A stretch of DNA of 64,000 nucleotides from contig CAIXFN010000093.1 in the NCBI GenBank assembly GCA_903918755.1, positions 1 to 64,000 of the forward strand. The letters run 5' to 3'. Made by a program: the position numbers and the translations under genes. Under the pieces are notes generated by a model. It had not been told where the DNA came from and did not search any database. It was given only the letters and a program-made list of their open reading frames with translations. Position 1 is the stretch's first letter. Each line of letters begins with the position of its first letter. Source of the DNA: an uncultured Pedosphaera sp. (GTDB taxonomy: Bacteria; Verrucomicrobiota; Verrucomicrobiia; Limisphaerales; Pedosphaeraceae). Of this stretch, positions 1-64,000 are shown piece by piece.

Positions 1-87
1 CACCCCAATGGCACGGTCACCATCCTCGCGCAAGAACCCAATCCCAAGGAACGCCCAAAGATTTTGCTGCAAATCCGCAGCCCTTGA
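1..87 (+). CDS. C-terminal end of an unidentified protein
   Basis: An open frame runs from the first base to a TGA at 85-87 and encodes the last 28 residues of a protein whose start lies outside the window. The tail is basic and ends in LLQIRSP. No family can be recognised from so short a piece. The frame is open and the next gene follows on the same strand after about 115 bases, which fits a real gene end, but this is not proven. Confidence 0.4.
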   Translation, partial: HPNGTVTILAQEPNPKERPKILLQIRSP

Positions 88-201
88 CTTAGTCCGCCTT
101 TGCTCGCACACATTTGTTCGCCTTTGAAATCCTCGCGACAAAGTGGAGAATAGGGTTTGCCCGACGGGCGGGAAATTGGGAAGCTGCCCGGTATACCAAG
201 C

Positions 202-1143
202 ATGAATACGCGCACCAAAGCCCACTTTCGGAAGCTAATTCCCGCCGGCCCCGGGAGCATTTTCGCCCGCCTTAGGATGTTCCCGGCCGTGATCATCGCG
301 CTGGCGGCCCATGCCGCCGGTGCCGCCGACATGGTGGTGCCGGAGAGCGTCACCTTCGAGCGGGGCATCGAATACGCCAATCCCGACGACCAGCATTTGC
401 AATTGGATATTGCCCGGCCCAAGCAGGCCACGGCCCGGATGCCGGCCGTGTTGTGCATCCATGGCGGAGGATTTCGCGCCGGGACGCGCGATGGCTATGA
501 CGCCTTTTGCGTCACGCTGGCCCAGCACGGCTTCGTGGCTGCCACGGTGACTTACCGCCTGGCCCCAAAATACCAGTTCCCCGCCCAGGTGCACGACGTG
601 AAAGCGGCCGTCCGCTGGTTGCGGGCGCAGGCGGAACATTACCAAATTGACCCCGCGCGAATCGGAGTAACGGGAGGCTCCGCCGGGGGGCATCTCGCGC
701 AATTCTTGGGGGTGACCGCCGGTGTGGCGGAGTTCGAGGGGGATGGAGGCAACGCTGGCGAGTCCAGCCGCGTGGCCTGCGTGGTGAATCAGTATGGGCC
801 AAGCGATTTCACCAAATCCTACGGCAAAAGCGTCGATGCCGCGGAGGTGCTCCCGCTATTTCTGGGGGGCAACCTGGAAACCGCCCGGCTGCGGCACATT
901 CAGGCGAGTCCTTTGAGTTGGATCACGCCCCATGCCGCGCCGACATTGATTGTGCATGGGACCAAGGACAATTATGTGGCCTATGAACAAGCGGTCTGGA
1001 TGCGGGACCGCTTGCAGGCCTGTGGGGTGGAGGTGGAACTTCTGACCTTTGAAGGGGCCGGTCATGGATTTCACGGGGCCGAGGCGGAACAGGCCCAGGC
1101 GGCCACCATTGCCTTTTTTGAGAAACATTTGGGCGTAAAGTGA
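202..1143 (+). CDS. Secreted alpha/beta hydrolase (esterase/lipase, BD-FAE-like)
   Basis: This 313-residue protein has the features of a serine esterase of the alpha/beta hydrolase fold. The oxyanion-hole motif HGGG is at residues 87-90, the nucleophile is Ser160 in GGSAGG, and Asp256 (HGTKDNYV) and His288 (GAGHGF) complete a triad. A hydrophobic stretch at about residues 26-43 ending in AHAAGAAD looks like an export signal. The ATG at 202 is preferred over an upstream TTG at 157; an ATG at 277 would start directly at the hydrophobic segment. Related proteins remove acyl groups from plant polysaccharides, which fits the glycan-related neighbourhood, but the substrate cannot be told from sequence. 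Confidence 0.75.
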   Translation: MNTRTKAHFRKLIPAGPGSIFARLRMFPAVIIALAAHAAGAADMVVPESVTFERGIEYANPDDQHLQLDIARPKQATARMPAVLCIHGGGFRAGTRDGYDAFCVTLAQHGFVAATVTYRLAPKYQFPAQVHDVKAAVRWLRAQAEHYQIDPARIGVTGGSAGGHLAQFLGVTAGVAEFEGDGGNAGESSRVACVVNQYGPSDFTKSYGKSVDAAEVLPLFLGGNLETARLRHIQASPLSWITPHAAPTLIVHGTKDNYVAYEQAVWMRDRLQACGVEVELLTFEGAGHGFHGAEAEQAQAATIAFFEKHLGVK

Positions 1144-1241
1144 TTTGCCATTGCGGGCGGGAGGCCTGGGTGGTTTCCCAAAAGTGTCGCTCATCCGCCA
1201 AAAGGCTGGCAAACGGGGGGTGATAATTCTAGGATGCGCCC

Positions 1242-3341
1242 ATGAAATTCCGTGCGCTGGTTCTTCCCTTGGCGCTCGCCCTTGCCTGGCGGGCCGATCT
1301 CTTCGCCGCCGGGCCGCGCGTCCTGCCGCCCGGTCAATTGCCAGCCGATCACCGGCTGGAACCGCTGCGGGATTTGGACGGCTATTTCCCCTTTGTTCCG
1401 CCAACTTCCCCAGAGGCTTGGGCCAAACACGCCGAACAGGTTCGTAAGCGTATTTTGGTCTCCCAGGGATTGTGGCCGATGCCCTCGAAACAACCGCTGA
1501 ATCCCGTCATCCATGGCCGCATCGAGCGGGAGGGTTATTCCGTGGAGAAAGTATATTTCGAAAGCGGACCAGGTTTCTACGTGACCGGAAATCTATATCG
1601 GCCGAAAAACGTCGTCGGCAAGGTCCCGGCGGTCCTGTTCACTCATGGTCACTGGGCGGACGCCCGGCTTTCCGAATCCACGGACGCGGAATTAAGGAAC
1701 GAGATTGCCACCGGGCAGGAACGATTTGAGGACGGCGGCAAGAGTCGTTTCCAATCCATGTGCGTGCAACTGGCGCGGATGGGTTGCGTGGTCTGGCAGT
1801 ATGACATGCTGGGCGACTCGGATTCGCAACAAATCTCCCGCGAGTTGAACCACAGCTTCGCCAAACAACGGCCCGAGATGAACACGACGGAAAATTGGGG
1901 TTTGTTCAGCCCGCAGGCCGAGGCGCATTTGCAAAGCACCATGGGTTTGCAGACGTGGAATTCCATCCGGTCACTGGATTTTGTCCTCGAGTTGCCCGAA
2001 GTGGATTCCGCCCGCGTTGCGGTGACCGGCGCGAGCGGCGGCGGCACGCAGACGCTGATCGTCTCGGCCATTGATCCGCGCGTTACCCTGTCGTTTCCGG
2101 CCGTCATGGTGAGCACCGCCATGCAAGGCGGGTGTACCTGTGAAAACGCCAGCCTGCTGCGGATCGGCACCGGCAACGTGGAATTCGCCGCCCTCTTCGC
2201 GCCCAAGCCGCTGGGCATGACCTGCGCCAACGATTGGACCAAGGAAATGTCCACGAAGGGCTTTCCGGAACTCAAGCAACTGTATACGACCTTGGGCGCG
2301 CCGGGGAACGTGATGCTGAGCCGGGGGGAACACTTTCCGCATAATTACAACGCCGTTTCGCGCTCGGCCTTTTACACCTGGTTGAACCGGCATTTCCATC
2401 TCGGGCAGAAGGAACCGGTGATCGAGCGGGATTATCAGCGGTTGACCCGGGCGGAGATGACGGTTTGGGATGCCGACCATCCGGCACCTGCCGCGGCGGA
2501 CCCGGCTTTGGAGCGCGAATTACTCCACGTGTGGAATGAAGATGCCCAGGACCAATTGACCGAATTGGCCAACCAGGATCAGGCGAAGTACCGGGAAGTG
2601 GTGCGAGCGGGGTGGGATGTAGTTCTAGACGGCGGACTGGCCGAGGTCGGTGACGTGACGTGGGATATGAAGAACAAAGAAGACAAGGGCGATTGGATTC
2701 AGATGGCCGGTTTGTTGCGGAATACCGCCTATCACGAAGAACTCCCGGCGGTTTTCTGCTACCCGAAGCAGTGGAACGGTCACACCGTGCTCTGGCTCAC
2801 CGCTGCCGGGAAGGCGGGCCTGTACGGCGCGGACGGAGCCCTTCGGCCGGAAGTGCAAAAACTAGTGAATGGCGGGGCCACGGTGTTGGGTTTGGATTTG
2901 CTGTACCAAGGCGAGTTTCTTGCGGATGGGCAGGAGTTTAAAGAAACCCCCAAAGTCCGCAATTCACGGGAAGCGGGAGCCTACACATTTGGCTACAACC
3001 CCGCTGTGTTCGTGCAGCGGGTGCAGGATGTGCTGACGGCCGTAAAATACGTTCGTGGGCATGAGCGGTCCTCGAAACGGATCAGTCTGGTGGCGTTGGA
3101 TGGCACGGGACCCATTGGCGCCGCGGCCCGGGCGCAAGCCGGGAATGCTTTTGAGCGCGCGGCGTTACACATTGGCGGCTTCCGGTTCGGCAATGTGCTG
3201 GATTTGCGTTCGCCGGATTTCCTCCCCGGCGGCGCCAAATACGGCGATCTGCCCACACTCCTGGAACTCGGGAGTGGCGAATTGCGCGAGGCGAAGGTGG
3301 AAAATGACGGGCCAGCGACGGTCGATTGGCTGTTGCGGTGA
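1242..3341 (+). CDS. Secreted two-part alpha/beta hydrolase (acetylxylan-esterase-like)
   Basis: The 699-residue product begins with a Sec signal (hydrophobic core about residues 5-23). It continues into an alpha/beta hydrolase domain with THGHW at about 134-138 and the nucleophile elbow GASGGGTQ around Ser265. A GEHFPHNY segment near residue 365 may supply the histidine. The second half repeats a weaker hydrolase-like fold without an obvious complete triad. Proteins of this layout in planctomycetes and verrucomicrobia are annotated as acetylxylan esterases or Abhydrolase_7 members. The gene ends 7 bases before the next start, so the two are probably co-transcribed. The substrate is inferred only from neighbours. 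Confidence 0.65.
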   Translation: MKFRALVLPLALALAWRADLFAAGPRVLPPGQLPADHRLEPLRDLDGYFPFVPPTSPEAWAKHAEQVRKRILVSQGLWPMPSKQPLNPVIHGRIEREGYSVEKVYFESGPGFYVTGNLYRPKNVVGKVPAVLFTHGHWADARLSESTDAELRNEIATGQERFEDGGKSRFQSMCVQLARMGCVVWQYDMLGDSDSQQISRELNHSFAKQRPEMNTTENWGLFSPQAEAHLQSTMGLQTWNSIRSLDFVLELPEVDSARVAVTGASGGGTQTLIVSAIDPRVTLSFPAVMVSTAMQGGCTCENASLLRIGTGNVEFAALFAPKPLGMTCANDWTKEMSTKGFPELKQLYTTLGAPGNVMLSRGEHFPHNYNAVSRSAFYTWLNRHFHLGQKEPVIERDYQRLTRAEMTVWDADHPAPAAADPALERELLHVWNEDAQDQLTELANQDQAKYREVVRAGWDVVLDGGLAEVGDVTWDMKNKEDKGDWIQMAGLLRNTAYHEELPAVFCYPKQWNGHTVLWLTAAGKAGLYGADGALRPEVQKLVNGGATVLGLDLLYQGEFLADGQEFKETPKVRNSREAGAYTFGYNPAVFVQRVQDVLTAVKYVRGHERSSKRISLVALDGTGPIGAAARAQAGNAFERAALHIGGFRFGNVLDLRSPDFLPGGAKYGDLPTLLELGSGELREAKVENDGPATVDWLLR

Positions 3342-3348
3342 TTTGTTT

Positions 3349-4443
3349 ATGACCCTGAAAGCTCCGATCGGAGCGATCCGTCGAATTCTGGCAAAGTTCC
3401 CGTCGTGCTGGCTGATGATTTTTTGCGTGGGCAGTCTTTTGGGCACCGAGTCCCGGACCGCGAACACGGCCCCGGCGGACGTGCTTTTCCAAGCCCATAC
3501 GGCGGCTTTCTACCGGGAGAAGGATGGCCTGGCCTGGTTCCAGGAGTCCACCGAAGGCGGCAAGGTCTCCTACTGGATGCGGGCGGAACAGATGGAAATG
3601 GTGCTCGACGCGTATGAGCGGACTCACCAGGCGCAGCCGCTGATCATGTTCACCAACCTGTTCCGCGGCTTCCTGGCCGACCACGGCACGAACTGGGGTC
3701 ACAATCCCTTTAACGACGACATCATGTGGATGGTCATGGCCTGCACCCGGGCGCATTTGCTCACCGGGAATCCCGATTTCCGTGCCGTGGCCCGCACGAA
3801 TTTCGACCTCTGCTTCGCGCGTGCCAATTCCACCAACCTGGGTGGTGGGCTTTGGTGGAAGGTGGACAACCGCTCCAAGAATGCCTGTGTCAACGGTCCG
3901 GGTGCCATCGCCGCGTTCCTTCTTGGCCAGGCCACCGGGGAGGGGAACTATTTCCGCATCGCCACCAACCTGTTCGAATGGGAACGCGCCACCTTGTTCG
4001 ATGCCAGCACCGGGCGGGTGAGTGACAACATCCGCACGAATAACCGGATCAGTTCCATGGCGTTGACCTACAATCAAGGCACTTTCGTCGGCGCCGCCAA
4101 CTTGCTCGGCTACACCAACGAAGCCATGCTCGCCGCCACGTTTACTATGAATCAACTCTGTCGCAACGGCTACCTCCCCCCGGCCGGGGAGAAGGGCGAC
4201 GGCGGGGGATTCAATGGTATTGGAGCGCGGTGGATCGCCCGGTTCATGAAGGAGCGGAAGGCGGAGGGCGTGTTTGGACCCTGGCTCCGGAAAAATGCTG
4301 AGGCTGCGTGGGCCGCCCGCCGGGCGTCGGACAACCTCGCGTGGTGCCGGTGGCCGGAGCCCACGCCGGAGGCGGAGAAGCGCTATTCCTGGGGCTGCAG
4401 CAGCGCGGTCGTGCTGCTCCAGGTCGCTCCGCCCGCGGACTAG
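3349..4443 (+). CDS. Glycoside hydrolase family 76 protein (alpha-1,6-mannanase-like)
   Basis: This 364-residue protein has an N-terminal hydrophobic signal (about 14-32) and an (alpha/alpha)6 fold typical of GH76. The paired aspartates expected as catalytic residues are Asp123-Asp124 in FNDDIMWMV. Other GH76-like motifs are GGGLWW, NGPGAIAA and YNQGTFVGAA. Known family members cut alpha-1,6-mannan in fungal or bacterial glycans. The ATG at 3349, 7 bases after the previous stop, is chosen over an open extension back to 3055 that would overlap the preceding gene. The gene converges on the minus-strand gene ending at 4487. Confidence 0.8.
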   Translation: MTLKAPIGAIRRILAKFPSCWLMIFCVGSLLGTESRTANTAPADVLFQAHTAAFYREKDGLAWFQESTEGGKVSYWMRAEQMEMVLDAYERTHQAQPLIMFTNLFRGFLADHGTNWGHNPFNDDIMWMVMACTRAHLLTGNPDFRAVARTNFDLCFARANSTNLGGGLWWKVDNRSKNACVNGPGAIAAFLLGQATGEGNYFRIATNLFEWERATLFDASTGRVSDNIRTNNRISSMALTYNQGTFVGAANLLGYTNEAMLAATFTMNQLCRNGYLPPAGEKGDGGGFNGIGARWIARFMKERKAEGVFGPWLRKNAEAAWAARRASDNLAWCRWPEPTPEAEKRYSWGCSSAVVLLQVAPPAD

Positions 4444-4486
4444 CGCCAACGAAATGGGCGGTCCGGGCGGGAGTAATCCCTCTTCC

Positions 4487-5305
4487 TCAAGGCTTGGACG
4501 ATTGCTTCCGTAACTCGGCGCGAAACGCCTGCTCGCGTTCGGTAATATAAGCGTGGTATCCGGCGGGATCGACGAAGGGATTGGGACCCGCCAATTTGAT
4601 GCGGCCCACTTTGGATTCCATGTCGTAATAGGAACCGTGGGCGCCGAGGAAAATGTCGCAGGGCAGGGCCTTCAAGACCCGGAACATTTTTTCGTAATCC
4701 TGGGCAATCTGGGGGTATTCCTTGTTTTTGACCAGCTTGTATCCGGGATTGACGTTGGGGCTGCCAACGATCACCAGGTTTTGGCCGTTAATCTTCATCG
4801 TCCACGTGGTGCATCCTTTTGTGTGGCCGGGGGTCAGGTGGGCCACCAGCACGCTGCCGCCCAGTTTGACTTCGTCGCCATCATGCAGCACCCGGTCCAC
4901 CTTGGTGGCTGGATAAAAAGTCTCCGGCGAGCCCGCGTAGCGAAAATTCCCTTTTCCCCCGGCTTCGACTTCGGGGACATCCGCGTCCATCACCATATAT
5001 GCCGCGCCCGTGAGCTGCTTGATGCGGGCGCTGCCGGCGCAGTGATCGAAATGCGCATGGCTGATCAGCAGGATTTTGGTATCGGCAAACTTAAAGCCGA
5101 GTTTTTCAATGCTCTCGCGGATCAGCGGCACGGAGGCCTCCAGGCTGCTGTTGATCAAAATACTGCCCTGCGGGGTTACGATCAGATAGGACGCCAAGCC
5201 CTGGGACCCGACGTAATAGACATTGCTGATGACGTTATGGGGAGGGTAGGGAATCGTCCAATCGGGACTGTTCTGCGCCAGCAGCGGCGCGGTCAGGCCC
5301 GCCAC
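4487..5305 (-). CDS. Metallo-beta-lactamase fold hydrolase, subclass B3-like, start region disrupted
   Basis: The 272-residue frame carries the zinc ligands of the metallo-beta-lactamase fold: HAHFDH (His83, His85, Asp87, His88), His161 in PGHTKGCTTW and His223 in GAHGSYYD. The PGHTxGCTTW and GAH motifs match subclass B3 enzymes. Whether it hydrolyses beta-lactams is unknown, since many environmental relatives do other chemistry. The only start codon in frame is a GTG at 5305. An ATG at 5349 opens a different frame that reads like the first half of a signal peptide and then stops, so a one-base frameshift in the signal region is likely. Confidence 0.75.
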   Translation of the reverse strand: MAGLTAPLLAQNSPDWTIPYPPHNVISNVYYVGSQGLASYLIVTPQGSILINSSLEASVPLIRESIEKLGFKFADTKILLISHAHFDHCAGSARIKQLTGAAYMVMDADVPEVEAGGKGNFRYAGSPETFYPATKVDRVLHDGDEVKLGGSVLVAHLTPGHTKGCTTWTMKINGQNLVIVGSPNVNPGYKLVKNKEYPQIAQDYEKMFRVLKALPCDIFLGAHGSYYDMESKVGRIKLAGPNPFVDPAGYHAYITEREQAFRAELRKQSSKP

Positions 5306-5490
5306 AGGAGACCTATCCGGCAGAGGAAACTTTTCGGGCGATTGTTCATGATCGGGAGTTGCTTTTGGGTACCGCCCCGAAGATGGCGGGACGGGGGGCA
5401 CTGGGCAAGAAAACTCGTGATCAAAGCCGGGTGGAGAGTAATTGAAAACAATCCATCTGGCGAGGGGCGTGGCGGCGGAGCGGTCCGCTT

Positions 5491-6762
5491 TCAGGGAAAT
5501 TTTGGTCCGATGCAGTATAGCCGTCCCAGCGTCCGGATGAAGAGATGCTCGGGCGCAACCGCCAGGGAGGCCTGGCATTTTTCGTGCAGGGCATTGCGGG
5601 CGAGAATTTTGAATTCCGAGCCGGTGGCAATGACGGTGGTTTCGCCTTCGTCCGAGAGAAAATAGAGGCGATCCTGATTGGCGACCGGGGAGGCGGCGAA
5701 ATTTCCCCCGATGCGCTCCTGCCAAAGTACCTCCCCGGTGGCCGCGCGCAGGCAGATGGCGACACCGCCATCGGTAATGCCGTAGAGGAACGGTTTGAGA
5801 TACAGCAGCGAGGGGATTTTGGGCGCGCTCTTCCGCTGTTCCCAGACGAGGTTGGTTTCCTTCAGGTCGCCTACGCCTCCCAGCCGGAAAGCTTTGATGG
5901 AATCCCGACCGTGCCAGCCGCCGCAGGTGAAAGCCAACCCTTCCCCAAGAACGGCCGAGGGCACGGGACCTTCGCCGATGCACTCACTGGTCCAGATCAG
6001 TTTCCCGGTCCGCGCGTCGAACCCCTGCAGTACATCGCCGGCCTCACTGACGACTTGCGCCTGGCCGTCCGGGGCGGTCCAGATTCCCGGGACGCAATGG
6101 GCGATGCGCGCGAGTCCGCGTTGCGCGCGCCAGCGCAGTTGCCCGGTGTTTTTATCCAGGGCCAGCACGAAGTCTTCACCCCAGGGCTTCTTCCAGCCCA
6201 GGTATTTGTCCTCCCCGGAACTGCTCCCATCCCGAGCCATGATCAGCAGGTCGTCGTGCAAAATCGCGGAGGTGGCGAGTCCGTGCTCACCGTAAAAAGG
6301 GAAGGCGCGGTTGGTCCAAACGGTCTGTCCCTCGAAATCGACGGCCACGAAACTCCCGTCCCCAAAACACGCATAGACTCGTTGACCATCGGTGCAAGGC
6401 GTAGGGGAAGCATAGCTGTTGCGTTCCTGGCGGTGCCCCGGGACTTGTTGAAATACCTCCCGGTCCCAACGCACGGTGCCCGTCTGGCGCTGCAGCGCCA
6501 GGACGTGACATCGCGTGCCGCCGTCGGTGGCGGTGGTGAGGAAAACCAGGTCGCCCCAAATGATCGGGGAAGACCAGCCTTCGCCGGGAATGACGGTTTT
6601 CCAGACGACGTTTTCCCCGACACTCCAAGTCAGGGGCAAATTCGTTTCCAGTGAAGTTCCCTGGTAGGTGGGGCCGCGAAAGGCGGGCCAATCTTCCGCG
6701 AAAGCATGCGGCGATGAGCCGAGGACCAGGACCAGCATGGAATGCAGGATGGGGAAGCGCAT
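5491..6762 (-). CDS. Secreted PQQ-like beta-propeller protein
   Basis: The 423-residue protein starts with a signal peptide ending around AFAED and continues with repeated WxR/W-type blades such as DWPAFRGPTYQGTS and WRAQRG, typical of the PQQ-binding-like eight-bladed propeller. Such proteins are common in planctomycetes and verrucomicrobia, and most have no proven catalytic role. A clear paralogue at 39715-40965 shares the opening pattern WxxxRGPxxxGTSLETNxPLxWS. It ends 9 bases before the 6772-7800 gene on the same strand begins its stop region, so the two may be co-transcribed. Confidence 0.75.
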   Translation of the reverse strand: MRFPILHSMLVLVLGSSPHAFAEDWPAFRGPTYQGTSLETNLPLTWSVGENVVWKTVIPGEGWSSPIIWGDLVFLTTATDGGTRCHVLALQRQTGTVRWDREVFQQVPGHRQERNSYASPTPCTDGQRVYACFGDGSFVAVDFEGQTVWTNRAFPFYGEHGLATSAILHDDLLIMARDGSSSGEDKYLGWKKPWGEDFVLALDKNTGQLRWRAQRGLARIAHCVPGIWTAPDGQAQVVSEAGDVLQGFDARTGKLIWTSECIGEGPVPSAVLGEGLAFTCGGWHGRDSIKAFRLGGVGDLKETNLVWEQRKSAPKIPSLLYLKPFLYGITDGGVAICLRAATGEVLWQERIGGNFAASPVANQDRLYFLSDEGETTVIATGSEFKILARNALHEKCQASLAVAPEHLFIRTLGRLYCIGPKFP

Positions 6763-6771
6763 GGTGGGGAT

Positions 6772-7800
6772 TCAGGGTTTTTGGTAGCGGGATCGCCAGC
6801 GCAGAAAATCAAAAACCTGGCGGTGGTAGGGTGAGAAATCGGGGTCGGGAATACCGCTCGAGGGAACGGCGGGGGTGCCGTAGCCGGTTTGAAACATGTC
6901 GTGATGGTAGGTCACATAGCCGCCGACCCGCCACACAGCTTCCATTTCCAGGATGTGATCGAAGGGGGAGGGAGTTTCCCGGGGACCGCCGAAATTGGGA
7001 GTGCCGTTGCGGGCCGGTTCATCATCCACCACGGGTTTTTGCCACGTGCGCAACAGCAACTCGATTTCCACGGGCGCGACTTCCCACCAGCGATCCACGT
7101 ATTGCCGGGACGTGTGCGGGGTGAGGTAATCCAAGGCGCGGTTTTCCGCGGTGCGTCCCAGCACGCCAGAAAATCCCGGGCAACTGGTGACCAGCCGGTC
7201 GGCGTCCAATGATTTGATCACCTGGACCAACGGCAACACCCGTTCGTCATCATGTTCATTCCAAATTTGAAACGTGGCATTGCGATAGGGGCGGAGCGCG
7301 TGGGTGAGGTTCGTCACCGCCATCGCGTCCGCTGGCTCACCGAGGCGAACGCCATCGGCCCAGCTTTCGTGGGAAAAGAGGACCAATTCGACGCAAAGGC
7401 CCAGTGAATCAGCCTCCGTCAGCATCGAGCGCAACCGGCCCAAGGGCTCTGGCCGCAAGGTGCCGCCGGGTTCGTACAGAGTGCTGGTGGGCCCGGCGTC
7501 GGCGAAGCCCCGCCGGCTATCCCACTGACACCAGACGCGCAGGACAGTAACGCCTTCATCGTGGAATTTCTTAAGCCAGCGCGCCCGCGCTGGTTCGTCT
7601 TGGTTGAACCCGGGATTGTAGAGCGCGTTGAAAAAGCTCAAACCGGTGTAAGGAAAAGGCTGGCCATCCATGAGGAAGCGCGTCCCCTTCACGCTGAGCG
7701 CGTGGGTTGACGCGGACTGTGTGTTGGTCCCGGCCCGTAGCGGCAGGGCCGTGATCAAGGCGGCCAGCATGAGGAAAAGCCATGGAATACGGAGTTTCAT
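6772..7800 (-). CDS. Secreted GH-A clan glycoside hydrolase (GH5-like TIM barrel)
   Basis: This 342-residue protein has a signal peptide (residues 1-23, ending LRAG). Its barrel shows the clan GH-A pattern: an Asn-Glu pair at 181-182 (IWNEHDDE) as probable acid/base and Glu261 (KPVVDDEP) as probable nucleophile. RVWCQWDSRRGFAD near residue 88 resembles strand 2 of cellulase-like enzymes. The substrate is unknown. The start overlaps the stop of the NIPSNAP gene by 4 bases, which implies translational coupling in one operon. Confidence 0.65.
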   Translation of the reverse strand: MKLRIPWLFLMLAALITALPLRAGTNTQSASTHALSVKGTRFLMDGQPFPYTGLSFFNALYNPGFNQDEPARARWLKKFHDEGVTVLRVWCQWDSRRGFADAGPTSTLYEPGGTLRPEPLGRLRSMLTEADSLGLCVELVLFSHESWADGVRLGEPADAMAVTNLTHALRPYRNATFQIWNEHDDERVLPLVQVIKSLDADRLVTSCPGFSGVLGRTAENRALDYLTPHTSRQYVDRWWEVAPVEIELLLRTWQKPVVDDEPARNGTPNFGGPRETPSPFDHILEMEAVWRVGGYVTYHHDMFQTGYGTPAVPSSGIPDPDFSPYHRQVFDFLRWRSRYQKP

Positions 7801-8567
7801 CGGAGGGCGGAAAACTCGGTGGGACGGAGGGTGAGGACCACGACCCCGTCACGGAGTGGGCCGGCTTTTTCCGTCTGCTCCGTGATCGCGCGCCATTCGG
7901 AGTCAGCATGAAAATCCGCGATGGCCTTTTGGATCGCCGCGGGACTGGCGCCCGCCAGCAGGCAGATGAAGGTCTCGCGTCCGGCGTCATCAGGTTTTGC
8001 CGCCTGCCACCAACCAATACTGTGCAGCCCATGGCGGGCATAGATCGGAATGGCATAATCCCGCCAGCGCGCGCGAAAGGCGGCCAGTTTGGCGGCTGGG
8101 ACAGAATATTGGCGCAGTTCAAAGGCGCGGACGGGATCAGTCGGGGTGAAGTTGAACTGCGCGGCTGGATCGGTGATCAGTGGAATCGTGGTGATGTGGT
8201 CCAGGGTTTTGCCGTGCTTGCGGTTTGAAGCCGCAAAGCCTGCCTGAAAGTCGGGATCGGCTCCGAAGGCCCGTTCCCGGGTCGCCAGATCCGCGGCGCT
8301 GGCGGCCATCATCAGATACACATATTTTTCACCAACCGGGGTCGTCGCGGTCCAATAGCCCACCGCACAGATGCCATGCCGCCGGCGGATCGGGTCAACC
8401 GTTTCCCGAAATCGTTCCAGCACTCCAGCCAGCTTATTGGTGGTGACATCGTAAATGCGGAGCTCGAAATACGGCGGCGGTTCAGCGGGAGGATTTTGTC
8501 CACGCGCGGGCAGCGCAGCGGTCGCCGCCCAGAGCATGACCGCGAGGAGAAAAAAGGGAAGGCGCAT
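7797..8567 (-). CDS. NIPSNAP family protein with signal peptide
   Basis: The 256-residue protein has a signal peptide (about 1-24) followed by two ferredoxin-like NIPSNAP repeats. The first begins YFELRIYDVTTNKL and the second AFELRQYSVPAAKL, each about 100 residues long. Exported NIPSNAP proteins are frequent in verrucomicrobia and planctomycetes, and their biochemical role is not known. The overlap with the following gene and the 24-base gap to the preceding TolB-like gene place it inside the minus-strand operon. Confidence 0.8.
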   Translation of the reverse strand: MRLPFFLLAVMLWAATAALPARGQNPPAEPPPYFELRIYDVTTNKLAGVLERFRETVDPIRRRHGICAVGYWTATTPVGEKYVYLMMAASAADLATRERAFGADPDFQAGFAASNRKHGKTLDHITTIPLITDPAAQFNFTPTDPVRAFELRQYSVPAAKLAAFRARWRDYAIPIYARHGLHSIGWWQAAKPDDAGRETFICLLAGASPAAIQKAIADFHADSEWRAITEQTEKAGPLRDGVVVLTLRPTEFSALR

Positions 8568-8591
8568 AGTTGTGGGGGCCCCGGCGGCCGG

Positions 8592-9527
8592 TTATTTCGG
8601 TTTCCAGGAGGCCCGGCTGCCGTCCATGGCGCATTGAAACCGAAGGCATTCGATGACGTGGGCGTCCCGGCCGTCGGGGCGGATGACCCAAACGGGTCGT
8701 TTGTCCGCCGGTTTCTGCGTGTAAACTTTGTTGACTCGCTCCTGGTTGCTCCAGTAGCGCTCGTCGGTGTAGCGGAAGGAAATCCATTGACCGTCGGGCG
8801 ACCAGGCGCTGGGCGTGCAGACTTTGCCACCGCCAAAGGTGGTCAGTGCCCGCAGATTGGTCCCGTCCACATTGACGAGGTATAATTCCAGGCCATCGCC
8901 GGCATTCTTACTGAAGACAATCTGACGGCTGTCCGGCGACCAGTTGGGAAAGACCGCACCGAAGGGGTTGGCGTCGGGCACGACGTTGCGTTTATTGGTT
9001 CCGTCCGAGTTCATGACAAAGACGCTCACACCACCCGGCAGGTGCCCGGTGTAGGTGATCAATTTGCCATCCGGGGCTAGCGTGGGATCATGGCCTTCGC
9101 CGAGCATGACCAAATCCGTACCATCCGGATTGACACTGGCCATTTCCGGTTTGCCGCTGTGCATGCCGAAAACGATCCGTTCGCCCTGCGCCGTGTGCTG
9201 CCAGCTCGGCATGTAACACACTGCGGTGGAATGGGTCACCTGCCGGACATTGGCGCCGTCGGCGTCCATCACGTAGAGATTGGTGCTGTGATTGCGGTCT
9301 GAGGTGAAGGCGATATGCCGGCCGTCGGGTGACCAGCAGGGATAGCGGTCCTCGGAGGTGGGACTTCGGGAAACGTTTTGCGCGTCGCCCGAATCCGGAT
9401 CCACCACGAAAATTTCCGTGTCTCCGGTGCGGACGGAAGTGATGAGGAGTTTGTGACCGGCCAGTTCCCCCGCCTGAAGCGGCAGGGACAGCAATGTGAG
9501 GGACAGCAATAAGCAGGGAGTTTTCAT
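8592..9527 (-). CDS. TolB-like WD40/PD40 beta-propeller protein, secreted
   Basis: The 311-residue protein has a short signal peptide (MKTPCLLLSLTLLSLPLQAG) and at least five blades with the PD40 signature, such as CWSPDGRHIAFTSDR, APDGKLITYTG, NWSPDSRQIVFS and AWSPDGQWISFR. This is the TolB C-terminal type of propeller, here without the TolB N-terminal domain. It is probably a periplasmic or surface binding protein, and its partner is unknown. It lies between NIPSNAP and a repeat protein on the same strand. Confidence 0.75.
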   Translation of the reverse strand: MKTPCLLLSLTLLSLPLQAGELAGHKLLITSVRTGDTEIFVVDPDSGDAQNVSRSPTSEDRYPCWSPDGRHIAFTSDRNHSTNLYVMDADGANVRQVTHSTAVCYMPSWQHTAQGERIVFGMHSGKPEMASVNPDGTDLVMLGEGHDPTLAPDGKLITYTGHLPGGVSVFVMNSDGTNKRNVVPDANPFGAVFPNWSPDSRQIVFSKNAGDGLELYLVNVDGTNLRALTTFGGGKVCTPSAWSPDGQWISFRYTDERYWSNQERVNKVYTQKPADKRPVWVIRPDGRDAHVIECLRFQCAMDGSRASWKPK

Positions 9528-9574
9528 GAGTTTTTGGAAAAGCGGTAAATGCGATTCTTATCTGGGGCAGGGGA

Positions 9575-10495
9575 TCAGTCGGAACTCAGGGTTACCATTC
9601 GGCCGCTGATGCGGTCGTTTGAGCCTTTCCGGGTGATGAGAGTCTGACCGTTCACCTGCTTGCGCTCAAAATCAGAAAGATTCGTAATTTTGTAGCCTTC
9701 CTCGGTCCGGCGGACGGCTTCGAGGCAGCCCATTTCGTGGGCGGACTGGGCGGCCTGACGATAGAACTCCAAGGAACCGCCGAGGGCAATGTCAGTCATG
9801 AAATAGCGGACGTTGACCTCGGGCCAAGGCACGTCGGAGTTGAGCCGCACCAAAGCCGGATCAGCGGGGTGTCCGCTGCCCCGGAAAACCAGCCGGCCAT
9901 CTTTCCTTTCAAACTGCTGGGAATTGCTGACGCGGCATCCAGCCGCGAATCGCCGCAAGGCTTCAACCGTCACGGGATTTGGCGGTCCCTCCTTCCGCAA
10001 GCTGTCAGGGGACATTCCCAGAGTCAAATCCAGCAACGCGAGGCGGAGGTGGCCTTGGGGCAGTTCGCCATCATTGGATAGAATGACCTCGTTTCCCAGG
10101 ATCGTGCGATCCGTGCCGCGGAAGACCACCCGGAAAACCCGGCCATCCTTCCCGAAACGGTTGGTCACCCATTTGCGCTCAAACTCGGCCATGTTGATGA
10201 CCTGGACTCCGGCATCCCATAACCGCATGGCCTCGCGGGAATCCGGGTCCCGTTCTTCGGTGGCGTATTTGCGGTAAAGTTCGGTTTTGCCGCCGCCCGT
10301 CAAATCGGCCAGCAGGTAGCGCACCTGCGGATCGCGCCACATGCCAGTCTGCCAATCAGCGGATTGGGGGGTCGCGGCGGGAACGAGCGCGAAGATGGCC
10401 AGGCCGGCGGCGAGCAGCAAGTTCCAGGATGAGGAGATGGCCCGAGGCTGGGTCACCGGAACCCGTCGTTGAATTTGGCGAGGTGAAGTAGTCAT
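9575..10495 (-). CDS. Exported protein of unknown function with two internal repeats
   Basis: The product (306 residues from the ATG at 10495) has a hydrophobic segment at about 26-42 ending APAATPQSA. The mature part contains two related units. One starts VRYLLADLTGGGKTELYRKY and runs to a FERKW segment; the other starts VRYFMTDIALGGSLEFYRQA and runs to FERKQ. I do not recognise the family. The start at 10495 overlaps the stop of the upstream gene by 4 bases (10492-10495), which supports this start over an extension to 10633. Confidence 0.6.
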   Translation of the reverse strand: MTTSPRQIQRRVPVTQPRAISSSWNLLLAAGLAIFALVPAATPQSADWQTGMWRDPQVRYLLADLTGGGKTELYRKYATEERDPDSREAMRLWDAGVQVINMAEFERKWVTNRFGKDGRVFRVVFRGTDRTILGNEVILSNDGELPQGHLRLALLDLTLGMSPDSLRKEGPPNPVTVEALRRFAAGCRVSNSQQFERKDGRLVFRGSGHPADPALVRLNSDVPWPEVNVRYFMTDIALGGSLEFYRQAAQSAHEMGCLEAVRRTEEGYKITNLSDFERKQVNGQTLITRKGSNDRISGRMVTLSSD

Positions 10496-11520
10496 GGGCG
10501 CTTTAGTTTTTCTTCCAACAGGGTAAACGTTTTGTCGCGGTCGATCGCGCCGCACCGGAGGATGCGGCCCTTGGTTCCCTTGAATTGATAAGCCAGGTCC
10601 CAATTGACTTCCGGACATTCCACGGTTTCCCATGTGGCCAGCGAGGGATCCACCAGGGCGGCGATGTCGCCCAAATCGAAGAACCCTTTGTTGGGGGACT
10701 GATAGGCGCGGTTTTCCAAACGAGACTCATGCAGATAGCGGCCCAACGGGCTGAAATCCCCCCAGCGCGCGGATTGTTCCATGGGGCAGGTCAGGTGGGT
10801 GCCGGTATCGAAGAGCACGAACGCCAGATCTGAGTGGAACACCAGGCGCGCCGCGCGCACGTCGCCCAGGACATTGAAGTTCCAGCAGCGTTTGGGCCAT
10901 TCGGTGCGAAAATGCCAGAAAACCCGGACGTGGTCCGCGATTCGGGATTCCTTCAGATAAGCCGAGGCGATGTCGGTGGCCGCACCCAAACCGATCACCC
11001 AGAGCGGGTCCTGCGGAGCTGACGCGATGGCCCGGGCGATGATGAAGTCCACCCCTTCCGATGGCGTGGGTTCGAACTGGTAGCGCAAGGGGGCGGAACC
11101 TTCCTTGATCGGGTATTTATCCATCAACCCGGCGTGATCAAGCACGGCCGCGATGGCGCGCGCGGAACTGGCCACGCTGGCAGGACCGGCGTCGGGACTT
11201 TCGTTATCGTAATTGGCCGCGACAAAGCCCTCTATCTGGAACCGCTCCGGGCAACGCACCGCCAGCGCGATGGCGTAGAGATCATCGATTTCATTCCGGG
11301 CGTCCGTATCAATAATGACGCGGATTCGTTGGTTCCCGGGTGGAATGACGGGAACGATCCGCTGGCGGGGGTCGCGCTGGTGGAGCGTGGCGCGGCGAGC
11401 GGCATATTCATCCGCGGCCAACGACGCGGGCGGCTTACCGCCGATGGCCAGCAGGAGCGCGGCGAAAACCATCAGTCGGAAGCCAGACCGCGGGCGGGCA
11501 AATGTCGCAAACAGGATCAT
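10492..11520 (-). CDS. Nucleoside-hydrolase-like protein (IUNH fold), exported
   Basis: The 342-residue protein has a hydrophobic leader (about 16-36). It then shows DTDARNEIDD at 71-80, a variant of the DTDxGxDD calcium-binding signature of inosine-uridine nucleoside hydrolases. The inserted residues differ from classical enzymes. Exported relatives of this kind are often found next to glycan-degradation genes, where their substrate is unknown. The start at 11520 is 4 bases from the stop of the upstream NHL-type gene. A longer open frame reaching 11808 overlaps that gene and was not used. Confidence 0.65.
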   Translation of the reverse strand: MILFATFARPRSGFRLMVFAALLLAIGGKPPASLAADEYAARRATLHQRDPRQRIVPVIPPGNQRIRVIIDTDARNEIDDLYAIALAVRCPERFQIEGFVAANYDNESPDAGPASVASSARAIAAVLDHAGLMDKYPIKEGSAPLRYQFEPTPSEGVDFIIARAIASAPQDPLWVIGLGAATDIASAYLKESRIADHVRVFWHFRTEWPKRCWNFNVLGDVRAARLVFHSDLAFVLFDTGTHLTCPMEQSARWGDFSPLGRYLHESRLENRAYQSPNKGFFDLGDIAALVDPSLATWETVECPEVNWDLAYQFKGTKGRILRCGAIDRDKTFTLLEEKLKRP

Positions 11521-11524
11521 CGCG

Positions 11525-13285
11525 CTAAGGTTTCCAACGGTAAAGCAACACCTTGGCCTTGTAATCCTCCTCCACGAACACGAGGTATTCGCCGTCCTTG
11601 CGGCGGTGCGCCGTGATTCCGGTGAGGATGTCGATCCAACCGGTTTTATCAACGCCCCCGACGGTTTCCCCGGGGTCGAACGAACCGACTTCGGCGCCAT
11701 CCGCCATCCGGTTGACGCCGATGCGGCCGCGCTCCTTCCAGCCGCCCGTGAAAACGAAGTCCCCCACGGCCGCCACGCAGGCGGCCTCGGCACCGGCCGG
11801 GGGCGCAAAGGAAACGGTCTCGCGGTTGCCCGCCAGATAATTCTTGCAGATGAAAACGCGCCGGATGTGGCGCATGTCCGAGCCCTCGTCCGCCACGATC
11901 AGGGTGTCGGTGTCATCCAGATAGACAACGCGTGCGATCTTTTCCACGCCTTTGGGGGGCTCCATCACGGTGATTTTATCCGCGCTGTAGATGGGATTGC
12001 CGCGCGGGTCGAGGCCCTGAAAATCATAGCGGAAGAAGCCGTAAGCCATCCAGATGTTGCCCTTTTTATCCACCCAAAAGGGTCCCGGCTTCACCCGCGG
12101 GGTATTCGGGAAGAATTCCCCGGCTTGGTAATCCCCATCGCCATTGGTGTCCCGCCAGATCGACGCGCCCGCGGGTTTGTTGGGTGGCCAGGGCTGCTCG
12201 GTCCGATACAGATTGTTCCCCCACTGCAGAATCAGTCCGGAAGGAATGGCCACCTCGTCTTCGTAGCGGAAGATATTGATGAAATTGCTGGCGAACATGC
12301 CGCCCACAAACAGGAACCGTCGGCCGTTGAGATAAACCACCTGGGGCGAGGTGAGACCGTGTTCGCCATTCTGCTTCACGTGCGTGAGCCCGCGCGGATC
12401 ATGGGGATACTGGTGGCGCAGGAGCGAGTAACCCGTGAGTTTTGCTTCGCGACCTGGGGACTGGGAATAATCCATGGCGTAATGTTCCTGGATACCCCAG
12501 ACGTCATTGGCATCGGTGGAAGGATCGGCGCAGACCACATCCACGAAAACGTCGCCGCGCAGTTCCCATTGCAGTTTGCCCGCGGGGGAGAATTTGCGGA
12601 GACAGGTGCCCATTTCGCTCATGGCCACATAGATATTCCCCTCCGCGTCCATGCCGGTACCGCGAATCCCCCAGAACTTGGTGGGGGTGACCACGCCCGG
12701 CTTCCCGCTGGCAATGCCACCGTAATCCCCAAAGGCGCGGGTGAGTTTTGGCTGCTGGAGTTCGGTGACATCGTAGAACAAAATTTGTTGCCGGGGACCA
12801 GTTTGGGAATCGGCCACCATCAGTTGACCGTCATTGGCCAGCGCCAGGGCCATGGGTTCATACAAATCCGGGAATGTTACCGGGACGCCGTCACACGTGA
12901 TGCCTTTGGGCTTGAAATCGTATTCGTGGAATTTGGGTTCCACATATTCGATCGCAATTTTCCACTGGCGCCCGGAGCGGTCCGTGACTTCCAGGCTATT
13001 GGCCTTGACGTCCTGGTTGCCGATGACATCGCCATCCTTGTAAACCCCGAATTTCTTTCCGCCTTCATCCCAATGGCTCCAAGTGTTCACCGTGCCATCG
13101 GGCTGCACTTTGGTGTGAATGAAGAAGTTTTGCACCCAACGATTGCTGGCACCGGAAAAGGAATTACCGAGCCAGGAAACGGTGTAATTCAAGGGGGGCG
13201 CCGCGTGGCCAAGCGTCGCCAACGCGAGAGCCATTGCCAGGCTGGCGAATTTGCCGGCAGGGGACAAAATAACGTGTCTTTTCAT
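11525..13285 (-). CDS. Secreted NHL-type beta-propeller protein
   Basis: This 586-residue protein has a classical signal peptide (MKRHVILSPAGKFASLAMAL, cleavage near GHAAP). It contains propeller-like segments such as EPMALALANDGQLMVADSQ and RGTGMDAEGNIYVAMSEMG, which resemble NHL repeats. A DTNGDGDYQAGEF motif at about residue 380 is a dockerin-like or calcium-binding acidic loop. The function is unknown. The antisense strand is open for 783 codons across this gene, but the signal peptide and operon spacing favour the minus-strand reading. Confidence 0.65.
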   Translation of the reverse strand: MKRHVILSPAGKFASLAMALALATLGHAAPPLNYTVSWLGNSFSGASNRWVQNFFIHTKVQPDGTVNTWSHWDEGGKKFGVYKDGDVIGNQDVKANSLEVTDRSGRQWKIAIEYVEPKFHEYDFKPKGITCDGVPVTFPDLYEPMALALANDGQLMVADSQTGPRQQILFYDVTELQQPKLTRAFGDYGGIASGKPGVVTPTKFWGIRGTGMDAEGNIYVAMSEMGTCLRKFSPAGKLQWELRGDVFVDVVCADPSTDANDVWGIQEHYAMDYSQSPGREAKLTGYSLLRHQYPHDPRGLTHVKQNGEHGLTSPQVVYLNGRRFLFVGGMFASNFINIFRYEDEVAIPSGLILQWGNNLYRTEQPWPPNKPAGASIWRDTNGDGDYQAGEFFPNTPRVKPGPFWVDKKGNIWMAYGFFRYDFQGLDPRGNPIYSADKITVMEPPKGVEKIARVVYLDDTDTLIVADEGSDMRHIRRVFICKNYLAGNRETVSFAPPAGAEAACVAAVGDFVFTGGWKERGRIGVNRMADGAEVGSFDPGETVGGVDKTGWIDILTGITAHRRKDGEYLVFVEEDYKAKVLLYRWKP

Positions 13286-13314
13286 AATTTACGGCATTGG
13301 CAAGGTGCGCCGGC

Positions 13315-16281
13315 TCACTTTTCAAAACCGAATTCCAGTTCGTTGGCCCAATGGGTGGTCCAATCATTGTGGAACGTCAGGGGGTTGTCCTTGGAGACAC
13401 TACGGCCGGCGGCTAATTCGAAGGCGCGACCGCCGTTGTTGACGCGGAAGCTGAACTTCACCGTTTGCCCCGCCCGCCGCCGGGCGTTCACCTCGGGCAA
13501 CTCCGACCAGGGGATGGCACATTCCACCAGGTTGCCTTTCACCACCAGACGAGCCATGCCCTTGACCGGGCCGCCGTCAATCAGCGCCTTGGGTTCCCGC
13601 GGGAAAAAATGTTTGCGCACCATGCCGGGGCGTTGGAGGCAGAATATCTCCGTGCCGCCACCATAGGCTTCCGCGACCTTGTTCAAGGCGAACTCGTAGT
13701 CCGTATCGAAGTAGGCGCAAAAGTGCGGCATGGTTCCCGGAGGAAATTCCAGATGGTCCTTCTTGGACGGGGGCACGACATTGAAGGCGATCTGCACGTT
13801 GTGGTGGCCGTTGCCGGAGGGGACGTCAAAATCCTTGCGATAGGAGAAACGGCGCACGCCCTCCGGCCAGACGAGTTCCCGCTCCTTGTCCTTCACCTTG
13901 GCGGGGTAGAAAAAGTCGTCGTCATCGCGGGTCTCGTAGCGCAAAAGACCATCCATGGCGGGAACCCGCGCGGCAAAATAGAAGTAGTTGTCATCGTAAG
14001 CGAGCCAAGCCGTTACGGCGCCCCCGCCACCCTGATGCTCCCAATCGCGGAAAGGCAGATAGGCCTTTTCGGTTTCGCTGGCACCGACTTCGGCGGCCGA
14101 AGTTTGGGGCACCACCCCTTGCCAATCCGCCAGATCGCCATCTACCGTGATGGTGCGCCGGGCGATGGAATTCACGTGGACCAGTTCCGCGTGCCGCCGG
14201 GCGATGGTGGATTCCGCTTCGAATCTCGCCAGGAGCCGGTAATTGTTGTTCGTCGTGGCCGTCCCACCACTCACGCGAGCCTGGATTACGCGCGTTTCGT
14301 GGGGTGCCAGCCGCACCCGCTGATGGGGTGGTTCGAGTTTCAGTCCCTCGATGGAGGCGAAAAAGGTTCCTCGAACCGGTCGGTTCTGCAGGTTGGTAAT
14401 TTCGAATTTAATGCGGGGCTTCGACGGAATGGGCGCCGTGAAGTCATGCGCCTTGATTTCCACCAGATCCACCCCGGTGATGCGGGCGGAAGTCAATTCC
14501 TTGAGCAAAGCGGCAAAGGAACCAGGACGGCCATCGGAACGCAGGAAGTAACCCAATTGATTGAGGGGGACGGTGATGATTCCGTTCGTTGACGGGATCG
14601 GATTACCATAAAAATCCAATAACCGGAAACGGCCTGCGCCATCCGCCAATTCCAGGCGGGCACCCGGGGTGAGGCTGACCGAGCGGAACAGGGTCCGATT
14701 TTTGTCGTAACTGGCGCCGAGGTCACCCACGACAACAACTGTGCCGTCGTCGGGGTCTGGGGAGCCGGTGCGCTCGCCGCCCCTCACTTTTGGGAGTCCA
14801 TCAAACACGAAGATCCAGGGCAGTCCATTTTTGAAGAGAATTTCGCGGAAGCCCCGTTGGCCGATGAATTTTTGGGTGGCGGCCACCGCCGCTCCCGGCG
14901 ACCAGACCTGGGCCACCGCGAACTCTTGTCCATTGACGCGTGGTTTTTGGGAACTGAACACGTTCCCGGCATAGATACCCGCCGTGCGATCTTGCCCCAT
15001 CGCGCGCATGGAAGCGATGACCCCCGCCACGCGGTCGTCCGAGTTGGCCACCCAGCTTTCGGTGTCCCAAACCTTCACCCGGCCGAATTCGCCCTGCCGG
15101 TGCATCCATTTCGGCTCCAGGACCGGATCCGCCGCCAGGGGTTGATAGTGGATACTCACAAAATCCAGCCACGGCAGGAATTTGTCGGTTCCGTCGCTGA
15201 ACAATTTATCCCGCGTGTTCGCCGAGGAACAAGCGCCCCCCAACAGCACTTTCACCCCTGCTTCCTGCCGGGCCTCCCGGACCGCCTCCACTAGGACCTG
15301 GTACAATTCGCGGAAGCGCGGAATATCCGCACCCCAGCCAGAAATGGAGACGCCTTCCCAGGGTTCATTCCAGAGTTCCACGGCGTTGATCGGACCCTTC
15401 GGCCACCCGTGGCGGATGAGTACATCCTTCAGATAGGCTTTGAGCTTCGGGTCAAAAGACGGTAACCAGGCCAGATCTTCTTTGATGCCGGGAATCATGG
15501 TGCCGTCGGGCTTCAGCCAGGGCCGGCCCCGACCCAAGGGCTGTTCGCGTTCCGGGGTGGCGGCGGCGCCGACGGTTAGCATCAGGGTGACGTCATTGGC
15601 CATGGCCCAGTCCACATGGGCATCGGCAATGCTGCCATAGCCGCCCTCGGTGCGGGCACCTTTGACGCCGAGCCGCTTGAAAACGTTGAAGACCGCGGGC
15701 GACATCTCGTGCGGCCAGCCCAAATCCAGGGCATAAGTTGGCTGCCAAACCCGGCCGGGTTCCGGCGCTGGGACCCGGACACAAGAGCAACCGAATGCCC
15801 GTCCACGGTCCGCCAATTCGAGAATGACCGCATACCCGCCGAATTCATCGCCGATCCTTGGCTGCACGGTGATGATCCCACCCTCCGCCGGCAAGTCGGC
15901 CTGCAGGGTCGTCGAACTGGTCTCGGCAATTTTGAAGACCACCGGTTTCCACCAGTCGCCGGGTTTGCCTTTGGTGCCGTAACGGATGACGGTTGCGGTC
16001 ACGGTTCCCTTGTAGGGTGTTCCCGGTTTGACGAAAAAAGAGAAAGTGGCTTCCTCCCCTGGCCAGAGGGCATTCGCGCCGAGGCTGCAGGCGGTCTGCT
16101 GGACGGACCAGCCTTTGGCGGAAAGGCTGAAGGACTCCCGGAAGTTCTCCATCTCGCTGCCGGTCACCATTTGCGCGGAGGCGGGCTGCCCGAGGATCCC
16201 GCTCAGGACAACAAGTAATCCCAGCACCAGGCCGGACCAGGGATTGAGCGGTGAAAGCTGGAAAATAGCAGGCGTCGGCAT
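13315..16281 (-). CDS. Large secreted GH-A clan hydrolase with C-terminal CBM9-like domain
   Basis: The 988-residue protein has a signal peptide (to about residue 37). A beta-sandwich region to about 180 is followed by a TIM barrel with Glu306 (LWNEPWEG) as likely acid/base and Glu408 (VWDTESW) as likely nucleophile, the spacing seen in GH39- or GH5-like enzymes. From about residue 715 the sequence AWLAYDDNYFYFAARV marks a CBM9/DOMON-like sandwich. The gene starts one base before the stop region of the apiosidase-like gene, so the two are almost certainly co-transcribed and may act on the same glycan. Confidence 0.65.
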   Translation of the reverse strand: MPTPAIFQLSPLNPWSGLVLGLLVVLSGILGQPASAQMVTGSEMENFRESFSLSAKGWSVQQTACSLGANALWPGEEATFSFFVKPGTPYKGTVTATVIRYGTKGKPGDWWKPVVFKIAETSSTTLQADLPAEGGIITVQPRIGDEFGGYAVILELADRGRAFGCSCVRVPAPEPGRVWQPTYALDLGWPHEMSPAVFNVFKRLGVKGARTEGGYGSIADAHVDWAMANDVTLMLTVGAAATPEREQPLGRGRPWLKPDGTMIPGIKEDLAWLPSFDPKLKAYLKDVLIRHGWPKGPINAVELWNEPWEGVSISGWGADIPRFRELYQVLVEAVREARQEAGVKVLLGGACSSANTRDKLFSDGTDKFLPWLDFVSIHYQPLAADPVLEPKWMHRQGEFGRVKVWDTESWVANSDDRVAGVIASMRAMGQDRTAGIYAGNVFSSQKPRVNGQEFAVAQVWSPGAAVAATQKFIGQRGFREILFKNGLPWIFVFDGLPKVRGGERTGSPDPDDGTVVVVGDLGASYDKNRTLFRSVSLTPGARLELADGAGRFRLLDFYGNPIPSTNGIITVPLNQLGYFLRSDGRPGSFAALLKELTSARITGVDLVEIKAHDFTAPIPSKPRIKFEITNLQNRPVRGTFFASIEGLKLEPPHQRVRLAPHETRVIQARVSGGTATTNNNYRLLARFEAESTIARRHAELVHVNSIARRTITVDGDLADWQGVVPQTSAAEVGASETEKAYLPFRDWEHQGGGGAVTAWLAYDDNYFYFAARVPAMDGLLRYETRDDDDFFYPAKVKDKERELVWPEGVRRFSYRKDFDVPSGNGHHNVQIAFNVVPPSKKDHLEFPPGTMPHFCAYFDTDYEFALNKVAEAYGGGTEIFCLQRPGMVRKHFFPREPKALIDGGPVKGMARLVVKGNLVECAIPWSELPEVNARRRAGQTVKFSFRVNNGGRAFELAAGRSVSKDNPLTFHNDWTTHWANELEFGFEK

Positions 16282-16282
16282 T

Positions 16283-17731
16283 TCAGTTTTTGGAATTGTT
16301 GTGGCCGGGCAGGGGATAGTTTTTGGCTACATCATCCAGCACCAAAACCCAATCGAGCAGTTCCCCGGGTTCGGGAGGAGTGAACGTCTGGGGTTCGTGG
16401 TGGTTGAAAACGCCGGCGGCCTGGGTGCTGCCATCGCGCGGGTTGAACCACGTGGCTTTTAGGGAAGCGCCGTTGATTTTGGCGAGATTTACTTTAAAAG
16501 TCCGGCCCACCGGGACGTAAATCATGGCATAAGTGCCGGCCTCATCACGGGTGGCGACAAAGCGCCGACTGCCCGCTCCGGGGATGCTGGTGGGCACCCG
16601 GTCGGTGACAAGGATCGAATCATCGGGAATGCGGGTCAGGAGAGGGCGTGATTCGATCAGTTTACGGCCGAGCAGCATTTGGCGCGCGCCGGGAGCCTGC
16701 AGCGCTTCGCGCCACGGGATAAGCGGGTTATTGATGGGCTCGCGGCTGGCATCCCACATCTGCCAGACGGAGTGATGCCCATAGGTATGGCCGCAAGCGC
16801 CACTGAACATATCCCAATAAAAGGCGCGGCGGACATCCCCAGCCACGGTGTGACCGAGGTTCTTGGCATTGAACGAAACGGGATGCCCTTCATACACCGG
16901 TTCCCCATCGATGACGGGCTTGACCGGTTGGCGCTGGTAATCCGCGAAAGTCTGGTCGTAACGTCCCGTGAACTCGATACCATGGCCGTTTTGGCGCAGA
17001 TTAAAGTCCATCCAGGCATCGTCCTGAAACCACTTGGATGATCCGCTGCTGCCGTTGGGATGCAGCGTGATCAGGTGTCTTCCCTCATCACCCGCGCGGA
17101 GGCCCCGGGCCATGGCCGCCAGAACTGCCTTCTGGCCGTCGTTTTCCACATTACGGTCACCCCCAAGAATCCAGATGATGGGTTTGTCCCGATAGCGTCT
17201 TCCCAGCCAGGCGCCATACACCTCGGCGTTAGCCACCGTGAACAACGGTTGGCCGTCGCGCAATTTGTCATGCCAATACCGTCCCCAGGTGGGCAGAAAG
17301 CCGACGATCAAGCCGCGCGCCGCGGCCTGATCCACCACAAAATCGACATGATCCCAATAGTCGTTATCTGGTCCTTCCTTGACGGCCGGTTGGGCGGGGT
17401 CGCGATCCACCAGGGGGAGATGGCCATAAGCATTGGGCACGGTGTCGCCGTCAAATTCCCCGATCGCCACGGCCTGGATGACGGTGAAGCCCTGGGCCTT
17501 GCGCGCGTCCAAATATTCGATGGTCTCTTCGCGGTTCAAGCGGTGAAAAAGTTCCCAAGCCGTGTCGCCAAGGTAGAAAAAGGGTCGTCCGTCCGCGTAG
17601 GTGAGAAAGCGATGATTGGCGGAAACTTGGAGGAGCGGCGCCGCTCCCCGAGCTGCCGGCTCGAACAGGATTGCTAGGGGGACCAGGAGGATGGCGCATT
17701 GCCGGAGCTGTTTTTTTAGCGGGTGATTCAC
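16283..17731 (-). CDS. GH140-type apiosidase (DUF4038 catalytic domain)
   Basis: The 482-residue product (GTG start at 17731) has a signal peptide (core about 12-30). Its DUF4038 domain carries the hallmarks [17 protein letters not shown] at 49-65, Asp192 in ILGGDRN as probable acid/base, and Glu277 in [10 protein letters not shown] as probable nucleophile. The C-terminal 80 residues fit the collagen-binding-like sandwich often attached to this domain. GH140 enzymes release D-apiose from rhamnogalacturonan II. The gene lies about 8 kb downstream of an apiose catabolic operon on the same strand, which strengthens the call. Relatives with other specificities exist. Confidence 0.72.
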
Positions 17732-17814
17732 GGTGAAAAAATAGGCGCGCGGACCGGGAAACGCTAGGACGATTCGCTCCAAATTTGTGACAAATTTAAC
17801 ATCGCAACGCACGG

Positions 17815-17855
17815 GGAAACAACAAGGAGGCCGGACCTTGCGGTCCGGCCTCCCG
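17815..17855 (-). terminator. Rho-independent terminator after the 1132-residue secreted protein gene
   Basis: A perfect 12-base inverted repeat (17826-17837 and 17842-17853, loop of 4) is followed on the minus strand by the T-rich run TTGTTGTTT. It lies between the stop at 17922 and the start of the apiosidase gene at 17731. The downstream operon therefore probably needs its own promoter in 17731-17815. Confidence 0.75.
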
Positions 17856-17921
17856 CTATCGCATCGACACACAGCATCCGGTCCCCCCCACCACGAAAGG
17901 GCACCGAATCACCACCTATGG

Positions 17922-20900
17922 TTATTGACCCCGAATGCGATAGAAGCGTGTCCCGGAGGTGACGGCATCGGTGAACGTCAATTCACCGCCGGTGCCGGGC
18001 AAAGTTTGCAGGGTTTGCCAGGCTCCCGCCCCCAGGGAAGATTTGTATTCGACGAAGTAGGTCACCCCCGACTGCGAGGGGAAGGCGAACCGCACCTGAT
18101 TGCCGCTCACCGCGGTGCTTTTGATGGTCACCGGCAGCGAAACGACACCCGTGTCGCCATAATTACGGACGCGCACCGCGTAATCCTGCGCCACATTGAA
18201 CGCGGCCGGAACGCCGCCCAACTGGTCGAGGAAGGCGCCATAGGCCACGCCCACATAAAGATTGGTGGGCATGGCGGTGGTGATGTCTCCGCCCTTCACA
18301 AAATCCTGGTCGCCCAGAATCGTCCAGGAAGTTCCATTGGTGCCCGCCGACATGATGAAGACATCATTGGTGTCGGTCAGGAATCGTTGCAGGCGCAGCC
18401 AAACGTTGGGATAAGGGGCTTTGGTGTAATTGGTGGTGAAAGATCCAAACTGATCGATGGGATCATCCATATTGACGCCGGTGGTCAACCGGCTCCACAA
18501 CGGCAGGAAGGGCAACAGGGTGGTGCCGGCATAGTCTTTGTTGGGGGACACCAGGATGGACTGGAAGCGGTTGGCCACGCCGCGAGTGGCGCCCGGGGTC
18601 TCGATGCTCTCGCGCACCATCAGGCCCGCGACGGAGGAGTGGTCGGACGGATCCATGTTTTGCACCTGCACCACGACATCAAAGTTGCCTTGTTTGGTTT
18701 CATAGGCGAAAGTGATATCTTCATCTTGATTGAGGAAGCTTTCACCCGCGTTGACCAGGTTGAAACCGTGCGCCCCCACCGGGAGCACGCGCGAGGGGAG
18801 GACCGGCGCGGTCGTGGGAGTTCCGAAGGGGTTCTGGTAGAAATCGCCCGAGAAATCACTCCGGCCGATCGCGGCCCAGGTAAATTTCGAAGGAGCCACC
18901 GCCACATTTGTCTGGGCCAAAACATTGCCGTATATGTCGCGAATACCGTTGACCGTCAAGGTCGTCAATGCTCCCGCGGGAAGATTGGTGGTGATCAACA
19001 CCACGCCCGACCAGGCCCGGTCGAGCCCGCTGCTGTTGGTCACCAGATTGGCGGCAACGATGGTCCCGGCGCTGAGCGCAAAATTGGCGAGATTGCTCGC
19101 CGAAGAAGTCGTGATGGGTTTGTTAAAGACCAAACCAATTTCCGTGTATCCGGTGATGTTGTTTTGCACGACACCCGGCGTCTCCGTCAGCACGAGCGGC
19201 GTGGTATCCGCCTGCACGGTTAACGTCGCCACGACGCTGGTGACCACCTGGCCTGCGGGAACCGAAACCACCACCGTGAGCTTGGCCTGATCATCCAGAG
19301 CATGGAAGAGCAGGGGGGTGTTGTACGCGCTACCCGTCGCGCCGGCGATGGGCGCGCCGCCCCGCTGCCATTGGTAAAACACAAATGGGCTGGAAGCCTG
19401 CACCCCGATGCTAAAGCTGGCCTTGTTCCCTTCGACCACGGTGACGTTGTGGGGTTGGTTGGTAATACTAACCGTGCCGCCGTCGATGAAGAATCCGGCA
19501 ATCAGGCTGCCGGTAAGGAGCGGGGCGGAGCCGTCGGTCGGATCGTTGTCGCCAGCGAAGCTGAAGGTCACCGCGAGATTATCCCCGCCAGTCCCCTGGT
19601 GATGGACCGCTTCGATATAATAATTGGAACCAGCCACCAGCGGAATTCCCCCAGCGTACGGGAAGCTGAAGGTATCGGGGCTCCACTGGTCTGAGCGCTT
19701 CTGGGGCAACTGGCTGTTGCCGGCGCTGGACAACCATTGGCGGGAATTGCTCCAACCGGTCTCCTGGGCGATCAATGATTTGTTGGCGGCGGTGCTGTCC
19801 GTGCTCAAGTACAAATCGGTATCGTCATCCGAACTGACGAAAAAGACATAATTGGTCGTGACCTTGGGGATGAAATAGCCGCTGACGATATCCACAAAAT
19901 TCACCACGTTGTCGTTGATGGGATCTTCAAAACTGGGCAAGACGGCCGTAACGGCGGGAGTGTCGGTGGTTCCGTCCGTGTTATTGCGGTTGTACTGGGT
20001 GCCGATCCAGACGCTGCGGTTGACGAATCCGGACACTAATACCGCATTGCCGATGGTCAGGGTGGCGCCGGCGTTGATGGAGTTAATATTATTGGCGACC
20101 ACCACTTTATAGACCGTATTATTGTAGGATGTGTCCACCGCCGGCGTGGCGTAAGCGAGATTGGTAGCCCCGGGAATGGCCACGTTGTTGGAGTACCATT
20201 GGACCGATTGCGCGGGACCGGACACCGTGGCGCTGAAGCTCGCGGATGTGTTGGTCAGAACGCGTTGATTGGCCGGAGTGCTGGTGAAGGCCACCGGCGT
20301 GGTGTTGTCCGCCAACACGGTGATGCTCCCACTGCCGGAAGTATAGGACTCGACACCTTGATAGGCATTAAAATTGGCCGGGAAGTTGGTAAAAGAGGCC
20401 GAAAGCTCGGCGAAACTGTGAGTACCTTTGGTAAGCCCCACGCCGTTGATGATCACGGATTGAAACGTGTCGTCCTGGGTCAAGAACATCTGGCCATTGA
20501 GGGTCAGATTGCCCTTCGGATTATTGATGTTATAGGTGGTCATCAAGGCTCCCTGTGACTCAATATCGATATTGTTGGTGCCCAGGGAGTTAATCCCGGT
20601 CCCCACCAACAGGCCATCGTGAACAAACCAGGGGCCGTTAAAAGTATTGCTGTTGCCGGCGATGTTTAGGTTGTGAAAATACGCCGGGTTAAACAGGCCG
20701 TTTTGGACCGCCCACCACTCCAGGCGCGCGCTCCCGGTCAACTTGCCAATGACAACATAGCCACGGTCGTTCGGACCATCGTTATACATGGAGGAAGGCG
20801 CGGCGATGTTCAACTCGCCATCAATCACGCAAGTGCCATCGTTGCCCAAATCTAATTGCCCGCCATTCAGGACAAGCTTTGGAAAGAAATTGGTGCCATA

Positions 20901-21320
20901 ATCCTGACTGTTATTTCCCCCGGTGTTGGCGCCTTGTTTAAACCGAATTTCACCGACGAGGGAATTGTTCGCCGTGTTGCCGTTGACGTGGACGCTGTTG
21001 CCGTCCATGGTCAACAAAATGCCCGGAAAGGCCGCGTACGTGGCACCGTTCGGACTGCGGAGACGCGAGCCGGGCAGGCACTCATAGGTATTGCAGGGAT
21101 TTGCTGCGGCGGAAACGTTGGCACCGTTCTTATCACTCCATTTGTTCGCGGTGTTCCAATCACTGCCAGACGCCAGGATAACGCTGTAGGTTATGTTCGT
21201 ACAGTCCGCGCGCGATTGACCCGGGGTTAAGAGCAGTCCGGCGGTAATGAGAGCGGCGCCGAAACGGAGTCGCGGAACGCGCGACCTTGACGAGTCCTCG
21301 GCCTGGGGAAGTATTTTCAT
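17922..21320 (-). CDS. Large secreted multidomain protein (Ig-like, PA14-like and Big-type domains)
   Basis: The 1132-residue protein has an N-terminal hydrophobic signal (about 20-38, ending SRAD). An Asn/Gly-rich beta-helix-like region is followed by an Ig-like domain (STPANQRVLTNTSASFSATV). Next come a PA14-like segment with FFVSSDDDTDLYL, a second Ig-like domain, a Big_5-like domain and a C-terminal module ending in GTRFYRIRGQ, a tail often seen in verrucomicrobial exoproteins. No catalytic motif is visible. Adhesion or glycan binding at the cell surface is the most reasonable inference. It is followed by a strong terminator. Confidence 0.65.
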   Translation of the reverse strand: MKILPQAEDSSRSRVPRLRFGAALITAGLLLTPGQSRADCTNITYSVILASGSDWNTANKWSDKNGANVSAAANPCNTYECLPGSRLRSPNGATYAAFPGILLTMDGNSVHVNGNTANNSLVGEIRFKQGANTGGNNSQDYGTNFFPKLVLNGGQLDLGNDGTCVIDGELNIAAPSSMYNDGPNDRGYVVIGKLTGSARLEWWAVQNGLFNPAYFHNLNIAGNSNTFNGPWFVHDGLLVGTGINSLGTNNIDIESQGALMTTYNINNPKGNLTLNGQMFLTQDDTFQSVIINGVGLTKGTHSFAELSASFTNFPANFNAYQGVESYTSGSGSITVLADNTTPVAFTSTPANQRVLTNTSASFSATVSGPAQSVQWYSNNVAIPGATNLAYATPAVDTSYNNTVYKVVVANNINSINAGATLTIGNAVLVSGFVNRSVWIGTQYNRNNTDGTTDTPAVTAVLPSFEDPINDNVVNFVDIVSGYFIPKVTTNYVFFVSSDDDTDLYLSTDSTAANKSLIAQETGWSNSRQWLSSAGNSQLPQKRSDQWSPDTFSFPYAGGIPLVAGSNYYIEAVHHQGTGGDNLAVTFSFAGDNDPTDGSAPLLTGSLIAGFFIDGGTVSITNQPHNVTVVEGNKASFSIGVQASSPFVFYQWQRGGAPIAGATGSAYNTPLLFHALDDQAKLTVVVSVPAGQVVTSVVATLTVQADTTPLVLTETPGVVQNNITGYTEIGLVFNKPITTSSASNLANFALSAGTIVAANLVTNSSGLDRAWSGVVLITTNLPAGALTTLTVNGIRDIYGNVLAQTNVAVAPSKFTWAAIGRSDFSGDFYQNPFGTPTTAPVLPSRVLPVGAHGFNLVNAGESFLNQDEDITFAYETKQGNFDVVVQVQNMDPSDHSSVAGLMVRESIETPGATRGVANRFQSILVSPNKDYAGTTLLPFLPLWSRLTTGVNMDDPIDQFGSFTTNYTKAPYPNVWLRLQRFLTDTNDVFIMSAGTNGTSWTILGDQDFVKGGDITTAMPTNLYVGVAYGAFLDQLGGVPAAFNVAQDYAVRVRNYGDTGVVSLPVTIKSTAVSGNQVRFAFPSQSGVTYFVEYKSSLGAGAWQTLQTLPGTGGELTFTDAVTSGTRFYRIRGQ

Positions 21321-21871
21321 TGGTTTGGTTGGTAGGGACGTTGATCAGTTCTGGGTTGCGGCGATTAAGATTAGCGATTGAACCGGACAGATCCATCTCT
21401 CGTTCGCGCATCCACAGTGATGGTTGACATTACAGCGCAAGAAGTTCGCGCGAGCTTGCGAGCATGGATCATGGCAACAGCCTACTGAATGAGAAGCATA
21501 AGAATAGGACATTCCCCTTTAATATTTGGACGAAATTTACCTGAATTGGAAACTTGGGCAGCTTGTTGGTGGCGCATCCCGCACGGCAAGATGTCTGTCG
21601 TGACGCAATCCCGATTGAACTCAGGGCAGGGCTGATAAGGAGCGCTGCCGGGAGATTGCGGCTGGTCTGAGTGCGGCTGCGAGCGCGCTGAATTTGTTGG
21701 GCAACCGGGAATTCGTAAGAGTTGCGAAATTCGTGCTACGATTGCTAAATGATTACCGGGGCAAGGAGATGCCCGGATTGGTCGGAAATAAAAGAGCCGT
21801 GAGAATCGGCAGCTGCACTGAGATGCGGCCAACAGGGAATTTCGGGGCACGGCTGTGGTGTTTGGCGCCCC
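21321..21871. other. Intergenic stretch without a recognised gene
   Basis: About 550 bases separate two large minus-strand genes. The part next to 21320 presumably holds the promoter of the 1132-residue protein. Short open frames exist here (for example 21482-21850 minus) but none has a family signature or plausible start context. I see no clear terminator or RNA element. Confidence 0.5.
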
Positions 21872-24800
21872 TCAGCGCACCTTCCACCAGCCCCAGTTTT
21901 CGGGCCGCAAGCGTGCTTCGCTGGGAATGTCGCTCACAATCGCGGTGTCCCGGTTGTTCCAGTAAACTCTTTGCAGGGTCTGCACCCCGTTGCCGCGCAG
22001 AATGCCCAGATCGGCCCGGTAGCTGCGGCCGGACTCGGGGTGCCAACCCAGCACAGTCAAGGGAATCCGGACTGTAAACCGCCCGGACGATGGGACGAAC
22101 GCCACCTCCGAGCTTACGTCTTGAACCTGGTCAAAGGTCACCTCGCCCACCGGTGAGGCAAAGACGGTGCGGCTCGCAGTCGGGCTTCCCGAGGCCACGG
22201 GTTGATAGAGGACCGCCGTGGTCTGCTCCCCGGTCCGGGCAACGAGTAAGCGCAAAATGTCCTTGGAATTACCCTGCTTTTGTCGCTGCTCCTTCTCTGG
22301 CTGCCGACTGAGCATCAGGTCCAAACCGCCACCCTTTTTGAAGAGGAAGCGATAATCAGTGGCGGCGTTGGCGGGCAGGTGCGGATCGTCCGTCTGCCAT
22401 TGGAGATAGAGAAAGCGTTCATCGAATGCGACGCCGCCGGTGACTTGATTGTCGATGGTCACGAGCGATGTGGGCTTCCAAGAGGCCAGGTTGGTGATCG
22501 GCGCGGTTAGGCGCGTTAATTCCAGCTCCTGGCTCCCGGTTCCCCGCCGTGGATCCGTCTGATTAGCGCGCAGGCTTGCCGCCAGGTCCGCGGTCATCGT
22601 GACGGTGCCAAATTCACGCCGGCGGACCGTGTCCCAACCTTCGACATGGTAAAGGCTTGAGCTGACGAATCCCGCAACCAGATATATCGCACCATTGGCA
22701 ATCTGGGTGATGGTGGGATGGAAATGTTCCTGCTCAAAGCTGAAACCGTCCATGATTTGGCCGCGCTCAGCGCGCGGCAGACGGATAGGCGGAAACTGCC
22801 GGGCGTCGCCTCCCAGTGTTTGGACAAACAAACCGTCGGTGGTAAACACATAAAAATTACCCATTTCGCCGTTCACCACGAATACTTCGCCCGCCTCTCC
22901 CCGTGGCTGAATGGGTGGACCGAGGAGCCGGGTGGGGGCGATGTATTGACCGGGTTCCATCGGCACGGTGTTGTCGTCAGGGTACTCGCGATAGCGCCAC
23001 ATCTTGCGGCCGTTCCGGTAACCGACCGCCGCACTGACAAGCCAGCCATCCCGGGCGGGTACCAAACACAGCCCGTCCTCCGCGCGGGCCAGATAAGCGG
23101 TGGGGGGAATCAGGAACCGGGCTTGTTCCAGGTCGAAGAGGGGCACGCCCGCGGCGTTGATGGTGGGAGGAGGTACGCGGATGGCCCAACTCCCGGTGGC
23201 CTCCAGTTCGGGGCCGAAAACAAAATCCCGATAACCATGGGTTTTCTCTTGGGCACCATTGCGCGAGGTAAATTGCTCCGCAAAGACATGATAGCGAAAC
23301 TCGTTGGTCTGGACTTTCAGGTCGCCGTTGAGATCCGCCCAGGTCATGAAGTGTTCATGCTGTTTGTTGGGCGCGGTTTCGAGGATATCCGGCCGGGTGT
23401 AGAGGTACGGCCACCAGCGGTCCGAGCCCAAATACCCCACCGGGTGCGCAATCTGGGTTTTTTCGTCCAATAGATAGATTGCCGAGTAAGTATTGCCCCG
23501 CAGGCCGCCTTGGTAGCCGCCGACCAGGTAGGTGCGGCCGGCCACCCGCAGCGGGCGTTCGGGAAGCCAGTTTTCACCCGGCAGCGGGTCATTCCCCTGC
23601 GTTTCGACGCGGGCCACCACGGCTTTGACCCGCGCGGTCCCGTGGGCCCAGTCCAATCCGAACTCCAGAATGCCCCCAAAGGTGGCAAAGAAGAGTCGGT
23701 TTTGGTCTGCGGGATCCAGCGTGCCCCCGCCGCCGTAATGCGTGGGGCCGTAGCGGGCTTGTCGCAACTCTCCCGTGGCGGACCATTCGCTTACCCGCTT
23801 GGGCAGGTTATCCGCTTCGGCCACCCAAAGGTGATTTTGGCTGTCCACCGCGACGCCGGCGGGATACTGCATCCGGAGCTCGTCGTATAAACCCAACTGG
23901 GGGCCACCCGGATGGCCAATGGACCGGAGGAGTTTATAGTCCTGGTCGAACACTTGGATCTGGTGGCTCTTTCCCCAAACGCTGATGTAAATATGACCAT
24001 CTGTGCCAACGGCCATCCGTTGCGGGTCATCGAGGCCGGTGATCAGGATTTCCCGGTTCGACAATTGCACGTTGGTTCCTCCCGGCGGCACTTCGGCGCG
24101 GTAACGTTCCAAGCGGCTTTCGCTCAGCACCAACAGTCTTCCTCGGGTGTCGAATAGCAGCCCTTTGGGATGGGCTAGGGTGCTCGAGCCGAGGGCAGCC
24201 TTTTTGCGGCTGTCAAAATAATAAATCGTGTTCTTCCACGGGACGCTCGTGGCAATGATCCCGTTATGCACCGCCAGACCCGCGCCTTCGTGAATGCCCT
24301 CGCGCACTCCGTCGGGGTACTTGCCGATGAGTTTGGCCGCGAAGGTATCGATGGGGGTCGTTCCGCCGTTTCGTTGCCGCATGCTCTTCGCGGCGTACAA
24401 GCCATGAACCGGGGTTGAGCCGACGCTCAGGTTGACGGTGTAGGCGAAGAATTCCGGGTCGCGATCGGGGCCGGCGTCGCGCGCCAACGCGTTGCCGCCC
24501 GCCCAGCCGTCGATCTTGGGACCGCCGACGAGCTTGTTTCCCTGCTCGTCCATCAGGAGCAGCGTGTCGCCCGCCTCACCCACGCGCGAGGCGAGCAGAA
24601 GCTGCGGGATACCGCCGCACGCTGGACCGGTCTCTTGTGGCAGGAACAAAACGTCGCAGGGCACCGAGTGGTCGGCCAGCCAGCCGCCGCTGCCGTCCAA
24701 CGTGGGCCAGGGCGGATTGCCGCCGCCATATACATTGAACTCGTAGCGCAGGTGTAATCCGTCGTGGACCAGTCCCCGAACATGGTAGTCGCCTTGAGGC

Positions 24801-25084
24801 GCGCGCTGGCGCACATAATCACCAGAGCCGGAGGAACTGCCTTCGTCATAGCCGTCCCAATAAACGGTGTTTTCACCTGCCGGCAATTTTGTTTCGGAGA
24901 TCAGGTTGCGAACACGCTTTCCTTCGGCGTCCTCCAAAACCAGCGTGACATAGGCTGCCTTGGGGAGGTCAAACCGGATAGGAATCCCAACCTCCGCCCC
25001 GGCTGCTGCCCAAGTCAAGAGGAGTCCCGCAAGGACAAATCCGGATTTCCGCGTGATGGCGAAATGAGAAGACATGGAGTTCAT
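21872..25084 (-). CDS. Large secreted beta-propeller protein with FlgD-like and CBM9-like ends
   Basis: The product (1070 residues from the ATG at 25084) has a signal peptide ending near GAEVG. An N-terminal sandwich of FlgD-like Ig type (VTLVLEDAEGKRVRNL, then NTVYWDGYDE) leads into a long NHL-like propeller with segments such as AVGTDGHIYISVWG and AVDSQNHLWVAEADN. Near the C-terminus a CBM9-like fold appears (DERFLYLQWQTDDPHL). The role is unknown; a surface scaffold or binding protein is likely. The regulator gene lies immediately upstream. The open frame extends to 25201, but the extra residues precede the signal peptide. Confidence 0.65.
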   Translation of the reverse strand: MNSMSSHFAITRKSGFVLAGLLLTWAAAGAEVGIPIRFDLPKAAYVTLVLEDAEGKRVRNLISETKLPAGENTVYWDGYDEGSSSGSGDYVRQRAPQGDYHVRGLVHDGLHLRYEFNVYGGGNPPWPTLDGSGGWLADHSVPCDVLFLPQETGPACGGIPQLLLASRVGEAGDTLLLMDEQGNKLVGGPKIDGWAGGNALARDAGPDRDPEFFAYTVNLSVGSTPVHGLYAAKSMRQRNGGTTPIDTFAAKLIGKYPDGVREGIHEGAGLAVHNGIIATSVPWKNTIYYFDSRKKAALGSSTLAHPKGLLFDTRGRLLVLSESRLERYRAEVPPGGTNVQLSNREILITGLDDPQRMAVGTDGHIYISVWGKSHQIQVFDQDYKLLRSIGHPGGPQLGLYDELRMQYPAGVAVDSQNHLWVAEADNLPKRVSEWSATGELRQARYGPTHYGGGGTLDPADQNRLFFATFGGILEFGLDWAHGTARVKAVVARVETQGNDPLPGENWLPERPLRVAGRTYLVGGYQGGLRGNTYSAIYLLDEKTQIAHPVGYLGSDRWWPYLYTRPDILETAPNKQHEHFMTWADLNGDLKVQTNEFRYHVFAEQFTSRNGAQEKTHGYRDFVFGPELEATGSWAIRVPPPTINAAGVPLFDLEQARFLIPPTAYLARAEDGLCLVPARDGWLVSAAVGYRNGRKMWRYREYPDDNTVPMEPGQYIAPTRLLGPPIQPRGEAGEVFVVNGEMGNFYVFTTDGLFVQTLGGDARQFPPIRLPRAERGQIMDGFSFEQEHFHPTITQIANGAIYLVAGFVSSSLYHVEGWDTVRRREFGTVTMTADLAASLRANQTDPRRGTGSQELELTRLTAPITNLASWKPTSLVTIDNQVTGGVAFDERFLYLQWQTDDPHLPANAATDYRFLFKKGGGLDLMLSRQPEKEQRQKQGNSKDILRLLVARTGEQTTAVLYQPVASGSPTASRTVFASPVGEVTFDQVQDVSSEVAFVPSSGRFTVRIPLTVLGWHPESGRSYRADLGILRGNGVQTLQRVYWNNRDTAIVSDIPSEARLRPENWGWWKVR

Positions 25085-25197
25085 GCGAAAAGGAGATTTC
25101 GGTCCGCTTGGAATATTCGATTTCGTGGCGAGGGGTTTCCCATTTCTCAATTTAATTGGATTAAGCGCCACAGGTGATCCGGTTGAATTCCGGTTGG

Positions 25198-26097
25198 TCA
25201 ATTTGGACGGCTGACGGAGGGTTTGGCCGCGCGGTATTCTTTGGGCACCGTGCCAAAGGAGCGTTTGAACCGCTTGTCGAAGTGGCTCTGGTCCGAAAAT
25301 CCCACCTGGCTGGCGATCTCGGCAATCGACAGGCTGGTTTCCTTTAGAAGTCGGGCGGCGTTTGTGAGACGGACATGATTGAGATACGCCACCAGGGTCA
25401 TTCCGGAAACTTTTTTAAAATTCTTCATGAATTGCGGTTGGCTCATTCCGGCCAGGGTGGCGGCTTCGCCCACACTGAGTTTCTCCGCATAGTTGCGGCT
25501 GATATGGTCGAAGAGTTTCTTGAGTTGCAGCGTGCGCTGTTGCTGCCGGACGAATTCCCATTTCAGCAATTCCGATCCCTGGAAGCGGCACGCCATGTGA
25601 AAGAGGATTTCCAACAGAAACGCCTTGCATCCGATTTGTTTGAAGTGGTGCGGCGGGCAGTCGAAGTAACACCCCAGGAGGGACGCCAAGGCCAGACCGA
25701 TCGGGTCGGTCGTGGGGTCCGGGAGCCGGAGCACGTGGGTGAGTTTCTCCAGCTTGGTGTAAAACGGAAGCAGGAAGGCGTAATCGAAGGAGGGGGAACC
25801 GAGGCTGTAGACAAATTCCGGGAGGAAACTGATCACCACCACGCGGGTGTTGAATCCGGGAAAATCCACGACATGATGCAGTTTGAGGTTATCCACCACG
25901 AGCATGTCGCCGCAGTCCAGTGGCACTTCCTGGTTGCCCATGCGGAAGCGCGCGGGACCGTCCAGGGGAATGAACAATTCGAGCCGCTCGTGCCAGGTTT
26001 GCGCGCGCGTGTGCTGCTGGGAACTGAAACGGAAGAGCTTGATCAGGAAGGGGAACTCCCGGTCCAATTCGACTTCATAATGGCCTTTGTCGTCCAA
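25198..26097 (-). CDS. AraC-family transcriptional regulator, probable apiose-operon regulator
   Basis: The 299-residue protein has an N-terminal cupin-like sensor domain (QTWHERLELFIPLDGPARF near residue 34). A C-terminal AraC/XylS double helix-turn-helix follows, with SVGEAATLAGMSQPQFMKNF and SIAEIASQVGFSDQSHFDKR. Its position about 100 bases after the last catabolic gene, on the same strand, suggests it senses apiose or a pathway intermediate and controls the operon. Its own target could also be the exoprotein gene that follows. No operator repeat was identified. Confidence 0.85.
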   Translation of the reverse strand: MDDKGHYEVELDREFPFLIKLFRFSSQQHTRAQTWHERLELFIPLDGPARFRMGNQEVPLDCGDMLVVDNLKLHHVVDFPGFNTRVVVISFLPEFVYSLGSPSFDYAFLLPFYTKLEKLTHVLRLPDPTTDPIGLALASLLGCYFDCPPHHFKQIGCKAFLLEILFHMACRFQGSELLKWEFVRQQQRTLQLKKLFDHISRNYAEKLSVGEAATLAGMSQPQFMKNFKKVSGMTLVAYLNHVRLTNAARLLKETSLSIAEIASQVGFSDQSHFDKRFKRSFGTVPKEYRAAKPSVSRPN

Positions 26098-26201
26098 TTG
26101 CTCCGCAATATCGTGCGGCTCAAAGTCGAGTTTGGCGCAGGCATTGAGCAGCGCGCCGAAGCCCGCGCCGAGGGCGGAATTTTTGGATGCAGCCGGGTTT
26201 T

Positions 26202-28229
26202 TTATAAAGTTGGATCGGGAGCGGGGGAATAGTCAAGCCAGGCGAGGGCGCAGGGTGGCAGCGTCAGCACACGGCGGTCCGGGGCCATCGACAATGCCTC
26301 GCCGTGATCCGCCTGCCAGGCTTCGGGATTGCGGAGTGCGGCCAGGATTCCCGGTTCATCCAGGTACTTTAGCCGGGGCCCGGTCCCCCAGTCCGGGACG
26401 CGCACGGTTTGTGCAACCGGCTCCAAATTCGCCAACAGCAACCGGGTGGTGCGGCCGTTACGCAACGCGAGCGCGGCAACTTTCATGGGCTCGCTCGATT
26501 GGGTCCGCGAAAAGCTTGGATACAGGCGGCAGCCGCCAAAAAGATGGAAGATCGGGAACACCGCGTCGGGCGAATCTTGCAGACCGGTTGGCCAAGGCAG
26601 CGGATCGCTCGTGGTCAACAAACCCCGGGGGCCGGCGGTTGCGCAGAAGGTGAGACTTTGAGCTTCCCCCGCAGCCAATTGTTGGATCATCGCCAGGGTC
26701 CAACCCGCTCCAAACAGCGAAACCTGCCGGGGATCAGCCGGAGCGGCCGCCGCGCGTTCACCGGCTTGCCGGGGCGTCAGGCTGGCGATCGGATTGAAGC
26801 GCGGTCGTATGGTGATCGGGGAAACCACGAGGGGAATTCCGGGAAACCGGTGCCGCATGGTCCGGAGTTGATCCGCCGCCCCCAATGGCGTCAACGCCAT
26901 CGACCGATTGTCATCGGCATGCACCTGTGGATTCATGGACCAGGCAATGAACTTGGCCCCCGCCGCCACGCCCGCAGCCGCGGCCGCCAGGTCCAAATCG
27001 TAGAGGTTTCCATCCGTCCCCAGGCCCATGGGGAGGCCCAGCGAAGCAAGGTTCGACACCGCGGCGGCGAAAACTTCCCGACTGGTCGAGCGCGCGCCCG
27101 CCTCCAGAATGAGGAGCCGTTGACAACGGTCCAGCAGGGCGTGCCCTCCCTCGCCGGAACCCAGGCAGCGGGCCAACTCCCGAAGTTGCGTCGCGTTAAC
27201 TGGATCAACGTGGATGGCCAGTTCGAGCCGCAAATCGAGGTCCACCGCTTCCCGGTAGCCCGCGGCCAGCGTTTCCGGCCAATCCCGCGAAGCGAGCCGC
27301 AAATCCACTCGCAGATGCGAGAGTCCCAATTTGCGGAGTCGATTTCGTTGGACCGCTGTGAGCGCGGGTACTTGCAATGGCCGGTTGGTCACCGAACATT
27401 GCAGCCCGACAAAGGGGAGGGGATGAGCCGCATCCTCAAAGGTAACGTTTACAACTGGGGCTGAACTGGCCGGCTCCGATTGCCCAGACAACGAGAACCG
27501 CACTGCCGATTCCTTTACTGGCTTGAGGCGCAAGGTCGCCGATTGGCTGAGCTTCGAGCCGGCCGGAACCAGCACGGGTCGCGGACGGGACAGGGGCGTG
27601 CAATAGGTCTTGAAACTCGCATCAATCCAGTTGCGCTGATCCTCGGTTTCAAACACCTCCCCGGCCAGCGAAACCTCCGCCCAAAGGCCGGGGGCGATTT
27701 CATGGGCCAGGGAACGGAGATCGTGGAACCCAGGGATCGGTTGCCGGGCCGCCACTAGCTGCGGAAAATTGACCTCGGCCGATCTTCCATCCACGTATTC
27801 CAGCCGGCAGACTTGGCCGGCGCAGCCGGAAATCGGGTGCAGTATGCAAAGCCCGATCCGGTTGCGCAAAAAGGTCGTTTTTGCTTCGCCCTCCGCCGTG
27901 TAATGAAGGGTCCCAGCTGCCGTCCCTTCGATCCGGGTCTGCCAGACGAAATGAATGTCGTTGCTCCGGTGCTCGGCGGTGAAGGAAATCGCGAAGGACT
28001 CTGCCTTCCGGTCAATCACGAGATTCTGAACGCGCGGCGGAATGGTATTCCAGAACTCATCGCGGACTGTCGCATACATTCCCTGCAATATCTCGCGTTG
28101 GGCGAAGGTTACAAACCGCACGCCGCCGTCCTCGAAGCCGAGTGAAAGGGGACCCGCCCGCAACTCAATCAGCGGCGAGGGACGCTGCTGGCAACCGCTG
28201 ATGAGAATGTCGCTGGCCGGAAGGTTCAT
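26202..28229 (-). CDS. apnL: D-apionolactonase (ApnL-like)
   Basis: The 675-residue cytoplasmic protein has no signal peptide. Its layout is an N-terminal beta-sandwich (about 1-230), a TIM-barrel middle with GLGTDGNLYDLDLA and FIAWSMNPQVHADDNRS near residue 460, and a C-terminal domain, as in D-apionate lactonases. These hydrolyse D-apionolactone to D-apionate. The ATG at 28229 overlaps the permease stop by 4 bases; the longer frame to 29270 is antisense-like read-through over the permease gene. Family membership is my recognition from motif and context, since no search could be run. The other pathway enzymes lie in the same operon. Confidence 0.7.
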   Translation of the reverse strand: MNLPASDILISGCQQRPSPLIELRAGPLSLGFEDGGVRFVTFAQREILQGMYATVRDEFWNTIPPRVQNLVIDRKAESFAISFTAEHRSNDIHFVWQTRIEGTAAGTLHYTAEGEAKTTFLRNRIGLCILHPISGCAGQVCRLEYVDGRSAEVNFPQLVAARQPIPGFHDLRSLAHEIAPGLWAEVSLAGEVFETEDQRNWIDASFKTYCTPLSRPRPVLVPAGSKLSQSATLRLKPVKESAVRFSLSGQSEPASSAPVVNVTFEDAAHPLPFVGLQCSVTNRPLQVPALTAVQRNRLRKLGLSHLRVDLRLASRDWPETLAAGYREAVDLDLRLELAIHVDPVNATQLRELARCLGSGEGGHALLDRCQRLLILEAGARSTSREVFAAAVSNLASLGLPMGLGTDGNLYDLDLAAAAAGVAAGAKFIAWSMNPQVHADDNRSMALTPLGAADQLRTMRHRFPGIPLVVSPITIRPRFNPIASLTPRQAGERAAAAPADPRQVSLFGAGWTLAMIQQLAAGEAQSLTFCATAGPRGLLTTSDPLPWPTGLQDSPDAVFPIFHLFGGCRLYPSFSRTQSSEPMKVAALALRNGRTTRLLLANLEPVAQTVRVPDWGTGPRLKYLDEPGILAALRNPEAWQADHGEALSMAPDRRVLTLPPCALAWLDYSPAPDPTL

Positions 28230-29221
28230 TCGGGCTGGGCGGTTGGGATTAGGATGACTCGCCGATTCCGGCTGGCCAGCAACCGCGCGCGCGTGGTATC
28301 CACGAGCACCGCCAAGAAAATGATGGCGCTGGTGATTAACGGATAAAGATAGGGGTCCGTATTCAGGATCACTAAACCGTTTTCCACCGCCTGGATGAGC
28401 GTGGCGCCGAGGAAAGCGCCCGGAAAAATCCGGCCGCGTCCGCCGTAGAGACTGGTGCCGCCCAAAACGGCGGCGGCGATGCCCTTGAACTCGTAGTTCT
28501 CCCCAAATTTGGGGGACACCGCCCCCAGTTGCGAAAGCGAAACAAAGCCGCCCAGGCCGGCGCACAATCCGCAGAGCGTGTAGGCCACCAGGAGAATGCG
28601 CCGCGAATTGATTCCCGCGCGACGGGCGGCCTCGGCGTTGTGGCCCACGGCATAGAGCTGACGTCCGAAGGCGGTTTGGGCCAGGATCAGGGCGGCAAGG
28701 GTCAGGACGCCCAGGGCCAGCAGCACCGGAACCGGAACTCCCGCAACCCGGGCGGCGCCAAACTGCAGGAATTCCGGCGGCAGATTGATGGCGCGGGTTT
28801 CCGTCAACCACAATCCGAAGCCGCGTCCGATGGACAGTACCGCCAGGGTGACGACAAAGGGAAGCAACCGGCAACGGGTCACCAATATCCCGTTGCCGAG
28901 TCCCACCATGGCCCCGGCCAGGAGCATGAGCGCCAGGCCCGCCAGGGGGCCGGCGCCGCCCAACACCACCCGGCCGGTGAGCGCGGCGCCGACAAACATA
29001 ATCGCCCCCACCGAGAGATCCACCCCGCCCGTCAGGAGGACGAAAGTCAAGCCCACCGCCACGATCAGCGTGGGCGCGGATTGGAGCAGGATATGGGAGA
29101 AATTGACCAGGGTGAGAAACCGGGGCGCTAGCACTCCGAAACCGGCGAATACCAGCGCAAAAAGCAGGACCGAGGCCTGGTTGAGCGCCAGCCGGACCAA
29201 TCTGGAGCCGGGGGGATTCAT
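28226..29221 (-). CDS. ABC importer permease (ribose/apiose type, RbsC-like), second copy
   Basis: This 331-residue membrane protein has about eight to ten hydrophobic helices and the family signatures GLTFVLLTGGVDLSVGAIMF and YAVGHNAEAARRAGI of RbsC-type permeases. It overlaps the ATPase gene upstream and the lactonase gene downstream by 4 bases each. Together with the permease at 30735-31718 it probably forms a heterodimeric inner-membrane channel for a pentose, by context D-apiose. Confidence 0.88.
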   Translation of the reverse strand: MNPPGSRLVRLALNQASVLLFALVFAGFGVLAPRFLTLVNFSHILLQSAPTLIVAVGLTFVLLTGGVDLSVGAIMFVGAALTGRVVLGGAGPLAGLALMLLAGAMVGLGNGILVTRCRLLPFVVTLAVLSIGRGFGLWLTETRAINLPPEFLQFGAARVAGVPVPVLLALGVLTLAALILAQTAFGRQLYAVGHNAEAARRAGINSRRILLVAYTLCGLCAGLGGFVSLSQLGAVSPKFGENYEFKGIAAAVLGGTSLYGGRGRIFPGAFLGATLIQAVENGLVILNTDPYLYPLITSAIIFLAVLVDTTRARLLASRNRRVILIPTAQPE

Positions 29222-30720
29222 GCGGTGAGGGTATGGGCGAGCGCGGAGCGCAGGATCCGCGATTGGTCAAATTCGTCCCGGGCCAGGGTGTCCGTGATTT
29301 CGCCGCGGCTCAGCACGAGAATGCGGTCGCACAGGCCGAGCAATTCTTCCATTTCGGAGGAAATCAGCAGCACCCCCGCGCCCTGATCGGCCACCGCCTG
29401 GATGAGCCGGTAAATCTCGAACTTGGCCCCCACATCAATGCCGCGCGTGGGTTCATCCAAAATGAGCACCCGGGGCCGCGCCAGTAACCATTTTCCCAGC
29501 ACGACCTTTTGCTGGTTGCCGCCACTCAAAGTCCGGGCCGGTTGCCGGTCGGCGGCCTTGGCGGATAGTCGTACCGCCTCGCGCACGGTAGTAATTGCTC
29601 CCTGCAGACTAGTCCGATCGATTCGTCCGGTATTTCCGGAGGCGTATTGCGGGAGCACGACGAGGCCGAGGTTATCCGTCAGGGACGCGTTCAGGCACAA
29701 ACCGTCCGTGCGGCGATCTTCGGTTAGAAAGGCCATGCCCCGTTGGATGCGCTGCCGGACTTGGCCGGGGGGCAGGGGAATCCCGTCCAAGCGGATTTCG
29801 CCGCTGCTGGGTCGCTCCAACCCAAACAGGACGCGGGCCAATTCGGATCGCCCGGCGCCGAGCAGACCAGCCAGCCCCAATATTTCGCCCCGCCGCAGTT
29901 GGAACGAGATATTCCTCATGACCCCAGGTTGCGAGATTCCCCGGACTTCCAAGACCAGGTCGGTTTGCGGTTCCCCGGTGCGGGTCGGATACAATTGATC
30001 CAGTTGACGCCCCACCATCAGCGAAATCATCCGGGGGAGGGAAAATTCGGCGACCGGGCCCTGGCCGACCACCAAGCCGTCGCGCAGCACGACCAGGTCG
30101 TCGCACAAGCGGCGGACATCGGCGAGGGTATGTGAAACATAAATCATGGAGATGCCCTGCTGGCGCAATTTCTCCACAAGTTGAAACAGGCGTTCCGCTT
30201 CCCGGGTTCCCAGGGAGGTGGTTGCTTCATCGAACAGAATCAAGCGCGGCGCGGCGCCGAGCGCCCGCGCGATTTCCACCAATTGACTCTCTCCCGGAGA
30301 GAGCTGTTCCACCAGGGTGCCAGGATCCAAGTCCAGGCCAACTTCCGCAAGCAACTCGCGGGCTTCCGCCTGCAGGGCGTGCCGCTGGATAAATGGCGGG
30401 CACCAGTGCCGCGGAAATCGCGTGAGAAACAGGTTTTCCGCAATGCTCAAATTCGGGAACAGGTTTAATTCCTGGTGGATGAGCGCGACTCCCTGGTTGA
30501 GGGCTGCACCCGGTTCACGCGGCGCATAGCGTTGGCCGCCCAGCAGCATTTGCCCGGCGTCGGGTTGCACCGTCGCCGCCAGCAGGTTCATGAGCGTGGA
30601 CTTGCCGGCCCCGTTCTCCCCGATCAACCCCAGGATCGTGCCGGGACGCAGCGCGAAACTGATCGGACCCAAGGCCCGGATTCCATCATAACTCTTGGCC
30701 ACGCCTTGAAACTCAATCAT
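29218..30720 (-). CDS. ABC importer ATPase with two nucleotide-binding domains (RbsA-like)
   Basis: This 500-residue protein has two ABC domains. The first carries Walker A GENGAGKSTLMN (about 36-47), signature LSPGESQ and Walker B LILFDEAT. The second has LGAGRSELARVL in place of a strict Walker A, signature LSGGNQQK and Walker B VLILDEPT. A degenerate P-loop in the second half is normal for sugar ATPases of the RbsA/MglA type. It overlaps the following permease gene by 4 bases and energises the importer. Confidence 0.92.
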   Translation of the reverse strand: MIEFQGVAKSYDGIRALGPISFALRPGTILGLIGENGAGKSTLMNLLAATVQPDAGQMLLGGQRYAPREPGAALNQGVALIHQELNLFPNLSIAENLFLTRFPRHWCPPFIQRHALQAEARELLAEVGLDLDPGTLVEQLSPGESQLVEIARALGAAPRLILFDEATTSLGTREAERLFQLVEKLRQQGISMIYVSHTLADVRRLCDDLVVLRDGLVVGQGPVAEFSLPRMISLMVGRQLDQLYPTRTGEPQTDLVLEVRGISQPGVMRNISFQLRRGEILGLAGLLGAGRSELARVLFGLERPSSGEIRLDGIPLPPGQVRQRIQRGMAFLTEDRRTDGLCLNASLTDNLGLVVLPQYASGNTGRIDRTSLQGAITTVREAVRLSAKAADRQPARTLSGGNQQKVVLGKWLLARPRVLILDEPTRGIDVGAKFEIYRLIQAVADQGAGVLLISSEMEELLGLCDRILVLSRGEITDTLARDEFDQSRILRSALAHTLTA

Positions 30721-30734
30721 GGTCGCAATCCAAT

Positions 30735-31718
30735 TTAGTTGGCCGCCACGAGGCGATGGCGGAGTGAATCCGCCAGGGCGGCGGCCAGGATCAGGCAGCC
30801 CTTGACCATCATGATGGTGAAGTGGGACGACCCCAGCAACCCAAGGCTGTTGTCGATGAGTTTGATGAAGAGAACCCCCGCGGCGGTAGAAAGCACATTT
30901 CCGCGCCCGCCAAAGAAGCTGGCGCCACCAATCACCGAAGCGCCAATCACGTCCAATAGGAGGTAACGGCCCAGCACTGGATCGCCCGTTTCCCCCTGGC
31001 CGGTCAGCAGCACCGAGGCCAGCGCGGCGCCCAGTCCGCTCAAAACATAAGCCCCGACCAGCACCCCATCGACCGGAACCCCCGATACTCGGGCGGTTCG
31101 CGGGTTATGGCCCACGGCGTAAAGCCAGGCCCCGAAGAGTGAGCGGCGGAGGAGCCAGCCGAGCAGTCCCACCGCCAGGAGCGAAGCAGCCAAAGTGAAG
31201 GGGAGTTTTCCGCCCAGGTTGTTGAAGTCCTCGGGCAAGCCGTTGATCTTCTGGGATTGGGTGACCCAGACCGCGAAGCCGCTGAAAAACATCATGGCGG
31301 TAAGAGTTACGATAAAGGGGGGCATCCGCAGGCGGGTGATTGCCATGCCGTTGCCGCCGCCCACCACGGCGCCGATCCCGAGCATTGCCGCCACTCCGGT
31401 CACGGTCGCCAGCAGTCCGTGATTCGGCATGCGCTGCATTACCAAGGCCCCCTGCACACTCGTCGCGGCCATGATGGCGGTGACGGAAAGATCAATCCCG
31501 CCCGCGATTAAAACCACGGTCTGCCCGGCGGCGACTACGAGGAGCGGCAACGAATTGGCAAGCAGGTTGCGCAAATTCTCCGGCGTGGCAAATCCGGGAA
31601 TGAACGGGGCCAGAGCCAGAAAATAAAGCGCGCTGATCAGCAGGATGAAATAATCCGACCCCAGCAGCCGCCGCCAACGGCCAGGATGAGGGGGGGCAAT
31701 GGCGACGTCCAGGCTCAT
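30735..31718 (-). CDS. ABC importer permease (RbsC-like), first copy
   Basis: This 327-residue membrane protein shows the RbsC-type signatures GQTVVLIAGGIDLSVTAIMA and YAVGHNPRTARVSGV. The start at 31718 shares one base with the binding-protein stop (TAATG), so translation is probably coupled. It resembles the second permease in the operon, but the two differ enough to form a heterodimer. An alternative start at 31748 would overlap the binding-protein gene. Confidence 0.88.
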   Translation of the reverse strand: MSLDVAIAPPHPGRWRRLLGSDYFILLISALYFLALAPFIPGFATPENLRNLLANSLPLLVVAAGQTVVLIAGGIDLSVTAIMAATSVQGALVMQRMPNHGLLATVTGVAAMLGIGAVVGGGNGMAITRLRMPPFIVTLTAMMFFSGFAVWVTQSQKINGLPEDFNNLGGKLPFTLAASLLAVGLLGWLLRRSLFGAWLYAVGHNPRTARVSGVPVDGVLVGAYVLSGLGAALASVLLTGQGETGDPVLGRYLLLDVIGASVIGGASFFGGRGNVLSTAAGVLFIKLIDNSLGLLGSSHFTIMMVKGCLILAAALADSLRHRLVAAN

Positions 31719-32737
31719 TAACGATGCTTCTTCACATTGGCGCCCCACATTCGGGGCGCCTTTTCCTTCAGGTTTTCCTGGTCAATCACAAAGCCGGGAT
31801 CCTGGATATTACCGGTCGCGGTCTTGCCCGCCCGCTGGTCCAGCAGGGATTGAACGGCTTGTTGGGCCTCGAAATAGACGTCCTGAACTCCGGTCGCGTC
31901 CAAATAACCGTCGGTCAACATCTGGTACGCGGTCGCATCACCATCAAAGCCACCCAGAATGACATGACCTGGCTCGCCGGCCTTTTTGTATTTGCCGGCG
32001 GATTTCAGCGCGGAGACGATCGAGGGCAGCAGGAAATCCGACGACGTGAAAATGAAATCAATTTCGGGATGGGCCACCAGTCCATTCACGACCCCGGCCT
32101 GCGCCTTTTCCTGATTCCACTCGGAAGGCACCCGGGCGACGACATCCACGACGCTCTCGTTGCCCTTCACCGCCGCCTCAAAACCGTCCCGCCGGCCGAT
32201 GGCGTTCATGTCGCCCAAATCGCCCAGTATCAGCATTCCGGCATGGCGGGTGCCGGTGGTCTTCGCGCGGGCAACCAGGCTGGCCACCGTCGCCCGGCTC
32301 AGGGCCAGATTGTCGGCCACCACCGCCACCGGGGTATTGGTTCCCAGGGAGTCGCTGGGACGATTAAAGAGGACAATCGGAATCCCGGCCGCCTGGGCGG
32401 CCTTGATCATGGGAAGACACGTTTTGGCATCTTTGGGAACGAGAATGATCCCGTCCACCTTCCGCGTGATCAGGTTCTTTACCTGTTCATATTGGCGATT
32501 GGCGTCGCCGTCCGCGATTGCCTCCAGCACTCGGATCTTCCGCTGGGCTAGTTCCGTCTTGATGGCGTCCAGGCCGGCAATCCAAAACTCCGTTTGCAGG
32601 GTTTCAAAGGCCACGCCAATGGTCAACTGCTTGTCCCCGGCGGAAGCGGTCGGCCCCGCGGGAGTTGATTGCCCGCAGCCGGCGAGGGCCAAAACGGCAA
32701 GCCCGAGCAGCAAAGAGCAGGGGATGGTTTTTTTCAT
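31718..32737 (-). CDS. Sugar-binding lipoprotein of the ABC importer (probable D-apiose binding protein)
   Basis: The 339-residue protein has a lipoprotein signal with the lipobox LALAGC (Cys21). The mature part is a periplasmic-binding-protein type I fold of the ribose/galactose class, with VDGIILVPKDAKTCLP, IPIVLFNRPSD and FTSSDFLLPSIVSAL. The gene overlaps the ApnO-like gene upstream by 4 bases. Related binding proteins were used to discover the apiose pathways, so D-apiose is the most likely ligand; ribose or another pentose cannot be excluded from sequence alone. Confidence 0.85.
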   Translation of the reverse strand: MKKTIPCSLLLGLAVLALAGCGQSTPAGPTASAGDKQLTIGVAFETLQTEFWIAGLDAIKTELAQRKIRVLEAIADGDANRQYEQVKNLITRKVDGIILVPKDAKTCLPMIKAAQAAGIPIVLFNRPSDSLGTNTPVAVVADNLALSRATVASLVARAKTTGTRHAGMLILGDLGDMNAIGRRDGFEAAVKGNESVVDVVARVPSEWNQEKAQAGVVNGLVAHPEIDFIFTSSDFLLPSIVSALKSAGKYKKAGEPGHVILGGFDGDATAYQMLTDGYLDATGVQDVYFEAQQAVQSLLDQRAGKTATGNIQDPGFVIDQENLKEKAPRMWGANVKKHR

Positions 32738-33636
32738 GAGGCAGAGCTCGGAACGGCCGGAGTAATATCAGCGGGCGTCGGGGAGACGGGCGGTAAGGCG
32801 CCGCTCACAATGATCTGAACTTGTTCCGCGATGCTGGCCGGGGAGAAGACCTTCTTCCAATCCGGTTGAATGATTTGGCGTCGACCGTACTCGGCCACGA
32901 GTTTGGCACCATCGCTAAAGGGAAAATTCACCCGCTCGAAAGCAATGCCGAGGGGCACTTTGATATGACCATACATGAAATCCTCGGCCGCGGCGCGGGG
33001 CACGCCGCAACGCACCGCCTCCTCCAGGGCCTCCCGCAGCAACATAATCAGGGCGATGCCGCAAGTTTCGGCCATGGCAGGTTCCAACACCGCCATCTGG
33101 GCCACCGTCAGGCGATGAGCGCGGGTGACCGGCGCGTAAAAATTCCGGGCGAGCATTTCCCCCAGATTATAATGATCCTCGGTGCCCTGTTCCAGCGCGC
33201 AGACGATGGCGTGGGAGGCATGCGTGCCGCCGAAGAAATCGTCCCTTTCAAGCTGGCTTTCAAAATGATCGAACACGCTCGGGTGGCAGGGATGCGAAAC
33301 AAAATAGCCGAGATCCGGTCGGGCCGGCAGTTCTCCCGCGAAGATGGCGGCCGGGTCGAGCGTGATCACCAGGCTGCCCGATGGCAAACGCGGTACGACC
33401 GCCGCAGCGACTTCACCGAGCCGGCGATCGGGGAGGGCGAGGATGGCGACCTCCGCGTCATCCACGGCTGCCGCCAGACTTACCGCGAGGATACCCCGTC
33501 GCTCCAAGTTTCCCAATCCCGCCGGCCCCGTCTCCACGCAGCGGAGGGAGTAGGCGGGGTTCGGGCCCAGGTGATCCAGGATCCGGCTGCCCATTTTCCC
33601 GCCGGCGCCGATGAGGGCTATTTTAATCGGGTTCAT
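32734..33636 (-). CDS. apnO: D-apionate oxidoisomerase (ApnO-like), phosphogluconate-dehydrogenase-like
   Basis: The 300-residue protein starts with an NAD(P)-binding Rossmann motif (IGAGGKMGSR, residues 9-18). It continues with YFVSHPCHPSVFDH near residue 111 and a C-terminal helical domain of the phosphogluconate-dehydrogenase type (MAETCGIALIMLLREALEEA). D-apionate oxidoisomerases of this family convert D-apionate to 3-oxo-isoapionate by oxidation with hydroxymethyl migration. The neighbours on both sides belong to the same route. The alternative is another branched-sugar-acid dehydrogenase. Confidence 0.75.
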   Translation of the reverse strand: MNPIKIALIGAGGKMGSRILDHLGPNPAYSLRCVETGPAGLGNLERRGILAVSLAAAVDDAEVAILALPDRRLGEVAAAVVPRLPSGSLVITLDPAAIFAGELPARPDLGYFVSHPCHPSVFDHFESQLERDDFFGGTHASHAIVCALEQGTEDHYNLGEMLARNFYAPVTRAHRLTVAQMAVLEPAMAETCGIALIMLLREALEEAVRCGVPRAAAEDFMYGHIKVPLGIAFERVNFPFSDGAKLVAEYGRRQIIQPDWKKVFSPASIAEQVQIIVSGALPPVSPTPADITPAVPSSAS

Positions 33637-33648
33637 GATTCATTCCGT

Positions 33649-35061
33649 TTACCGCGACCGCCCGGGCGCCGGAAATCCTCCGGCCGCCACCTCCAGAAAG
33701 AAAGTATCCCGCCCGACCTGGCCGCCTTTGAATACAATTTCTCGCGCATGCGCCGCGCGCTCCGGCGCATGCGCCCGGCACAAGGGCGATCCGGGAGCCA
33801 TGGGGGCCACGTATTCCAACGCTTCGATTCCCAAAACCCGCGCCGCGTGCGTGCTGGTGTCACCGCCGCAAACTACCACCCGGAGGGAATTCGCCGCCGG
33901 GACAGGAATTTGCCGCAAGATGGCTTCCAGCAATTCCCCCAATTCCCCGGCCAACTTCTGGCTGAGCCGGTAGCGTCCCACGCGGGACGGCGAAGTCTGG
34001 GAGGGCGCAGTGCAATAAATAATCACGCTCCGGCCGGCGCGCAGAAATTGGTTGGCGCGTGCAACCAGGCGCTGCCGCGTCCGGGTGGCGGTGTGCGGGT
34101 TTAATAATTGGCGGGGAGTCAATCGCAGGGCCTGAAATCCCGCCCGCACCGCCAATCGGATTTGGCGACGGGTTACGGGCGAACAACTTCCGGAAATCGC
34201 CACAACCGGCACCAGACCAGTGCGTTCGCGCGATTGGTGGGGCGGTGAAACCTCACAAGGTGGCGCGATCACCCCGGAATCCTGCCAATGTCGGACCATC
34301 GCTTCGGTCAAACCGCTGGAGCCGACGCAAAAAAGCGGTTTGCGCGCCGGAGCGCAACGGGCGATGAGCCGTCCGATGGTCCGCAAATGCGCTTCCGCGA
34401 CCGCGTCAAAAAAAAGGATTCCTTTGGGATTCAATCGATCCAACTCCCGCTCCGGATCCGCGGCTTGCAGCCGGGGCAGGTCAAAGAGCCCGATGGGCAG
34501 GCGCGTCTGTCGGCGGAGGTGTACGCGCAGATCCGCCTCATCCATGGGCGTGATGGGATGGCGGGTCATCGTCGGGTGGCGGTCCAGCCGGGTGGGTTCG
34601 GAATCCAATCCCGAGCGCGCAAACAGATTGCCAAACGCCACGTACCGGCCCAGCGCGGGGGCGCCCACAACGACCGGGACGACCGGGGCCGGAAAACTGC
34701 GGTGGGCGAGTTCTATGGCCCGGCCAATGCTCCCCACCCGGGGCGAGGAGTCGAACGTCGAACAAATTTTATACTGCACCAATGGCGCCCCACTCCGCCG
34801 CAGTGCCCGGAAAACGGCGGGCAAATGGCGGTCCATTTCCCCGCGAGACCAAGTCCGGCTAGCTCCCGCCATTCCGAAAGCTTGAAGACCGCCAAATCGC
34901 GTCAAGAGTTCGGGAGTAGGTTTGGTCAGAATGATGACCGCGCGGATCCCCGCCCCGGCCAACACTTCCAAAACATCCGTGGTGCCCGTCAGATCGTCGC
35001 CATACCAGGCAAAGAGCAATGGTCGGGAAGCTCGCGGGGATGGTTTGATCAGGGAGGTCAT
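33649..35061 (-). CDS. oiaK: 3-oxo-isoapionate kinase (OiaK-like), DUF1537 four-carbon acid sugar kinase
   Basis: The 470-residue protein has the N-terminal signature AWYGDDLTGTTDVLEVLAGAG (split here as GDDLTGTTD near residue 22) and a C-terminal nucleotide-binding domain with VVCGGDTSTHAARVLGI, both typical of DUF1537 kinases. Members phosphorylate four-carbon sugar acids or, in apiose pathways, 3-oxo-isoapionate at C4. The gene overlaps the RuBisCO-like gene by 4 bases (35058-35061), a pairing known for OiaK with OiaX or OiaT. Confidence 0.82.
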   Translation of the reverse strand: MTSLIKPSPRASRPLLFAWYGDDLTGTTDVLEVLAGAGIRAVIILTKPTPELLTRFGGLQAFGMAGASRTWSRGEMDRHLPAVFRALRRSGAPLVQYKICSTFDSSPRVGSIGRAIELAHRSFPAPVVPVVVGAPALGRYVAFGNLFARSGLDSEPTRLDRHPTMTRHPITPMDEADLRVHLRRQTRLPIGLFDLPRLQAADPERELDRLNPKGILFFDAVAEAHLRTIGRLIARCAPARKPLFCVGSSGLTEAMVRHWQDSGVIAPPCEVSPPHQSRERTGLVPVVAISGSCSPVTRRQIRLAVRAGFQALRLTPRQLLNPHTATRTRQRLVARANQFLRAGRSVIIYCTAPSQTSPSRVGRYRLSQKLAGELGELLEAILRQIPVPAANSLRVVVCGGDTSTHAARVLGIEALEYVAPMAPGSPLCRAHAPERAAHAREIVFKGGQVGRDTFFLEVAAGGFPAPGRSR

Positions 35062-36332
35062 GCGGGGCCAGGTTTCCCGAAGCGGGTCAGGCTAAACTGT
35101 AGTTCCGGATGGGTGACCGCGTATTCGCTCAGGGGGATGCCTTGAACGGCCGCGTCCCAGGATTGTTGCAAAGCGCGGACACCGGCCGCGGGTCCCCGAG
35201 GATGCGCCATGATGCCACCGCCCGCCAGGTAAAGGAGGTCCAGCGTCTTGGTCCTGCGGTGAGTCTCCGGCGCCTGACCTCCCCATTGGCCGGAGGAAAC
35301 CACCGGCAGGAGCGCCTCCCCACCTCCCGGGAGCGGCTCCAGACAGGCCTGAATGCTGCGCACCACGGACTCATCCGGCTCCCAAAACTTGTTTTGCAGC
35401 CCGTTGACATGCAGGTGATCAACCCCGGCCAGTCGCCAGAATTTTTGATAAGCGGCGAACTCCATCCCTAACAGCGGATGGCGGGTGAACATTCCCCAGC
35501 CGTTGCGGTGCGCGTGGATGGGTAATTGGGAATGCCGCGCCAACCGGGCCACGGCGGAAAAGCCGACACTGTTGGCGCTGACCATGACGCACGTTCCACC
35601 GGCTGCGAGGACCGTATCGTGGTGCTGGAGCATCGTGTCCGCGTCGTCACTGATGTTGAAGGCGAACATCACCTTCCGGCCCGTGCGTTCCGCGTGTTCA
35701 TTAATGACGCGCATCACGGCGCGCACGCGGTCCGCCAGTGGGCAATGCGGGGGATCCGCCATCAATTCATCGTCCTTGATGAAATCGATGTCGGCCTCGG
35801 CCAAGTTCCGGACCAGGGCGGCGGTTTGGTCCGGGGAAAGTCCGACGCTGGGCTTAATGATGGTGCCGATGAGCGGACGCCCGAACACATTGGTGAGCCG
35901 ACGGGTCCCGGCCACCCCGAAACGCGTACCCGGATAACGGGCAAAAAAGGGCCTCGGCACCTCAAAGTCGAGTAGTTTGCAGCCGGAATGTTCCCGGAGT
36001 TCGTAAAGATTGCCACAGAGCGTGGCCAGCAGGGTGGGCAGGTTCGCTCCGATGTTGGCCGCCGGAAACGCCAGGGTGATCTCGGCCCGCTGATAGGCAC
36101 CCGGGCGTGATTCGCCCCGGGGGGATAAGGCCCCGGGGAGGCTCGGGGCGTCCACCTGACCGAGCAGCAAGACCTTTTCCACTCGCGCGCGGGCCCTTTG
36201 TTTCAATTCCTGCGTTTCGCCGGGCACCGGCAGAAACGTTCCGGAGGATTGTTCCCCGGCGATCACCTCCGCCACTTCCTCGACGGGCAAGGCGGTTTCG
36301 ATCAGATATTTGGCCAGGAAGCGGTCACTCAT
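35058..36332 (-). CDS. RuBisCO-like protein acting on 3-oxo-isoapionate 4-phosphate (OiaX or OiaT)
   Basis: The 424-residue protein has the large-subunit fold of RuBisCO. Lys160 (GTIIKPSVGLS) matches the active-site lysine. Lys186, Asp188 and Glu189 (DFIKDDE) match the carbamylated lysine and metal ligands. His275-Arg276 (IHAHRNGWG), SSGQWGG at 346-352 and the GGG at 371-373 match phosphate- and substrate-binding segments. Next to a DUF1537 kinase this points to 3-oxo-isoapionate-4-phosphate decarboxylase (OiaX) or transcarboxylase/hydrolase (OiaT), not CO2 fixation. No erythrulose-phosphate isomerase gene is nearby, which slightly favours OiaT. Confidence 0.82.
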   Translation of the reverse strand: MSDRFLAKYLIETALPVEEVAEVIAGEQSSGTFLPVPGETQELKQRARARVEKVLLLGQVDAPSLPGALSPRGESRPGAYQRAEITLAFPAANIGANLPTLLATLCGNLYELREHSGCKLLDFEVPRPFFARYPGTRFGVAGTRRLTNVFGRPLIGTIIKPSVGLSPDQTAALVRNLAEADIDFIKDDELMADPPHCPLADRVRAVMRVINEHAERTGRKVMFAFNISDDADTMLQHHDTVLAAGGTCVMVSANSVGFSAVARLARHSQLPIHAHRNGWGMFTRHPLLGMEFAAYQKFWRLAGVDHLHVNGLQNKFWEPDESVVRSIQACLEPLPGGGEALLPVVSSGQWGGQAPETHRRTKTLDLLYLAGGGIMAHPRGPAAGVRALQQSWDAAVQGIPLSEYAVTHPELQFSLTRFGKPGPA

Positions 36333-36386
36333 GATGATTGCGCCGGGCAGCGATTTCGGGGCGATGTGGCGGATGGTGGCATGGAT

Positions 36387-37409
36387 TCATTTCAGTTGCA
36401 CGACCGTGCCCGTGCGGGCGCTCTCATAGGCGGCGAAGACCAGTTCCAAGGTCCGCAAATTGTCCTCGCCCGTGGTTTCGGCCGGGCCTTCCCCGCGCAA
36501 CGCCCCCAGCAGATGCGCATTGCAATCCCGGATGCTGGCATGGACCACGGCGTAACGGGGATCCGCCCAGGCGTATTCTGGCGGAGCATGCCGTTGCGCA
36601 GTGGTGCCCTGGGCATTGGTGACCCTGATCCAGTAGTCCGGCCCGAGCGACAGGCTCCCTTCACTGCCTTCGATAAAAGCGTAGGTTTCCGGAAATCGCT
36701 CCGTTTCCGTTCGGCTCGCATAACTGAGATTCACCGTCACGGTTACGCCCGCCTTCATCGCCAGCATCACCGTGGCGACGTCCTCTCCCTGGATGGAGGG
36801 ATTGACCCGATGGGTCTGGCAATACAGACGGTCCGCCTCTCCGAAAAGAAAACGTGGAATGTCGAGGAGATGGCTGCCCAGGTCGCTGAGGATGAATTGC
36901 TTGAGTTCCCGTAATGCGGGCTGATTTTCAAAAACCGGAAAGCAGCACACGAAATCAATGCGAGCTCGAAACACCTGGCCAATCGTTCCCACTGCGAGCA
37001 GGGATTGGAGCGCCCGCAGGGGCGTTTGCCACCGCCAGTTCTCGTGCACCAAAAGCGGTATTCCCGCCCCGCGACAGGCGGCCACCATGGCGGTCGCATC
37101 CGCGAGATTGTCCGCCAGTGGTTTCTGGCAAATCACCGGCACCCGGAATTGGGCGGCCAACTCCACCAAAGGTCGGTGATATTCCGGTCCCGTGATGATA
37201 TCGACGAAATCCAGTGGGCCATCTTCGAACAACTCCACGGGGTCCGTAAAAATCTTGGTGATGCCAAACCGGTTTCCTAGATCTTCCGCCTTTCGCCGGG
37301 TGCGGTTGCACAACGCCACGCATTCCGCATCCCGCAGCTCCCGCCAGGCGGCGAGTTGAAACGCCGACCAGAATCCTGTCCCAAGGATGGCAAAACGATT
37401 AGGCCTCAT
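36387..37409 (-). CDS. D-apiose dehydrogenase candidate (ApsD-like), Gfo/Idh/MocA family
   Basis: The product (340 residues from the ATG at 37409; an ATG at 37430 adds seven) has an N-terminal Rossmann motif (FAILGTGFWSAFQL). The usual EKP signature appears as QKP (VICQKPLADN), and HENWRWQ and DLGSHLLDIPRFL are further Gfo/Idh/MocA segments. D-apiose dehydrogenases belong to this family and make D-apionolactone. The gene is first in the operon, 54 bases before the RuBisCO-like gene. Many family members act on other sugars, so the assignment rests mainly on context. Confidence 0.72.
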   Translation of the reverse strand: MRPNRFAILGTGFWSAFQLAAWRELRDAECVALCNRTRRKAEDLGNRFGITKIFTDPVELFEDGPLDFVDIITGPEYHRPLVELAAQFRVPVICQKPLADNLADATAMVAACRGAGIPLLVHENWRWQTPLRALQSLLAVGTIGQVFRARIDFVCCFPVFENQPALRELKQFILSDLGSHLLDIPRFLFGEADRLYCQTHRVNPSIQGEDVATVMLAMKAGVTVTVNLSYASRTETERFPETYAFIEGSEGSLSLGPDYWIRVTNAQGTTAQRHAPPEYAWADPRYAVVHASIRDCNAHLLGALRGEGPAETTGEDNLRTLELVFAAYESARTGTVVQLK

Positions 37410-37699
37410 CCGTGCGGTGCCCTTTGCCATGCTGGTTTCGCTGGTGCTTCACGGCCGAAAATCTACGTTCGAACCCCGCCCGGGAATAGGACAGAGTGAT
37501 AAAATCTTAGGAGGATTTTTACTCAGCGGCGGCGGGGGCTGTGCTGGCATTTTGGCCGCCCTCGCCTTCAGCCCGCGGAATTAAGCCTTTATCCGGCTTC
37601 GATATTCATTAAAGTGATCGGGACGAACGATTTGCGTAACCATGAACCAGCAGCATCAGGGCACGGTCCCCGGGGTGGATGTCGGGCGCGTGGGGTGAA
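37410..37699. promoter_or_regulatory. Divergent promoter region between the apiose operon and the pyrophosphatase gene
   Basis: About 290 bases separate the starts of two divergent genes, so both promoters must lie here. AT-rich patches such as GATAAAATCTTAGGAGGATTT around 37498 and TTAAAGTGATC around 37609 stand out from the G+C-rich surroundings. I could not assign a confident -35/-10 pair or a binding repeat for the AraC-type regulator. Confidence 0.4.
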
Positions 37700-39361
37700 A
37701 TGACGTATATGGCCACCCCGGTTAATCCTCCTTCTCCGCGAGTTTCCAGTTCACCCATTCTGGTTATCGGCCACCTGCGGCCGGACACCGATTCCGCGAC
37801 TTCCGCCGTGGTTTATGCGGCGTTGTTGCAGCGGCAGAATCGAACGGCACGGTTCGAAGGGGTGATTTGCGATGAACCGATTCCCCAAACCCGCTGGTTG
37901 TTTGAGCAGGCGGGTTTGCCCCTCCCGCGTCAGGTGAAGAGTCTTCGCCTCCAGGTTGGCGCGGTCATGCGGCGGGAAGTGTTTTCCGTGGCCCCCAACG
38001 CCTCCCTGGGAGATACCATCCGGATCATCCAGGAGCGGCGGGTGAGTTTTGTCCCCGTGGTGGCTTCCGACGGCAAATTCTGCGGGGCGTTGAGCGACCG
38101 CCTGCCGATGGCCCAGTTTTTTTACCATTTTAATATGGAGGATTACATGGGGGTGCTCTTCCACTTCAACGACCTCGTCGGGGCGCTACGCCTGGAATCG
38201 TGGCGGGATATTTCCCGGACTGCGGACGGCAAGGTAACCCTCGAACCTGCGCGGGTTGAACCTGGTGATGTCCTCCTCATCGGCGATGACCCCGCGATCT
38301 TGGAATTGGCTGCGCAGCGGCAAGCCGCAGCGGTGATTGTTTGCGCTCCGCGCAAAACTGCGGCCTGGCAGCGCGCCCTCCGCCTTCACCACGGCCCTGG
38401 AGTCTATCGGTTCCGCGGATCCCTGATGGCCTTGGCCTCGGTCTTGCCCACGGCGATCCCGGTCGAAAACGTCATGTCGCGCGACGTTGAATCGCTGCGA
38501 CCCGGCCAGCCGCTGGGGGAGGTGCGTGCGCTCCTGGCCAAATGTCCCTACCCGCTGCCGGTCCTCGACGATTCAGGAAATCTGCTGGGGTTGCTCTCGC
38601 GTTCTGACGCGCTGGCCGCCCCGGCCCCCAAAGTCATCCTGGTGGATCACTTCGAACGGCACCAGGCCGTGGACGGCCTGGATGAAGCGGAGATTGTGGA
38701 AATCGTGGATCACCATCGCGTGGGCGCCTTGGAGACCCGGCAACCTATTCGGGTGGATTGCCGCCCGGTGGGCAGTACCGCGACGATTGTGGCTTTGAAA
38801 TGGCAGGAGGCCGGGATGGCCTTGCCGCGGGCCGAGGCCACCCTGCTGCTGGGCGGTTTGCTGGCGGACACGTTGCTGCTCACGTCACCCACCACCACCG
38901 ACACAGATCGCAAACTCGCGGCGCGCCTCGCCCGTGTTGCCGGGGTGAAACTGGTGGAATTCGGCCGCGAATTGCTTGCCCGGAACGACGAAATTGTGAC
39001 CGGCGGGATCGAAGCCCTGTTGGAGCGGGATTTGAAGGAGTTCGCCGAGGGTCGCATCCGGTTTGCCGTCGCCCAGGTGGAAACCGTTGACCGCACCCAG
39101 GTCACGCCGGAAAGACTGGAGGGATTTGAAGAGGCCATGCGCGTCCGGCGCGAACGGGCCGGCTGGGATTTTCTGGCTTTGCTCATCACCGACACCTTGC
39201 GGGGCGACAGCATCGTCCTGATCGACGATCCCGACCCGCTCCGGTTCGAGCGTCTCTCGGGTGGTCGGGGCCAGGCCGCAATCTGGCCCAAGTGTGTCTC
39301 GCGGAAGAAGCAGTTTCTGCCCGTCCTGCTGGAACAAATTGCGCAACCCGCCCGGAGTTGA
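37700..39361 (+). CDS. CBS-domain manganese-dependent inorganic pyrophosphatase (family II)
   Basis: The 553-residue protein has the DHH-type motif GHLRPDTDS (His25, Asp29, Asp31) at the start of the catalytic domain. A pair of CBS domains follows (about 82-135 and 253-300) around a DRTGG-like insert (GDVLLIGDDPAILELA). Further motifs are LVDHFERHQAVDGL, EIVDHHRVG, DTDRKLAARLA and the DHHA2 signature SRKKQFLP. It should hydrolyse cytoplasmic pyrophosphate, with adenine nucleotides acting through the CBS domains. Most relatives have GHxNPDTDS; here the Asn is Arg, which is unusual but spares the metal ligands. Confidence 0.88.
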   Translation: MTYMATPVNPPSPRVSSSPILVIGHLRPDTDSATSAVVYAALLQRQNRTARFEGVICDEPIPQTRWLFEQAGLPLPRQVKSLRLQVGAVMRREVFSVAPNASLGDTIRIIQERRVSFVPVVASDGKFCGALSDRLPMAQFFYHFNMEDYMGVLFHFNDLVGALRLESWRDISRTADGKVTLEPARVEPGDVLLIGDDPAILELAAQRQAAAVIVCAPRKTAAWQRALRLHHGPGVYRFRGSLMALASVLPTAIPVENVMSRDVESLRPGQPLGEVRALLAKCPYPLPVLDDSGNLLGLLSRSDALAAPAPKVILVDHFERHQAVDGLDEAEIVEIVDHHRVGALETRQPIRVDCRPVGSTATIVALKWQEAGMALPRAEATLLLGGLLADTLLLTSPTTTDTDRKLAARLARVAGVKLVEFGRELLARNDEIVTGGIEALLERDLKEFAEGRIRFAVAQVETVDRTQVTPERLEGFEEAMRVRRERAGWDFLALLITDTLRGDSIVLIDDPDPLRFERLSGGRGQAAIWPKCVSRKKQFLPVLLEQIAQPARS

Positions 39362-39714
39362 GGGGGTCGCGGGGCTGCGAAGGAAAAGGGGAACTCCGGA
39401 GTTTAGACAGGATTGACAGGATTTGACATGTTGAGTTCGAACCAAAGCGAGGCGACTCAGCAGACCTCCGTCGCCCATCCTGCCTGCCCGGCATTCCCTC
39501 CGGCGACCTGTCCCCCGAAGCTTGTGGGCGAAAGGGGAAGCTACCAGCGACGCATGGGGCCAAAAGACTGAAGAAAGAGAGAAATTATTTTCGCTCTCTG
39601 TTCTCTGTTGGCTCATGTTCAAGTTTTTGTTTCACGAGATCATGGGTTCTCAGCCTGCTTGGCAAACTGCGCCAACGCGCTTGTGCCAGACCGCCCAATG
39701 TATAAACTCGCCCC
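39362..39714. other. Intergenic stretch with a dispersed repeat
   Basis: No gene is apparent. The segment 39392-39430 is an inverted copy of the dispersed element also seen near 48.9 and 51.35 kb. The rest has no visible open frame with a family signature. Confidence 0.5.
39392..39430 (-). repeat. Dispersed intergenic repeat, copy A
   Basis: Read on the minus strand this 39-base segment contains the core AATCCTGTCAATCCTGTCT followed by an ACTCCGGAGTT-like end. It closely matches copies at 48906-48945 and 51353-51392. Such CAGGAT-type elements are common intergenic repeats in environmental bacteria; their function is unknown. Confidence 0.65.
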
Positions 39715-40965
39715 GTGATCAATCGATGGAAATTGTCCCGGAACGCCTGGCGCAACCTGATCTTCGCTTTTGCCATTAGCCTCTCCCTGGCCGCCGCCTC
39801 TGCTGAAAACTGGCCCGGTTGGCGCGGCCCGCGCGGGGATGGGACCAGTCTTGAAACCAACGTGCCCCTTCACTGGAGCGCCACTTCCAACATCGTGTGG
39901 AAGTCGGAGATTCCCGGCGTCGGCCACGCTTCGCCCATTGTTTGGGATGACCGCGTGTTCACCGTCACTTCCCTGGCGGACACCGAGGAGCGCTGCCTCC
40001 TGTGTCTTGATCGCCGCACCGGCCGGATCCTCTGGCAAAAGACCGTGCTGAAGTCCCCCATGGAAGCCAAGCATTCGCTCAACAGCCATGCCTCCAGCAC
40101 GCCGGTGACCGACGGCACCTTGATCTACGTCGCGTTCCTGGATGTGCACGAAATGGTCGTGGCCGCGTACGACTTCTCCGGTCAGCAACGCTGGCTCGTC
40201 CGGCCGGGTCCCTTTGCCAGCAAGCACGGCTTTTGCAGTTCGCCCATTTTGTTCGGCGACAAGGTGATCGTTAACGGCGACCACGACGGGGACTCCTACC
40301 TCGTGGCGTTGGATCGCCAGACCGGCAAGGAATTGTGGCAGACCAAACGGGAAAACCATACCCGCAGCTATTGCGCCCCGCTGATTCGCGAGCTCGCCGG
40401 CCGCATCCAGATGGTGCTGACCGGGGACAAGTGTGTGGCCAGCTACGATCCCAACGACGGCCACCGCCATTGGGTCATCGACGGCCCCACCGAGCAATTT
40501 GTGGCCTCGCCCGTTTACAGCGAGAAAACCGGCCTGCTTTACATCACGGGCGGCTTTCCCGATCATCACATCCTGGCCATCCGACCCGATGGATTGGGCA
40601 ATGTCACCAAAACCCACATCCAATGGCGAACCACCAAAGGGGCAGCCTATGTCCCATCCCCGATCATTGCCGGCGACTATTTCTTGATCACCTCCGACCA
40701 GGGTTTTGGCCTGTGTTTTGAAGCCGCGACCGGCAAGATCCTGTGGCAGGAGAGATTTGGCGAGCACCACGCCTCCCTGGTTTCGGCCGGTGGTCTGGTT
40801 TATTTCCTCTCGGATCAGGGCGCCACCCGGGTCATCCGACCCGGTCCCAACCTGGATTTGGTAGCCGAAAACGAACTCGGAGAACCGTGTTTCGCCTCTC
40901 CGGCCATCAGCCAGGGCGAGATCTTCCTCCGCGGCGACCATCACTTGTTTTGTATTGGGAAGTAA
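39715..40965 (+). CDS. PQQ-like beta-propeller protein, paralogue of the 5491-6762 product
   Basis: The 416-residue protein begins with a basic N-terminus and a hydrophobic export signal (about 13-27, ending AASAEN). Propeller blades follow with WPGWRGPRGDGTSLETN, DRRTGRILWQKTV and DRQTGKELWQ. It is a clear paralogue of the 5.5-kb product. The start codon at 39715 is GTG. It is probably a periplasmic protein of unknown activity, and the genes on either side give no functional hint. Confidence 0.75.
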   Translation: MINRWKLSRNAWRNLIFAFAISLSLAAASAENWPGWRGPRGDGTSLETNVPLHWSATSNIVWKSEIPGVGHASPIVWDDRVFTVTSLADTEERCLLCLDRRTGRILWQKTVLKSPMEAKHSLNSHASSTPVTDGTLIYVAFLDVHEMVVAAYDFSGQQRWLVRPGPFASKHGFCSSPILFGDKVIVNGDHDGDSYLVALDRQTGKELWQTKRENHTRSYCAPLIRELAGRIQMVLTGDKCVASYDPNDGHRHWVIDGPTEQFVASPVYSEKTGLLYITGGFPDHHILAIRPDGLGNVTKTHIQWRTTKGAAYVPSPIIAGDYFLITSDQGFGLCFEAATGKILWQERFGEHHASLVSAGGLVYFLSDQGATRVIRPGPNLDLVAENELGEPCFASPAISQGEIFLRGDHHLFCIGK

Positions 40966-41127
40966 CCGTCCGGAACCTGGACTCGGAAGGGAGGGGCTCA
41001 TTTTACAGGAGATAACGCGAGGTAACGGAGGGGAATCGAAACTGGATTAAGTTTGTTTAACCTGGACCCGACTTCGCCCTTCGTGAACGCTTCTGGGGAC
41101 AGATCGCTTCGAGCTGCTTCGCCGGGC

Positions 41128-41270
41128 AGGCCAACCGTCCGGAAACTGGACCCGACTTCGCTGGGAGCTTCCGCCGTCGCTGATGCAGCTATGGCGGACA
41201 GGACGCCGGACAGGCCAACCGTCCGGAAACTGGACCCGACTTCGCTCCGAGCAGCTACGCCGGGCAGGTC
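41128..41270 (+). repeat. Long-period imperfect repeats preceding the tandem array
   Basis: Two copies of CCAACCGTCCGGAAACTGGA continuing into CCCGACTTCGCT occur about 85 bases apart, separated by related but variable spacers ending in CCGGGCAGG or CCGGACAGG. They share their core with the 20-base tandem repeat just downstream, which probably arose from this unit. Confidence 0.65.
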
Positions 41271-41420
41271 TAACCGTCCGGAAACTGGACTAACCGTCTG
41301 GAAACTGGACTAACCGTCTGGAAACTGGACTAACCGTCTGGAAACTGGACCAACCGTCTGGAAACTGGACCAACCGTCTGGAAACTGGACCAACCGTCTG
41401 GAAACTGGACCAACCGTCTG
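41271..41420 (+). repeat. 20-base direct tandem repeat, seven and a half copies
   Basis: Seven head-to-tail copies of YAACCGTCYGGAAACTGGAC (20 bases) run from 41271 to 41410, followed by a half copy. The first base changes from T to C after the fourth copy, so the array consists of two homogenised blocks. There are no spacers, so it is not a CRISPR. The 20-base period puts successive copies on nearly the same face of the helix. Confidence 0.9.
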
Positions 41421-41489
41421 AAAAGGCGACTCGTGCAGTGGGGCCCCGGCTTTGATTGCCATTAGTCCTGTTTGCGTCGTCGTGGTATC

Positions 41490-41573
41490 GCGCCGCCTTC
41501 AGGGCGCAGGCATATATTGTCAGAAAGCCCAGCCTGATAGGCTGGGCTGAAGAATCACGACCTTTCAGGTCGT
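41490..41573. repeat. Cluster of three short palindromes (REP-like)
   Basis: Three hairpin-forming elements lie close together: 41490-41507 (GCGCC arms), 41526-41548 (perfect 10-base arms AGCCCAGCCT/AGGCTGGGCT with a GAT loop) and 41557-41573 (perfect 7-base arms ACGACCT/AGGTCGT with a TTC loop). This resembles REP or BIME elements mobilised by REP-associated transposases; no such transposase gene lies in the window. Confidence 0.65.
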
Positions 41574-42182
41574 TTGGAATCCGAATGTGCCGCCGAACTG
41601 AACGGATTGGGTGAAGGCATGTTTTGGGCGGCTTGAGGAGTTTACCCGCCGGAGGTACCGGAGGAGGGGCTCTTGAAATACCTGACTAATTCAGTCGGGC
41701 TTGTGGTTTTATTTAGCAACCTGGATTCGGTCGGTTTTGAAGCAAAGGCCGCGCGGATGGCGGGGTGCCGCGTGCGCTGCCCGTTGGTGACAGGGCAGGG
41801 GGCACGCGGCAGGGCCCACCATCCGGGTTCGATTCGCCGGGCGGTTGCGAGGCGCATGGCGAAATCAAAATCAATATGTCAAAGAGCGGGCCCGCCAGGA
41901 GCCAGGAACAGGCTGCCGGGCGAGCGAAAGCCGCTGGTGGCTGTTGCGGCGGCGTCCACTGCGAGCGCCGGGCGGACGGGCCCCGGTTTGTTTGTAGCAC
42001 GGCATTCGAGGATTCGTATTCCTATGGTAGGAATTTGGCAGGGAATTTTGAGGCTCCATGCTGGACCGGGATCTCGAAAATGGCACCTCGACAATCGCGA
42101 TTAAAGCTCTCGCCACGTTCACTGAGGCAAGTTTTGAGCCCATTGCCGCGATCAAAAACAACCCATGCTATGGTCTGAACCC

Positions 42183-43007
42183 TTAGTCCTTAGTCATCAC
42201 CCGTTGGATGCTCGTTTCGTTGGCGTGATGCCGCCGGCTTGCTCCGCCGCGTGGATCAACAGAAATCACGGGGCTTGGGAAAACCCATTGCCAGGCCCAC
42301 TCGTGTTCCGCGTTGGGATATTTCTGCGCCAGGGCGAAAGGCAGCATCACCGCTCCGAGTCCTGCCGCCAAATCCCGCTCGTGCAGCGCGTTCACCCGGA
42401 TCAACTGGGCCCGCAGGGGCTCGGCCAAGCGCTCCGGCAGCATGGTGACCCGGTCCTTGAATCCCTTCCCATCCCGTACCACGATTTGCCCCCGCTCGAA
42501 ATCAACGTCCTTGACGCGGAGGCGCAATCCTTCCATCAGGCGCAGTCCTGTTCCATAGAGCAACCGGCAAAACAACTGGTACGGGCCCGGCACCGCTGCC
42601 AGCACCCGCTGGACTTCGCTCTTGCTCAGCACCACCGGCATGCGGGGAGGGCGGCTGGCCCGCTCGAAGCCATCCAGCCAGGGCAACTGCACTTTGAGCA
42701 CCTCGCGGTAAAGAAACAACAGCGCGCACAGGGCTTGGTTCTGGGTCGAGGCGGCGACGTTCCGCTGTGCCGCCAAGTGGGTCAAAAAGGCTGTCACTTC
42801 GGCTTCCCCCATTTCCCGCGGATGCCGTTTGCCATGGAACAGGATAAACCGCTTGATCCAGTCCCAATAGGTCTCCTCGGTGCGGAAGGAAAAGCGTTTG
42901 AACCGCATCACCTCCCGGCACTGCTCTTGCAGCCGGAGTTTCGGGTTGGGGATAAACCCCTCGGAAGGACGCTTCAGCCTTTGCGGCTCATCGGATGATG
43001 GCAACAT
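42183..43007 (-). pseudogene. intI: Integron integrase (IntI), truncated at the C-terminus
   Basis: The 274-residue product shows an N-terminal SAM-like domain and the first half of a tyrosine-recombinase catalytic domain. Arg156 (GTGLRLMEGL) and Lys181 (RDGKGFKDR) are present. The integron-specific insert is clear at about 225-262 (PFALAQKYPNAEHEWAWQWV, then DPRGGASRRHH). The protein stops at SIQRVMTKD, before the HxxR, second His and Tyr that a full IntI of about 320-340 residues needs. No continuation was found in the next 500 bases in any frame. Strand transfer should be impossible, although DNA binding may persist. Confidence 0.9.
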
Positions 43008-43022
43008 GGCCGTGTTTTAACG

Positions 43023-43050
43023 TTGACGGGGCCGCCGATTCAAGTTTATT
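43023..43050 (+). promoter_or_regulatory. Candidate cassette promoter (Pc)
   Basis: TTGACG at 43023-43028 and TTTATT at 43045-43050 are separated by 16 bases and point into the cassette array from just upstream of the integrase start. This is where integrons usually carry Pc. The -35 matches five of six consensus bases and the -10 four of six. Confidence 0.4.
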
Positions 43051-43059
43051 CTCGATTGT

Positions 43060-43128
43060 GATGAAAAGAAATAGGCTGCAAATCAGCCGAGTTAGGCTGA
43101 ATCCGATTCAGTCCAATTCTAGTTAGGC
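43060..43128 (+). other. attI-like recombination region
   Basis: The region between the integrase start and the first cassette holds two GTTAGGC motifs, at 43091-43097 and 43122-43128. The second is the natural insertion point (G/TTAGGC) for the first cassette, whose gene starts 4 bases later. The first may belong to attI itself or be left over from an earlier event. The left limit of attI cannot be fixed from sequence alone. Confidence 0.6.
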
Positions 43129-43131
43129 ATC

Positions 43132-43509
43132 ATGAACACCTCGACACTCCAATCCGTATTTGATGCTTGGCTGGATGACGCATTGAGCCATCCGATTTCG
43201 CCGAGCGTTGTGGCATTTAGCTTCAATCTCGCAGAGCCGTGGTGTATCGAGATTGTCGGCTTGGATAGATACAGCGAGGACGACTCTGACTGGGCGTGCG
43301 AGGAGGTTTTCCGACCGGACGTGGAGTCGCTTGATCTTCCTGAGTCCGACGTAGGCGAAACTTGGGAGGTTGTGTTGGAGGCGGCCAAGCGTTTAGTTGC
43401 TGCATATCTCGACCGTCCCAGCGCTGGCAGCGCGATACTGCGACGAGCACAGGCAGTTGCAGTCGGATTTGTTGACGGTGATTTACACAACGTATGGCCG
43501 AGACCATGA
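43132..43509 (+). CDS. Cassette 1: unknown acidic protein
   Basis: The 125-residue protein is soluble and rich in acidic residues, with no signal peptide or recognised family. A YSEDDSDWACEEVF segment is notable. Its start lies 4 bases after the attI-side GTTAGGC box and its stop 2 bases before attC1, so there is almost no untranslated sequence. Translation may depend on the attI side for a ribosome site. I do not recognise a function. Confidence 0.7.
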   Translation: MNTSTLQSVFDAWLDDALSHPISPSVVAFSFNLAEPWCIEIVGLDRYSEDDSDWACEEVFRPDVESLDLPESDVGETWEVVLEAAKRLVAAYLDRPSAGSAILRRAQAVAVGFVDGDLHNVWPRP

Positions 43510-43510
43510 T

Positions 43511-43618
43511 GCCTAACACAGCGCTGGAGCCAACGCCGGTTACGCCTGGCAGCTTTCGCTGCGGATTTTTGGTTGGCGGGAGTCACCGGCGGCGTGGCTC
43601 AGCTTTTGGTCGTTAGGC
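43511..43618 (+). other. attC site 1 (108 bases)
   Basis: R'' GCCTAAC is at 43511-43517 and R' GTTAGGC at 43612-43618. The inner boxes pair, with GCGCTGGAGCCAACGCC on the left and GGCGTGGCTCAGC on the right. It belongs to the 108-base class with attC8, 9 and 11. Confidence 0.93.
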
Positions 43619-43631
43619 GGACTCCGCGCAC

Positions 43632-43949
43632 ATGACAAATCCATCACCATTTGTTGAGCGCAGTTTTGACTTATTGAAGTCGGGCGGCGAGCGAGTGCGA
43701 TTCACCGTCAGTTATGGGCCAGTTTATCAGCGCGGCGAGGATTTCTTTTGCCCGGTTCAGTTTGCTGGCTGGGCTAATCCGCCACCAGACATTCAGGGCG
43801 GCGACTCATTGGAGGCACTTTTGCACGCCGTCGGGCTTGTCCATGCGATTTTGCGAGATTTCATCAAGCATGGCGGCCATGTATTTTATGCAGGCACAGA
43901 CTGTGATTATCTATTTGAGAGGATTATTGTAGATGAGCCGTCCGCCTAA
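43632..43949 (+). CDS. Cassette 2: small unknown protein
   Basis: The 105-residue soluble protein begins MTNPSPFVERSFDLLKSGGE and contains GDSLEALLHAVGLVHAIL, a layout that recalls the DUF6968 group of small bacterial proteins; that link is tentative. Its stop codon is the TAA inside the R'' box of attC2, so the recombination site supplies the end of the gene. The role is unknown. Confidence 0.7.
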   Translation: MTNPSPFVERSFDLLKSGGERVRFTVSYGPVYQRGEDFFCPVQFAGWANPPPDIQGGDSLEALLHAVGLVHAILRDFIKHGGHVFYAGTDCDYLFERIIVDEPSA

Positions 43950-44042
43950 CAAGTCGCCGGGGCCAACCGCCGTTGGCGCTTGCCGTTCCGCTGTCGCGGT
44001 TCACTTCGCAGGTCGGCGGTGGCTCAGCTTTTTTCGTTAGGC
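43944..44042 (+). other. attC site 2 (99 bases)
   Basis: R'' GCCTAAC is at 43944-43950 and R' GTTAGGC at 44036-44042, with inner arms around GGGGCCAACCGCC and GGCGGTGGCTCAGC. The R'' box provides the stop codon of cassette 2. Confidence 0.92.
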
Positions 44043-44046
44043 CGCT

Positions 44047-44403
44047 ATGTCTGCACCGCTGCCATTCAAGGTTTCACCTGAAGCAGAGGAACGGCTCTTG
44101 CGGGCGGCCACGTTACCCGACATGCAACCTGGCATTTCCTACACGCTTGCTTACGACGTTCACAGTCGAGAAGGTGAACTGACCGAAGAATATCGAGGTG
44201 AGCATTACTCGATTGGCTACGATACACGCGAAGCTTGGCGCACAGGTCATATGGCTACGCAGGTCCAGATTGCGGGACATGAGTTCTGGATCACATCTTC
44301 CACACTCGATACACTCAGAGGCAGGACTTTGTCGGTGATTCGGCGCGATGTCGGACGAGGAAAACATGCAGGCACATTTCGAGATATTCTGGTCGCGGCC
44401 TAA
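44047..44403 (+). CDS. Cassette 3: small unknown protein
   Basis: The 118-residue soluble protein has segments such as LTEEYRGEHYSIGYDTREAW and VQIAGHEFWITSSTLDTLRG but no family I recognise. It starts 4 bases after the preceding R' box and ends in the TAA of the attC3 R'' box. It has no signal peptide or membrane segment. Confidence 0.7.
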   Translation: MSAPLPFKVSPEAEERLLRAATLPDMQPGISYTLAYDVHSREGELTEEYRGEHYSIGYDTREAWRTGHMATQVQIAGHEFWITSSTLDTLRGRTLSVIRRDVGRGKHAGTFRDILVAA

Positions 44404-44496
44404 CAAATCGCTGCAGCCAACGCCGGTGGGCGTTGTCAGTTCCGCTGACGCGGGCCACGTCCTTGATCCGGCGTGGCTGAGCTTTTGTCGTTAGGC
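44398..44496 (+). other. attC site 3 (99 bases)
   Basis: R'' GCCTAAC is at 44398-44404 and R' GTTAGGC at 44490-44496. The inner arms are GCTGCAGCCAACGCC and GGCGTGGCTGAGC. The stop codon of cassette 3 lies in R''. Confidence 0.92.
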
Positions 44497-44506
44497 GTAG
44501 AGCGCT

Positions 44507-44917
44507 ATGAGCATTCCGGACATCCTGTTGCAGTGCGTGCTTCCTCTCCTGCTTTATTCAGGTGCAGTTGTGCCACTGAGCGTGGCGCTGCTATTCCGCG
44601 CGAGTTCAGACGAGCGCCATCGGAGACACCGGCGACTCCTCATCATTCTGTTTTGGGTGCAGGCGGCGTCGTTTTTGCCAGTCATCGTGGCGCTTCTACT
44701 TCGTATCCCTCACGCGATTCACGGCCTTATCTGGCCAGCTTTGATCGGGGCCGTTCTCTTTCTGTGGGGTTTGTTCCATTTGGTGAGCGAGTGCGTCCAG
44801 TTCCTGAGGCCCAAGGATATCGCGCCGTTTGCCGAACCAAACGGTCCCGCGAACGGGAGCCAGCCGATTCGCTCAGAGACAAATCGAACGTCATCGGCGG
44901 CTGGCTCCCGTCGCTGA
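44507..44917 (+). CDS. Cassette 4: membrane protein of unknown function, reading into attC
   Basis: The 136-residue protein has three predicted transmembrane segments (about 6-30, 42-67 and 72-97) and a polar tail. The R'' box of its attC is GCCGAAC instead of GCCTAAC, so the usual TAA is lost. The last 28 or so residues (AEPNGPANGSQPIRSETNRT onward) are therefore encoded by the attC itself. That tail is probably a by-product of the mutation. Confidence 0.7.
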   Translation: MSIPDILLQCVLPLLLYSGAVVPLSVALLFRASSDERHRRHRRLLIILFWVQAASFLPVIVALLLRIPHAIHGLIWPALIGAVLFLWGLFHLVSECVQFLRPKDIAPFAEPNGPANGSQPIRSETNRTSSAAGSRR

Positions 44918-44931
44918 CCTTTGCGTTAGGC
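44831..44931 (+). other. attC site 4 (101 bases, altered R'')
   Basis: R' GTTAGGC is at 44925-44931. The matching R'' reads GCCGAAC at 44831-44837, one base off. The inner arms GGGAGCCAGCCG and CGGCTGGCTCCC pair perfectly with an unpaired A to one side, as expected for the extrahelical bases that orient attC cleavage. Confidence 0.85.
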
Positions 44932-44946
44932 GGCACTACGCGCACC

Positions 44947-45282
44947 ATGCTAACAACCCCAAATGATTCACGAGACGTTCCGAGGCGCTCTCTGAGATGC
45001 TACACGCATCCGATCCTGTGGCTTTTCGTTCTCAACGTCGTTGCCGTCGCGATCATGTCACCTCGTTTGACCGTGGCAGACATTATCTTCGGGCTGCTGC
45101 TGCCATTGGGATTCTTGTGGATGCTTTCAGGCGCGTTGCGAGTTGGGACTATGAGCACTAATCACGGCATCCTCAGCCGTTCCGAGCGGCCGATTTCATT
45201 TCGTGTCGCTGTCACGCTCATTGCGCTGGCTTATGCCGCTACGAGTGCCGCACCTTTTTACACATGGACCACCAGCAAATGA
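44947..45282 (+). CDS. Cassette 5: small membrane protein
   Basis: The 111-residue protein has three hydrophobic segments (about 21-37, 43-65 and 86-105) and an N-terminal basic region. The ATG at 44947 is 15 bases after the R' box; an open frame back to 44473 crosses attC4 and is not used. The family is unknown. Two membrane-protein cassettes side by side (4 and 5) are unrelated in sequence. Confidence 0.7.
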   Translation: MLTTPNDSRDVPRRSLRCYTHPILWLFVLNVVAVAIMSPRLTVADIIFGLLLPLGFLWMLSGALRVGTMSTNHGILSRSERPISFRVAVTLIALAYAATSAAPFYTWTTSK

Positions 45283-45292
45283 AACCCGTGCC

Positions 45293-45385
45293 GCCTAACC
45301 ATACGCTGCAGCGAACCCGGCCATCGCGTCACTGTTCCGATCGTAGCGTCTCGTGGGCCGGGTCGCTGAGCTTTTGTCGTTAGGC
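45293..45385 (+). other. attC site 5 (93 bases)
   Basis: R'' GCCTAAC is at 45293-45299 and R' GTTAGGC at 45379-45385. The inner parts are CGCTGCAGCGAACCCGG and CCGGGTCGCTGAGC. It belongs to the 93-base class with attC6, 7 and 10. Confidence 0.92.
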
Positions 45386-45396
45386 GGCTCACTCCC

Positions 45397-45723
45397 ATGA
45401 GGGGCTTTATTCTTCTTCTATTTGTGGCTGTGGTTCTTCTTGTTGTTGGTTGTCGCACCCACAGCAAGCGGACTGTGGATCAGTTTGCGTTCTTGCAGAT
45501 TGGTATGCCCATGACAGTCGTGAGCAATCGGGTGGGGATGCCTGATCTACCTTACCGAGGCCAGATACGATGGCGCTATAGCTTGGCAGACGGCTCTGAG
45601 CTGGTCATAATTGCGGAAGCCGAAAAAGAACCCTACACGTTTGAAACGTGGCGAGTCGTCTGCTTTGGTCAGGAACGCGGCGACAAGTGGCTGTGGGCAA
45701 AGCCACCCGAGGCGCTAAAATGA
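45397..45723 (+). CDS. Cassette 6: small lipoprotein
   Basis: The 108-residue protein has a lipoprotein signal: hydrophobic core FILLLFVAVVLLVVG, then Cys19. The mature part contains QIGMPMTVVSNRVGMPD, a pattern like SmpA/BamE-type small lipoproteins (MxxxxVxxxxGxP). It ends WAKPPEALK before attC6. An envelope location is likely; the role is unknown. Confidence 0.75.
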   Translation: MRGFILLLFVAVVLLVVGCRTHSKRTVDQFAFLQIGMPMTVVSNRVGMPDLPYRGQIRWRYSLADGSELVIIAEAEKEPYTFETWRVVCFGQERGDKWLWAKPPEALK

Positions 45724-45730
45724 TGAAGCC

Positions 45731-45823
45731 GCCTAACCATGCGCTGCAGCGAACAGCCGGATCGCGTCCGGGTTGGCAATCGGAGCGGTTTGCCCGGCTG
45801 TCGCTGAGCTTGGGTCGTTCGAC
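45731..45823 (+). other. attC site 6 (93 bases, junction R' is GTTCGAC)
   Basis: R'' GCCTAAC is at 45731-45737. The right box at the junction reads GTTCGAC (45817-45823) because its last six bases belong to cassette 7, whose own R'' is GTCGAAC. The inner arms GCGCTGCAGCGAACAGCCGG and CCGGCTGTCGCTGAGC pair well. Confidence 0.88.
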
Positions 45824-45833
45824 GACAATCTGA

Positions 45834-46166
45834 ATGAGCACCGCTTCCCGAGAACTATGGTTTGGAGTTCGGGCGGTTTATCTTTTCGGGAAGAAGAAGG
45901 ATGGCACGAACATTTTCGAGGAACGCATTGTTGTCTTTTCGGGCAGCACAGCAGACGAGGCGCTTGGCAAAGCAGAGCAGGAGGCCGATGCTTACGCGAG
46001 GCAGCATCAGATGCTGAGGCACTCAACTCTGGAAGCCTACGAGCAAGACGGTGACCCGCTAATTGATGGCTACGAGGTATGGTCCGAGCTTTTTGAGTCT
46101 CCGGAGGATTTGCAGTCATTCGTCGCCTCTAAGTACGAGCGCTATGATTACCATCGAGACAAGTGA
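45834..46166 (+). CDS. Cassette 7: DUF4288 family protein
   Basis: The 110-residue protein shows the DUF4288 layout: LWFGVRAVYLFGKKKDGTN near the start, EERIVVFSGSTADEALGKAE in the middle and a conserved aromatic-acidic tail (GYEVWSELFESPEDLQSF). The function of this family is unknown. It lies between attC6 and attC7 with a 10-base leader. It is the only cassette whose flanking boxes use the CGA variant. Confidence 0.75.
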   Translation: MSTASRELWFGVRAVYLFGKKKDGTNIFEERIVVFSGSTADEALGKAEQEADAYARQHQMLRHSTLEAYEQDGDPLIDGYEVWSELFESPEDLQSFVASKYERYDYHRDK

Positions 46167-46167
46167 A

Positions 46168-46260
46168 GTCGAACAAACCGGCTGCACCGAACGCCGGGAT
46201 CGCGTCTCAGTTAACAATCGGAGATCATTGGTCCGGCGTCGGTGATCCGGAGCGTTAGGC
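46168..46260 (+). other. attC site 7 (93 bases, R'' is GTCGAAC)
   Basis: R'' reads GTCGAAC at 46168-46174, the exact reverse complement of the GTTCGAC at the left edge of the same cassette. R' GTTAGGC is at 46254-46260 and belongs to the next cassette. The inner arms contain CTGCACCGAACGCCGG and CCGGCGTCGGTG. Confidence 0.9.
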
Positions 46261-46275
46261 AGACTCGCGTGATTT

Positions 46276-46659
46276 ATGATTCCGAGCTTCACAGGCAAGG
46301 CAGAGGTTGAGTTTCCCAGATTCGCCCGTGATTGGTTTCGTCAGCTTTCTCGCGGCGAGTTTCGTGAGGCAGTTTTGCAGCTCGACGAGCCGAACAGTTA
46401 CGGCATTCGATGGAGCGAGCAGCAGGTTCGCGATGCGTTGCGTGATTATGCTCGTTCGGATTCAGTTCGCGTCACCGACCCGGATTTGATTAGCTCGGAC
46501 GCGCATTCGAGTTTGGTTTCGTTCAAGGATGGTCGAGGTTATTCCTTTGACCATGATTTTCCGCTGGACGGTCGTTGGAGTGATTTGACAGCGCAGTTCG
46601 AGTTTTCACGCCGTCCAGAAGGTTATGCCGTCGTGTTGCACGACATTCATGTTTTATGA
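46276..46659 (+). CDS. Cassette 8: unknown soluble protein
   Basis: The 127-residue protein contains RDWFRQLSRGEFREAVLQLD and FKDGRGYSFDHDFPLDGRWSD, without a signal peptide or membrane segment. The N-terminal pattern of a helix with RDWFxxLxxGxFxxA recalls small NTF2-like folds. This is a weak impression, and no function is assigned. Confidence 0.68.
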   Translation: MIPSFTGKAEVEFPRFARDWFRQLSRGEFREAVLQLDEPNSYGIRWSEQQVRDALRDYARSDSVRVTDPDLISSDAHSSLVSFKDGRGYSFDHDFPLDGRWSDLTAQFEFSRRPEGYAVVLHDIHVL

Positions 46660-46666
46660 GCCGTCT

Positions 46667-46774
46667 GCCTAACACAGCGCTGCAGCCAACGCCGATTACA
46701 CCGGTCTGTTTACGCTGCGGGTTTCGGGTTGGCGGGAGTCACCGGCGGCGTGGCTCAGCTTTTGGTCGTTAGGC
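46667..46774 (+). other. attC site 8 (108 bases)
   Basis: R'' GCCTAAC is at 46667-46673 and R' GTTAGGC at 46768-46774. It is nearly identical to attC1, attC9 and attC11, including ACACAGCGCTG on the left and GGCGTGGCTCAGCTTTTGGTC on the right. Confidence 0.93.
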
Positions 46775-46785
46775 CACTTCGCACC

Positions 46786-47223
46786 ATGAAAACACTCATC
46801 GTTTTATTACTGTCGTGCGCGTCTCTTTTTGCCGGAGAGACGCTCATCCCACTCGCGTCCGGCCAGACGAATATGGTTTCCTACGGGCTTTCTTGCGTCG
46901 TCAGCGATTGGAGCGACGCCACAAATGCACCAGCCGGTAGCAGTTTGGTTCTGACCCTCCGCAATACTGGCGCGAAGTGGCTTGATATGGAGAGCGTCAC
47001 TACAGATGATTTTAGCCTTCGAGACGCGAACGGACAGAACATGAAGGTTTATCTTTGGACACCAGCACCGCGAGGCATGGGTTTTGGTGATGATACCATC
47101 ATCCATCTTGCAGTTGATCACGCTGGAGGCGCACCACAGCCTTGGACGTTGCATTTTCGCTCCAAGAAGGCGCTCATTCCTGTCGAATTGACGATTCTCA
47201 ACATTAAGCCGCGCAAGCATTAG
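46786..47223 (+). CDS. Cassette 9: secreted or periplasmic protein of unknown function
   Basis: The 145-residue protein has a signal peptide (MKTLIVLLLSCASLFAGETL). A beta-rich mature part includes SSLVLTLRNTGAKWLDMESV, an Ig-like or copper-chaperone-like sandwich pattern. The ATG at 46786 follows the R' box by 11 bases; an open extension to 46729 would lie within attC8. The role is unknown. Confidence 0.72.
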   Translation: MKTLIVLLLSCASLFAGETLIPLASGQTNMVSYGLSCVVSDWSDATNAPAGSSLVLTLRNTGAKWLDMESVTTDDFSLRDANGQNMKVYLWTPAPRGMGFGDDTIIHLAVDHAGGAPQPWTLHFRSKKALIPVELTILNIKPRKH

Positions 47224-47237
47224 ATTATGAGCCAGTG

Positions 47238-47345
47238 GCCTAACACAGCGCTGGAGCCAACGCCGGTTACGCCGGTCAGTTTGCGCTGCGGGTTTTTGGT
47301 TGGCGCAAGTCACCGGCGGGGTGGCTCAGCTCTTGGCCGTTAGGC
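47238..47345 (+). other. attC site 9 (108 bases)
   Basis: R'' GCCTAAC is at 47238-47244 and R' GTTAGGC at 47339-47345. It shares most positions with attC1 and attC8 and differs at a few central bases. Confidence 0.93.
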
Positions 47346-47348
47346 GTC

Positions 47349-47756
47349 ATGAAGCGCATCGTCAGAGTCACGGTTTGGGGAGCAGTCAGTTTGGCAGCTC
47401 TCTACACTTTGCTCGCCGTCACGGTTGGCGTGAGCTTTTATCGTCCAGTCCCGCTCGACAACGACCCGCTCACCAATTCCATTGCCATCACGTCTGTGTC
47501 CAGCAATCGGCTTACTTTGGCTGACGGCAGAGTGCTCGTGATGTTGGGCCATGAGCGAGAGCGTTTGAGTCAGGACATGCGCGACTCCGGAAGTCGGATC
47601 GAGTTGGACTCTGATGGCTCACGCTTCGCCAGCGTTTACGTGAAGAGGAAGAGATTCATTTGTGGGACGGGCGCGCCGGCTGTTTTCATTCCGCTGCTGC
47701 GCAGCGAGTATTCAGCGTATTACCGTCATCCACTTGGCCTGGGGGAGTTCCAATGA
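47349..47756 (+). CDS. Cassette 10: membrane-anchored unknown protein
   Basis: The 135-residue protein has one N-terminal transmembrane segment (about 8-29) and a polar remainder with LTLADGRVLVMLGHERERL. The start codon lies only 3 bases after the R' box, leaving no room for a ribosome-binding site inside the cassette. Any such site must come from the preceding attC. The family is unknown. Confidence 0.7.
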   Translation: MKRIVRVTVWGAVSLAALYTLLAVTVGVSFYRPVPLDNDPLTNSIAITSVSSNRLTLADGRVLVMLGHERERLSQDMRDSGSRIELDSDGSRFASVYVKRKRFICGTGAPAVFIPLLRSEYSAYYRHPLGLGEFQ

Positions 47757-47757
47757 C

Positions 47758-47850
47758 GCCTAACCATGCGCTGCAGCGAACGGCGGCGGGCCGTCGCGGT
47801 TGCAATCGGCGCGCCTCGTGGCCGCCGTCGCTGAGCTTCTTTCGTTAGGC
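47758..47850 (+). other. attC site 10 (93 bases)
   Basis: R'' GCCTAAC is at 47758-47764 and R' GTTAGGC at 47844-47850. The arms GCGCTGCAGCGAACGGCGGC and GCCGCCGTCGCTGAGC pair strongly. Confidence 0.93.
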
Positions 47851-47872
47851 CACATTCGCAGCACAGCATTTT

Positions 47873-48397
47873 ATGGCACGATTATCATACGAAGATTCAT
47901 GTCGGTCGCTCCAGAGTCAGCAGATTATTGACCCCGGCGATATTCCACCATTGCCGCAGCGTCCGCCACGTCACGATGATGAGGTGCTCGGCGTCAGCTT
48001 TTTTCGCACGATGCTTGCCGATTCCACACTTGAGCATTTGACTTTGCCACGCACACTCTTTGGCCGCTCCGAGATTCGCGCCACTTCATTTCAGGACACC
48101 GACCTTTCCGAGTCCACCGCGAATTGGAACGATTTCATTGATGTGGATTTTAGCACCGCCGACCTTTCGCGCTCCGATTTTCGTGCGTGCATTTTGCAGA
48201 GCGTTCGGTTTCGTGGAGCCAAGCTTGCAGACGTAGATTTCCGCCATTGCGGTTTCACCGCTTGCGACTTTTCTGGCGCAGACCTCACCGACGCCAAGAT
48301 CACCCGAAAGGCAGGCGCATCGCTTCAGCTTTCATCCGAGCAGCAGCGAGTTATTGATTGGCAGGCAGACGATGGCGAGGAGCCGGAAGGCGGTTAG
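47873..48397 (+). CDS. Cassette 11: pentapeptide-repeat protein
   Basis: The 174-residue protein contains a run of A(D/N)Lxx-like pentapeptides from about residue 60 to 145, for example DTDLSESTANWNDF, STADLSRSDFRACI, GAKLADVDFRHCGF and GADLTDAKI. These fold as a right-handed quadrilateral beta-helix. Some such proteins protect DNA gyrase from quinolones (Qnr), but this one is short and lacks a clear Qnr loop pattern, so no resistance role is claimed. Confidence 0.82.
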   Translation: MARLSYEDSCRSLQSQQIIDPGDIPPLPQRPPRHDDEVLGVSFFRTMLADSTLEHLTLPRTLFGRSEIRATSFQDTDLSESTANWNDFIDVDFSTADLSRSDFRACILQSVRFRGAKLADVDFRHCGFTACDFSGADLTDAKITRKAGASLQLSSEQQRVIDWQADDGEEPEGG

Positions 48398-48412
48398 AGC
48401 TATGACCATGTG

Positions 48413-48520
48413 GCCTAACACAGCGCTGCAGCCAACGCCGATTACGCCGGTCAGTTTTCGATGCGGGTTTCGGGTTGGCGGGAGTCACCGGCGGCGCGGC
48501 TCAGCTTGGGGTCGCTAGGC
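48413..48520 (+). other. attC site 11 (108 bases, junction R' is GCTAGGC)
   Basis: R'' GCCTAAC is at 48413-48419. The right box reads GCTAGGC (48514-48520), a T-to-C change in the otherwise invariant GTT core. This would be expected to reduce recombination at this junction. The arms match attC1, 8 and 9. Confidence 0.88.
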
Positions 48521-48526
48521 CACATC

Positions 48527-48865
48527 GTGAGCGCATATTCCATAAACATCGTTGCTCGTGGCGAAGAGATTGTTTATGCCGAAGATGGCAAGCGATACTG
48601 TTTTGAGAACGGTCTTCGGCGATTAACCGGGGTCATCCAGTCGCTCGACACTCGTTCTGTTGACCTGGTGGTTTTGGATGCCGACTGCCTCACCGAGGAT
48701 ACAGCCACACAGCTTTTCGGTGGTCCAAATTTCACCATGGGTGGCTGGGGCGAGACGATTTGGATTCGCGACGGGCGGGTGGTCGCGCGGGTGCTTGCTC
48801 ACACCGCGCCGGAGTCGCTGATGGAGCGGTACACCAGGGGACTACTAGATGACAACGCTGCCTAA
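48527..48865 (+). CDS. Cassette 12: unknown protein, last in the array
   Basis: The 112-residue protein probably starts at the GTG at 48527, 6 bases after the altered R' box; an open frame to 48461 lies in attC11. It contains VYAEDGKRYCFENGLRRLTG and a soluble alpha/beta-like pattern, with no recognised family. It ends in the TAA of a partial R'' box (GCCTAAT at 48860-48866). Confidence 0.68.
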   Translation: MSAYSINIVARGEEIVYAEDGKRYCFENGLRRLTGVIQSLDTRSVDLVVLDADCLTEDTATQLFGGPNFTMGGWGETIWIRDGRVVARVLAHTAPESLMERYTRGLLDDNAA

Positions 48866-48866
48866 T
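48860..48866 (+). other. Remnant of attC site 12
   Basis: GCCTAAT marks where the R'' box of a twelfth attC would begin, but no inner arms or R' box follow. Unrelated sequence and a dispersed repeat start within 40 bases. The array was probably cut here by deletion or rearrangement. Confidence 0.6.
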
Positions 48867-48905
48867 CGAGGGAACAGAGAAACACAGGACCATTTTCGGC
48901 TCCAT

Positions 48906-48945
48906 CATGTTCAATCCTGTAAATCCTGTCTCAATTCCGGAGTTC
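48906..48945 (+). repeat. Dispersed intergenic repeat, copy B
   Basis: This contains CAATCCTGTAAATCCTGTCT followed by CAATTCCGGAGTTC. It matches copy C at 51353-51392 and the inverted copy A at 39392-39430. It sits just past the broken end of the cassette array. Confidence 0.65.
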
Positions 48946-49038
48946 ACTTCGTTGGAATGGTTTGACAGTCACCTGAATCGTCGTGACCATCCGTAACCAG
49001 TTTTGAACACCAAACCCTGGATAACCGCCCTAAAATCC

Positions 49039-51126
49039 ATGAACCACCCAAACGGAAGACTCCCTGCGGTCAGCCTCAAACTGATCCTCCTCTTGCTCGT
49101 GTCGGCCTGCCCGTCCCACGGGGCCGGGAACACCGGAAAAGCGGATGTTTCCGCGTCCAAAGTCATCACTGCCGAGCATCTCGCGGCCATCACGAAGCTC
49201 AGCAGTCCCCAGTTGTCGCCCGATGGCAAAAGCATCGCCGTGCTGATCACGCGGGCGCACACCGAGTCGAACACCTGGGATACGGTGCTGGAACTGGTGG
49301 AGGTCGCCACCGGGAAACCGCGCAATCTGACGCCGGGACGCACCGGGGTCGCGCACCCACGTTGGTCTCCCTCCGGCGACCGGTTGGCGTTCTTGAGTGT
49401 TCCGGGCGGCGCCGGGAAGGAGGCCGTCCCGCAGATCTTCTGCCTGCCGATGAACGGGGGCGAAGCCCTGCAGGTCACCAAATCGCCGACGGGAGTGCAG
49501 CATTTCAGTTGGAGTCCCGACGGCAATGAAATCGCCTTTGCCGCCGAGGACGAGCGACCGAACAAGCAGGAAATCGAGAAAGGGAACGACGCTTTTGAAA
49601 TCACCAACGACGACATCTTTACCACCGCCGAACCTTTGCCCGTGCATATCTGGTGGGTGCCGGCGGGGGGCGGCGCCGCGCGTCGTTTGACCTCCGGGAC
49701 CTGGACGTTGCCCGTCTCCCTGCCTCCGAGCCCTCCGGCATCACCCCTCTCCTGGTCGCCCGATGGCCGGGAAATCGCCTTCACCCGTCAGGAAACGGCG
49801 CACACCGGCGATCAGGACAAAGCCAGCATTCAAATCCTCAATGTCGCATCCGGTGCCCTCAGGGCGGTCACGGGACAGGTCCTGTTCGAAGGGTTCCCGG
49901 TTTTCTCACCGGATGGCAAAAGCATTGCCTACTGGCAATACCGGGATCGGGATCCGGGGAATGTGAATGACATATTACTGGCCCCGGCCACGGGTGGGCC
50001 GGGCAGAAACCTGACCTTGTCCGTGGATCGTTGCCTTTATCAGAACCGCTGGCTGCCGGATGGCAAGAGCCTGCTGGTGGGCGCGAATGACGGCGACAAG
50101 GTCTGCCTCTGGGAAGTCCCACTGGAAGGCCAGCCCCGGAAACTGGATCTCGGTGACCTCAGTCCGGCCTGGTCATTCTGGATCGATGTCAGCGTCGGTA
50201 AAAAGGGTGAAATTGTCTTTCCGGGAAGTTCCGCGGAACAGCCGGCTGAACTTTACTATTGCGAGTCGGCCACCGCGAAGCCGCGGCGTTTGACGGACTA
50301 TAATGCCAGGATTGCCGCCCTGGATCTGGGCAAGGTCGAAACCGTGACCTGGGACGGTCCGGATGGGTTCAAGGAGAACGGACTGCTTTTTTATCCGCCG
50401 GGCTATCGCGCCGGCACCCGGCTGCCGCTGGTCTTGAATATTCACGGTGGTCCCCAGGCGGCCTCGGTGCGTTCTTTTTCCGCGTTCAACCAATTGATGG
50501 CGACCCATGGTTACCTGGTGTTTTGTCCGAACTACCGGGGCAGTGACAACCTGGGAAATGCCTACCAGCACGCGATCTTCAATGATGCGGGAGATGGGCC
50601 CGGACGGGATGTGATGTCGGGAATTGAGGCGTTGAAGGCCAGGGGAATTGTCGATGAATCCCGCATCGCCGTCACTGGCTGGTCCTACGGTGGCTACATG
50701 ACCTCCTGGCTGATCGGCCACCACGACTTCTGGAAAGCCGCAGTGGCCGGAGCTGCCGTCACGGACTTGACCGATGAGTATTGTTTCTCGGACGGCAATG
50801 TGACCTGGAAGTATGCCATGCAGAAAAACGCCGCACCCTGGTCTGCGGAAGGCCAGAAACTGTATCGTGAGCAATCCCCGATCAGCTACGCGGCCCACAT
50901 GAAGACTCCGACCCTCATCATCACCGATACCGGGGATGCGCGGGTGCCACCAAGCCAATCGTGGAAACTTTACCACGCGCTCAAGGACCAGGGCGCGACC
51001 GTGTCCATGGTGGGATACCCGGTCCCGGGCCATTTTCCCGGCGACCCGGTCCGGTCAAAGGATTGCTACCAACGTTGGCTGTCCTGGCTGGATCGCTACC
51101 TGGGTGCAGAACCGGCCAAACCATGA
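49039..51126 (+). CDS. S9-family prolyl oligopeptidase / acylaminoacyl-peptidase, exported
   Basis: The 695-residue protein has a signal peptide (about 9-30). An N-terminal beta-propeller has PD40-type blades (KLSSPQLSPDGKSIAVLIT, WSPDGNEIAF, FSPDGKSIAY). The C-terminal peptidase domain carries Ser549 (GWSYGGY), Asp633 (DTGDARVPP) and His665 (PGHFPGDP). It should cleave short peptides in the periplasm or outside the cell. The ATG at 49039 is preferred over a TTG at 49003 because it places the basic residues directly before the hydrophobic core. It is unrelated to the integron. Confidence 0.9.
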   Translation: MNHPNGRLPAVSLKLILLLLVSACPSHGAGNTGKADVSASKVITAEHLAAITKLSSPQLSPDGKSIAVLITRAHTESNTWDTVLELVEVATGKPRNLTPGRTGVAHPRWSPSGDRLAFLSVPGGAGKEAVPQIFCLPMNGGEALQVTKSPTGVQHFSWSPDGNEIAFAAEDERPNKQEIEKGNDAFEITNDDIFTTAEPLPVHIWWVPAGGGAARRLTSGTWTLPVSLPPSPPASPLSWSPDGREIAFTRQETAHTGDQDKASIQILNVASGALRAVTGQVLFEGFPVFSPDGKSIAYWQYRDRDPGNVNDILLAPATGGPGRNLTLSVDRCLYQNRWLPDGKSLLVGANDGDKVCLWEVPLEGQPRKLDLGDLSPAWSFWIDVSVGKKGEIVFPGSSAEQPAELYYCESATAKPRRLTDYNARIAALDLGKVETVTWDGPDGFKENGLLFYPPGYRAGTRLPLVLNIHGGPQAASVRSFSAFNQLMATHGYLVFCPNYRGSDNLGNAYQHAIFNDAGDGPGRDVMSGIEALKARGIVDESRIAVTGWSYGGYMTSWLIGHHDFWKAAVAGAAVTDLTDEYCFSDGNVTWKYAMQKNAAPWSAEGQKLYREQSPISYAAHMKTPTLIITDTGDARVPPSQSWKLYHALKDQGATVSMVGYPVPGHFPGDPVRSKDCYQRWLSWLDRYLGAEPAKP

Positions 51127-51274
51127 ACAGGAAAAAAGGCGGCGCTTTTGCGAGAGCCGCCTTATCCGCTAGGGCGCGACATGCTGTTCATCGCGTCACA
51201 TCCTCTAATTCCTGTCTGAAATGCTGCCGGTGGGTATCCGTTTTTTGGACCCGTGCTTCGCTGGCAGCTGTGCA

Positions 51275-51306
51275 GGGCAGGACAGGATGGACAGGATTTT
51301 CATGAT
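51275..51306 (-). repeat. Dispersed intergenic repeat, inverted partial copy D
   Basis: GGGCAGGACAGGATGGACAG and the ATTTTCATGATG that follows form a partial inverted copy of the element found at 39392-39430, 48906-48945 and 51353-51392. Confidence 0.5.
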
Positions 51307-51352
51307 GGGAAGCAGAGACTTTCAGACTCTCTGCGGATTTTTTCAGATTCAT

Positions 51353-51392
51353 TATGTTACATCCTGTCAATCCTGTCTCAACTCCGGAATTC
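51353..51392 (+). repeat. Dispersed intergenic repeat, copy C
   Basis: This contains ACATCCTGTCAATCCTGTCT followed by CAACTCCGGAATTC, the closest match to copies A and B. Confidence 0.65.
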
Positions 51393-51503
51393 CCTTTTTC
51401 GCAAGTCGAGCCAATGTCCGGCCAGCCGTACGCGGTCCTGGCGCAGCGGGTGGTGGGACGTCTTTTTATCGCACACTCACGCGGCAGGAGTGGGGCGAGC
51501 CAC

Positions 51504-52037
51504 TCAAGAGTTGGCCGGCGAAGACGCGAGCATATCCAATAACCGTTGCTGGGTGGCCTGGAAGTATTGGATGGCCACGCCGGCGATGCGGCGCATGAGT
51601 TCGTAGCCGAACTCGTGATCCAATTCGCATTGTTCCCGCAAGCGGGTGCCGTAGAAGAAAATGGTGTGGGTGGGTTCCAAGGCCCGGGCTCCCAGATGCA
51701 GGTAATAAGGAGGGAAGAGCCACGCCCAGCCCAGGTCGTCACCGGCGCCCAAGGTTTGGATGGGGATGGGCGGCCGGTCCGGAATTTCCAACTCCAAGCA
51801 CACCCGGCCGTGGAGGATGAGATAAAAGCGATTGGCGGGACTGCCTTGCTCCAGCATGGTCTCGCCGGTTGCGAACGGCATTTCCATGGCGGAATTGGCG
51901 AGGATATCCAGATGGTGTTGACTCAGCCCGGAGCAGAACGGCTGCCGGGCGATCAGTTCAGCGAGGGGTTCCGACGGAGGCGCGGTCGGCTCGGAAAGCT
52001 GTGTTTGATCCCTACCCGGGAGCGGGTCGGGATTCAT
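51504..52037 (-). CDS. Cyclic-nucleotide-binding domain protein without DNA-binding domain
   Basis: The 177-residue protein has a cNMP-binding beta-roll: FATGETMLEQGSPANRFYLILHGRVCLEL, then GDDLGWAWLFPPY (phosphate-binding-cassette region). It lacks the helix-turn-helix of Crp/Fnr regulators. It may sense a small ligand and act through a partner. The start overlaps the stop of the upstream 133-residue protein gene by 4 bases, so both belong to the stress cluster. Confidence 0.8.
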   Translation of the reverse strand: MNPDPLPGRDQTQLSEPTAPPSEPLAELIARQPFCSGLSQHHLDILANSAMEMPFATGETMLEQGSPANRFYLILHGRVCLELEIPDRPPIPIQTLGAGDDLGWAWLFPPYYLHLGARALEPTHTIFFYGTRLREQCELDHEFGYELMRRIAGVAIQYFQATQQRLLDMLASSPANS

Positions 52038-52435
52038 GATCCCTGGCGAATCGCCGCCCGGGCGGCCTGGAGCATTTGATCGTGGCCGGCTTCGGCGATG
52101 CCGGCCTCCACGAGGCGTTCATTATCACTGCGGCCTTCCACGTCTTCGTCCGCACTGGGGGCGGTGGGAGCCTGATGTCCGGGGGAACCGGGGAGGGGAT
52201 CCCAGCGTTCCGATTCGGGTGCCGCCTCCAGCGCTTCGACGACCGGATCGTTGACGGATTCGCCCGTCATTTCCTGAAGGGCCTGATCCCAATCGGATTT
52301 ACCCACGTCCGCGGCGGAGCGTCCGTTAATAACCGCCAGTTCGATCGCCCGGACGCGGACCATGCCGCGGTTGACGGTGCCGATGCCGGTGGAATGTTCG
52401 GTGATGATTCCCTGCTTGAGAGGATTGGTTTTCAT
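52034..52435 (-). CDS. Unknown soluble protein of the stress cluster
   Basis: The 133-residue protein contains GMVRVRAIELAVINGRSAAD and SDWDQALQEMTGE, a pattern distantly like DUF2934-type segments, followed by an acidic, proline-rich tail. I do not recognise the family with confidence. The ATG at 52435 shares the start context AATTTATGAAAAC with the dps gene and a related context with two other genes nearby. The open extension to 52513 would cross two strong hairpins. Confidence 0.6.
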   Translation of the reverse strand: MKTNPLKQGIITEHSTGIGTVNRGMVRVRAIELAVINGRSAADVGKSDWDQALQEMTGESVNDPVVEALEAAPESERWDPLPGSPGHQAPTAPSADEDVEGRSDNERLVEAGIAEAGHDQMLQAARAAIRQGS

Positions 52436-52449
52436 AAATTGAGGATTAA

Positions 52450-52512
52450 CCCAGGGTAGCTCGTGTCGAGCTACCCTGGGCAGGTGCGTCAACCCGCTGC
52501 GGAGTTGACGCA
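52450..52512. promoter_or_regulatory. Two tandem intercistronic hairpins
   Basis: One perfect 14-base inverted repeat (52450-52463 with 52467-52480, loop TGT) and one perfect 9-base repeat (52485-52493 with 52504-52512) lie between the 75-residue and 133-residue protein genes. No T-run follows on the minus strand, so they look like RNA-stability or processing elements rather than a simple terminator. Confidence 0.65.
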
Positions 52513-52546
52513 CGTCGAGAGTACCCCGCGCGTGGCCGCAGATTCC

Positions 52547-52774
52547 TTAAGGTCCGTGGGGAAAGGTTTGGGAATTGTGCGAGGTTTTGATCTGGCGTTC
52601 CCCGCGGTCTTCGTGCAAGTCTCGCGATTTGGAGAAGGGTTTGGCCTTCTTGGGTTCCTTCACGGGAGTGTTGGAAGCGGCGATAGCGGCGGGGTTGGGG
52701 CGCAGTTGGTGCATCATCTTGGGGAAGACGGGCGGTTCCGGCGTCGTGGCGGGTTTGGGGACGGATGGTTTCAT
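52547..52774 (-). CDS. Small basic proline-rich protein
   Basis: The 75-residue product (ATG at 52774) starts MKPSVPKPATTPEPPVFPKM and is rich in Pro, Lys and Ala, with a charged tail (KSRDLHEDRGERQIKTSHNS). It resembles the Pro/Ala-rich N-terminal extension of the neighbouring Dps and may be disordered. A longer frame to 53137 is antisense-frame overlap with dps. Shared start context and position support a real gene; the role is unknown. Confidence 0.5.
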   Translation of the reverse strand: MKPSVPKPATTPEPPVFPKMMHQLRPNPAAIAASNTPVKEPKKAKPFSKSRDLHEDRGERQIKTSHNSQTFPHGP

Positions 52775-52811
52775 AAGATTGGATTGCGTTTGCGGGGTGG
52801 CAGCGATTCCA

Positions 52812-53393
52812 TTACTTGGCGGCCTGGGTATGGGCTTCCACAAACCACAACCATTTGTCGATGCCGCGCGAAACCTCGGTGAAGACATCCGCGGAATCGG
52901 CATCACCCAGGGCGTTGGCTTCGTCAATCGTGGTGCGGGCTTCGGCCCCAAACGTGGACAGGGCGCGGGCGACCGCCTCGACATGCGTGGCGCCATCGGC
53001 GATGGCGAGGGGATATTCGGGGAGGCGCGAGCGGGCGGCGGCGCTCCGCACCGTGCCTTCGGCGATGCCCCCGAGTTGAACGATTCGTTCCGCAATGGTG
53101 TCGACGTAGTCTTCGAGAGCTTCGGCAATTTCATCAAACAACTTGTGCAAGCCGATGAAGTTCGGTCCTTTGACGTTCCAATGGGCCTGTTTCATCTGCA
53201 TTTGCAGATCGACGATGGAAGCGAGTCGCTCGTTCATGAGGCGGTTCAATTCCACGCGGCCATCGAGTTTCAGATCATTCTCGGTTTCATACATCACCGG
53301 GGATTCCGGGGGGGCGTTTTTAGGTGCCGGTGGATTGTGGCTGGCCGGCGCGGTGGGGTTCGTGGGGGCTGATTTCGTTGGGGGTGTTTTCAT
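52812..53393 (-). CDS. dps: Dps family DNA-protection ferritin
   Basis: The 193-residue protein carries the full Dps ferroxidase set with canonical spacing: His71, His83, Asp87, Asp98 and Glu102 (QAHWNVKGPNFIGLHKLFDE region). It should form a dodecamer that oxidises iron with peroxide and protects DNA. A 33-residue Pro/Ala/Lys-rich N-terminal extension, longer than in most Dps, could bind DNA. It is surrounded by other stress-associated small genes on the same strand. Confidence 0.92.
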   Translation of the reverse strand: MKTPPTKSAPTNPTAPASHNPPAPKNAPPESPVMYETENDLKLDGRVELNRLMNERLASIVDLQMQMKQAHWNVKGPNFIGLHKLFDEIAEALEDYVDTIAERIVQLGGIAEGTVRSAAARSRLPEYPLAIADGATHVEAVARALSTFGAEARTTIDEANALGDADSADVFTEVSRGIDKWLWFVEAHTQAAK

Positions 53394-53423
53394 AAATTGT
53401 GGGGGCGGGGGGCGGTGGACGGC

Positions 53424-53663
53424 TTAAGTCTGGTTATGGTAACCATGGACGCGGGTCAGGTTGCGCTCCGCGATGAGTTGCGCCTCGGCTTCCAGCCAAT
53501 GTTGCACGTGGCGGCCCGGCAGCGAACCCTCGTTGACATAGGCGAAATAGGCCCGGCGGGCCACTTCATCCGGGGCGGGCACAAAGGCGGGTTCCTCCCG
53601 GCCGGCTTGCGCCATGGCGACCGCCTTGGGGGCGGGGTTTTGGGGGTATTTGTTGTTTTTCAT
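53424..53663 (-). CDS. DUF2934 family protein
   Basis: The 79-residue protein contains the DUF2934 signature EVARRAYFAYVNEGSLPGRH followed by VQHWLEAEAQL. The family is widespread in soil bacteria, often beside stress genes, and has no known activity. The ATG at 53663 overlaps the PRC-barrel gene stop by 4 bases, supporting co-translation; an open extension to 53732 overlaps that gene. Confidence 0.82.
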   Translation of the reverse strand: MKNNKYPQNPAPKAVAMAQAGREEPAFVPAPDEVARRAYFAYVNEGSLPGRHVQHWLEAEAQLIAERNLTRVHGYHNQT

Positions 53664-54388
53664 AAATCGGCGACTTGGTGCAGCAATTCCAGTGTGCGCG
53701 GGAGCGGTGGCGCGCCGTGGCGGGGCGGGCATAGCCCAATAGCGGCCATGGTCAGGCTCACATAGACGGTGGAGTCTTCATAACTGATTCGCTCCACCGC
53801 GCCGGTGGGGAGGATTACTTCCGCTCCGGAGAAACGGTGGCCGATCCGGATGACCAGCGAAGCCAGGGTCCATTCCTCCGCGGCCAGGAGGAAATCGCTG
53901 ATCTGCCCCTGGGTGCCGTCCACCCCTCGCACTTGGTAGCCGGTGACGGCGGCAGTGCTGCGCAAATGAGCTTCGGGTCGATTCCGCGCGGTACCGGCGG
54001 CGGTGGGTGGCTGTCCCACTACCGGGAAAGTGCCGGCATCCCATACGCCTTCCCCCTGCCAGTACGAAGGCCAGCCGTAATACCGATAGTAATCCTCTTC
54101 ATATTGGCGCGACAACGGGAGGTGCTCGGCCATCGCCGGACTCTTTTCGATCTGGCGTCGGCTCAGATTGACGTTCAGGACTCCCCCCGTTTCATCCCAG
54201 TCCGCCAGGGCGGGCGGAGCCAGCAAAACCTGGCGGCCCGGCAGCCAGTTCCCGGTGTCCGCCACCAGATAGCGCACGGCCCAGGTGCGGTCGTCAAAAT
54301 AGACGTCCCGCACATGGCCGATTTCCCCGTCCGTCGCGCCCAGTTTGGCGCCGTGCAATTGTTTGAGGCTGCGGAGTTGGTCATTCAT
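53660..54388 (-). CDS. PRC-barrel domain protein, two copies
   Basis: The 242-residue protein has an N-terminal PRC-barrel (LGATDGEIGHVRDVYFDDRTW) and a second, more divergent one (VTGYQVRGVDGTQGQISDFL), joined by a Tyr/Trp-rich linker (EEDYYRYYGWPSYW). PRC-barrel proteins of this type are typical of general-stress gene sets and may bind RNA or partner proteins. It precedes the DUF2934 gene in an overlapping pair. Confidence 0.82.
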   Translation of the reverse strand: MNDQLRSLKQLHGAKLGATDGEIGHVRDVYFDDRTWAVRYLVADTGNWLPGRQVLLAPPALADWDETGGVLNVNLSRRQIEKSPAMAEHLPLSRQYEEDYYRYYGWPSYWQGEGVWDAGTFPVVGQPPTAAGTARNRPEAHLRSTAAVTGYQVRGVDGTQGQISDFLLAAEEWTLASLVIRIGHRFSGAEVILPTGAVERISYEDSTVYVSLTMAAIGLCPPRHGAPPLPRTLELLHQVADL

Positions 54389-54411
54389 GGATGGTCTTTC
54401 GGTAAATGGAT

Positions 54412-56382
54412 TCAAGGTTGGTGGGGGGCGGGGGACACCGCGGCGGCGGGTCCATCCCGCAGGGCTTCAATGATGGCCGCCTGGACGCTGGGATTGAAAA
54501 GATTTCCCAAGTGCCCGCCCTTTTCAAACACGGTCAGGCGGTCCGGGGCGAAAGTGGCTTGCAACCAGGCCAGATCCTCCTCGGCCAGCAGGAAATCGTT
54601 GCGATTCACCAGCACCCGGACGCGCGGGTTGGCACGCAAGCCGGCCGCGTACTGCCGCAGATCACCGGCGGTGGCCAGGGAGGTCACGGCGGGGGCGGGG
54701 ACGCCCTGTTCTTCATAATAAGGAGCGACAAACTTTTCCAGGTAATCCTGGAACGAATAGCCCATTATTTCGTGGTAAACCGCCGTCCGATGGAAATTGT
54801 GCAAGGGCGCGCCCAGCACCCCCTGGTTGTGCCGTTGCTGACTGCTGTAAATGATGTCCCGCAGGAGGAAACGAAAGGTCATGCCGATGAGAAAGCGCGA
54901 CTCAATGGCATTGAAGGGCAGGGAAGTTTGCGGGGTGAGAGTCGTCTTGCTCAGCGCCGCGACCTTGAGAAAGGTGTTTTCAATCCGTTCGGCCCGCTCC
55001 GCGGCCGGCCACGCCGCCGGGGCCTGGTAAAATTCATCCAGCCGCGTTACCCCATGCAGGAGCCTCACGGGCGTGTCGATGGCCACATAGTGGTCGAATT
55101 GCAGCCGGGGCAATTCGTTGGTCGCCGCCGTGGCGGCCACGTAAAGCGTATCGAACGCGCCCAGGGAATCGCCGAGCAAAGACCGGGAACCCAAACGGTT
55201 GGGATAAGCCGTCGCGAGTTTACCGTCGATCGCCGTGAGGGCGGCATGGAGATCCCGGCCATCGACCGGCAAATACCCCGGCAGGGCGGTGGTCGCGGCG
55301 TGTTCCATGAATTCGGAGTTGAACGGATTGCTGAGCGTCACCGCGGAAAAGCCATGACCGAAAACCAGTTCGGCGAGGGCGAGGGCAGATTGGTCCAACC
55401 GGTGCGAGCCCAGGCCGGGAACGATGTAAACAATCGGGGCGGAGCGCGGCTGCAACCAGCAGGTGAAAGGCAGATTGCGTCCGGTGGCCGGGATACGGAC
55501 GGATTTGGTCAGGCCTTTCTCGCTGAACGAGGAATCCTGCGGAGTGAAAAACACCGAGGCCAGGGTTTGATGGGCGGCTTCATCCAACTCGCCGGTCACC
55601 TGAAAATCCGCCACCCGATTGGCGCGGGCAAACGTCCAGGCATACTGGATTTGCGCATACGGATCACTCTCCGCCCGGCTGAACCGCACGAATTCGTTCA
55701 CGCTGTCGGACAGATCGTTATACGTCACCGCATAAGTGAAATAGGTGTAAGGGCCGAGGTAGGTCAGGGGATCACTGGCCACCAGGTCATAAGGCGAAAT
55801 ATAGAGCAGGGGATTGGTGGCGGTGTCGGCGGCCAGGCCGAGGGTGTCGCGCTCGTTGCTTGGGCCGAAGAACGGGAGCATGATATAACAGGCTGGCTGC
55901 CAGCCCCACCGGCCAAAGGTTTGGCCAAAATCCGCTTCCGAAGCGGGGATTTTCCAGCGGGTGCCCACGTCGAAGAGGCCGGCGACGCCCACCGTGGAAT
56001 TACACAGGAAGCGGTACGTCTCATCCCGTGCCCCGGGCCATTTTTGTTGCAGCAAATTATTGATGAGCCGTCCCGGGTATTTCAGATTCCGGCCGAAATT
56101 GCCAATGCTCGTCCGGACCGGTTTGACCACCACCCAGCGATAGATCCGGCTGGTCGGCTGGATGATTCCGCGCATGAAAGCGCGGTTGAAAGCCCAGAAC
56201 ACCCGGTTCAGCGGTTCCAGCGGATCCGGCACGGATGGGGGGAGCACCACGGGTTCCGCCATGGCCGGCGAGGCCATGGCGGCAGCCGGATCCGCCGCCG
56301 CGACCCGGAGGCCAAGGAGCAGGGGCAGCAACAGGAAAAGCGAGCGCTTGCGGGAGCGACGGGTGGGGAATTTTTCCTTCAT
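54412..56382 (-). CDS. MlaA (VacJ) lipid-transport domain fused to an alpha/beta hydrolase
   Basis: The 656-residue exported protein has a signal peptide (about 11-30). An MlaA domain spans about 52-270, with DPLEPLNRVFWAFNR and CYIMLPFFGPSNERDTLG, the outer-membrane phospholipid-transport signature. The second half is an alpha/beta hydrolase: VYIVPGLGSHRLDQ as oxyanion loop, Ser406 (LLGDSLGAFD), Asp596 and His624 (EKGGHLGNLF). MlaA alone is about 250 residues. The fusion suggests lipid handling coupled to hydrolysis, for example of a phospholipid or acyl group, at the outer membrane. Confidence 0.8.
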   Translation of the reverse strand: MKEKFPTRRSRKRSLFLLLPLLLGLRVAAADPAAAMASPAMAEPVVLPPSVPDPLEPLNRVFWAFNRAFMRGIIQPTSRIYRWVVVKPVRTSIGNFGRNLKYPGRLINNLLQQKWPGARDETYRFLCNSTVGVAGLFDVGTRWKIPASEADFGQTFGRWGWQPACYIMLPFFGPSNERDTLGLAADTATNPLLYISPYDLVASDPLTYLGPYTYFTYAVTYNDLSDSVNEFVRFSRAESDPYAQIQYAWTFARANRVADFQVTGELDEAAHQTLASVFFTPQDSSFSEKGLTKSVRIPATGRNLPFTCWLQPRSAPIVYIVPGLGSHRLDQSALALAELVFGHGFSAVTLSNPFNSEFMEHAATTALPGYLPVDGRDLHAALTAIDGKLATAYPNRLGSRSLLGDSLGAFDTLYVAATAATNELPRLQFDHYVAIDTPVRLLHGVTRLDEFYQAPAAWPAAERAERIENTFLKVAALSKTTLTPQTSLPFNAIESRFLIGMTFRFLLRDIIYSSQQRHNQGVLGAPLHNFHRTAVYHEIMGYSFQDYLEKFVAPYYEEQGVPAPAVTSLATAGDLRQYAAGLRANPRVRVLVNRNDFLLAEEDLAWLQATFAPDRLTVFEKGGHLGNLFNPSVQAAIIEALRDGPAAAVSPAPHQP

Positions 56383-56418
56383 TGCAAAGCTAACTTAAAT
56401 GGTGTGCAGGGCGGGGCA

Positions 56419-56460
56419 ATCACGGGAATGACCGTGGGGGGTATCCCCCCATCGGGGGAT
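56419..56460. promoter_or_regulatory. Palindromic element, copy 1, upstream of the MlaA-hydrolase gene
   Basis: CACGG-N6-CCGTG (56421-56436) runs into GGGGGG-TAT-CCCCCC (56436-56450). A nearly identical element lies at 58232-58274. It begins 37 bases upstream of the gene start at 56382 and may be an operator or part of a promoter. Confidence 0.6.
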
Positions 56461-56475
56461 GGGGTGCCTCCCGCC

Positions 56476-56631
56476 TTAAATCCGCCCCATCAGGAGGAGC
56501 ACGACCAGGACCAGGACCAGCAAGCCGACCCCGCCACTGGGGTAATAGCCCCAACTACGGCTGTGGGGCCAGGTGGGGAGGGCGCCGAGCAGGAGCAGAA
56601 TCAAAAGAATGAGCAGTACAGTTCCGAGCAT
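56476..56631 (-). CDS. DUF3309 family small membrane protein
   Basis: The 51-residue protein begins MLGTVLLILLILLLLGALPT and contains SWGYYPSGGVG and a second hydrophobic segment ending LLLMGRI. This is the complete DUF3309 pattern of two membrane spans around a WGYYPSGG loop. It is common in stress-linked clusters, with no known activity. It lies between the MlaA fusion and the 102-residue membrane protein gene. Confidence 0.9.
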   Translation of the reverse strand: MLGTVLLILLILLLLGALPTWPHSRSWGYYPSGGVGLLVLVLVVLLLMGRI

Positions 56632-56706
56632 ATTTATATTTTGGTTGGGCGAACCTGGTTCGCGCTTGGGGCGGGGAGGTTTCTAAAGTTGGGAGCAGCC
56701 GGGTGC

Positions 56707-57015
56707 TCAGGAATTCTTGGACCGGGAGGCATCCGGCTGAAAGGCCACCCAAAGGGTGGAAAGCAGGCCGGCACCCCGGATCAGCCGTTTGAGCCAGGAG
56801 GGTTTGGCCTGGGCGGGCGCAGTTTTGGTCCGGGTAAAGACGGCGAGTCCCGTTACCAGAATCGCGGTGGCCGAGGTGATGCGGGTCAAGGAACGGAGCC
56901 GGCGGGAAATATCGGCCAGGCCCGGTTGCAAGGCGGCCAGATCGTTGGTCATCTGGAGCCGGTTCAATTCACTTTCCACCAGTAACAGGCGCTTGCGCGT
57001 TTCGAGGGGGCTCAT
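56707..57015 (-). CDS. Small membrane protein with N-terminal coiled coil
   Basis: The 102-residue protein has a charged helical N-terminus (MSPLETRKRLLLVESELNRL) and two hydrophobic segments (about 44-60 and 79-93). It overlaps the holin-like gene by 4 bases. The layout matches small proteins found next to DUF883 and holin-like genes, probably forming an inner-membrane stress module. No catalytic motif is present. Confidence 0.65.
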   Translation of the reverse strand: MSPLETRKRLLLVESELNRLQMTNDLAALQPGLADISRRLRSLTRITSATAILVTGLAVFTRTKTAPAQAKPSWLKRLIRGAGLLSTLWVAFQPDASRSKNS

Positions 57016-57401
57016 TGGAGGATGGTTTCGAGGCCGACCCGGTCTTTTTTGAGTTGGTCGAGCGAAGCGGAAAACGCCTGCCGGTCATGCAGCAACGAGT
57101 TCAGGCGCCGGGCCAGCCAAAAGGCGGCGAGCGTATACAAGCCCGCCAGGATGAGGAGGACCGCCACCGGGCACCAGGACCAGGCCAGGACCACGATGGC
57201 CGCGGTCAGGGTGCAGGTGGCGAGCAGGCCGAACGCGGCCAGGCCGAGCGCCAGCAGGACGGCCTGGAGCAGGCGGTCCCGCTCCTCCTGCGCCTCCACC
57301 GCCAGCAATTCCAGCCGGTTCTCGCCGATGGTTAACAGGCGCCGGGCGAATTGTTTCGCATCGGCGGCAAGTTTTCTCAGGCTGACGGTGGCTTCGGCCA
57401 T
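57012..57401 (-). CDS. Phage-holin-like (Holin-X / DUF1469 type) membrane protein
   Basis: The 129-residue protein has an N-terminal amphipathic helix (LGENRLELLAVEAQEERDRL-like) and two long transmembrane segments (about 47-72 and 77-98). This matches the chromosomal Holin-X family (PF07332) near DUF883 genes. These are not usually lytic; they are stress-associated membrane proteins. The ATG at 57401 is chosen because an extension would overlap the DUF883 gene. Confidence 0.78.
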   Translation of the reverse strand: MAEATVSLRKLAADAKQFARRLLTIGENRLELLAVEAQEERDRLLQAVLLALGLAAFGLLATCTLTAAIVVLAWSWCPVAVLLILAGLYTLAAFWLARRLNSLLHDRQAFSASLDQLKKDRVGLETILQ

Positions 57402-57408
57402 AACTAGG

Positions 57409-57714
57409 TCAGTTGCTTTTGCAGCCGCACTGGCGCGCCACCAGGAAACCAAGCAGGGCGCCCACACCGACACCGATGGCGATCGCCTGGTACGGGTGTT
57501 CCCGGACCGCCTCATCCGCGACCTTGGCCCCTTCGACCGCCTGTTCGCGCACCCGGCCGTAGATTTCCTTGCCGCGTTCGAGCGCCGCGGCGAGCCGGTT
57601 GCGGGCCTCCCCGACCTTTTCCCCGGCCACGTCCGCGGTTGCCGCCATCAGGGCGCGGGCATCGCGGGCGAGTTGTTCCATGTCGTCGTTCAGTGCTTGA
57701 TGTGTTTTGTTCAT
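57409..57714 (-). CDS. ElaB/YqjD/DUF883-type membrane-anchored stress protein
   Basis: The 101-residue protein has an acidic helical N-terminal part and a C-terminal membrane anchor with AIAIGVGVGALLGFLVARQC. The segment AVREHPYQAIAIGVGVGALL is the family hallmark. E. coli homologues attach inactive ribosomes to the inner membrane in stationary phase. The neighbouring holin-like gene starts 7 bases downstream. Confidence 0.88.
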   Translation of the reverse strand: MNKTHQALNDDMEQLARDARALMAATADVAGEKVGEARNRLAAALERGKEIYGRVREQAVEGAKVADEAVREHPYQAIAIGVGVGALLGFLVARQCGCKSN

Positions 57715-57749
57715 AATCATAATTGTTTTGGTTTTGGTAAAAATGGGGA

Positions 57750-58079
57750 TCAGGACAGGACGGCCGGTTTGGCGACCCGCAAAATGGAGTTTCGGCCGCC
57801 GAACGGATTGGGCACGGATTCCGTCGCGTTGGGGTCGGCCATGTAATGACCATCCACGACCAGGCAATACTCAAAAGTGCCCGGCGTCAGGGCGGTATCC
57901 TTCATCCAATGCCCGGCTTTGTCCTGGCGCATGGGTTTGGCTTCGGGATGCCAGTCATTGAAGGTTCCCGCCAGGCAGACCGTTTGGGCGTTCGGATGCG
58001 TGAACTCGAAGCGGACTGGCACCAGTTGGCCGGCCGAGTTACGGGTGTCGTCGTGATTGTGCGGATGATTGTGTTTCAT
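57750..58079 (-). CDS. Small CBM48 / AMPK glycogen-binding-like protein
   Basis: The 109-residue protein is a single early-set domain: VRFEFTHPNAQTVCLAGTFN, DWHPEAKPM, then YCLVVDGHYMADPNA and GGRNSILRV. This is the pattern of glycogen-binding or isoamylase N-terminal domains without a catalytic part. A His-rich start (MKHNHPHNHDD) might bind metal. It may bind alpha-glucan reserves during stress. It is first in the minus-strand stress cluster. Confidence 0.85.
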   Translation of the reverse strand: MKHNHPHNHDDTRNSAGQLVPVRFEFTHPNAQTVCLAGTFNDWHPEAKPMRQDKAGHWMKDTALTPGTFEYCLVVDGHYMADPNATESVPNPFGGRNSILRVAKPAVLS

Positions 58080-58396
58080 GACCGGAGGGGGCGCGGAGAG
58101 CGGATGGGTGGGCGGCCCAATCCGGCTGCAATCACCGTGAATTCCAGCCGGAATTTCCGGCCGGAGGGGGATTGCCCGCTTGGAGTCGCCTTTACCATGT
58201 ATTTACTTTAAGCGCGGCCCTCCCGATGACCATCACGGGGTTGACCGTGGGGGGATTCCCCGATAACGGGGGAGGCGCGGCGGGTTGGCATCCGCCTTTA
58301 CCCGGGTGAATCCGCAGAAAACGGACGAATTTCCCCCCGGGTGGCGCTTGCTTGTGGTGGCCGCATGCTTTAGGATGGCGGCGGAATGACCGCCCT
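58080..58396. other. Divergent intergenic region with palindromic element
   Basis: This region separates the minus-strand CBM48 gene and the plus-strand TPR gene. It holds the second copy of the CACGG-N6-CCGTG element and several short G+C-rich palindromes. No further gene is apparent. Confidence 0.55.
58232..58274. promoter_or_regulatory. Palindromic element, copy 2, between divergent genes
   Basis: CACGG-N6-CCGTG (58234-58249) runs into GGGGGG-ATT-CCCC (58249-58261), in the same order as copy 1. It is 153 bases from the CBM48 gene start and 123 bases from the TPR gene start, so it could serve either. Confidence 0.6.
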
Positions 58397-58858
58397 ATGA
58401 CGCCCGCCTGGCAGGAACAATACGACGAGGCAATGTTCGCCTTCAGCACCGCCGATTATGTCACGGCAATTGTCGGGTTTCGGGCGATCCTGGCGGCGGA
58501 ACCAGGCCAATTCGATGCGCAACTCGCGCTCGGCATGGCGTACTACCGCCAGGGCGATTATGCGGCCGCGATTGTCGAAGGGCACAAGGCGGAGCGATTG
58601 CGTCCCCAGGAACAACTCGTCCATACCAATTTGTCGCTTTTTTACATGAAAAGCGGCGACAAGCAGACCGCGGAGCATCATGGCCTCCAAGCCCGGATTG
58701 CCTCCTGGAAAGGCAACATGGATGCGCCCGGGGGGGCGCCGGCGGGTGATCCCGAACTGGAACTCGCCAAGCCCAAATTGGAGCCGGTCAAAGTCGGCCA
58801 AAAATTTCCGGACATGCCCTGGAAGAAAAATCTGCCTGCCGGTGGTTCGGTTCACTGA
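58397..58858 (+). CDS. TPR-repeat protein
   Basis: The 153-residue protein contains about two to three tetratricopeptide units: YDEAMFAFSTADYVTAIVGF, LALGMAYYRQGDYAAAIVEG and HTNLSLFYMKSGDKQTAEHH. A proline-rich tail ends MPWKKNLPAGGSVH. It probably mediates protein contacts. The ATG at 58397 has a better position than an upstream start at 58352. Confidence 0.78.
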   Translation: MTPAWQEQYDEAMFAFSTADYVTAIVGFRAILAAEPGQFDAQLALGMAYYRQGDYAAAIVEGHKAERLRPQEQLVHTNLSLFYMKSGDKQTAEHHGLQARIASWKGNMDAPGGAPAGDPELELAKPKLEPVKVGQKFPDMPWKKNLPAGGSVH

Positions 58859-58914
58859 TTTGTATTCCGCGGCCCCGCCCGACCCTTCATTTTGGAACTG
58901 TTGACATTTACCCC

Positions 58915-59193
58915 ATGAAATCATCCTACGAACTCGCCATGGAGCGGCTGAACAAGACCGCGCCCGCGAAGAAGCTCACGACCGAACAAAAGCAGCAACT
59001 GGCGGAAATCGATTCGCAATACGCCGCCAAAATCGCCGAGCGCGAAATTTTTGTTAAGGGCGAGTTGCAAAAAGCCCATGCCAAGGGTGATTACGAAGCC
59101 TTTGTCCAGTTGGAGAAGCAATTGGTGAGCGACCGGAAATCGCTCGAAGCGGAGCGGGAGGAAAAGAAGGAAAAGTACCGCCAGAGCCAATAA
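58915..59193 (+). CDS. Small coiled-coil protein of unknown function
   Basis: The 92-residue protein is almost entirely charged helix (EQKQQLAEIDSQYAAKIAER and SLEAEREEKKEKYRQ), predicted to form a coiled coil. It lies 7 bases before the adenosyltransferase gene, so the two are probably co-transcribed. No family is recognised. Confidence 0.7.
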   Translation: MKSSYELAMERLNKTAPAKKLTTEQKQQLAEIDSQYAAKIAEREIFVKGELQKAHAKGDYEAFVQLEKQLVSDRKSLEAEREEKKEKYRQSQ

Positions 59194-59200
59194 TCCCGTC

Positions 59201-59746
59201 ATGAGTATTGCCACCAAGACCGGGGATCACGGTCAGACCGGCCTGATGTACAATCGCCGGGTTTCCAAATGCCATCCGCGTGTGGAGGCCTACGGCACCG
59301 TGGACGAATTGAATGCGGCGTTGGGTTTGGCCCGGGCGACCGCGCTGGATGGTTTTGTGAGCGAACGGTTGCTCGCCATCCAGCAGGATCTGGTCGTGTT
59401 GATGGGCGAGTTGGCCACCGGCATTGAGGATTTGGATCGCTACCGTACTGACGGCTTTTCCCAGGTCACGCCCTCCCAGACCGCCCGCCTGGACGCTTGG
59501 GTGGGTGAAATTGAGGCGCAGAAGATTGTTTACCATGGCTGGGCCACTCCCGGGGCGAATTTGCACTCGGCGGCCCTCGATGTCGCCCGCACCGTCTGCC
59601 GTCGCTCCGAGCGACGCGTCTGCGCCTTGCAGGAGGCGGACCAACTGGCCAACCCCCAGATCATCATTTATTTGAACCGGTTGGCCGACTTGCTTTGGCT
59701 GCTGGCCCGCTGGGTGGAGACCAAATTGTCCCCCTCGCCTCCCTAA
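59201..59746 (+). CDS. Cob(I)alamin adenosyltransferase, PduO type
   Basis: The 181-residue protein has the PduO N-terminal signature TKTGDHGQTGLMYNRRVSK and VEAYGTVDELNAALG. Later motifs are HSAALDVARTVCRRSERRV and YLNRLADLLWLLAR. It adenosylates corrinoid from ATP to make adenosylcobalamin, probably for B12-dependent enzymes. No cobalamin riboswitch was seen upstream. It converges on queA. Confidence 0.9.
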   Translation: MSIATKTGDHGQTGLMYNRRVSKCHPRVEAYGTVDELNAALGLARATALDGFVSERLLAIQQDLVVLMGELATGIEDLDRYRTDGFSQVTPSQTARLDAWVGEIEAQKIVYHGWATPGANLHSAALDVARTVCRRSERRVCALQEADQLANPQIIIYLNRLADLLWLLARWVETKLSPSPP

Positions 59747-59764
59747 AACCGCGGGCCAAATCCT

Positions 59765-60841
59765 TTAGAGGATCAGCATGGCATCGCCATAGCTGAAGAA
59801 GCGATACCGCTCCCGGACCGCGGTGGCATAAGCTTCGAGCACCCGGGCGCGGCCACTGGTTTCCCCGGGCGCCGCGAAGGCGCTGACCAGCATGAGCAAG
59901 GTGGAGCGGGGTAAATGAAAATTGGTGAGGAGCCCCCCCACGACCTGGAATCGGCAGGGTGGGTGGAGGAAGATCCGCGTGCGCCCGGTCCCCGGCACGA
60001 TGCGGCCTTGGTGGGCGGCCGCCACGCTCTCGAGTACCCGGACACTGGTGGTGCCCACCGCGATGATCCGGCGCCCCGTGTCCAGCGCGCGGTTGATGGC
60101 CCCGGCCGCGGCTTCGCCGACGATGTAGCGTTCCTCATGCATGGTATGGCTGTCTAATTGCTCCGCCTTGACCGGAGCGAAGGTGCCGAGCCCGACATGC
60201 AACGTCACAAACGCTCTTTGCACCCCGGCCGCCTCCAGCCGGGCCAGAAAGTTAGCGGTAAAGTGGAGCCCGGCAGTGGGGGCCGCCACCGATCCGGCGG
60301 CCGCGGCATAAACCGTCTGGTAACGAACGTTGTCCGTGGCCAGTTCCGCAGGGGTCGTCCGGGCAATATACGGGGGGAGGGGGATTTCCCCTAATTGGGC
60401 CAGACGGTCATGGAGGTCCTCCGGACCCGAAAACTGCAAATGCCGGTGGCCTTCTTCATTGATTCCATCGACCGTGGCGGTGCCGCCGGCCCGCTGGCCG
60501 GAGGGATCGCAGAGCTCTATCACTGTCCCCATCCGGGCGCGTTTGCCTGGCCGCACCATGGCCCACCAGGCATTCCGGCTCGTTTCTTCGAGGAGCAGCA
60601 GCTCGAATTGCCCGCCCGTGGCGGAATTAACCCCCCGGAGCCGCGCCGGAATCACCCGGGAATCGTTCAAAACCAGTAGATCTCCGGGGCGCAGGTATTG
60701 GATCAAATCCGGAAAAGCCTGGTGGGTCAAAATGGGGGATTCTCTCCGCATCACCAGCAACCGGGAATCCCCCCGATTTAGCGTCGGGAACTGGGCGATG
60801 AGTTCCGGCGGGAGGGCGTAATCGAATTCTGCGGTGAGCAT
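59765..60841 (-). CDS. queA: S-adenosylmethionine:tRNA ribosyltransferase-isomerase
   Basis: The 358-residue protein matches QueA over its full length, with DYALPPELIAQFP at the start, RVIPARLRG, PTAGLHFT, THVGLGTF-like TLHVGLGTFAPV and TNFHLPRSTLLMLVSAF. It makes epoxyqueuosine in tRNA anticodons. A 23-base inverted repeat lies 6 bases before its start codon. Confidence 0.96.
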   Translation of the reverse strand: MLTAEFDYALPPELIAQFPTLNRGDSRLLVMRRESPILTHQAFPDLIQYLRPGDLLVLNDSRVIPARLRGVNSATGGQFELLLLEETSRNAWWAMVRPGKRARMGTVIELCDPSGQRAGGTATVDGINEEGHRHLQFSGPEDLHDRLAQLGEIPLPPYIARTTPAELATDNVRYQTVYAAAAGSVAAPTAGLHFTANFLARLEAAGVQRAFVTLHVGLGTFAPVKAEQLDSHTMHEERYIVGEAAAGAINRALDTGRRIIAVGTTSVRVLESVAAAHQGRIVPGTGRTRIFLHPPCRFQVVGGLLTNFHLPRSTLLMLVSAFAAPGETSGRARVLEAYATAVRERYRFFSYGDAMLIL

Positions 60842-60847
60842 AAAAGC

Positions 60848-60870
60848 GGATTGAAAAAGCGGTTCAATCC
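60848..60870 (-). promoter_or_regulatory. Inverted repeat in the queA leader
   Basis: Perfect 8-base arms (GGATTGAA 60848-60855, TTCAATCC 60863-60870) with a 7-base loop lie directly before the queA start codon, where a ribosome site would be expected. In RNA it could mask initiation, or as DNA it could be an operator. Confidence 0.45.
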
Positions 60871-61064
60871 TAGTGAGTTTATAACTTTATCGTTAATTAA
60901 TTGACTATTTTTGTTCGGGGACAATCCGTTTCCCCGCCGTCGCCGGACGATCCGTAACCCCGGACAGCTTACCTGCGGGGGAGCAGCCTTCCAAGTGGTG
61001 AGTTGGGAGTCCTTTTTCCCCAATTGTGAACAACTCAAGGATAACTTTTTTTGTGGGTTATATA

Positions 61065-61093
61065 TTGACACTTGTGGGGGGAAATGGCATGCT
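61065..61093 (+). promoter_or_regulatory. Candidate mraZ promoter
   Basis: A perfect -35 TTGACA (61065-61070) is followed after 17 bases by CATGCT (61088-61093), a weak -10 with three consensus matches. The MraZ-type repeats overlap the spacer and -10, so repressor binding would block RNA polymerase. Confidence 0.5.
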
Positions 61094-61109
61094 TTGGGGC
61101 GTTGTGGAT
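61075..61109 (+). promoter_or_regulatory. MraZ operator: four TGGNN repeats with 10-base period
   Basis: TGGGG, TGGCA, TGGGG and TGGAT begin at 61075, 61085, 61095 and 61105, exactly one helical turn apart. MraZ proteins bind direct TGGGN repeats spaced by five bases upstream of their own gene, so this is a textbook autoregulatory site. A further TGGGT is at 61054. Confidence 0.75.
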
Positions 61110-61146
61110 AACTTATGGAACGATTTGTAGCAATGGGATAGTTTAG

Positions 61147-61611
61147 ATGTCAGAAGCCATCGCCAGCGGAATGACGTTTTACACGTCGATTTATCATCAT
61201 GGGATTGATGATAAACGGCGCGTACAGATTCCCTCGAAATGGCGACCGGCACAGCCCGATGTCGAGTTCATGCTCATCCTCTGGCCCAATGGTGCTCAAC
61301 CGGATGCCAACATCCTGGTGTTGCCTCCGGCGCGGATGGCAGCCTTGGCGGCGAACATCCAGGAAATGTCTTCCACGGACCCCAAGGCGCAAAGTTTGCG
61401 GCGGTTGTTGGGGAGTAAATCGGCGGCGGCGAGTTTGGACAAAAGCGGGCGGCTGATGCTGCCTGAAGATATGGCCAAAAAAGCGGGATTGGACAAAGAA
61501 GCTGTCCTGCTTGGTTTGGTGGATCGTTTTGAAATTTGGAATCCGAAAAGATATGAGATCGTCAGTCAGGAGGACGCCTCATTGCTCTCGGAAGCCTTTA
61601 AATTGATTTGA
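61147..61611 (+). CDS. mraZ: Transcriptional regulator MraZ
   Basis: The 154-residue protein has the two AbrB-like MraZ halves, with GIDDKRRVQIPSKWR and SLDKSGRLMLPEDMAK as the paired DxKxR signatures. It binds the repeats in its own leader and controls the division and cell-wall cluster. The ATG at 61147 adds eight residues to the usual start; an ATG at 61171 would give a shorter product. Confidence 0.93.
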   Translation: MSEAIASGMTFYTSIYHHGIDDKRRVQIPSKWRPAQPDVEFMLILWPNGAQPDANILVLPPARMAALAANIQEMSSTDPKAQSLRRLLGSKSAAASLDKSGRLMLPEDMAKKAGLDKEAVLLGLVDRFEIWNPKRYEIVSQEDASLLSEAFKLI

Positions 61612-61615
61612 TACT

Positions 61616-62446
61616 ATGAGCTTGGGACGACTACTGGCCTCGGGCAAGAGCTTGATCGGAGTGAAGGATACGGACAGCCCGTACCGCATGGGCGCCGGCA
61701 ACCCGCTCCCGCGGTTTGGCCCGATAAAAAATCCCTTTACCGTAACCGCTTCCGAAAAGGAAGCGGGCGCGGCTTCGTCCCCGGTCCCGGTTGCTACCGG
61801 GCGGGCAATGCCGACTCCCTCTGTCGTAAACTCCCCTTTTAGTTCCGCGGCAGCGATCCCGGCCAGGGAGCCGGCTCCCGCCGTGGAGTCGCCCGTCATG
61901 TCGCCCGAACCGGCGCAACTCCGGGTTCCGGCGGCGCCGCAGCTGCGGCCACCCGGCGAGCCCCGCGCGGCGGACTTGGAATCCATCGCCGGAAACGCGG
62001 TGCGGGAAAGACGGACGGTCGCAACCCCGGCTTCGGTGCGGGCGGTCGCGGCCAGTGTCGTGGCGGGACATCCGATGGGGCCCGCCCCCCGCCGCACCCG
62101 GGAAGGGGTGGCGATTCATTCGTGCTCGCCGTTGAGCGCTTTCGTCCCGGCGGGCAACGTTTCGCCCCGGCGCGGTTCGTGGCTGGGAAATTGGGTGCAA
62201 AAATTGAATTTGTTCCGCGCCCTGGCGGCCTGGCAAAGCCGGCGCCGCAGCGCGGGTAGCGCCCCGGTGCAGGCGGAACTGTCCCTGGAGCACGTCACGG
62301 TGGCGCGCAATGATTTGCAGGAAGCGGATCTGGAAGTACGGGCCGGGCGGTTGGAATCGTCGGCCTCGTCCCCTCTGCCGGGCCTCGTGAAGCCCGGGCG
62401 CGGCGCGGGGCGGAGATTGGGCAAAGGCCCGCGGAATCCGACTTGA
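61616..62446 (+). CDS. Unknown protein inserted between mraZ and rsmH
   Basis: The 276-residue product is rich in Pro, Ala, Ser and Arg over most of its length (for example AREPAPAVESPVMSPEPAQ). A more ordered segment lies near the C-terminus (GNWVQKLNLFRALAAWQSRR and ELSLEHVTVARNDLQEADLE). It starts 4 bases after the mraZ stop and ends next to the rsmH start, so it belongs to the operon. The function is unknown; low-complexity linkers are common in divisome proteins. Confidence 0.65.
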   Translation: MSLGRLLASGKSLIGVKDTDSPYRMGAGNPLPRFGPIKNPFTVTASEKEAGAASSPVPVATGRAMPTPSVVNSPFSSAAAIPAREPAPAVESPVMSPEPAQLRVPAAPQLRPPGEPRAADLESIAGNAVRERRTVATPASVRAVAASVVAGHPMGPAPRRTREGVAIHSCSPLSAFVPAGNVSPRRGSWLGNWVQKLNLFRALAAWQSRRRSAGSAPVQAELSLEHVTVARNDLQEADLEVRAGRLESSASSPLPGLVKPGRGAGRRLGKGPRNPT

Positions 62447-62460
62447 GGAACCCATGCCCC

Positions 62461-63390
62461 GTGTCCAATTTCAGCCACAAACCGGTGATGATGCAGGAAG
62501 TCCTGACCGCCCTGCAAGTGAGGCCCGGCGGCCGGTACGCCGACGGTACGCTCGGTGGGGCTGGACACGCGGCAGCCATCCTGACCGCGAGTGCGCCGAA
62601 TGGGTGGCTGTTTGGATGCGATCGCGATGGCGACGCAGTTGAAGTCGCCCGGACCCGGTTGGCGGGCTTTGCCGGGCGCTGCGAAATTCAGCGCGGCAAT
62701 TTTGCCGAACTGGCGGTTTTGGCGGGGACGATCCGGTATGACGGGGTTTTGCTGGATTTGGGTGTCAGTTCGTACCAGCTGGACACCGCCGGGCGCGGAT
62801 TCAGTTTTCAGCAGGATGGGCCGTTGGATATGCGGCTCGATACGCGGCAGGAAATGACCGCGGCGGATTTGGTGAACGGACTGGCCGTGGAAGAATTAGC
62901 CGACATTTTTTGGACGCTGGGGGATGAGCCGCAAGCGCGGCGCTTCGCCCGGGCCATCGAGCACGACCGCCAGGAGCGGCCCTTCCGGACCACCGCGCAA
63001 TTGGCGGGGTTGATTGAGCGGCTGTCCCCGCGGAACGGGCGGAAATCGCATCCCGCGACCCGGGTGTTCCAGGCGCTCCGGTTGGCGGTGAACGACGAGA
63101 TGGGCGCCTTGGATCGCGGCCTGGCGGCGGCGTTGGGCCTCTTGCAGCCCGGCGGACGCCTCGCGGTGATCACGTTCCATTCGTTGGAAGATCGGCGGGT
63201 GAAGGAATTTGGCCGGGCGCAGGCCCGGGATTACACCTTCCCGGGGGAAGTGGATGTGCCGGAATTACGGCAGCCCCGCACACCGGAGTTGCGGTGGGTG
63301 CAACGCAAGGCGGCGACGCCGGGGGCGGCGGAATTGGCGGACAACCCGCGCAGTCGCAGTGCCCAATTGCGGGTGATGGAAAAGCTTTAA
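62461..63390 (+). CDS. rsmH: 16S rRNA (cytosine1402-N4)-methyltransferase
   Basis: The 309-residue protein has the RsmH signatures HKPVMMQEVLTAL, YADGTLGGAGH, LLDLGVSSYQLD, FSFQQDGPLDMR and HSLEDRRVKEF. It methylates C1402 of 16S rRNA. The GTG at 62461 is preferred because GAGGAA at 62445-62450 is well placed as a ribosome site. A TTG at 62443 would also be in frame. Confidence 0.95.
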   Translation: MSNFSHKPVMMQEVLTALQVRPGGRYADGTLGGAGHAAAILTASAPNGWLFGCDRDGDAVEVARTRLAGFAGRCEIQRGNFAELAVLAGTIRYDGVLLDLGVSSYQLDTAGRGFSFQQDGPLDMRLDTRQEMTAADLVNGLAVEELADIFWTLGDEPQARRFARAIEHDRQERPFRTTAQLAGLIERLSPRNGRKSHPATRVFQALRLAVNDEMGALDRGLAAALGLLQPGGRLAVITFHSLEDRRVKEFGRAQARDYTFPGEVDVPELRQPRTPELRWVQRKAATPGAAELADNPRSRSAQLRVMEKL

Positions 63391-63391
63391 A

Positions 63392-63772
63392 ATGGCCAAA
63401 AACCGAAAATCGGATGCGGGCGCGATGCGCCCCGGAACGGTGGTGCGGGCGTTTCTGCTCTGCGCCGTCATCATCGGCGCCGGCCTGGGGTACGTGTGGC
63501 AGAAAAACCTCATTTATGAGCTCGGGCAACAACGGCTGGCGAAGGAACTCACCTTGCGGCAGTTGCGCGACTCCAATGACAAACTGCGCCACCAGTACCA
63601 GGGCATGCTGCTCCCGAAATCGCTCGAAGAGCGGGCGCGGGAATTGAAGCTCGGTTTGGGCCCGGCCCTGCCGACCCAGATTTTGCGGTTGACGGAACCG
63701 GCTGCGGAAGCGCCGACGCCAACCGAACAACAATTCGCGGCCGGCCGTCTGCCCCGAACCGCCGCGCCATGA
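63392..63772 (+). CDS. ftsL: FtsL-like cell division protein
   Basis: The 126-residue protein has a short cytoplasmic N-terminus and one membrane span (about 17-36). A periplasmic coiled coil (LTLRQLRDSNDKLRHQYQGM) and an Ala/Pro-rich tail follow. Size, topology and position between rsmH and the penicillin-binding protein gene identify it as FtsL. It starts one base after the rsmH stop. Confidence 0.85.
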   Translation: MAKNRKSDAGAMRPGTVVRAFLLCAVIIGAGLGYVWQKNLIYELGQQRLAKELTLRQLRDSNDKLRHQYQGMLLPKSLEERARELKLGLGPALPTQILRLTEPAAEAPTPTEQQFAAGRLPRTAAP

Positions 63773-63837
63773 CAATTTTTTTACCGCCGCCCGTGACGCC
63801 GTCGGAAGAGGAACCGATCGGCACGGGCGGTTGGTAA
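63769..63837 (+). CDS. Possible 22-residue leader peptide between ftsL and ftsI
   Basis: An ATG overlapping the ftsL stop (ATGA) opens a 22-codon frame, MTIFLPPPVTPSEEEPIGTG and two more residues, ending 18 bases before the next start. It could link translation of the two genes or be chance. A proline triplet near the start is the kind that stalls ribosomes. Confidence 0.3.
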   Translation: MTIFLPPPVTPSEEEPIGTGGW

Positions 63838-63855
63838 AAAGCTTTCGGAGAACGC

Positions 63856-64000
63856 ATGAAACAGATCCAGTATCGTCGGCGCCTGCTGATCGCGCTCCTG
63901 CTCGGAGTCGCGTATGCCGGTCTGGCGTACCGCCTGGTGGATTTGCAGGTGCTGCGCCGGGAAAACCTCCAGGCGGAAGTCTGGACCAACACCCACCACG
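63856..64000 (+). CDS. ftsI: Penicillin-binding protein / FtsI, N-terminal fragment
   Basis: The 48 visible residues begin MKQIQYRRRLLIALLLGVAY and continue with GLAYRLVDLQVLRRENLQAE. This is the short cytoplasmic tail and membrane anchor of FtsI/Spo-type transpeptidases (RLxxLQV). GGAG lies 6 bases before the start. The gene runs off the window; its position in the cluster supports FtsI. Confidence 0.85.
   Translation, partial: MKQIQYRRRLLIALLLGVAYAGLAYRLVDLQVLRRENLQAEVWTNTHH

Follow-up and report, generated by a model that had tools for sequence, protein, structure and literature searches.

Is the row of short genes at 42183-48866 an integron, and can it still exchange genes when the integrase gene joined to it lacks its 3' end? 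A first-pass annotation of the window (the whole 64,000-nucleotide stretch analysed here, from contig C93 of an uncultured Pedosphaera sp.) had described a chromosomal integron with twelve cassettes, and this description stands, because the integrase is an IntI and the repeats fold as attC (Table 1). Overall, we consider it very likely that the locus represents a sedentary chromosomal integron from the Verrucomicrobiota order of the window, built by IntI, with a truncated integrase of its own, a recombinase that could be supplied in trans and a changing gene pool. The array is one more example of a known integron type, in a little-studied bacterial group, and published work already covers the presence of integrons in the phylum as well as integrase pseudogenes and integron duplication.

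Table 1. Features of the integron by position in the window; bit scores of attC sites are those of our attC model
Feature	Position	Strand	Remarks
IntI integron integrase, C-terminally truncated	42183-43007	-	274 aa; TIGR02249 333.4 bits
attI-like region	43008-43128	+	GTTAGGC at 43091 and 43122, ahead of first cassette
Weak Pc-like promoter candidate	43023-43052	+	TTGACG-18-TATTCT facing cassettes; consensus scan
Cassette 1 ORF	43132-43509	+	125 aa; no Pfam, NCBIfam or PADLOC match
attC1	43511-43618	+	86.1 bits
Cassette 2 ORF, DUF6968-like	43632-43949	+	105 aa; 23.5 bits, cut-off 27
attC2	43944-44042	+	76.6 bits
Cassette 3 ORF	44047-44403	+	118 aa; no family; relative beside attC in L270
attC3	44398-44496	+	87.8 bits
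Cassette 4 ORF	44507-44917	+	136 aa; membrane-like by eye; 3' end runs into attC4
attC4	44831-44931	+	62.0 bits
Cassette 5 ORF	44947-45282	+	111 aa; membrane-like by eye
attC5	45293-45385	+	96.6 bits
Cassette 6 ORF	45397-45723	+	108 aa; VVGC, read by eye as a lipoprotein-like signal; in L266 a relative adjoins an attC
attC6	45731-45823	+	82.1 bits; right end GTTCGAC
Cassette 7 ORF, DUF4288-like	45834-46166	+	110 aa; 24.4 bits, cut-off 27
attC7	46168-46260	+	65.0 bits; left end GTCGAAC, reverse complement of attC6 right end
Cassette 8 ORF, DUF7668	46276-46659	+	127 aa; 35.6 bits, cut-off 27
attC8	46667-46774	+	84.7 bits
Cassette 9 ORF	46786-47223	+	145 aa; looks secreted on inspection by eye; no family; two relatives with 53% and 57% identity
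attC9	47238-47345	+	80.3 bits
Cassette 10 ORF	47349-47756	+	135 aa; by eye, a membrane segment at the N-terminus; no family
attC10	47758-47850	+	95.6 bits
Cassette 11 ORF, pentapeptide repeat	47873-48397	+	174 aa; PF13599 59.3 bits, cut-off 38
attC11	48413-48520	+	76.1 bits; right end GCTAGGC; poor fold
Cassette 12 ORF	48527-48865	+	112 aa; GTG start; no attC after
GCCTAAT	48860-48866	+	End of twelfth cassette ORF; read in sequence

The integrase and its attachment sites

The integrase, called IntI-type at first sight, matches the profile TIGR02249 with 333 bits (E 1.4e-99) against a family cut-off of 265 bits, the alignment joining residues 28-272 to positions 3-247 of the 315 in the model, and Xer models reach 49-85 bits on the same protein. 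It stops at residue 274, its reading frame ending after SIQRVM-TKD, whereas relatives carry a further C-terminal catalytic segment and measure 325-360 residues when full length (n = 32). About 67 C-terminal residues are missing (residue 272 falls at position 276 of the 343 in the relative L046), and an inspection by eye of the three frames downstream of the stop found no continuation of the protein. The absent part includes the motifs HTLRH, LGHKD and IYTHV, which full-length relatives retain, and we take it to carry the second Arg, the His and the nucleophilic Tyr of the tyrosine recombinase catalytic set, so that the set is incomplete in this copy. Because those motifs lie in the missing part, the window integrase is probably inactive on its own, and since this is the copy joined to the array, the integron as assembled is probably not self-sufficient.

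The attI-like region proposed earlier contains a GTTAGGC core and belongs to a stretch (42875-43139, 265 bases) that is 98.5% identical to the head of a second array, on contig C79, and we retain it as a putative attI. Transcription of the proximal cassettes probably starts at a promoter within or next to this region, for which a consensus scan offers a weak candidate (one site found, 0.3 expected). We also considered a LexA box at the putative attI and dropped it, the spacing there being CTG-N9-CAG and not the N10 of the LexA motif.

The claim of eleven attC sites is sustained by the attC model, at 62.0 to 96.6 bits, and by strong covariation, although the bit scores are not independent, because the model was trained on these eleven sites together with five of C79. 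The sites have imperfect inverted repeats, a GTTRRRY core and a covarying structure. When their bottom strands are folded as single-stranded DNA, 10/11 do better than the mean of their shuffles (z -1.6 to -5.9), the exception being attC11 (z +0.32), whose fold is equalled by 124 of 200 shuffles. Over the 16 sites, 39 cells had both sides changed, where shuffling gave 14.7 on average, and 93.7% of the paired cells formed standard pairs, compared with a shuffled mean of 80.2% and with 20-41% when the partner was slid, in a structure derived from the consensus of the same 16 rows. No Rfam family matched within the window at the gathering threshold. Between and after the sites lie twelve short single-gene ORFs, all in one orientation on the + strand, as first described, and the GCCTAAT that closes the last of them is possibly the stub of a lost twelfth attC.

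Other integron pieces in the genome and a possible supply of integrase

From where could an active recombinase come? The genome (7.19 Mb in 118 contigs) contains three further pieces of near-identical integrase genes, all at contig ends. Contig C95 ends in a piece that runs from residue 207 on, 95% identical over the matched part, whose 3' half looks intact, with HTLRH, LGHKD and QIYTHV all present. At the start of C79 are residues 1-44, 100% identical, followed by the attI region and by eight attC matches with cassettes different from those of the window, and C46 starts with a third copy that has suffered deletion (residues 33-98, 88%; residues 244-272, 93%). We infer from C95, visible from residue 207 on, that a full, near-identical integrase exists elsewhere in the genome. 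The genome holds at least 69 or so attC, namely the eleven of the window, one at C93:96683 and eight on C79 (E <= 0.1), and 49 in thirteen other stretches (E <= 0.01; 50 rows less one reverse-strand duplicate of a site already counted); a whole-genome pass gave at least 60 at E <= 0.1 with 150 of the 5977 candidates scored, and the true number may be higher. No integrase match falls in any of these thirteen stretches, each of which carries one or more attC.

By the established enzymology of integron recombination, cassettes would arrive as circles, and IntI would recombine their folded bottom-strand attC with attI or with another attC, cutting between the G and the TTRRRY of the core. Here, a near-identical intact integrase, its 3' half lying on C95, could act on the array in trans, and the cassettes, mostly unrelated small proteins, would form a gene pool that turns over.

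It could be argued instead that the array is dead, frozen and decaying, no longer served by any integrase of the genome, given the truncated gene, the apparently lost last attC, the poor fold of attC11 with its GCTAGGC core, and the degraded cores in other attC clusters of the genome. We find this unlikely, if worth keeping in mind, since 10/11 attC retain a fold better than shuffled sequence and an integrase 3' half that looks intact does exist on C95; moreover, the loss of the integrase end looks recent, because the copies share 95-99% DNA identity wherever their pieces can be matched.

The truncation itself might be an artefact: the array would then belong to a full-length integrase, and the truncated end would be a chimeric join over a shared stretch of about 487 bp (42389-42875). 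This stretch falls between the ends of two contigs, C95 stopping at window position 42389 and C79 starting at 42875, and C79 and C46 open with 39 bases that, by eye, are exact reverse complements of each other. However, C93 crosses the stretch unbroken and a few base differences separate the copies on either side of it, so that the assembler may have phased them, and we judge a chimeric join to be rather improbable. Because there are three integrase 3' sides (C93, C95 and C46) for two attI sides (C93 and C79), the pairing of integrase ends with arrays is uncertain. The last alternative, in which dispersed palindromic repeats would merely lie next to a XerC-like recombinase, could draw on the scatter of attC-like sites over 15 contigs and is ruled out by the IntI score, far above those of the Xer models, by the regular one-gene spacing on a single strand and by the core sites at the junctions.

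A sedentary integron that could be served in trans remains our preferred reading. With its IntI, putative attI and one-strand array of single-gene cassettes with attC, it resembles the sedentary chromosomal integrons of Vibrio, Xanthomonas and others, from which it differs by its phylum and by the near-identical heads and many satellite attC clusters within one genome. Inactivation of the integrase is described as common in Xanthomonas (PMC12444791), and more than one IntI occurs in 22% of IntI-bearing genomes according to PMC9024848. In the survey of PMC2426708, nearly one third of intI were pseudogenes, with 20% of bacteria having more than one, and some arose through within-genome duplication. 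The resulting pseudo-integrons share with our locus a broken integrase and a nearly identical, probably functional copy in the same genome, whereas here twelve cassettes adjoin the truncated copy and those at the other head are different ones. The thirteen integrase-free stretches resemble CALIN, defined in PMC9024848 and PMC8618304 as attC clusters without integrase, from which the window array differs in retaining a putative attI and most of the integrase gene. That integrons are little studied in this bacterial group, as had been stated at the outset, fits the literature found: in PMC8618304, Verrucomicrobiota appear as a bare entry in a list of integron-bearing phyla, and a search combining integron with Limisphaer- found nothing. 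A multi-integron genome is documented here in a phylum that the reviews consulted merely list, together with a working attC model for the group.

Possible cassette movement and cassette contents

A cassette that has travelled as a circle should have an attC whose left end fits the right end of the preceding site, that is, the cassette's own 5' bases. This genome offered 50 neighbouring pairs for the comparison, 37 of them informative: 22 favoured the preceding end and 8 the present one, with 7 ties (sign test without ties, P 0.016). All three informative pairs of the window fit the preceding end, most clearly attC6 with attC7. This test excluded pairs more than 2600 bp apart, a partial site (L146 5197-5285), a truncated one (L007 4347-4481) and sites standing alone, on L150 and at C93:96683. 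The cassette ends therefore seem to bear the mark of past movement.

Turnover finds indirect support in this signature and in the near-identical second head with different cassettes. Because the two heads are nearly identical in integrase and attI region but have no cassette in common, the comparison suggests that cassettes are replaced more quickly than the heads themselves diverge, unless the likeness of the heads is maintained by gene conversion. A search for an empty site gave no match to the 3'-side gene (49003-51126) at E <= 1e-100 in 12 relatives; the 5'-side gene was matched at E <= 1e-60 in 5/8, and in the two genomes compared, G005 and G009, none of the neighbouring window ORFs of at least 150 codons had a match. 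None of the relatives tried yielded a locus in synteny with the window.

As to what the cassettes encode, the first-pass annotation was right that most products are unknown; cassette 8 (DUF7668) and cassette 11 (PF13599) match Pfam families above cut-off. Its pentapeptide-repeat assignment holds, and its DUF4288 assignment for cassette 7 falls short of the cut-off. The DUF6968-like label of cassette 2 is supported by two relatives that score 31.5 and 32.4 bits, above cut-off, and the remaining eight cassettes reach no family at or near it. PADLOC gave no match for the 10/12 products scanned (all except those of cassettes 10 and 12). Predicted folds of cassettes 2 and 7 (pLDDT 79.5 and 87.3) had no match in the PDB at E <= 0.001 and only middling structural similarities (best Z 4.7 and 5.8), and we therefore claim no function for either.

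No relative of the twelve cassettes was found at E <= 1e-3 in the other arrays of the genome, in 20 stretches of relatives or in the flanks of 80 public IntI loci (15 loci overlapping the window array being left out), the matches of cassette 4 there being to attC sequence only. Across 293 genomes of the order, searched with a joined query at E <= 1e-5 and with at most two candidates scored per genome, clear relatives were found for cassettes 2, 3, 6, 7, 9, 11 and 12 and weak ones for 4 and 10, and none for 1, 5 and 8. Genomes with a match numbered 30/293, own included, and the relatives sit in other genera, with best identities of 44-71% and one short match of 84%. Among the 20 loci examined, out of 29 fetched from other genomes, an attC lay clearly beside the relative in L270 and L266 and weakly in L262 and L271, and none was detected at E <= 0.01 in the other 16.

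Integrons in the order and breaks in intI

Neither attC nor IntI is peculiar to this genome. The attC model matched 27/30 genomes of an order sample (E <= 1e-3) and 18/145 of a phylum sample (E <= 1e-6, stricter filters), own included in both, two counts that are not strictly comparable. Integrases above the family cut-off occurred in 7/30 relatives, own included, and in 0/14 control genomes, and a query with the IntI N-terminus found 153/293 genomes of the order, own included (E <= 1e-5), many with several copies, although other tyrosine recombinases may be among the weak matches. A tree of 86 integrases places the window with its own order and other Verrucomicrobiota (10 rows, branch support 100/100), and the 76 Pseudomonadota rows are separate; L047 (same contig as L131), L135 (the window itself), L002, L003 and L140 were omitted. 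Both attC and IntI are thus common in the order sampled.

The pattern of intI decay is more curious than the array itself. In G331, a GIY-YIG element with 13-bp inverted repeats lies exactly at the NQA-x-NAL codons of intI. Among 30 loci with intI fragments (28 if three G012 copies count as one; 20 picked by eye among about 150 matches listed and 10 seen earlier), 11 have fragments that end at positions 91-102 of L046, one of them (L230) being the insertion. Twelve deletions begin and end within intI, and for six of them the start lies at 91-108 (scan P 0.01-0.03); other breaks fall at 75-84 and 107-191. Alignment ends may also gather at a conserved motif where no real hot spot exists. It is conceivable, though we give it little credence, that in this order heads (attI with the whole or a part of intI) multiply within genomes and gather separate arrays around one intact integrase acting in trans, and that intI is repeatedly cut near the conserved NQA-x-NAL codons, perhaps through a GIY-YIG nuclease element with a preference for that site. 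An attG-type integration was rejected as the cause, no consistent GTTRRRY being seen by eye at the breaks, and a literature search for GIY-YIG with inverted repeats in Verrucomicrobi- found nothing. A GIY-YIG query matched 4/15 genomes at seven places (E <= 1e-6), for one of which the context was looked at.

Ends of IntI fragments and an interrupted integrase

IntI integrase fragments from several families have ends near the same codons, those of TQNQAxNAL, and their right ends differ. Among them are the loci L003, L189, L191, L193, L166, L167, L187, L231, L234 and others, and in L234 a 7-bp unit is present four times near these codons. The pattern is suggestive of a break hot spot in intI, although alignment bias may have contributed to it. 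In another genome of the order (G331), a nearly full-length IntI gene is interrupted between QNQAF and NALVF by approximately 260 bp, which encode, by an assignment made by eye, a GIY-YIG-like single-domain nuclease. The insert is accompanied by 13-bp inverted repeats (ACCCCGTGAGATA / TATCTCACGGGGT), and its protein had six more matches in the 15 genomes searched.

Coordinates of the features discussed
Feature	Source	Positions
Interrupted part of the IntI gene	L230 (G331:C9)	1100-1400
attC array with intI head copies	L162 (G007:C15)	1447-13408
Dispersed repeat	Window	41680-42050
20-base tandem units	Window	41270-41430
IntI-like fragment and attC	C93, outside the window	95420-96833

Repeated intI heads

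One truncated intI head occurs in G012 in three copies (L166, L167 and L187), with 92-95% identity over some 870-1000 bp, a similarity that includes a downstream tandem repeat; two of the three heads have attC sites nearby, and the third reaches a contig end. In G007, self-BLAST of a single attC array revealed about six copies or pieces of a segment comprising the intI N-terminus and an attI-like region, and in both copies whose ends were read this segment is followed by a GTTAGGC or GTTAGGT core.

Repeats flanking the window integrase

The dispersed repeat, of about 370 bp, had 45 matches in the window's own genome, a count that includes itself and short partial matches. Copies of it lie at most about 2.5 kb from an integrase or attC on C93, the window's contig, and on C95, C82, C2 and C48 (Poisson P 0.004 for this proximity, a rough and post hoc value). 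The tandem units (CCAACCGTCTGGAAACTGGA) precede the integrase, and related units are also found beside C95, the contig ending in a near-identical integrase 3' half. Elsewhere, C93 also carries a single attC and an IntI-like fragment whose match is weak, with an E of 2.3e-4 at 34% identity, and which contains one stop.
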